The translations under genes and the position numbers were made by a program. From IMG/VR virus record IMGVR_UViG_3300020219_000074, positions 1 through 21,774 of that record: DNA of 21,774 nucleotides. One strand, 5' to 3'. The stretch comes from a virus. This document shows, piece after piece, positions 1-21,774 of this stretch. Under the pieces are notes generated by a model, which had not been told where the DNA came from, searched no databases, and was given only the letters and a program-made list of their open reading frames with translations. Numbering within the stretch: the first letter of the stretch is position 1; every line of letters starts with the position of its first letter.

Positions 1-1362
1 GTTCATCATGAGCTCAGCGCGCCACAGGCGGTCCCGGAAGAACCCACGACCGGGCTCCAGGGCGTCCGTGATACTCTTGATCCCGATCTTCGGGGACTGC
101 GTCATCCAGAACCAGAGGTTCTGCTTGAGCTCGTCCAGGGAGTCCTCGAGGCGGCGCATCTTCGACGGGCGCGCGCCACCAGCGGCCGGGGTGACGCTGA
201 TCTCCAGGTCGCCGAGCCTCTTGGATGTGCCGGCCGAGATTCCCTTCGAGGCCAGCAGGTCATCCCAGACGTCGATCGCGGACTTCGTCCTGACGTACCT
301 CTTCATGGGCTCGTTAGGGTTCGTGGAGGGGAAGACCCAGTCGGACTCATGAAGCAGATCGATCGTCGCCCGCCAGATGCGCAGGCCCACGAAGTCGTCA
401 GGAGCGAACCCTGACACGTCGTGTCCACACTCGTGCCTGACCCCCATGAGCGAGGCCCAGTCCGGGTAGGGTGCCGTGCACCCGAACCAGATGAAGTCGT
501 CACCGAGGACGTTGCCATCCACATCTGCGATCTGGGAGCCGAGAGTGATCTCGACACACATGTTCTTCGGGAACGAGTAGTCAACATCGAAGGAGATGCG
601 GACATATTCCCCGTCAGCAATGGGGTACGCGCTACGGTCGGCGAATCCCGTAGGGGAGAGCAGACCTGGACTCGGGCTTGCCGAGTAGTAACCCGTCTCA
701 CCCATGAAGTAGTGACGAAGACCTTCGCCATTCCCCAGGTCAATCTCGCGCGTCCGATACGCTTCCTCTTCGTAGAAAGCGTACTGCCGGATGATCACGT
801 TCCCGGTTACCGTCGAAGGATCGAGTTCTGCACTGAATTGGAATGCGACCTGATCGAGCGTAGCCAAGATCTTGAACGAGTGGTGCGCCGGCGAGGTGGC
901 GACAATGCGAAGAGGAGCTCCGGCCTCCGCCTTGAAGGCAATGTCGTCCGGGAGCTCGAGATCTCCCTGTAGGTCGGTCTGACCTTCGGTCTTGTCCCCG
1001 GCCGTAGCCTCGAGCGTGTCTCCAGTCTGGAACACGATCGTGACCGTGAGCGGGAACTTCGTGCTGTCGGTAGCCGTGAGAGGAGCAGTCGCATCGACGT
1101 CCTCGCCGACGATCCGGAGCCGGTGCCCACAGTTGGGCATCAGGTGGATGTCGGGTGCGATCCTCACAGTCTTCCCGTCCGCGGACAGGGAGATCTGCGT
1201 CGTGAGAACCTGGTTCATCTTCGAGTTAACGAGGACCAGGTTCTTGGGAATGACCGTGCTCGCCAGCAGCGCCGAGTCGAACACCACTTGGAGCACGACG
1301 TTCTTCGCAACGGCGTTGGCGCCATTGGTCGGGCTGGAACTGACGAGCACGGGTGCGGGCAT
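1..1362 (-). CDS. Partial Ig-like (SbsA/Big_5-type) domain structural protein
   Basis: The frame opens at ATG 1362 and runs 454 codons without a stop, leaving the window at its left edge, so the C terminus is missing. Residues 5-95 read like an SbsA/Big_5 Ig-like domain: a P-T-N-G-A opening, a VVLQVVFDSALL strand, then S-A-D-G-K-T-V-R-I-A-P and a final strand near RLRIV. A second, longer repeat spans about residues 145-290, with FQFSAELDPSTV and D-V-D-G-N-V-L-G as matching elements. Known members of this family are extracellular or surface adhesion and spacer domains. In a phage head module they suggest a protein displayed on the virion, such as a head fibre, neck or tail-attached protein (inference). 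The start lies 1 base past the TAA of the upstream gene, with a weak AAGGA 11 bases before it. Residues beyond about 300 are not recognised. Confidence 0.8.
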   Translation of the reverse strand, partial: MPAPVLVSSSPTNGANAVAKNVVLQVVFDSALLASTVIPKNLVLVNSKMNQVLTTQISLSADGKTVRIAPDIHLMPNCGHRLRIVGEDVDATAPLTATDSTKFPLTVTIVFQTGDTLEATAGDKTEGQTDLQGDLELPDDIAFKAEAGAPLRIVATSPAHHSFKILATLDQVAFQFSAELDPSTVTGNVIIRQYAFYEEEAYRTREIDLGNGEGLRHYFMGETGYYSASPSPGLLSPTGFADRSAYPIADGEYVRISFDVDYSFPKNMCVEITLGSQIADVDGNVLGDDFIWFGCTAPYPDWASLMGVRHECGHDVSGFAPDDFVGLRIWRATIDLLHESDWVFPSTNPNEPMKRYVRTKSAIDVWDDLLASKGISAGTSKRLGDLEISVTPAAGGARPSKMRRLEDSLDELKQNLWFWMTQSPKIGIKSITDALEPGRGFFRDRLWRAELMMN

Positions 1363-1363
1363 G

Positions 1364-1996
1364 TTAGATCAGATCCTTCATGGCCCTCTGCTGCTCGGGA
1401 TTGCGAGCGCTGGGCTGTGTGGCTGCACCACCACCGCTACCACTGTCGGACGTTCGAACCCGGGTGCTGATCGCATCCTGGGGATGTTCCTCGACCCCAC
1501 CCGGACCGGGGATCCGCTCGAGGATGCCACCGAAGAAGTCCATGAACTCCTGCCGGCAGCCATGTTCGGCCTCATGAAGGGCAAGCCTGCGGATCAGCTC
1601 GCTGGGCGGATGTCTGTCCAGCCTCATGCGGCCGGATGCGATGGAGAAGATCGTCGGCTTGATCTGATCGACCGAGGTGGCCTTGTCGATCTCTTCGTAC
1701 ACCGGCTCGAGCAGGCCCTTACGCATGGCCCTCGGGACCGGCTGGTGCCCGATGACGATGTCCTCCCGGTCCAGGGCGGACTTCAAGGCCTGCAGGACCC
1801 CTTCCGAGACGTCGTACGGGATGGTACAGGTCGGATTCTTCTCCGACAGGCAGAACTCCTTGTGAGGAGTGGCCAGAAACAGGCGGCGCGACAGGTTCAG
1901 GGAGACCTTTGTCCCCGGCCCGAACGCCACCTTGTCCCCGGACATGGTCTTTCCGACCACGCGGGGGCTCATCGTAGTCTGCGGAACGATCGGCAT
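1364..1996 (-). CDS. Hypothetical protein downstream of the major capsid gene
   Basis: This 210-residue protein is not recognised. The start at ATG 1996 is chosen because GGAGG stands 7 bases before it; the frame could be extended to 2059, but that would run through the hairpin at 2022-2047 and no comparable ribosome site is seen there. The N terminus (1-60) has short beta-like stretches, residues 65-160 look helical, and the tail (165-210) is Gly/Ser/Pro/Gln-rich and probably disordered. Lying directly after the major capsid gene and one base before the next start, it could be a head-tail connector, head completion or minor capsid protein, but no motif proves this. An HEAEH string at residues 141-145 has the zinc-peptidase spacing but sits in an ordinary charged helix without other family signatures, so I do not read it as catalytic. 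Confidence 0.8.
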   Translation of the reverse strand: MPIVPQTTMSPRVVGKTMSGDKVAFGPGTKVSLNLSRRLFLATPHKEFCLSEKNPTCTIPYDVSEGVLQALKSALDREDIVIGHQPVPRAMRKGLLEPVYEEIDKATSVDQIKPTIFSIASGRMRLDRHPPSELIRRLALHEAEHGCRQEFMDFFGGILERIPGPGGVEEHPQDAISTRVRTSDSGSGGGAATQPSARNPEQQRAMKDLI

Positions 1997-2021
1997 GAGA
2001 GCACCTCCAGAAGGAACCAGA

Positions 2022-2047
2022 GCCGCGGGGATGATACCACCCGCGGC
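2022..2047 (-). terminator. Hairpin after the major capsid gene
   Basis: A perfect 8-bp GC stem (GCCGCGGG with CCCGCGGC, 10-base loop) lies in the 92-base gap between the major capsid stop at 2089 and the next start at 1996. In the transcript it is followed by a moderately U-containing stretch (TCTGGTTCCTTCTGG), not a clean U-run. It may be a weak or partial terminator, or an RNA-stabilising 3' hairpin that raises capsid mRNA relative to the downstream genes. Phage major capsid genes are often followed by such elements. Confidence 0.5.
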
Positions 2048-2088
2048 CCTGGGAGTCACCTTGAGGGTGAGCTGGAAGTGGCGGGCGG

Positions 2089-3516
2089 CTAGAGCGAGAA
2101 GCTCTTCGCCGTCGGGAGCGGCCCGGTCACCTGGAGCTGCAGCTTGTCCTCGACGTCGTAGCCGCGGGTGACGATGACGTTCTTCGCCATCCGGACGCCA
2201 CGACCCTGGTTGAGGACGTTGATCGCGTACTTCTCGTTCATCGCGAGCTGACGGATCTCACGCTCCGGGTCGTTCCACTCGACGGTGCGCAGGTCCTGGG
2301 CAACAGTCATGATGCCCAGTTCGCTGGTGTCGCAGAGGATGATGTCCGTGGTGTTCGTCGTCGGATCGTAGGGAATGAACGGGGAGACGATGATCCGCAG
2401 CGGGTAGGGGAACAGCTCCGGGACGTCCGTGTAGGTCGTCTGCAGCTGCGTCGGGTCGTCGAGACCCACCGGGGTGTCGAGCCCCTTCTCCCACTGACGG
2501 ATGCGAGCGACCTCGCCCTTCACGCGCTGCCAGATCCCGCCCTGAACGGCCTGGGCGTAGGCCCAGTTCCGCATCACGGGGTCCTGGGCGAAGATCGTCC
2601 AGGCCATCGGGTTCATGATGAGCGCGTTCGGCGTGAAGCCGTCGTTCAGCATCGCCGCGAACATGTCGTGAAGGTCCTGCAGCGCGAAGGTGCCGTTGAA
2701 CAGGAGCCCGCTGTCGCGGCCCTGTGTCCAGTCCGAAGGCGTCAGAGAAGTGTTGTCCTTCTGCGTGATGCCCTCAGTCGTGATCTGGTTGGCGACCTTC
2801 TGCTCCTTGTGACGACCGAGGGCGTAGCCCGCGGCGCGCAGGTGCATGTTCCACACGTCGAACATGCTCCACTCGAGCATCTCGGCGGTGGCGCGGATCT
2901 TGATACCGCACTTCCCGATCGTCGCGACCACCGTCCCACCGAACTCGAGGCTTCCCTCGGGGTACCGATCCTCGGCTCCCATGTCCAGGTTGCCAGCCGT
3001 GTAGGAGCTGACCGCCGGGAACATGATGCTCTGGCCGGGACCTTCGAAGCGCACGGTCTGCAGGAGCGGGGTGAGGACCTGGACGACCTCAGACGGCTCG
3101 CGGACCAGGGTGGCGATGACGCGCGGCATCAGAGCCGGCGACGCCCAGTACTGGTCGTTGGAGTCGAAGGTCTCGTAGTCCTTCTTGGCGAGCTTGCCCG
3201 ACTTCGCGTCGGCGAGCCGCTCGGCGTCGGCGTTGAGCATGTCCTGGAGGGACACGCGAACGTCCGGACGCGCGGAGATGTGGCCGTTGCTGCGCCACGC
3301 CTCGAGCATCGTCTTGTACTTGCGATCGATCTCGCGCTCACGCGCCGGGGCGTACCCGCGCGTTGCGAGCTCGTCCGTGACGCGCTCTTCGATGAGCTGG
3401 TCGATGGCGTCACCGAACTTGTCGGCGACGCGCACCAGAACCCGCTTCTCTGTCTCGTCCTTCACATCGGACAGCGCACCGTCCTGGACGAGGTCCTTGA
3501 ACGACTTGGTTGCCAT
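2089..3516 (-). CDS. Major capsid protein, HK97-fold type
   Basis: This 475-residue protein would form the capsid shell. The N-terminal 1-115 are highly charged and helical, like the delta/scaffold-like arm often removed by prohead protease. Residues 120-160 (W-A-S-P-A-L-M-P-R-V, then LVREPSEVVQVLTPLL) look like the start of the folded core. Residues 155-200 (G-P-G-Q-S-I-M-F-P, M-G-A-E-D-R-Y-P-E-G) resemble an E-loop region. The helix at 205-245 (IRATAEMLEWSMFDVW, then GRHKEQKVANQI) looks like the spine helix, and residues 280-340 and 370-455 fit the P- and A-domain strands. Length is usual for the family. Its position after protease-scaffold and before connector-type genes supports the call. 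The ATG at 3516 has GAGG 9 bases upstream. Assignment rests on fold-like pattern and position, not a search. Confidence 0.85.
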   Translation of the reverse strand: MATKSFKDLVQDGALSDVKDETEKRVLVRVADKFGDAIDQLIEERVTDELATRGYAPAREREIDRKYKTMLEAWRSNGHISARPDVRVSLQDMLNADAERLADAKSGKLAKKDYETFDSNDQYWASPALMPRVIATLVREPSEVVQVLTPLLQTVRFEGPGQSIMFPAVSSYTAGNLDMGAEDRYPEGSLEFGGTVVATIGKCGIKIRATAEMLEWSMFDVWNMHLRAAGYALGRHKEQKVANQITTEGITQKDNTSLTPSDWTQGRDSGLLFNGTFALQDLHDMFAAMLNDGFTPNALIMNPMAWTIFAQDPVMRNWAYAQAVQGGIWQRVKGEVARIRQWEKGLDTPVGLDDPTQLQTTYTDVPELFPYPLRIIVSPFIPYDPTTNTTDIILCDTSELGIMTVAQDLRTVEWNDPEREIRQLAMNEKYAINVLNQGRGVRMAKNVIVTRGYDVEDKLQLQVTGPLPTAKSFSL

Positions 3517-3557
3517 TGGTGTTGACCTCTTGTCTTGGGTTTGGGGTGAGCTGACCG

Positions 3558-4538
3558 TTAGACGCCCTGGACCGCGAGGGCGATGTCGATCGCCCAGAAG
3601 TCCCCGGACGCATCAGCAGTCGCGAAGGTGAGAGCGGTCGGAACGCCGCCCGTACCGGATCCCTGAAGGGCCAGGCCGGGCACGGTCTGGACGCGGTTCA
3701 GAGTGTGGTAGCCCTCGGCCGTGTTCAGCGTGGACGCATCCACGTTGCCTGCGCCGATGGCCGTGAGAAGCAGCTGGCCCGTCGAGGGAGTCGCCGAACC
3801 GCAGATCCGGTGACGCGCCACGCACCTTCCCATGATGAAGGGAACCATCGAGACGTCGGCGCCGGTCGGATCGAACTTCTTCCAGCGACCAGGGTAGCTG
3901 ACGCGCGGGTTGTTGATCGGATCGTAGTCGCCGGCAGTGTCCGACACCTGCACCAGATCGCCGGGGTAGATGTCATCTTCCTCGTCGGTGATGGCGGGGA
4001 TGCGGAGCATCTTGCCCTGCGACAGGATGTTCATGTTGTCGTACTGGAGCTTCAGGTTCCGGAACAGGCGCTGGTAGGCCTGCGAGATCGCGCAGTCCTG
4101 GAGCACGCCGAGGGGCTTGACGCCAACCACGGCTGCCGTTGTTGCGCCAGTCGCGGCCACGACCGTGGCTCCATCGGTCTCGTCGAGGTCGAACGTCCCG
4201 CCGTACTCGTCTGTGGCGAGATCGGACGACGTGTAGACCACGTTGTAGCCCGCCGCGTGAGCGTGGGCCGGCACGAGGACGGACGGGGACTGCGCACGGT
4301 GCGCAGCCGGGACGGCGGTGTTGTCCCGGTCGTTGAGGACCCCGACGATCGTGCCCGGAAGCATGACGTAGGGAACCTGCTTGTTCAGATCCTTGGCGAC
4401 GACGGGGAGGAACCACGCCGCCTTGCCGTTGCCGAGGGAGATGACCGTGTTGTTGAGGGCCGTATCCTTGATCGGCCACCACGGTGTACGGAACACCTGT
4501 CCCTCGCGCGGGACTCGAGCTGCGGGAGTGAATGCCAT
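3558..4538 (-). CDS. Candidate capsid decoration or head-stabilising protein
   Basis: This 326-residue protein is not matched to a named family. It is mostly beta-like, with many short Val/Thr/Gly strands and turns, no membrane segment and no enzyme motif. Stretches such as P-Y-V-M-L-P-G-T-I-V-G-V-L and Y-P-G-D-L-V-Q-V-S look like a compact beta-barrel binding protein, and an Ala/Thr/Val-rich patch lies near residues 115-145. Its place between the protease-scaffold gene and the major capsid gene is the usual place for a decoration (head-stabilising) protein, and this is the basis of the call. It could instead be a second capsid-shell protein. The start at ATG 4538 follows GGAG by 9 bases. The stop at 3558 lies 41 bases before the capsid start, so the two are probably co-transcribed. 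Confidence 0.65.
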   Translation of the reverse strand: MAFTPAARVPREGQVFRTPWWPIKDTALNNTVISLGNGKAAWFLPVVAKDLNKQVPYVMLPGTIVGVLNDRDNTAVPAAHRAQSPSVLVPAHAHAAGYNVVYTSSDLATDEYGGTFDLDETDGATVVAATGATTAAVVGVKPLGVLQDCAISQAYQRLFRNLKLQYDNMNILSQGKMLRIPAITDEEDDIYPGDLVQVSDTAGDYDPINNPRVSYPGRWKKFDPTGADVSMVPFIMGRCVARHRICGSATPSTGQLLLTAIGAGNVDASTLNTAEGYHTLNRVQTVPGLALQGSGTGGVPTALTFATADASGDFWAIDIALAVQGV

Positions 4539-4588
4539 GAGTAGAGACTCCGTGTTTTAGGGAAGTGGGGTTGGCTTAGGCGTCTGGC

Positions 4589-5146
4589 TTAGACCAGATC
4601 CTTGCCCTTGGTGGGCTTGGAGGGGTCGGGCTTCTTGGTGCCGTCCGTGGTCTCTTCGACCTTACGGGTGGTAGCACCAGTGTCCCGTGCCTGGGAGTGG
4701 TCCTGAACGAAGGCGCCGAGACCCTTGAGGGCGGGGAGCTTGCTATCGAGCTTGCCCATCTCGTCGCGGATCGAATCCGTGATCGAGTCGGGGATGCGCT
4801 TGACGAGCTCTTCGTCCACGTAGGTCTTCAGACCTTCCGCATTGTCGAGCTTGTGGCCCGACGGCTTCTCGCCGTTCAGTGCACGCAGAAGGGCGAGGTG
4901 ATCGCACTTCGTACGGTGCAGCTGCTTCTCGGCGTCCGTGAGCTTGGTCTGGAGAGCGATCGACTCGGCCTTCACCGAATCGTGCGCAGACTGCAGATCA
5001 CGGTTGCGGTCCTGTTCCTTCTGAAGAGACGCGGTCAGGACCTTGACCGTATCCTCGTTGGCGCTGGCTGCGGGTGCCGCGGGCGCCGGTGTAACCGGCG
5101 GGGTTGCCGGAGTCCCGGAGGGCGCGGGCGTCGTGGGTGTCGACAT
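4589..5146 (-). CDS. Probable nested scaffold protein (internal start)
   Basis: An in-frame ATG at 5146 (residue 548 of the protease-scaffold protein) is preceded at 7 bases by GAGGA. It falls exactly at the border between the folded part and the Pro/Ala linker plus coiled coil. Initiation here would give a separate 185-residue scaffold: a disordered Pro/Thr/Ala N terminus, a coiled coil, a helical middle and a Lys/Asp-rich C terminus. Lambda C/Nu3 is the well-known precedent for a scaffold nested in frame in the 3' end of the protease gene. Whether the ribosome uses this start is inferred from the sequence only. Confidence 0.55.
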   Translation of the reverse strand: MSTPTTPAPSGTPATPPVTPAPAAPAASANEDTVKVLTASLQKEQDRNRDLQSAHDSVKAESIALQTKLTDAEKQLHRTKCDHLALLRALNGEKPSGHKLDNAEGLKTYVDEELVKRIPDSITDSIRDEMGKLDSKLPALKGLGAFVQDHSQARDTGATTRKVEETTDGTKKPDPSKPTKGKDLV

Positions 5147-6787
5147 CGTGGTGTCCTCGTTGAGTTCGGGTTCGTGTCCGGCGTCGCGGTCGTTCGAGCC
5201 ACAGCACATCTTGGCGGCCTTTCGGTTGACGGCAATCATGATGCGCTTCTTGGTATCTGCATCACTCTTGTACCGACCGATCAAGCGTCGAGCTGCTGTG
5301 ACATGTTCGCAGTCCGGAACGGGAAAAGTCCGTCCCGGGCCACAGAAGGTGCTGGACTTCAGCTTCTCCCGTCGCTCGGAACTCAGTTTCGCGTCGCTCT
5401 GGATAGAGGCCTCGAACCGGCGAGCCAGCTCGGTGCACTCCTCGAGTGAAGGAATATACATCGCATCTCGGGCCATTGCAACTTCCACATCGTGGATGTG
5501 CTTGTCCCCGAAATCCGCTTCCCTGGTCTCAAGATCCCAGCGATCAGAGTTCAGGTCGTCTACCGTGAAGTCGATGGTATGCCTGTGAGGGTCAATCTTC
5601 ACCTTCTCATCAACCGGGAAAGTCCCATCCGTCCAGCCGGTCACTCGCTTTGTGGCGATATCGACCTCGAGCCAGACGGAGTGCAGGTGCCCATCTGCCT
5701 CTTCGGTCAGACCGGAGAAGTAGAGAGCCTTTCCCTCACCGATTACGCAGACGTCCTTCAGTTCAGAATCAGCCTGGATCAGACCACGCTTCATGAGTCC
5801 GCTGACGATGTGCCCCATGGCCCAGTCGTCACCATCAAGTCCGCTCGAATCCGAGTTCGCGGCCGGCACCGTATTGGTGTTGAGGTCCGGAACCTGAATC
5901 CTGACAGGTAGCTTGATGCCACCGCTTCCACGGCTGGAAATGGCGTCGTTCTCACCCTCCTTGAGGGTGAGGACGGTGCTGTTCCCAGATTCGTCGAAGA
6001 TCGCCAGAACGGGGCTGGTCTTCACTGCGATGACTCCCCTACCAAACTCGAACTCTCGTGCAAGGCGCGCGGAGTCGTAGTGCGCACCATCAACCAGCGC
6101 AGCCTTCGCATCAGACCACTTCATCTCTTCCGCCACGGCCCAGGGCTGCGCAGGGTGGTTCACGACCGAGACCTCTCGGTTGAACTGGGCACCAGTGACG
6201 AGGTAGCACTCCCGCCGTGTTCCGTCCTCGAGCTCGTAGATCTGGCCGACGACGTGGTCGCAGTTCTCCTCGAGTAGGTTCCTCTCGCAGATCGAGCAGC
6301 CGGTGTACGGCGACGTGAAGCTCGTAGAGAACGTGGCATAACGCCCGTCGAGGAACTTCTCCTGGGCGTCCTTGTCCTTGATCGCCAGCTGCAGGAGCGT
6401 GTAGCCAGACCCGAGATTCAGACCGCGTGCGGGGTTCTTCCAGTCGGAGAAGAACTCATCGGTCTTCTTAAGCCTGTGATACGAGGCCGAAACGACACGT
6501 CCGATCGCGGGAAGCTTCTGATCGTGGAACATCAGGACGGGCATGTCGTACGGCGAGCTGCCACCGTTGTCATGCGAGCACCACGTCGGGATCCCCTGCT
6601 CCATGTGGATACCGGGGTAGCAGCGACCGTTCAGCAGGTAGCCGCTGTAGGACGCCTTCACCTTGACGAGGAGCCCGAGGTTCTTCGTCGACTGGGCCGC
6701 ATCCTGAAGGAAGCTGAGAGCATCCTTCTTCAGTGCGGGCTTCTCTACTGTGACCCACGTACGGAACTGGGCCTGGCGATTGCTCAC
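4589..6787 (-). CDS. Prohead protease fused to a scaffold-like C-terminal domain
   Basis: This 732-residue protein has a protease-like N-terminal third. H88 in V-L-M-F-H-D-Q, then the Y-A-T-F-S-T-S-F stretch (S154/S156), then REVSVVNHPAQP near 204-215 match the order His, Ser, E-V-S-x-V-x-x-P-A of phage head-maturation proteases. C164, C167, C176/H178 and C194 form a probable zinc-binding insert. Residues 355-440 carry three H-x-H pairs (367/369, 401/403, 430/432) in a beta-rich section of unknown role. Residues 465-530 resemble a small domain found in other phage protease/scaffold proteins (possibly DUF6582; from memory). From 548 the chain turns Pro/Ala/Thr-rich, then coiled coil (575-625), then acidic/Lys, typical of scaffolds. 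It would cut itself and the capsid arm during maturation. A 4-base ATGA-type overlap joins it to the portal gene. Confidence 0.85.
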   Translation of the reverse strand: MSNRQAQFRTWVTVEKPALKKDALSFLQDAAQSTKNLGLLVKVKASYSGYLLNGRCYPGIHMEQGIPTWCSHDNGGSSPYDMPVLMFHDQKLPAIGRVVSASYHRLKKTDEFFSDWKNPARGLNLGSGYTLLQLAIKDKDAQEKFLDGRYATFSTSFTSPYTGCSICERNLLEENCDHVVGQIYELEDGTRRECYLVTGAQFNREVSVVNHPAQPWAVAEEMKWSDAKAALVDGAHYDSARLAREFEFGRGVIAVKTSPVLAIFDESGNSTVLTLKEGENDAISSRGSGGIKLPVRIQVPDLNTNTVPAANSDSSGLDGDDWAMGHIVSGLMKRGLIQADSELKDVCVIGEGKALYFSGLTEEADGHLHSVWLEVDIATKRVTGWTDGTFPVDEKVKIDPHRHTIDFTVDDLNSDRWDLETREADFGDKHIHDVEVAMARDAMYIPSLEECTELARRFEASIQSDAKLSSERREKLKSSTFCGPGRTFPVPDCEHVTAARRLIGRYKSDADTKKRIMIAVNRKAAKMCCGSNDRDAGHEPELNEDTTMSTPTTPAPSGTPATPPVTPAPAAPAASANEDTVKVLTASLQKEQDRNRDLQSAHDSVKAESIALQTKLTDAEKQLHRTKCDHLALLRALNGEKPSGHKLDNAEGLKTYVDEELVKRIPDSITDSIRDEMGKLDSKLPALKGLGAFVQDHSQARDTGATTRKVEETTDGTKKPDPSKPTKGKDLV
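5154..5158 (-). promoter_or_regulatory. Internal ribosome-binding site of the nested scaffold
   Basis: The minus strand reads GAGGA followed by 7 bases and ATG at 5146. A site of this quality inside a long gene, at a domain border, decides the proposed internal start. Confidence 0.5.
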
Positions 6788-8940
6788 TGGGGCTCCTCCA
6801 GGAAGATTGGGAGGGCTGCATCCTGTAGGCGAGATGTCAGCGAGATCGAGCGAACGATGTCAGGACGCTCCTGCATTTCGCGGATGTCGAGCACTTCAGC
6901 TGTCTCTGATGTTCCGAGCTTCACGTTGTCGTGGCCTGCTGCACGGTACGCCTGGAGGTATCCAACGATCTGAGCTGCACGTCGGATGCGTCCGATCCTA
7001 GCATCCAGAAGGACCCAGGAAGAAGCGAATGCAGCCATCACAGAGCCTACCACGGAAGAGCTCCGTGCAAGTCCTGTGCGTACCTCGATCGACGACTGAA
7101 GCATACAAGCGGCCTGGATCTGCTGCAAGTCCTTCGTTCGGAACCCGAGTAGAAGCTGGTCGACCTGGTGAAGTTCCCGAGCGTTCAGGACCTCTGAGAG
7201 CAGCACTGGAGCGGGCTTCTTGAGCTCGGTGTATGCCTTCGAGATACCGGAACGCCATTCCGTTCGAATGTCGTCCTCGATCATGTTCCCGATGTCGCGG
7301 AGGGCCTGTGTGAAGGCCGGCCGGACGTCCTTCCCGTCCTGCACGTACTGGATCACGGCCTCGGAACACCTATTCCAGATGGTCCTGACCTGGGCTTCCG
7401 AGTCGTTCGCCGGGAGCCTGGGGGCGGTCATGGCCTTACCGTGCTGGTTCGCGGGCCTGGTCTTGTTCCCCAGCATGCCACCCACACCAGCTGCGGACGA
7501 CCCGGTACCTGGCTTCTTGGCGGCGGCAGCCTTGATTGCGGCCTGGGCCTTCGCGAGCGGGATGAGCCACTCGTTCAGGTACAGCCCACCCTCCTCCTCG
7601 GGTGTGAGATCGTCGAGGTGGAGGTAGTCCCGGCGGAACTCGTCCCTCGTGATGCCACCCTGGACGTAGAGCTGCAGGCCGTGGTTCTGCTCCGCGCGCT
7701 CCGCTTCGTCATCGATGGCGGGGAACAGGAAATGGACCCGGTTGTAGTCACTGAGGTTGTAGCCACCCTCCATGACGAGGTGGTCGAAGAAGCGCTCAGT
7801 CACGAAGTCGGAGATGAGCGACTGGATCTCGGTGCACGAGTCCACCAGGATCTGCGAAAGGGTCGTCGCGGTACCACGGTTCGCCGTGTCTCCGCGGCCA
7901 AGGTCCATCATCGAGAGACGGAGGCCAGCAATCACGCGCAGTTCGTAGTGATCGATGAAGGGCTGCAGATCAAGGGCCTCGCCCTCAGCACCGATGATCT
8001 TCACCTCGTGACGCTCAGACGTGACCACGAAGCCTTCCTGCGCGAGCTGCTCCGCATACTGCGCAGCGATCAGGACCTCTGCAACCTGCTGACCGGTGGC
8101 GTGATCCGTGACCTTACCGGCGGGAATCTTCTCCGATCCGACCTTCCAGTGCATCATCGGGAACGCGTACTTGTGAGCGATGTGCTCCGTCACCATCTCG
8201 AGCTTGCGCAGGGCGCGGATATCCTCGAGAGCAGGGATGACGAAAGGCGTTCCAAATGCATGCCCTGACTTCTTCCGCCAGGGAATGTGAACTACGTCGT
8301 GGTGCGGCCACTGCCGCTCCTTGTAGCCCTTCACACGCTGGATGAAGAGTGCCGGGCGACCAGACTTCGTCTGCTTGATCGTGACCGTAGAGGGGTCAGC
8401 GATCGAGACGCCGGCGATCGGATCCCTCTCGCGGCCCCACATACGGGTCCGGACTCCGGAGGATCTCTCGGAGTCCCGGTAGAAGACTATGTAACCGTTC
8501 GATGTCGCGACAATGTTCCTGACGAGCTCGCGAACCATGTCGACGAACGGCTGGTCAGAGATCAGGGCGATCTCGCGAAGCCGGCGCTTCACGTAGGCCA
8601 CGGTCTCAGGGTCTCGCCCCTTCACGAGGAACCCCTGCTTCATGATCAGCTCGACGTGGCGGTCGATCGCAACGGCGAAGTAGGACTCGATGTCCTGGAG
8701 CCGGATGACCTCGGCGAGGTCGTACATCGGCTTGACCTCTGTCGTGTCCTGCTCATAGATCCCCGAGCGGGAGACGGAGCTCTCCGTACCGGGGTACTTG
8801 AGGGTCCGCTCAGGAGGCCGGCGCTTCGTCTTGACGATTTGCTCTACGGCCGACGGAGGCGGGGCCTCGCGCTGGATCGCGAGCTTGAGGTCTTCCAGGG
8901 CAGCACGTACGAAAGCGATGTCACCCTTACGAGCCATCAT
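6784..8940 (-). CDS. Portal protein with an extra C-terminal domain
   Basis: This 718-residue protein would form the dodecameric portal through which DNA enters and leaves the capsid. Residues 70-465 have portal-family texture: Y-F-A-V-A-I-D-R-H-V-E near 87-97, S-N-G-Y-I-V-F-Y-R near 147-155, D-V-V-H-I-P-W near 215-221, then a helical stem (235-265), and E-L-R-V-I-A-G-L near 333-340 followed by SQILVDSCTEIQSLI. A Gly/Pro/Asn linker (476-503) leads to about 210 more helical residues (510-718), which make the protein longer than a typical 450-550-residue portal. I do not recognise that tail; it lacks obvious MuF/gpF signatures. ATG 8940 overlaps the upstream stop (ATGA) and is at once followed by a second ATG; AAGG and GAGG lie just upstream. 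Position between terminase and protease fits the standard head order. Confidence 0.9.
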   Translation of the reverse strand: MMARKGDIAFVRAALEDLKLAIQREAPPPSAVEQIVKTKRRPPERTLKYPGTESSVSRSGIYEQDTTEVKPMYDLAEVIRLQDIESYFAVAIDRHVELIMKQGFLVKGRDPETVAYVKRRLREIALISDQPFVDMVRELVRNIVATSNGYIVFYRDSERSSGVRTRMWGRERDPIAGVSIADPSTVTIKQTKSGRPALFIQRVKGYKERQWPHHDVVHIPWRKKSGHAFGTPFVIPALEDIRALRKLEMVTEHIAHKYAFPMMHWKVGSEKIPAGKVTDHATGQQVAEVLIAAQYAEQLAQEGFVVTSERHEVKIIGAEGEALDLQPFIDHYELRVIAGLRLSMMDLGRGDTANRGTATTLSQILVDSCTEIQSLISDFVTERFFDHLVMEGGYNLSDYNRVHFLFPAIDDEAERAEQNHGLQLYVQGGITRDEFRRDYLHLDDLTPEEEGGLYLNEWLIPLAKAQAAIKAAAAKKPGTGSSAAGVGGMLGNKTRPANQHGKAMTAPRLPANDSEAQVRTIWNRCSEAVIQYVQDGKDVRPAFTQALRDIGNMIEDDIRTEWRSGISKAYTELKKPAPVLLSEVLNARELHQVDQLLLGFRTKDLQQIQAACMLQSSIEVRTGLARSSSVVGSVMAAFASSWVLLDARIGRIRRAAQIVGYLQAYRAAGHDNVKLGTSETAEVLDIREMQERPDIVRSISLTSRLQDAALPIFLEEPQ

Positions 8941-10856
8941 GCCCTCGCCTTGGCGATCGAGTCGAGAAGTTCATCGGGGAGGATACCGCGACAGATGTCT
9001 CTGAAGTTCTTTGCCGGGACCGCGTCACCCGGCCCAGAAATGGTACCAACAGGAGGGATCGAACGCGAACCCTCAGCGCGGAGGACCGGATTTGGGTTCC
9101 GGAAGAACTTCTCGATGACCTCCGGCGGGAGCTGGAGGGGCTTGGGAACCCCATCGTAGACCGTGGGGTCGTCCCCCGGGTTCGGGTCGTTCCCGGTACC
9201 GTCCCCACCGGGGGCATCGTCGGTCGCACAGGCCTCGATCGCCGAGATCAGCCTGTCCAGGATCGAGATGATGGCCTGGAGCCGGCGGGCGTCATACATG
9301 GTGCCCCACCGCCTGTAGACCCCGTCGTGGAGGTCGTAGGCCCTACCGGTGAACTCCCGGACCAGGTGGAAGAGCCTATCCTGGAGCTTACCGATGGCTC
9401 CTACCACATTGACCAGAAGGTCCTCGATCAGGGGGCATGCGAAGAGGTCATCCCAGGTCTGGCTGTCGGTTCCTCCCACCCATCCGATCACGTCGTTCCC
9501 GACCTTGTCGAAGTAGCGCTCGACGAAGGTGATCAGCTCCTGCTGCAGTGCGGAGACGACGATATCCAGGACGTTCATCGGCGTCGCCAGTGTCAGCGAG
9601 ACACCCTTGTTGATCAGGTTCTGGGCGACGGCGAGGACAGACCTGAGCCTTCTCAGGCGGGCGATGTCTTCCTTACCGAGGAACCTACCGATGCAACAGA
9701 GGACGTCGAGCGTGAACCCCGACGTGAGTACGCCGGCGATCGAGGAGAGGCTTCGGTCGATCCCGGCGATCTGGTTCACGATCGCGTCGAAGTGATTCTG
9801 CGACATCGCGATCTCTGCAGGATTCACCTGGGCAACAGTGGCCCGCGGACCAACACCGAGGATTCCCGAGACACCTAGACTGGGGAGAGGTGTCGTGTGC
9901 TGACTCTCGGAAGTGAAGTCGAGGAGAGCCGAGTACTCCTTGGAGTACTGATGAGCGTGGTAGTACGTGATGATCGAGGTTTCGCGGATGATCCTCAGAT
10001 CTCGGTACGCGAGCCAATCCTCATAGCCAGTGGGGTGATTTGCGACATAGGTGTCGCAGTAGTCGATGATGGCCTGCGGATCCGAGGCGCCGATAACATC
10101 GACGAGTTCCCTGTGTAGGTCCGTCTTCGTAAGCCTGCGTGCCCGGTTGATGATGTCGATCGGCGGGACGCCAAGGGCATCCGCGGGCTGCTGCACCGCG
10201 AACATCACGTGGTCTTCCTGAAGTCCGAGGATCAACATCATCGCGGCGATGGCAATAGCCTGGCGCATCTGGATAGGACCGGTCTCTGTTCCGGGCGGCT
10301 CCTTTGCTGCAGTGCACTCCTGGTGCTCTGCGCTGGAGAAGTTCCCCAAGAGCTGATTCAGCAGCATCCAGAGGGCGAACTGTTCGAGACCAAGGAGGAA
10401 CTCGTCCCATGAGGAGAGCCCCTTACCTCCGGTCTTCATGAACCGCTTGATCCTCACGCCGTCGGAGAGAACGTCTCCCGTGAGTTCCCCGACGATCTCG
10501 AACTTCATCTTGCGCGCAAGCTTCACGCGCAAGTCGAGCATGTCCTTGTACATGTCGAAGGAGATCTGGTCTCCTGTAGACCCTTCGTATCTGCGCCGGA
10601 GCGCCTGCCTCACGTTCGTCGCGTCTCTATCCACAGGGATGAACAGCTTCTTCGCCCTGGGTTCCACGGAGCGGATGAGGGCCGTTGCCCGGTTGATCTG
10701 GTAGCCGAGGGCGTCGAAGGCGTCCGTGACCTGCTGCTGCGTGACAATCCCCTCGGGCGGGGCGGAGTCCGCAGGCCTCTGGCTCAGCGGGAGCTCCCGA
10801 AGCTGGCGTTCAGGCTTGGGCTCTGAGGGGCCCGCGTAGAAGGCGTCGTTTGTCAC
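8937..10856 (-). CDS. Large unknown protein between terminase and portal
   Basis: This 639-residue protein is not recognised. It looks mostly alpha-helical, with hydrophobic helices near 155-171 and 197-211, a C-C pair at 387-388, further helical runs at 395-450 and 480-545, an acidic Gly/Asp/Asn/Pro linker at 545-566, and a short C-terminal helical section. The N-terminal 35 residues are Pro-rich and likely disordered. It starts at GTG 10856, overlapping the terminase stop as GTGA, and ends overlapping the portal start as ATGA, so it is translated with both and is probably a structural or packaging partner, for instance a portal- or core-associated protein (inference). The hydrophobic helices are amphipathic rather than clear membrane spans. 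No nuclease, ATPase or lysozyme motif was found. Confidence 0.8.
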   Translation of the reverse strand: MTNDAFYAGPSEPKPERQLRELPLSQRPADSAPPEGIVTQQQVTDAFDALGYQINRATALIRSVEPRAKKLFIPVDRDATNVRQALRRRYEGSTGDQISFDMYKDMLDLRVKLARKMKFEIVGELTGDVLSDGVRIKRFMKTGGKGLSSWDEFLLGLEQFALWMLLNQLLGNFSSAEHQECTAAKEPPGTETGPIQMRQAIAIAAMMLILGLQEDHVMFAVQQPADALGVPPIDIINRARRLTKTDLHRELVDVIGASDPQAIIDYCDTYVANHPTGYEDWLAYRDLRIIRETSIITYYHAHQYSKEYSALLDFTSESQHTTPLPSLGVSGILGVGPRATVAQVNPAEIAMSQNHFDAIVNQIAGIDRSLSSIAGVLTSGFTLDVLCCIGRFLGKEDIARLRRLRSVLAVAQNLINKGVSLTLATPMNVLDIVVSALQQELITFVERYFDKVGNDVIGWVGGTDSQTWDDLFACPLIEDLLVNVVGAIGKLQDRLFHLVREFTGRAYDLHDGVYRRWGTMYDARRLQAIISILDRLISAIEACATDDAPGGDGTGNDPNPGDDPTVYDGVPKPLQLPPEVIEKFFRNPNPVLRAEGSRSIPPVGTISGPGDAVPAKNFRDICRGILPDELLDSIAKARA

Positions 10857-12955
10857 GGGATCGTCCGCCTGGCCGGTGCAAACCTGGGGGAGTGGTAGGG
10901 GAGCCGGCCGGCCGGCTTCTTGCCATTCATGATGTCCATGAAGTCGCTGACACTACCAGTGAAGATCCCGATGTCTTCTCTTCCCCGGGTGTCGACCGTC
11001 CTGGCCGGCATGGTTGACTGATGGAGCTTGTTCAAGGCGGCCATGTTCTGCTGCTGGGTCGCCTGGTCGCCCTCCGTCAGGCCGCTCGGCTTCGGGGTCC
11101 CAAGCGGGGTCGGGCTGTAGTGGATGGATCCGTCGACGTTCTGCTCGCTGATCTCCGAGAAGCGCAGCGCCATCCCGAGGACCGCGAAGCAGAGCGCCAT
11201 GAGCGTGTGCTCGTACCCCTGCGAGTACCGGGGCTGACCCATTGGCGAGTACTTCTCCACCCGGAACTCGCGCATCTGCTGCACGAGACCGATGTTGAGG
11301 AAGGGGATCTCGCTCTCGACGAGCGGCGTGTACGTGTTCTCTTCCTCGGGGAAGAAGATCTTATTTGCATCCACCCAGGACGCGAGGAGGTCGACCATGA
11401 AGGGCTTCGCGGCCTTCTTGATCTCGACTCCGGGATTCCTAGGGTCCTTGAGAACCACGGTCTGGTTGCCGTGGATGGCATGCAGGCGCTCGGTGAACCT
11501 GAGGTTCAGCTCAGGGTGATTGATGTCTTCACGGTACAGGTTTTCGACCTGCACCTCACCGTAGCCCTGGTCGACATAGATGAAGTCAGGCCGCCACTTT
11601 GCGTCCAGTTGCAGTAGTGTCTGGATCGTCTCGTGGTGCAGGAACTCCTGCCGGCGTACGATGATCTTATCCATGACCCGGTAGAAGACGTCCTGCTTGC
11701 CGTCGCCGATCTCCTTGAAGCCACGCTCCAGGACGATCATGTGCGTCCCAGTGATCTTGTTCCAGTCGACACCCAGGACGTACTTGAAGTGGGGAACCCG
11801 CTTCATGCTCGAGTATTCATAATCTCGTACGGACTGGTCGAGCTTCTTCTGGTTGAAGACCCCCTCGGTCGGAGTACCGAACTCCGCCAGGAACTCCCTC
11901 ATGAAGCCACCAGGCGAATAGAGGGCCTTGAACTGCCTCTCTGCGATGTCCGACCACCGCGGGCTCTCCGCAGAGATGTAGTGGAACTCCTTGAACCGCA
12001 TCTTCTTGTCGGTACAGAGCTTCCAGAACTTCGTGCGCGCGCCTGTGGGCGTCGTGCTCATCCAGACCGTGGTGTCCTTCTGTGAAGCCATGACACCGAG
12101 GATCGTCTCGATATCCTCGTCGGCCATGAAGTCCGTCTCGTCGAAGTACAGCTTCTCGGCGCCCTGCGAACGGATCTTGTCCGATCGGGCGCCCGTCTTC
12201 TTACCAGACGAGAAACCACGGCAGACGGCACCGTTGTGGAACTCGATCTCCCACGGCGACTTAGAGTTGCGCTTCAGGGCGGCACGGAGCTTCGGCGATC
12301 GGTTGATGAATATCATCAAGTCGTCGAAGAGCTTCTTCACCTGCACCTCGTAAGGGCAGACGATCAGAATCTCGTACCGGTCCTTGTCCTTCCCGTCCTT
12401 CGTAAACATCGAGAAGAGAACCTCTACCTCGAGGTCTGTCGACTTTCCGATACGGCGCCCGCCGCGGACTGCCTTCCACTGGGCAGTGCAGAGAAGCATC
12501 TCCTGCTGGTACCAGTCGAGATGTAGTCCGAGCTCCACCCTTGCCCACTCGATCGGGCTCATGGAGACGAGGAAGTAGTCACGGTCTGCAGCTGTGTCGG
12601 GGATCAGGCCCGCCTGTACGTACTCTTCGACCTTCTCGGGCGGGTACTCCTTGAGGATGTCCGATCTGTCGCCCTTGCAGATGATCGGCCAGCCGTTGTC
12701 CTTGTAGTCGGCAGGCTTGAAGATGTTCTTCTGTGCGAGGCTGATGTAGTACTTCTGGCAACGCGTGCAGAAGTGCTCTGCGGGACCAGTGACAGTGTCT
12801 GGGCCCCCAGGGATCGCAGAGGGCGTACGTGTCCCGAACGGCATGTACCCCCGGGCCTCGTAGTCGAGCTCGGGATAGTACTTCTGCTCTGACAGGATCT
12901 CGGGGAGGTCCCGCGGGTCCATAGTGCCAGGAAGATTGGCCTTCAGTTCGTTCAT
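10853..12955 (-). CDS. terL: Terminase large subunit (ATPase-nuclease)
   Basis: This 700-residue protein drives ATP-dependent packaging and cuts the genome concatemer. Walker A is GGRRIGKST (165-173), Walker B is K-L-Y-F-D-E-T-D (268-275, D272/E273), and the coupling motif is M-S-T-T (299-302). The nuclease domain shows V-L-G-V-D-W (D397) and I-Y-V-D-Q-G-Y-G (D462). The third acidic position is less clear, probably around Y-E-H-T-L-M-A-L (581-588). An N-terminal extension of about 130 residues holds C63, C66 and C93, which may bind zinc. The last 90 residues are Gln/Pro/Ser-rich. Start ATG 12955 overlaps the preceding stop as ATGA with only weak GGA upstream, so translation is likely coupled. 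No recognised small terminase subunit is seen in the window. Confidence 0.97.
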   Translation of the reverse strand: MNELKANLPGTMDPRDLPEILSEQKYYPELDYEARGYMPFGTRTPSAIPGGPDTVTGPAEHFCTRCQKYYISLAQKNIFKPADYKDNGWPIICKGDRSDILKEYPPEKVEEYVQAGLIPDTAADRDYFLVSMSPIEWARVELGLHLDWYQQEMLLCTAQWKAVRGGRRIGKSTDLEVEVLFSMFTKDGKDKDRYEILIVCPYEVQVKKLFDDLMIFINRSPKLRAALKRNSKSPWEIEFHNGAVCRGFSSGKKTGARSDKIRSQGAEKLYFDETDFMADEDIETILGVMASQKDTTVWMSTTPTGARTKFWKLCTDKKMRFKEFHYISAESPRWSDIAERQFKALYSPGGFMREFLAEFGTPTEGVFNQKKLDQSVRDYEYSSMKRVPHFKYVLGVDWNKITGTHMIVLERGFKEIGDGKQDVFYRVMDKIIVRRQEFLHHETIQTLLQLDAKWRPDFIYVDQGYGEVQVENLYREDINHPELNLRFTERLHAIHGNQTVVLKDPRNPGVEIKKAAKPFMVDLLASWVDANKIFFPEEENTYTPLVESEIPFLNIGLVQQMREFRVEKYSPMGQPRYSQGYEHTLMALCFAVLGMALRFSEISEQNVDGSIHYSPTPLGTPKPSGLTEGDQATQQQNMAALNKLHQSTMPARTVDTRGREDIGIFTGSVSDFMDIMNGKKPAGRLPYHSPRFAPARRTIP

Positions 12956-13578
12956 CGTTCCATGTGGACGAAGGAGGCTTCGTTCCCGAGCGCTGCACGT
13001 GTCGAGAGCTGCGTGTTGTGAATGGCCTGGATCGCGCGCTGGCGCTGAGTCTGTGCATACCTGGTATCGACGAAGGCCCCACCGGTCTCGAGCTCTCGAC
13101 GACTGTTCGTGGTCTTCTTGGGCTCGTAGTTGAGGATTGCATCACCAAGCATCCCACCGAGCGCACCGCCCATCTCTACGGCAGCGTACATCATGCCGAA
13201 CCGTGAGAAGCCCGCGCCGAGCCTCCCGATACCGATGCGGTGTGCGGCCTTCCTACCAAAGGCGGCCTCGATCGTGGGCCCGCCACCACGTTGCATGAAC
13301 CCCTTGTTTGACACCCCGCGGACCCAGTTGCCGAAATGCCCCGCAGACGTACCACCGGTAAGCGCACGTACGTCGTTCAGCATCGCGAGATGACCGCAGC
13401 CCCCGGTCGTCACGGACTTGAGCATCTGTGACTTGTTCAGCATCCGGGGAATGAGGAAAAACTCCGCGGCCGCGGTCAGACCAATCCCGGTCCCGCTCAT
13501 GAAGAACGAGCTCAGGTCGGGGAGGAACTGCGAGTGGTGGCTCGGCTGCTGTTCGTAGATGTCGTAGGGACCGGGCAT
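12952..13578 (-). CDS. Hydrophobic Gly/Ala-rich protein upstream of terminase
   Basis: This 208-residue protein has no recognised family. Two Gly/Ala-rich hydrophobic stretches, near residues 24-45 and 118-147, could insert in a membrane or line a channel. The segment between is basic and Gly-rich, and the last 50 residues are polar and helical. The N terminus (G-P-Y-D-I-Y-E-Q-Q, residues 3-11) resembles G-Y-D-N-Y-V-G-Q-Q in the dual-nuclease protein at 15712-18177. With the 175- and 352-residue proteins it forms a group of similar composition placed before the terminase, so I suggest a virion or ejected protein (inference). ATG 13578 has AGGTGA 4 bases upstream, and its stop overlaps the terminase start. 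Confidence 0.8.
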   Translation of the reverse strand: MPGPYDIYEQQPSHHSQFLPDLSSFFMSGTGIGLTAAAEFFLIPRMLNKSQMLKSVTTGGCGHLAMLNDVRALTGGTSAGHFGNWVRGVSNKGFMQRGGGPTIEAAFGRKAAHRIGIGRLGAGFSRFGMMYAAVEMGGALGGMLGDAILNYEPKKTTNSRRELETGGAFVDTRYAQTQRQRAIQAIHNTQLSTRAALGNEASFVHMER

Positions 13579-13582
13579 GGTG

Positions 13583-13792
13583 TCACCTGCTGGGCTTGAC
13601 GTAGAGGGTGAACCCGTGGGCGGCGGTCTGTCCGGCGGGCACTATCTTCACACAGCGTACCTCAACAGTACCGTTCACGAACGTCCTCTTCTGCGTCGGC
13701 GCCGCGCAGAAGGGGCACTTCTCCGGAATCGTGTGCGAAGCACGTGCTTCAGCATCCGGGCTTTCGCGAACTTCTCCTTCTTGCAGGACCAT
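13583..13792 (-). CDS. Small Cys-containing protein, possible zinc ribbon remnant
   Basis: This 69-residue frame has C-P-F-C at 26-29 and a single Cys in V-R-C-V near residue 47, a partial zinc-ribbon pattern (three cysteines, not four). Its middle and end (T-F-V-N-G-T-V-E-V-R-C, then F-T-L-Y-V-K-P) have natural protein composition, while the HNH frame that overlaps it over 13675-13792 turns into poly-Arg there, so I believe this frame is the genuine one in the overlap. ATG 13792 is the first start after an in-frame TAG; AGGAG is 12 bases upstream, rather far. Its TGA ends 4 bases before the next start, within that gene's ribosome site. Function unknown. Confidence 0.6.
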   Translation of the reverse strand: MVLQEGEVRESPDAEARASHTIPEKCPFCAAPTQKRTFVNGTVEVRCVKIVPAGQTAAHGFTLYVKPSR

Positions 13793-14076
13793 GACTTTTT
13801 CTGGCTCCTAAGTAGCCGCTGAAAGAAGAGGACGAACCTCTCTTCCTTGCCGGTTACGTGTTTGTGATGCTCTGTACAGAGAGTGATCCCGTTGTTGACC
13901 CTAAGCCTGAGTTCGGGGTCGTTCTTCCAGGTCCGTATATGATGGGCTTCGATCTTTCTAAAGGGGAATGTGCGGACTCCGAGACCGCACCCAGGCCATT
14001 GGCAGCGCCACTCGTCACGTGCGTAGACGACCTTTCGCCAGGCGATCAGCTCTGGCGTTTGCTTTCGCCACCCCAC
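13675..14076 (-). CDS. HNH endonuclease, 5' end disrupted
   Basis: The frame codes an HNH nuclease core: R-C-Q-W-P-G-C (C25, C30), then K-I-E-A-H-H-I (H45/H46), N-N-G-I-T-L-C-T-E-H-H (N62, C67, H70). The two Cys pairs hold structural zinc and the beta-beta-alpha core nicks or cuts DNA. HNH proteins encoded beside terminase genes are known partners in DNA packaging and cos cleavage (HK97 gp74 is the studied case), so a packaging role is more likely than a homing role here. The annotated GTG at 14076 has no ribosome site. A strong one serves ATG 14125, in another frame, and one base removed from the GGGG at 14071-14074 would join that start to the HNH frame. The C-terminal 35-40 residues, Lys/Arg-rich, overlap the next gene. 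Confidence 0.8.
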   Translation of the reverse strand: MGWRKQTPELIAWRKVVYARDEWRCQWPGCGLGVRTFPFRKIEAHHIRTWKNDPELRLRVNNGITLCTEHHKHVTGKEERFVLFFQRLLRSQKKSWSCKKEKFAKARMLKHVLRTRFRRSAPSARRRRRRGRS

Positions 14077-14125
14077 TGGCAGCTGGCTTGGGCTTAGGCT
14101 TGGGCTTGGACTTCTTGCGCTTCAT
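14015..14125 (-). CDS. 36-codon Lys/Pro-rich ORF, probable true N terminus of the HNH gene
   Basis: ATG 14125 overlaps the TAA of the 352-residue gene and is served by AAGGAGG at a spacing of 8, one of the best ribosome sites in the window. In its own frame it yields MKRKKSKPKPKPKPAASG and then 18 unremarkable residues before TGA at 14015. If the GGGG at 14071-14074 had one base fewer, or the ribosome shifted +1 there, the reading would pass straight into G-W-R-K-Q-T-P-E-L and the HNH core, giving a basic DNA-binding N terminus. It is therefore either a frameshifted gene start, a leader peptide, or a sequence error. Confidence 0.55.
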   Translation of the reverse strand: MKRKKSKPKPKPKPAASGVAKANARADRLAKGRLRT

Positions 14126-15183
14126 TAGGGCATCCTCCTTGAATGGTTCTGGTGGAGCATCAGGGTGAGAGCAGGACCGTAGTTTGACGCAGGTCCTCGA
14201 CGCATGGCCGAGATGCCGCCCCCGAAGTTCGAGGGGTTCGGCGACATGCCACCCCCGACCCAGGACTTACTCTCGTTCTTGTGCCTGGCGTATGACTGGG
14301 CGACTGCAGCGCCTGCGCCAAGGGTGGCGAAGCCGTACATCGTAGGTGCCGCTCTCTGCATGAAGTTGGAGCCACCGAGCTTCTTGGCTCCAGGGATCCA
14401 GCTGAACGGCCTCTGGCGGAGGAAGCCGCCGATGGAAGGTGTCAACTGAGCGGCCGCAGCGGGACGGCTTTCGAAGAAGCGAGCGGCGCCCGTGTGAAGT
14501 CTGGTACCAGTCCTGCTCCATGCTTCGCCGGCGGACTTCATACCCATCTTTCCCATGAGTGCGCCAGGTCCCGTGAACCCAACGCCTCGAGCAACGGCGC
14601 TCAGTGCACCGTACCGACCGAACAGAGCTCCACCGACAAAGTTCGTTCCCACGCGGGCGGCAGACACCGCGGCGTATGGCCAGCCGGCAGCCATCTTGGC
14701 AACGCCCTTTGCCGCGCCCCAGGCAGCCTTGCCTGGCAGCTTCACAGCTGCAGCAGCAAGGTGGTCGAGCTTGCCCTCGACCCACTTGTAGGCACCCTGG
14801 AACCTCAAGGGATTACCGGTAGCTGCACCAGCGCCGTAGAGAGCGGTGCCTGTTGCACCACGGGCAAGATGCCTGACAGCGTTCGCCTTGAAGCCGAAGC
14901 TCAGTACCTGGGCACCGAACCTGGCCGCAGGCGATGCCTCCTCACCCATGCGCGTCTCGTCCAGGACGTAGTCGATCCCGGATCCGATCGCGTAGTACGG
15001 CAGCGTCTGCTTCAGGAGCGCTCCGCCGAGCGTCTTGATCCCAGACTTGCCCATGATCTTGCCAACGGGGTTGAACTCACTCAACCCACGAAGGGATCCT
15101 AGGAAGTCGTGTTTCGCGACTTGAGTACCGACCTGCGCACGCCCGCCGAAGAAAGCACGACCGATGGTCTTGAGAGCACCCAT
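14125..15183 (-). CDS. Gly/Ala-rich hydrophobic protein, candidate ejection protein
   Basis: This 352-residue protein has no recognised family. It is rich in Gly, Ala and basic residues, with repeated weakly hydrophobic stretches, including Y-Y-A-I-G-S-G-I near 63-70, A-A-A-V-K-L-P-G-K-A-A-W near 144-155 and a C-terminal segment at about 281-298. After that segment come H-K-N-E-S and a Gly/Asn tail with ISAMRRGPASNYGP (324-337), comparable to a region after the membrane segment of the dual-nuclease protein. Such composition is seen in phage internal and ejected proteins and in membrane-active proteins; here it is an inference. ATG 15183 shares its first base with the upstream TAA, with no strong ribosome site, so it is probably translated by coupling. 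Confidence 0.8.
   Translation of the reverse strand: MGALKTIGRAFFGGRAQVGTQVAKHDFLGSLRGLSEFNPVGKIMGKSGIKTLGGALLKQTLPYYAIGSGIDYVLDETRMGEEASPAARFGAQVLSFGFKANAVRHLARGATGTALYGAGAATGNPLRFQGAYKWVEGKLDHLAAAAVKLPGKAAWGAAKGVAKMAAGWPYAAVSAARVGTNFVGGALFGRYGALSAVARGVGFTGPGALMGKMGMKSAGEAWSRTGTRLHTGAARFFESRPAAAAQLTPSIGGFLRQRPFSWIPGAKKLGGSNFMQRAAPTMYGFATLGAGAAVAQSYARHKNESKSWVGGGMSPNPSNFGGGISAMRRGPASNYGPALTLMLHQNHSRRMP
14134..14140 (-). promoter_or_regulatory. Strong ribosome-binding site before ATG 14125
   Basis: The minus strand reads AAGGAGG, then ATGCCCTA, then ATG. The site lies inside the last codons of the upstream gene and points to 14125, not to the GTG at 14076, as the real initiation codon for the HNH gene. 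Confidence 0.8.
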
Positions 15184-15710
15184 TAGAAGGGACCCATGTT
15201 GTTACCGGAGCGCATCATGTTTAGACCACCCCAGGCGGCGTAGGCCGCGCCAAGACCATGGTGCACCCCAGAGCCGAGCACAGCGGTTGTGGTAGCAAAC
15301 GCACCAACCTGTAGAGCACCACTCGCTATCGAGTCAAGCGGGTTCCCTGGGGCGACGAGACCCGAGACTCCAGCGACACCGGCCAGTGCGGGGATCCCGA
15401 CACGCATCGCGAGACGCTTCTGTCTCACGGAGGATGCAAGACCTTCGCGCGCCTCATCGATGTTGTAGCCCTGGAACCAGTCGCCGATCGTGTACTTACC
15501 TCGGTTCTTGATGGCTCCACGGATGGCGCCGAGGATCTCACCGCCGGCTCCGATCGCTCCACCGCTCTTGGCGGCAGTGGCGATCTTGGTGGCCGTCTCG
15601 CCGGCAGCAAGGTCGATCGGGGACAGGTGAGCGAAGGCCCCAGCAACCCAGTTCCCGAGCTTCTTCCCGAAGAAGTCTGGCATGCCGGGGATGTTCTGGA
15701 CGCTTGCCAT
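15183..15710 (-). CDS. Small Gly/Ala-rich hydrophobic protein
   Basis: This 175-residue protein has no recognised family. Hydrophobic Gly/Ala stretches lie near 53-66, 103-120 and 130-160, separated by a polar segment (K-Y-T-I-G-D-W-F-Q-G-Y-N-I-D-E-A-R). The last residues, MMRSGNNMGPF, resemble the MR-x-G...N-x-G-P tail of the 352-residue neighbour. Start ATG 15710 follows the stop of the nuclease gene by one base, with GGGGGCC just upstream. Together with the two neighbouring genes it probably forms one translational unit, and I read it as a virion-internal or membrane-active protein; a holin is less likely given its place in the packaging region. Confidence 0.8.
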   Translation of the reverse strand: MASVQNIPGMPDFFGKKLGNWVAGAFAHLSPIDLAAGETATKIATAAKSGGAIGAGGEILGAIRGAIKNRGKYTIGDWFQGYNIDEAREGLASSVRQKRLAMRVGIPALAGVAGVSGLVAPGNPLDSIASGALQVGAFATTTAVLGSGVHHGLGAAYAAWGGLNMMRSGNNMGPF

Positions 15711-15711
15711 G

Positions 15712-18177
15712 TTAGGCCCCCATTATCGCATTTCTTTCGGCGTGTGACACCATCCCGTGGGAGTGCCGACCGCGGGATGTCCTAGGCATGCCAGGGAAGC
15801 GATGTAGCTGGGTAGCGTGATCACGGATGGCATGACCGATGGCATCATCAGAGAGCTGCTGGACGAACCCAGCATACCTGCTTTCCCGGAACCTCCGAGC
15901 GGCCAATCCGCCGTACCCCACTTGCTGTTCCCGATGCTCTGGGTTCCCGTCGTTCTGCAGATCGTCTTCGCCCGTCAGGGTAGCGACAGTCCCGAGGGCA
16001 GACCACATGAAGGGATCGTTACCCCTGTCGTCCGAGGCGAAGAAGTTCTGGACCATAGAGAGGACGTTTTCGGCCCCGACCTTCATCCTGTGCATCAGGT
16101 AGCTTCCGGTCTCGGATGCGTCGAAGTACGGGGTGGGGATGTACGCAAGGGCGCCGCTGTGTCCCTTGCGTACGATCTCCGAGTTGACGCTCATGCCGTT
16201 GAAGTCGACGTACAGGAGTTCGCGTCCGTACGTGTCCATCGAGTCGTTCATCTGGGGACGGATCCAGACTTCCTGCCCATGCAGAAGGTCCTTCAGGAAC
16301 TTCGAGGCTTCTCGTCCGCCCTTCTGGACCAGCTTGTGTCTGTTCACGGTTTCAGGCGTGTCGACACCCGCCAGACGACCAGTGACCAGCCTGTTTCCAC
16401 GGTAGAACTGAATGGTGTCGCCGTCGAGCACCTTCGTGATTTTCACACGCTGTGGCTGCTGCTGCTGGCCAACATAGTTGTCGTAACCAGAACCGAACGC
16501 GGAGATGTTCGAGAACGGAAGGTCAGAGGCGTTGATACCTTCGATCGTGTCGTACTGGCCCTTGGGCCGCCTCATACCTTCGATCTCGGGCGGCTTCTCT
16601 GTCTGGTTGTGCTTACCGATCATGTAGGCCCCGGCGGCCGCAAGGCCTGCCATCAGCCACACGTTCGTATGTCCCGCCTTCTTGTAGGCGTTCTTCATCG
16701 CGTTCCCGCCACCGTGTAGGACCTTGGACAGCTCGTCGGCGGCAGATCTCTGTGGCGCGTTCTTTCCCTGCAGGATGTCCTGGAACAGCTCACCAACTCG
16801 GCGCTCGGAGGCCTCTCTCTGTTCAACCTGGTCGATCTTGGTCCAGCGCTCGAAGAGACCGGAGTCCCTGCGGATACGATCCAGCTCAACAGCCGTCCGC
16901 TCCATCAGGGTACGGTCAGCGTCGGCCGAGTGGGCCTCCGTCATGAGCTTCGTGATCTCGCTGGCAGCACCTTCAGAGAGATCGAGCTCCTTCGCATGCT
17001 TGACCAGGGCACCAGAGACGTCCTGCAGCTTGCCACCACCGATGAAACTGAAGGCCGAGAACTTGCCGGCCGCGGGCGCATAGCGCAGTGTCGAGTTCAG
17101 AGTGCGCGTGTCACCGAAGATGTGGGCGTGCCCGAGAGTCGAGCCGTACATCTCTCCGACGACATCGTTTAGGGTCTTCTCGCCATAGATGAGGGTGCTC
17201 GAGTTCCTGTGTCCGTACTCGACGAACTCCTTGAACGTCTCCCAGTCGTGCACCCCGGAGAGCCTCTTGGTCAGGTCCTCCGCTACGGCCTGGGCCTGAG
17301 CACTTCCCGCGCGCTGCGAATTGGCCCACTTCGTTGCACGGTCATGGAAACTCTTCAGGCCCTTGTTGTTTCCATGGACGTCGTCCATGAAGTCGCGGAG
17401 ACCTTTGTGCTCCACGATCGCGCCAAGACTGCGAGCCTTATCCGGCGAGACGGAGCTGATCCCAATGTCGACCGCAGCCTGGGCCGCAGCGCGGTTTGTC
17501 ATCACCGGCGTGTAGTTCGACTTCAGCATCGCCTCGAAGCGCATGGCGTGCAGGCCTTCCGCCATCTCGCGGACCTGCATCGTGTTCGACTTCAGGAGGC
17601 TGTCGATCTCAGTACTGAACCCGTGCCGGCGCATCTCGCGGAACAGGGTCGGCATGTCGTAGCCGACGTTCCACGCGCCAAGGGAGACCTTCCCTCCAGC
17701 GGTGGCGATACCAGACCACTCGTTCACGAGTCCCTGATAGACGTCCCGCTGCGCAAGAACTCCTTCACCCTTCAGGACGTGCTTGGCATGCCGGCGGAAG
17801 ACTCCATCGATGATAGAACCACGGGTGCGCAGCGACGGGTCCCAGCGCGGAGGAGCACTGGGGTTGTAGGGCGAACGAGAGTTCGCGTCGCGGACAACCT
17901 CGTTGAAGAGGGAGTCGGGAAGAATTCCCTCATTTAGCATCTCCTCCGTGATCTGATACCTGTGCAGCAGATCAGGAGTGATGAGGTCCGTGTATGCGTT
18001 GACATGGGCCTTCTTGCCCGCACGCCCGTACGCGATCGACGAGATCCCGATCGGTTCGGAGAGAGGTCGGCCCTCGTATCGCCTCCTCGTGAACGACCGG
18101 GTTCGTAGACCCTGCGTCTCGACGTCGAACGTGAACTCGTGGACTTCCCCGGGTGCTCCGAACGGGTTGCCGTTCAT
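15712..18177 (-). CDS. DnaQ-like exonuclease / staphylococcal-nuclease fusion protein
   Basis: This 821-residue protein combines two nucleases. The N-terminal domain starts F-T-F-D-V-E-T (D18, E20), the first motif of DEDD 3'-5' exonucleases. L-G-A-W-N-V-G-Y-D-M-P-T-L (N170, D174) is the second. The third motif is not clear: D237 and D301 are candidates, without the usual His or Tyr. A long helical region (250-500) follows, then a Gly/Ala membrane-like segment at about 506-520. The SNase domain begins near 577: V-L-D-G-D-T-I (D587), R-L-A-G-V-D-T-P-E (R601, D606, E609) and D-T-Y-G-R (R652) match all catalytic residues of Staphylococcus nuclease. The last 150 residues are basic/His-rich. TGATG couples its ATG to the upstream gene; GAAGG is 6 bases away. 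It could degrade host or competing DNA on delivery, or process phage ends; either is inferred. Confidence 0.9.
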   Translation of the reverse strand: MNGNPFGAPGEVHEFTFDVETQGLRTRSFTRRRYEGRPLSEPIGISSIAYGRAGKKAHVNAYTDLITPDLLHRYQITEEMLNEGILPDSLFNEVVRDANSRSPYNPSAPPRWDPSLRTRGSIIDGVFRRHAKHVLKGEGVLAQRDVYQGLVNEWSGIATAGGKVSLGAWNVGYDMPTLFREMRRHGFSTEIDSLLKSNTMQVREMAEGLHAMRFEAMLKSNYTPVMTNRAAAQAAVDIGISSVSPDKARSLGAIVEHKGLRDFMDDVHGNNKGLKSFHDRATKWANSQRAGSAQAQAVAEDLTKRLSGVHDWETFKEFVEYGHRNSSTLIYGEKTLNDVVGEMYGSTLGHAHIFGDTRTLNSTLRYAPAAGKFSAFSFIGGGKLQDVSGALVKHAKELDLSEGAASEITKLMTEAHSADADRTLMERTAVELDRIRRDSGLFERWTKIDQVEQREASERRVGELFQDILQGKNAPQRSAADELSKVLHGGGNAMKNAYKKAGHTNVWLMAGLAAAGAYMIGKHNQTEKPPEIEGMRRPKGQYDTIEGINASDLPFSNISAFGSGYDNYVGQQQQPQRVKITKVLDGDTIQFYRGNRLVTGRLAGVDTPETVNRHKLVQKGGREASKFLKDLLHGQEVWIRPQMNDSMDTYGRELLYVDFNGMSVNSEIVRKGHSGALAYIPTPYFDASETGSYLMHRMKVGAENVLSMVQNFFASDDRGNDPFMWSALGTVATLTGEDDLQNDGNPEHREQQVGYGGLAARRFRESRYAGFVQQLSDDAIGHAIRDHATQLHRFPGMPRTSRGRHSHGMVSHAERNAIMGA

Positions 18178-19022
18178 CAGGAGCCTTCAGGCAGGAAGAT
18201 CGGGATCTCGAGCTTCTTCCCCGTACCGTGCTGTGCGATGCCCTGCTCCTGGCGGATCTTCGCCGCGGCCGCATGTGTCGCCGCGGTCTTCGTCCCGGGG
18301 TCGTTCGACTCCAGTCGACCACTGTCGGCCTTCGCCCTGGGAGTCGCGAGCAGCTGAGCGAGCAGCTTCATGCGGGCCTGGGCGATGCGAAGCAACAGGT
18401 CGAATCCGGGGTAGAGCTTCGTCGCCTCGATCGGCTGGCCCTGGAAGCTGAAGCCGATGTTCATCGTGCGCTCGATCGCAGCATCACGAGCCGTGTCCTG
18501 GGCGACGCGGCTCTGGAGGATCAGCATGCCGACGAGCTCGTCGACGATAGACCTGATCGTCGCGGAGTGCTCCCCAGTGTCGTCGTAGTCGATCGAGGCC
18601 AGGAAGTCGTCGCGCCACTGGTCGGCGAGGTTCTGCTCGAGAGGACAGGGCTTCTCGAACGGAAGGGGGATGTTCGCCTTATGGAGGTCGCAGTACCCCA
18701 GGAACTTGCACTCGAGCCCGCGGCAGATCAGGGGGATGGTCCCGCCGATCGGCGCCTTGACACGCCGGCGTTGGCCAGCGGTGACCGTGGCCTTCTGGAG
18801 CTCGGTGAGGGCGTCTGCTCCCGCGATGTACTCGAGGACGTTCCTCTCGGCTACCTGGCTAGGCTTCCGACGAGGCAGCTGCTTCACGCCTTCGAGTGAG
18901 GAAGGAGTGGCGGGAACCAGCGGGCTCGACGTATCGAGGGGCTCGGGAGCCTTAGGCGCCAGCGCCGGAGCGGGGTCCGACGTCGTAACCTGCGGCCCGA
19001 AGGTGCTGTGCGAACTGCTCAC
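18177..19022 (-). CDS. Four-cysteine protein of unknown function
   Basis: This 281-residue protein is not recognised. A disordered Pro/Ala/Ser N terminus (1-50) is followed by a helical part and a compact Cys cluster, C100, C105, C111 and C126, separated by 4, 5 and 14 residues, that could hold zinc or an iron-sulfur cluster. The rest (135-235) is helical, and the tail is Lys/Gln/Ala-rich. The GTG at 19022 has GGAG 7 bases upstream, and this start makes the gene overlap its neighbour by 71 bases. A later GTG at 18887 (residue 46), with GAAGG close by, would remove the overlap and most of the disordered segment. It ends on the start of the dual-nuclease gene, so the two products may work together. 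A DNA- or RNA-binding role is possible but not shown. Confidence 0.75.
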   Translation of the reverse strand: MSSSHSTFGPQVTTSDPAPALAPKAPEPLDTSSPLVPATPSSLEGVKQLPRRKPSQVAERNVLEYIAGADALTELQKATVTAGQRRRVKAPIGGTIPLICRGLECKFLGYCDLHKANIPLPFEKPCPLEQNLADQWRDDFLASIDYDDTGEHSATIRSIVDELVGMLILQSRVAQDTARDAAIERTMNIGFSFQGQPIEATKLYPGFDLLLRIAQARMKLLAQLLATPRAKADSGRLESNDPGTKTAATHAAAAKIRQEQGIAQHGTGKKLEIPIFLPEGS

Positions 19023-19233
19023 GGTTCTGCTCCCACTCTCCCCACCAGACCACCTGGAGGGAGGCTCGGACGTAGTTGCAGTTGTCTCCGATACGCTTCC
19101 GGAACGCGTAGGCGGTCCTCATCGCTTCCGGATAGCGTGCCTCAAGCATAGCACGAAGGGCTATGCTCCCGTCCAGTGCCTGGAGGAGACGCCGAGTCTC
19201 GATCGGCGGGATGTCGACCTTAGGAGCCGGCAC
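18952..19233 (-). CDS. Small hypothetical protein
   Basis: This 93-residue, mostly helical protein is not recognised. Charged and aromatic residues dominate (V-V-W-W-G-E-W-E-Q near the middle). It starts at GTG 19233, 14 bases inside the upstream Cys-rich gene, with GAAGG 9 bases before it. Its 3' 71 bases overlap the following gene if that gene starts at 19022. The tight overlaps and natural composition support expression; nothing shows its function. Confidence 0.65.
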   Translation of the reverse strand: MPAPKVDIPPIETRRLLQALDGSIALRAMLEARYPEAMRTAYAFRKRIGDNCNYVRASLQVVWWGEWEQNREQFAQHLRAAGYDVGPRSGAGA

Positions 19234-19414
19234 GATTCTTGACCTTCACACCCTGCTGACGCGGGGTGTACCCGTGGCGGCAACCCTCATCCTTGGAACG
19301 GATGAGACTGTAGAAGGCGCACAGCCCACGACCGGGCTGTTCCTTCGTCGAGGGCATGAAGTGGACGCAGGTCGCACAGGACCGCGTCACAGTGCTGGGC
19401 TTCAGGGCTTCCAT
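19220..19414 (-). CDS. Small cysteine-rich protein, probable zinc finger
   Basis: This 64-residue protein has C13-A-T-C16, C32 and C45, with nearby H18 and H47, spaced as in small zinc-binding phage proteins. The pattern C-x2-C, G-x-C, G-C-x-H-G-Y is compact and fits one metal site. ATG 19414 is well supported by GAGGAGG 5 bases upstream, one of the strongest sites in the window, so high expression is likely. Function is unknown; binding of nucleic acid or of a host protein is possible. Confidence 0.75.
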   Translation of the reverse strand: MEALKPSTVTRSCATCVHFMPSTKEQPGRGLCAFYSLIRSKDEGCRHGYTPRQQGVKVKNRAGS

Positions 19415-19459
19415 GTGGTCCTCCTCGCTGGAGGGCTCTCCGCGGGGTTTGGCGCAGGG

Positions 19460-19819
19460 TCACTCGAACACGATCGTACTGCCGTCCTTGAAGGTTAGCG
19501 TGAACGTGTCGTAGTCGGCCGCTGCGAAGGCGCACATCAACAGTGAGTCCGCCTTCAGCAGGTCCACCAGCTTCTGGAACTCGGTGATCCGAGTCTGGTG
19601 GGACGCGTTGAAGAAAGACGCCTCGATGCGCAGCTTGTTGGGGGACCTCTTGGATGCGAGACGGTCGTAGCACCACTGGCCGGCCCCCACCGCGATCGGA
19701 CAGTCGACGACGTCCTTTCGCTGGCCTCTGGCCGCTGCAACGACTCTGGGATTCTCGACTGAGCGGACTGTGGGGTTGTCCATACCCAGGAGACTAACCA
19801 GACCCCTACGGTTGTGCAA
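19460..19819 (-). CDS. Hypothetical protein
   Basis: This frame encodes 119 residues from TTG 19819 or 107 from ATG 19783. GGTGGA stands 7 bases before the TTG, while no site is visible before the ATG, so the longer form is listed with caution. The protein looks alpha/beta: a basic N terminus, then L-R-I-E-A-S-F-F strands, a helix at T-E-F-Q-K-L-V-D-L-L, and a final beta hairpin T-F-T-L-T-F-K-D-G-S-T-I-V-F. Residues C28 and C38 (long numbering 40 and 50) are not arranged as a metal site. No family is recognised. Confidence 0.65.
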   Translation of the reverse strand: MHNRRGLVSLLGMDNPTVRSVENPRVVAAARGQRKDVVDCPIAVGAGQWCYDRLASKRSPNKLRIEASFFNASHQTRITEFQKLVDLLKADSLLMCAFAAADYDTFTLTFKDGSTIVFE

Positions 19820-19836
19820 GTACTATTCCACCAGGT

Positions 19837-20220
19837 CTAGTTCCCGGTCACCTTCAGGATGACCTCGAAGGCCATCTTGAGCACGCCGATCAGACCCCCG
19901 ATGGCGCCCACCAGTAAGACCAGCATCCTCTTGTCGATCTTCCTCTCACTCGGGGCGTCGGGGTCGGAATAAGTCAGGCCGGGGTGCTCCCTGACGAACT
20001 TCTCCAGGAGGACGAGGCGGGTGTGGACCCCTTCCGCGTCGGCGTCACCGAAGACGTCGTTCCGGATGGCGAAGACGAGCTTCTCGAGCTGGGAGAGACG
20101 GTTCTCCCGCTGGGCTCCGTCCTTCTTGAGGGAGTCGATCTCGAGCGCGTACCTTTCGAGGGCCGCGATGACAAGACGCCGGTACTCCGCCCAGCCTTCA
20201 CTGGTTCCGCGTTCGGACAT
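19837..20220 (-). CDS. Coiled-coil protein with one C-terminal membrane segment (holin-like)
   Basis: This 127-residue protein starts with a helical, heptad-rich stretch (about 13-55, with LEKLVFAIRNDVF) and a second helix near 65-78. After a polar linker comes a single hydrophobic segment, about 98-122 (MLVLLVGAIGGLIGVLKMAF). This resembles XhlA-type holin partners and other small phage membrane proteins with a cytoplasmic coiled coil and C-terminal anchor. A holin or lysis-accessory role is plausible beside a lipoprotein gene, but no endolysin gene lies in the window to confirm a lysis cassette. ATG 20220 has AGGAG 7 bases upstream, placed over the end of the PAS gene, so the two are co-transcribed. 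Confidence 0.8.
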   Translation of the reverse strand: MSERGTSEGWAEYRRLVIAALERYALEIDSLKKDGAQRENRLSQLEKLVFAIRNDVFGDADAEGVHTRLVLLEKFVREHPGLTYSDPDAPSERKIDKRMLVLLVGAIGGLIGVLKMAFEVILKVTGN

Positions 20221-20230
20221 AGCAGATCTC

Positions 20231-20815
20231 CTACCGGCGGTCTGCGACGATGATGCTCACGTCGACGGCGAACACAAGAACGCCATCGATGCTTCCAGTC
20301 TTGTCGTGATGCGGAATTCTGTCTTCGAGCATCCAGATCCTCGTGCCATCCGAACGAAGATGTTCGTGTAGCTCGCCTTGCTTCGGGATCCCGGTCTGAA
20401 TCACCTGCGCGTCCAACATGTCTCTGCGCTCGTGGTCCCTGAAGATCTCTCGGGCGTTCCTGCCCGTGATCTCATCGAGGGCGAGCATCAGTTCAGCTTG
20501 CTTGTTCGCCTTCACGATATTCCCATGCGAGTCCTTGAGCATGACTGCGGCTGGGATCATGTCGAACAAGTGAGATAGTTGAACGTCGTAAGGATACGGT
20601 CCCTCTACCGGAGGGACTGAGAACGCAAGCTCACGATCCACCCTGCGAAGGGCGTCAAGGTCGGGGTTCGGCACGACGAGCTCCGATGGAATGTAGTGCA
20701 CGGGACGCGTCTGCGTGCTCTGGCTCAGTCCGGAGACGCTCTGACTGGCCGACAGCCGCGCCCGTGCGAACGCAAGATTACTGCCAAATGTCATCCCGCA
20801 CAAGCGATTCGGCAC
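20231..20815 (-). CDS. Stand-alone PAS-domain protein
   Basis: This 194-residue protein (GTG 20815; alternative ATG 20794) has a disordered or helical N-terminal 75 residues, then a single PAS domain: L-S-H-L-F-D-M-I-P-A-A-V-M-L-K-D-S-H-G-N-I, N-K-Q-A-E-L-M-L, I-T-G-R-N-A-R-E-I-F, and a closing strand pair with R-S-D-G-T-R-I-W-M and V-D-G-type turn D-G-V-L-V-F-A-V-D-V-S. PAS domains sense ligands, redox or light and mediate dimerisation, usually joined to a kinase, GGDEF or HTH output domain. Here no output domain exists: the PAS domain ends at the C terminus. It may modulate or mimic a host sensor, or be a regulator of phage genes. Neither start has a clear ribosome site; GAAGAAG lies upstream of the GTG. 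A repeat-rich leader precedes it. Confidence 0.85.
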   Translation of the reverse strand: MPNRLCGMTFGSNLAFARARLSASQSVSGLSQSTQTRPVHYIPSELVVPNPDLDALRRVDRELAFSVPPVEGPYPYDVQLSHLFDMIPAAVMLKDSHGNIVKANKQAELMLALDEITGRNAREIFRDHERRDMLDAQVIQTGIPKQGELHEHLRSDGTRIWMLEDRIPHHDKTGSIDGVLVFAVDVSIIVADRR

Positions 20816-20849
20816 GCCCGATCTTCTTCACCACCTTCTTCACCAGGGT

Positions 20850-20871
20850 GACTCGAGGCGCGCCTCGAGTC
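20850..20871. repeat. Perfect 22-bp palindrome before the PAS gene
   Basis: The half-site GACTCGAGGCG is followed immediately by its exact reverse complement, with no spacer. It contains two CTCGAG hexamers and a GGCGCGCC centre. It lies 35 bases before the GTG of the PAS gene. In DNA it could be an operator for a dimeric repressor; in RNA it folds as a 9-bp stem with a GCGC loop. No U-run follows it in the direction of transcription, so it does not look like an intrinsic terminator. Confidence 0.9.
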
Positions 20872-20880
20872 CGGAACATT

Positions 20881-20934
20881 CATGCCTCAGGAGCCATGCC
20901 TCAGGAGCCATGCCTCAGGAGCCATGCCTCAGGA
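20881..20934. repeat. 14-bp tandem repeat, three full copies and one partial
   Basis: The unit CATGCCTCAGGAGC occurs at 20881, 20895 and 20909, with a 12-base fourth copy at 20923. On the minus strand each unit reads GCTCCTGAGGCATG, so it carries a GAGG and an ATG two bases apart. The unit length is not a multiple of three and no long frame uses it. It lies between the SprT-like gene and the palindrome. It may be a regulatory protein- or RNA-binding array, or a slippage product. Confidence 0.9.
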
Positions 20935-20944
20935 CCCGCAGAGA

Positions 20945-21325
20945 TCACGTCAGGTTGGCGAGACTGAACTTCTTCTTCGGGCGCCACTTCTCGATCCCGA
21001 CACGGTAGGCGTACGCATACGCCAGACCCCAGCGAGGTCCGTGCTCGAGCTTCGATTCCCTCCACACCATCGCGTGTGCCCACTCGTGGATCAGTGTATC
21101 CCTCTGCGCGTACACGGTGCCGCACGGAAGGACGATCACGTAGTTCGTCCCCGCATCCACGTTGAGCTCGTAGTGAGAGTGCCCATTCCTCTCCAGCTGG
21201 CCGGCGAGAGACACCATGTCCTTCACCGTGATCTTCACGGGCATGTCTGTAGGGCAGTACTTCCTGAGGGCCTTCACGAGCCTGACGACCGACAGGTCGA
21301 CACCGGCAGGAGCTGTGGTCGCCAT
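20945..21325 (-). CDS. Small SprT-like zinc metallopeptidase
   Basis: This 126-residue protein carries H80-E-W-A-H84 (zinc ligands and catalytic Glu81) followed by E-H-G-P-R-W-G with H95 as likely third ligand, the arrangement of SprT-type peptidases. The upstream half forms a beta-rich part ending T-N-Y-V-I-V-L. A basic C terminus (K-W-R-P-K-K-K-F) may bind nucleic acid. SprT/Spartan proteins act on DNA-protein crosslinks, and phages often carry small versions of unknown role; a DNA-repair or virion-maturation function cannot be told apart here. The start at ATG 21325 is decided by CGGAGG 6 bases upstream; an open frame further upstream is only a shadow of the lipoprotein gene. Confidence 0.8.
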   Translation of the reverse strand: MATTAPAGVDLSVVRLVKALRKYCPTDMPVKITVKDMVSLAGQLERNGHSHYELNVDAGTNYVIVLPCGTVYAQRDTLIHEWAHAMVWRESKLEHGPRWGLAYAYAYRVGIEKWRPKKKFSLANLT

Positions 21326-21347
21326 CACGGGCCTCCGAGGGTTAGCT

Positions 21348-21773
21348 TCACTCGTGCTCGAGGGTGCACGTACCGTCGGGGCAGGCCTCGCCGTCTTCCT
21401 CCGGAGGAGCGGGTTCCGGAGGAGCGGGTTCCTGAGGAGTGAGCTCCGGAGGGGTGGCGGGAACCCGCTGGGCGGGCGCCAGACGGGCCGGCACCTCCTC
21501 ACCCAGTCTCGGGACCACCACCGGCCGAAGAGGCGTCCTGGGCGCCCTGGGCGTCCTGCCGGAGGCAGGGATGCCGCTGGTGGCAGCACCGGCGGGCTCC
21601 GGGCGCAGGCGCAGGGTGCTGGGCCCTGTGGGCTCAGTCTTGGTGAGCTCGTTGAAGTGCCTGACCTGGACGCAGCCGGGCAGGGGCAGCAGGCACGCCA
21701 GCACGCCGGCGGCCAGCATGCAGGCACGGGAGAGGTCCTTGAGGAGGTAGCGCGCGGTCAGCTGGTGGGACAT
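21348..21773 (-). CDS. Proline-rich lipoprotein, spanin-like candidate
   Basis: This 141-residue protein begins with a basic N terminus, a hydrophobic stretch (17-31) and the lipobox L-P-G-C with Cys34 as the lipidation site. The mature part is Pro/Glu/Ala-rich (E-P-A-P-P repeated) and ends in C-P-D-G-T-C. Short, Pro-rich lipoproteins next to membrane genes are a feature of outer-membrane spanins (Rz1-like), so a lysis role in a Gram-negative host is possible; 141 residues is longer than most Rz1 proteins and no inner-membrane partner is seen nearby. A host-surface modifying role is the alternative. ATG 21773 is at the very edge of the window, so an upstream start cannot be excluded. Confidence 0.7.
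   Translation of the reverse strand: MSHQLTARYLLKDLSRACMLAAGVLACLLPLPGCVQVRHFNELTKTEPTGPSTLRLRPEPAGAATSGIPASGRTPRAPRTPLRPVVVPRLGEEVPARLAPAQRVPATPPELTPQEPAPPEPAPPEEDGEACPDGTCTLEHE
21403..21432. repeat. 15-bp tandem repeat inside the lipoprotein gene
   Basis: The unit GGAGGAGCGGGTTCC is present twice without interruption, and a decayed third copy follows (TGAGGAGTGAGCTCC). The unit is a multiple of three and codes for the E-P-A-P-P repeats of the lipoprotein. It probably expands or shrinks by slippage, changing the length of the Pro-rich stalk. Confidence 0.85.
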
Positions 21774-21774
21774 G

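Follow-up and report, generated by a model that had tools for sequence, protein, structure and literature searches.

The carriage of a staphylococcal-type nuclease (SNase) domain by a virion protein is already known in the phage lineage considered here, in which the BtI1 baseplate hub carries such a domain (PMC2147016). Nucleases of the T4 gp4 type are also known: a review of jumbo phages describes the TnsA-like "head completion protein" as associated with the virion and the non-specific DNase of T4 gp4 as needed for packaging (PMC7824862). In addition, large multidomain phage proteins, the polyvalent proteins, have been described and are thought to enter the cell with the DNA (PMC5512222). 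We analyzed a protein, named NUC, that joins a predicted DEDDh exonuclease fold to an SNase domain and is encoded in a viral record of 21,774 bases (hereafter the window, i.e., the whole stretch of DNA analyzed), with a GC content of about 62% and with all its identified genes on the minus strand. The late genes on which the analysis relies are the following.

18177-19022, minus strand: g15, 281 aa, the conserved marker gene immediately upstream of the slot that NUC occupies (profile matches in the window and 25 other loci)
15712-18177, minus strand: NUC, the dual-nuclease protein, 821 aa (open reading frame list, ATG start)
15183-15710, minus strand: g13, 175 aa, Gly/Ala-rich, with the conserved C-terminus ...GLNMMRxGNNMGPF
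14125-15183, minus strand: g12, 352 aa, Gly/Ala-rich
13675-14076, minus strand: g11, HNH endonuclease (phrog_119, E=3.3e-13)
12952-13578, minus strand: g9, 208 aa, with the conserved C-terminus TQRQRAIQAIHNxQLxxRAALGNEA
10853-12955, minus strand: terminase large subunit, TerL (phrog_2, E=1.3e-33; PF03237, E=1.3e-9)
6784-8940, minus strand: portal protein (phrog_9232, E=3.6e-35)
2089-3516, minus strand: major capsid protein (phrog_3922, E=2.7e-14)

The genes run in the order g15, NUC, g13, g12, HNH, g10, g9, terminase, g7, portal, g5, g4 and capsid, g5 having a weak prohead-protease match. NUC overlaps the end of g15 by one base and stops 1 nt short of g13, g13 and g12 again overlap by one base, and all gaps in the late-gene stretch are of 50 bases or less. 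NUC is a translationally coupled member of a late head/packaging operon. The first-pass annotation had placed the gene beside packaging genes and not replication genes, among hydrophobic neighbors, and both points hold, as the operon contains terminase, portal and capsid and the Gly/Ala-rich g13 and g12 adjoin NUC. Two other identities were rejected, that of a spurious reading frame (the GC3 of 0.77 matches the neighboring genes) and that of a replication exonuclease (wrong operon). Since the kin of the terminase, portal and capsid proteins are those of Moorella phage MTATph1, Bacillus phage KLEB27-3 and Acinetobacter phage ME3, the window is, judged by this kinship, a fragment of a 0305phi8-36/ME3-like jumbo myophage.

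Several features of the neighboring genes were also observed. The bodies of g9, g12 and g13 are poorly conserved and their C-terminal peptides strongly conserved (TQRQRAIQAIHNxxLxxRAALGNEA for g9, GATGDLVFALxxxRxG for the g12-type proteins of relatives and GLNMMRxGNNMGPF for g13); these peptides look like assembly or targeting tags. The g15 protein shows a multi-cysteine pattern, CxxxxCxxxxxC...CPxE, and is perhaps a metal-binding protein, its position suggesting a role in packaging. The HNH endonuclease gene that separates g12 from g9 in the window has counterparts in the related loci L005, L006, L011 and L012, and was not detected in L008 or L013. Intein-like large insertions are present in the terminase genes of L013 (8024-11209), L003 and L004, and an intein-like end (...ANGIISHN|S) in a g12-type protein of L042 (6829-8391), just before the conserved C-terminal tag. 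Upstream of the late operon, at 20231-20815 of the window, a PAS-domain protein is encoded (PF08448, E=1.8e-10), which is unusual among structural genes.

Relatives were reached through alignments of TerL, g13 and NUC, the terminase alignment search giving 49 related viral loci. Single-protein scans of viral contigs with NUC or TerL, a scan of genome contigs, tblastn with NUC residues 1-569 against 50,697 phage records and tblastn with the L062, L081 and L013 relatives gave no match, 0305phi8-36 itself being absent from the phage collection searched. NUC homologues were found upstream of the terminase in L013 and L008 and in the truncated loci L006 and L010. The L062 homologue, of 1840 aa, occupies the same slot and has its own SNase (PF00565, E=1.3e-11). 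A whole-record SNase search recovered proteins of about 1,300 residues upstream of the terminase in G010, G011, G012, G015 and G020 (clade 3), with DEDDh motifs I, II and III, a Gly/Ala helix and an SNase domain (E 4e-12 to 4e-13); where read (L033, L079), they directly precede g12-like and g9-like genes. The window family and clade 3 showed no significant similarity in the DEDD domain by hhalign; layout and place are what they have in common. The clade 3 profile matched ME3 gp011 (E=5.9e-6), a protein of 529 residues with DEDD motifs and a C-terminal Gly/Ala helix, without SNase, whose N-terminus matches the DNA-polymerase exonuclease family phrog_192 (E=4.7e-5). Besides the window, two clades that have diverged widely from it thus show the DEDD-helix-SNase layout at the equivalent place. 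The claim of the first-pass annotation that two unlike nucleases share one chain stands: the domains belong to different superfamilies, and their layout is repeated in divergent phages. By its sequence relatives, the family is known so far only from jumbo phages of the 0305phi8-36/ME3 lineage that have not been cultured. Within NUC, the following parts were delimited.

17353-18153, minus strand: predicted DEDDh exonuclease-fold domain, about residues 9-275 (VIA-align of two AlphaFold models)
18118-18126, minus strand: DEDD motif I, D18-V-E20 (FDVETQGL), kept in L013, L008, L062, clade 3 and ME3
17656-17670, minus strand: DEDD motif II, N170-xxx-D174 (WNVGYD), with both N and D unchanged in five homologues
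17392-17409, minus strand: DEDDh motif III, H257-KGLR-D262, aligned with HSAMRD of L013
16615-16665, minus strand: Gly/Ala-rich hydrophobic helix, residues 505-521 (Kyte-Doolittle 1.31; helix at 506-526 in the model)
16480-16572, minus strand: post-helix motif RRPxxxYDTIEGI...FGSGYD, residues 536-566 (P538, G547 and F561-G564 invariant in six homologues)
16129-16449, minus strand: SNase domain, residues 577-683 (PF00565, E=1.7e-12; PDB nuclease chains)
15715-16107, minus strand: conserved C-terminal tail, residues 691-821 (38% identical to the L006 tail, z=22.6)

The SNase domain (PF00565) was the sole domain of NUC in a Pfam scan at E<=1, with 48.2 bits against a curated cut-off of 21 bits (E=1.7e-12), and staphylococcal nuclease chains from the PDB matched residues 578-683 with E about 1e-13 to 1e-12. 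Alignment to the PDB nucleases located D585/D587, R601, D606, E609 and R652 of NUC, and D587, R601, D606, E609 and R652 correspond to D21, R35, D40, E43 and R87 of the nuclease; the active site had been called complete, and all five residues cited lie where they had been placed. On these matches, the SNase identity of the C-terminal part is beyond doubt.

The N-terminal part of NUC required structural comparison. Neither Pfam nor PHROG matched the DEDD part of the window protein itself, and hhalign of this part to E. coli DnaQ, RNase T and ExoX gave 3.3%, with no significant similarity. In a homologue-based AlphaFold model, built from six sequences and with a mean pLDDT of only 46.9, VIA-align of residues 8-219 retrieved a Plex9.1/TREX1 homologue (Z 9.0), ExoI (8.9), RNase T (7.8) and TREX2 (7.5), values below 8 being ones that may reflect a common arrangement, and further DEDD exonucleases (Cap18, Orn, DnaQ). 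The DEDD domain folded alone (pLDDT 55.7) retrieved the same families at Z of 6.6 or less over residues 8-301, and nearly all rows for both models were DEDD exonucleases. Foldseek returned nothing below E 0.48 for the long model and no DEDD protein among the matches listed for the domain model. D18, E20, N170 and D174 of motifs I and II are at the positions given in the first-pass annotation, and H257/D262 adds motif III to them. Among remote relatives, the motif III counterparts are HLAFSD, HQALSD and HLALMD in clade 3, HTALSD in ME3 and also HKALSD. In shuffled NUC, the ordered motifs I-II-III occurred in 0/20,000 sequences and motif I alone in 1.6%; the pattern was composed after viewing the sequence, so the homologues are the better evidence. 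Given the uniform VIA-align list, the motifs and the homologues, the N-terminal part of NUC is predicted to be a DEDD exonuclease fold with DEDDh motifs I, II and III. The structure prediction advised for this part agrees with its DEDD assignment, DEDD exonucleases dominating the lists obtained with these low-pLDDT models.

Conservation of the motifs bears on whether the domain is an active enzyme. In clade 3 and ME3 the Asp of motif II is replaced by Glu. The Asp of motif III is missing in L008, where it is Ser, and in L010, and motif III was looked for in L062 and not found; exonuclease activity is therefore probably not universal in the family. Such losses are what would be expected if the main task of the DEDD part were to bind DNA ends or to serve as a structural element, and if the second nuclease were an incidental decoration with a minor role in infection, and the slot of most relatives, which has no recognizable nuclease, agrees with this. 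Against it, the window, L062 and clade 3 all retain the SNase active-site residues, and the residues of the DEDDh motifs do not vary among four distinct clade 3 proteins, so that we consider this explanation improbable.

The segment described as membrane-like in the first-pass annotation is a Gly/Ala helix whose position is conserved among homologues, but its hydrophobicity is not outstanding: the 17-residue Kyte-Doolittle maximum of NUC, 1.31 at residues 505-521, is below the peaks of two soluble proteins of the same phage, TerL (1.78) and the portal (1.76). The Gly/Ala helices of the neighbors g13 and g9 peak at 1.89 and 1.33. A membrane span by residues 505-521 is possible. The first-pass annotation proposed a weapon with one domain on each side of a membrane or capsid boundary; this interpretation is supported in part, by the architecture and the operon, the two-sided topology and the weapon role being conjectural. 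NUC could be pictured as a nuclease anchored by this helix at the inner membrane that, late in infection and without entering the virion, degrades the DNA of the host or superinfecting DNA. We give this little credence: the presence of such helices in NUC, g13 and g9 would suit it, but the NUC helix does not exceed the TerL and portal peaks, the operon is structural and the hub SNase of sister phages, presented below, points to the particle.

The comparison of NUC with L006 indicated which part of the protein varies. Identity is 39% over the left flank (residues 391-575; z=53) and 38% over the tail (residues 691-821; z=22.6), whereas nothing in L006 corresponds to the SNase stretch (z=-0.8). 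In its place, L006, L013 and L010 have a RecB/Cas4-type nuclease of the PD-(D/E)XK class (phrog_1706, E 1.9e-15 to 7.6e-12), whose sequences show GxxxH, D, ExK and QxxxY. The exchange between SNase and RecB/Cas4-type nuclease is, from these alignments, a clean domain swap. The RecB/Cas4 carriers are nearer relatives of the window, and the SNase carriers L062 and clade 3 are very divergent. The L008 homologue, at 3982-6771, is without a second nuclease and has an N-terminal DUF4406 domain (E=1.2e-11), which is nucleoside deoxyribosyltransferase-like. As deduced from the homologues, the family is built of a DEDDh fold, a long helical region, the Gly/Ala helix, an exchangeable nuclease and the tail, and the second nuclease is by the same evidence an exchangeable payload on a head/packaging-cassette protein. 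In G016 (L083, 3071-8659), a non-hub protein of 1863 residues combines a RecB/Cas4-type nuclease (E=3.2e-17) with an SNase-like region whose match is weak and whose sequence is degenerate; it appears to be a parallel two-nuclease giant protein.

We surveyed the slot, taken as the gene after g15, in 25 loci besides the window. In most of them it encodes a protein in which no nuclease is recognizable; this protein is often short, contains a hydrophobic Gly/Ala helix and ends in a C-terminal tail that recurs among the loci. Since the slot elsewhere is mostly occupied by such a helix-bearing protein, the nucleases look like an added payload, and we infer that the NUC versions are enzymes grafted onto a helix-bearing structural/packaging core. 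In L012, the slot holds an endolysin fused to phrog_3108 (1251-2417, between g15 and g9). ME3 has a T4 gp4-type nuclease, gp010 (phrog_218, E=1.3e-20; TnsA_N PF08722, E=5.1e-14), between the g15 homologue and the DEDD and helix protein gp011; among 20 records this gp4 homologue was found only in ME3, and phrog_218 had no match in the window record. An SNase was observed on the giant baseplate hub of ME3 (gp037), MTATph1 (CDS0032), KLEB27-3 (weak) and G003, and in all four the slot protein has no fused nuclease. Conversely, G012, G015, G020, G022 and G023 have a recognizable hub without SNase and a nuclease fused to the slot protein. This distribution is suggestive of mutual exclusion between hub SNase and slot nuclease, across few independent lineages (clade 3 counting as one) and with some records being fragments. 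An SNase tree gave no resolution on whether slot and hub SNases have a single origin.

These observations bear on whether NUC serves packaging. A packaging or head-completion nuclease would work at the packaging vertex with terminase and portal, its SNase (or the PD-(D/E)XK substitute) and its DEDDh domain trimming, debranching or clearing DNA ends like T4 Gp4. NUC is directly upstream of the terminase, portal and capsid genes in one coupled operon, the gp4-type head-closure nuclease of ME3 occupies the equivalent position, and swapping of unrelated folds suits a demand for a generic DNase. However, the gp4 homologue was found in ME3 alone among the 20 records, many relatives have no recognizable slot nuclease, L008 has no second nuclease, and DUF4406 and an endolysin in the slot fit poorly. 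Moreover, since ME3 keeps both the gp4-type nuclease and the hub SNase, the job of the SNase probably differs from that of gp4. We regard a packaging function as somewhat less likely than action at entry, but as a serious rival to it, in view of the operon and of the need for the T4 gp4 nuclease in packaging.

The explanation that we prefer, tentatively and with somewhat less than even confidence, is that NUC rides in the virion and that its nucleases act on DNA at phage entry. It has a slight edge over packaging for these reasons: the payload differs from phage to phage and may be missing, in relatives it is found on the tail hub, and in ME3 it occurs together with a gp4-type nuclease. NUC would be held in the virion through the helix and tail, near the head/portal end; at entry, the DEDDh domain would act on 3' ends and the SNase would make endonucleolytic cuts, in host, plasmid, rival or defense-generated DNA. 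In sister phages, the SNase is carried on the baseplate hub instead. The late operon with its 1-nt overlaps and gaps, the recurrence of the layout in the slot, the clean swap and the payload-like variation (DUF4406 added in L008, endolysin in the L012 slot) speak for action at entry. We infer the presence of NUC in the virion from the place of its gene and from the fact that relatives have the SNase on the hub; virion proteomics for MTATph1, KLEB27-3, ME3 or PBAB25 was not found in the literature searched. On the other side, the hydrophobicity of the helix is marginal, some members may have an inactive DEDD domain, and a nuclease packed with the genome would have to be restrained. Staphylococcal-type SNases require calcium, which is scarce in the cytoplasm. 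This need could keep the NUC SNase idle until the particle exits the cell, an idea weakened by the occurrence of RecB-type substitutes. More generally, and a little more guardedly still, we propose that in 0305phi8-36/ME3-like jumbo phages a head/packaging-cassette protein, or alternatively the tail hub, may be a virion-borne carrier of a kind not described before, bearing nucleases that replace one another although their folds are unrelated and that are delivered to DNA, or act on it, during infection, with the built-in DEDDh domain finishing the cut ends.

A swappable nuclease payload would be linked to packaging-adjacent genes across very diverged jumbo phages. Acinetobacter phage ME3, with gp010, gp011 and gp037, offers a cultured test case for why virions carry nucleases, and the question addressed is whether virion nucleases serve head finishing or the fate of DNA on entry. 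The domain-swap map also provides an annotation rule for this gene, which receives its label in public tools from the SNase part alone. The first-pass annotation did not recognize NUC as a standard phage gene, and indeed it is not among the standard annotated ones; a DEDDh-helix-SNase protein beside the terminase, its recurrence in three groups and the SNase/RecB exchange had no description in the literature searched.

Compared with known systems, NUC resembles polyvalent proteins as a large multidomain phage protein with exchangeable enzyme domains, here DEDDh and SNase, but the text describing them (PMC5512222) makes no mention of SNase, DnaQ or transmembrane segments, and the Pfam scan at E<=1 found none of their signature domains (e.g., ArdC-N) in NUC. 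With the DEDDh exonucleases (TREX1/2, RNase T, ExoI, DnaQ, T4 DexA) it appears to share the fold of residues 8-301 and motifs I-III; it differs by long insertions, by the lack of significant profile similarity and by the fused helical region, helix and second nuclease. Its SNase has all the catalytic residues of the PF00565 family, which includes SPbeta YokF, but phage SNases of the YokF type are separate genes in another context, whereas this one makes up the C-terminal portion of a late protein of 821 aa. The hub SNases (BtI1, ME3 gp037, MTATph1 CDS0032) belong to the same lineage and are likewise fused to a large late protein, their carrier being instead a tail hub with peptidase/lysin domains, no DEDD noted and another operon position. 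Finally, the T4 Gp4/TnsA-like nuclease (phrog_218, PF08722) is also a generic nuclease encoded by a late morphogenesis gene, in an equivalent position in ME3, but it has a TnsA-like PD-(D/E)XK fold, whereas the nucleases of NUC and its relatives are SNase, DEDDh or RecB-like and are fused in a large helix-bearing protein.
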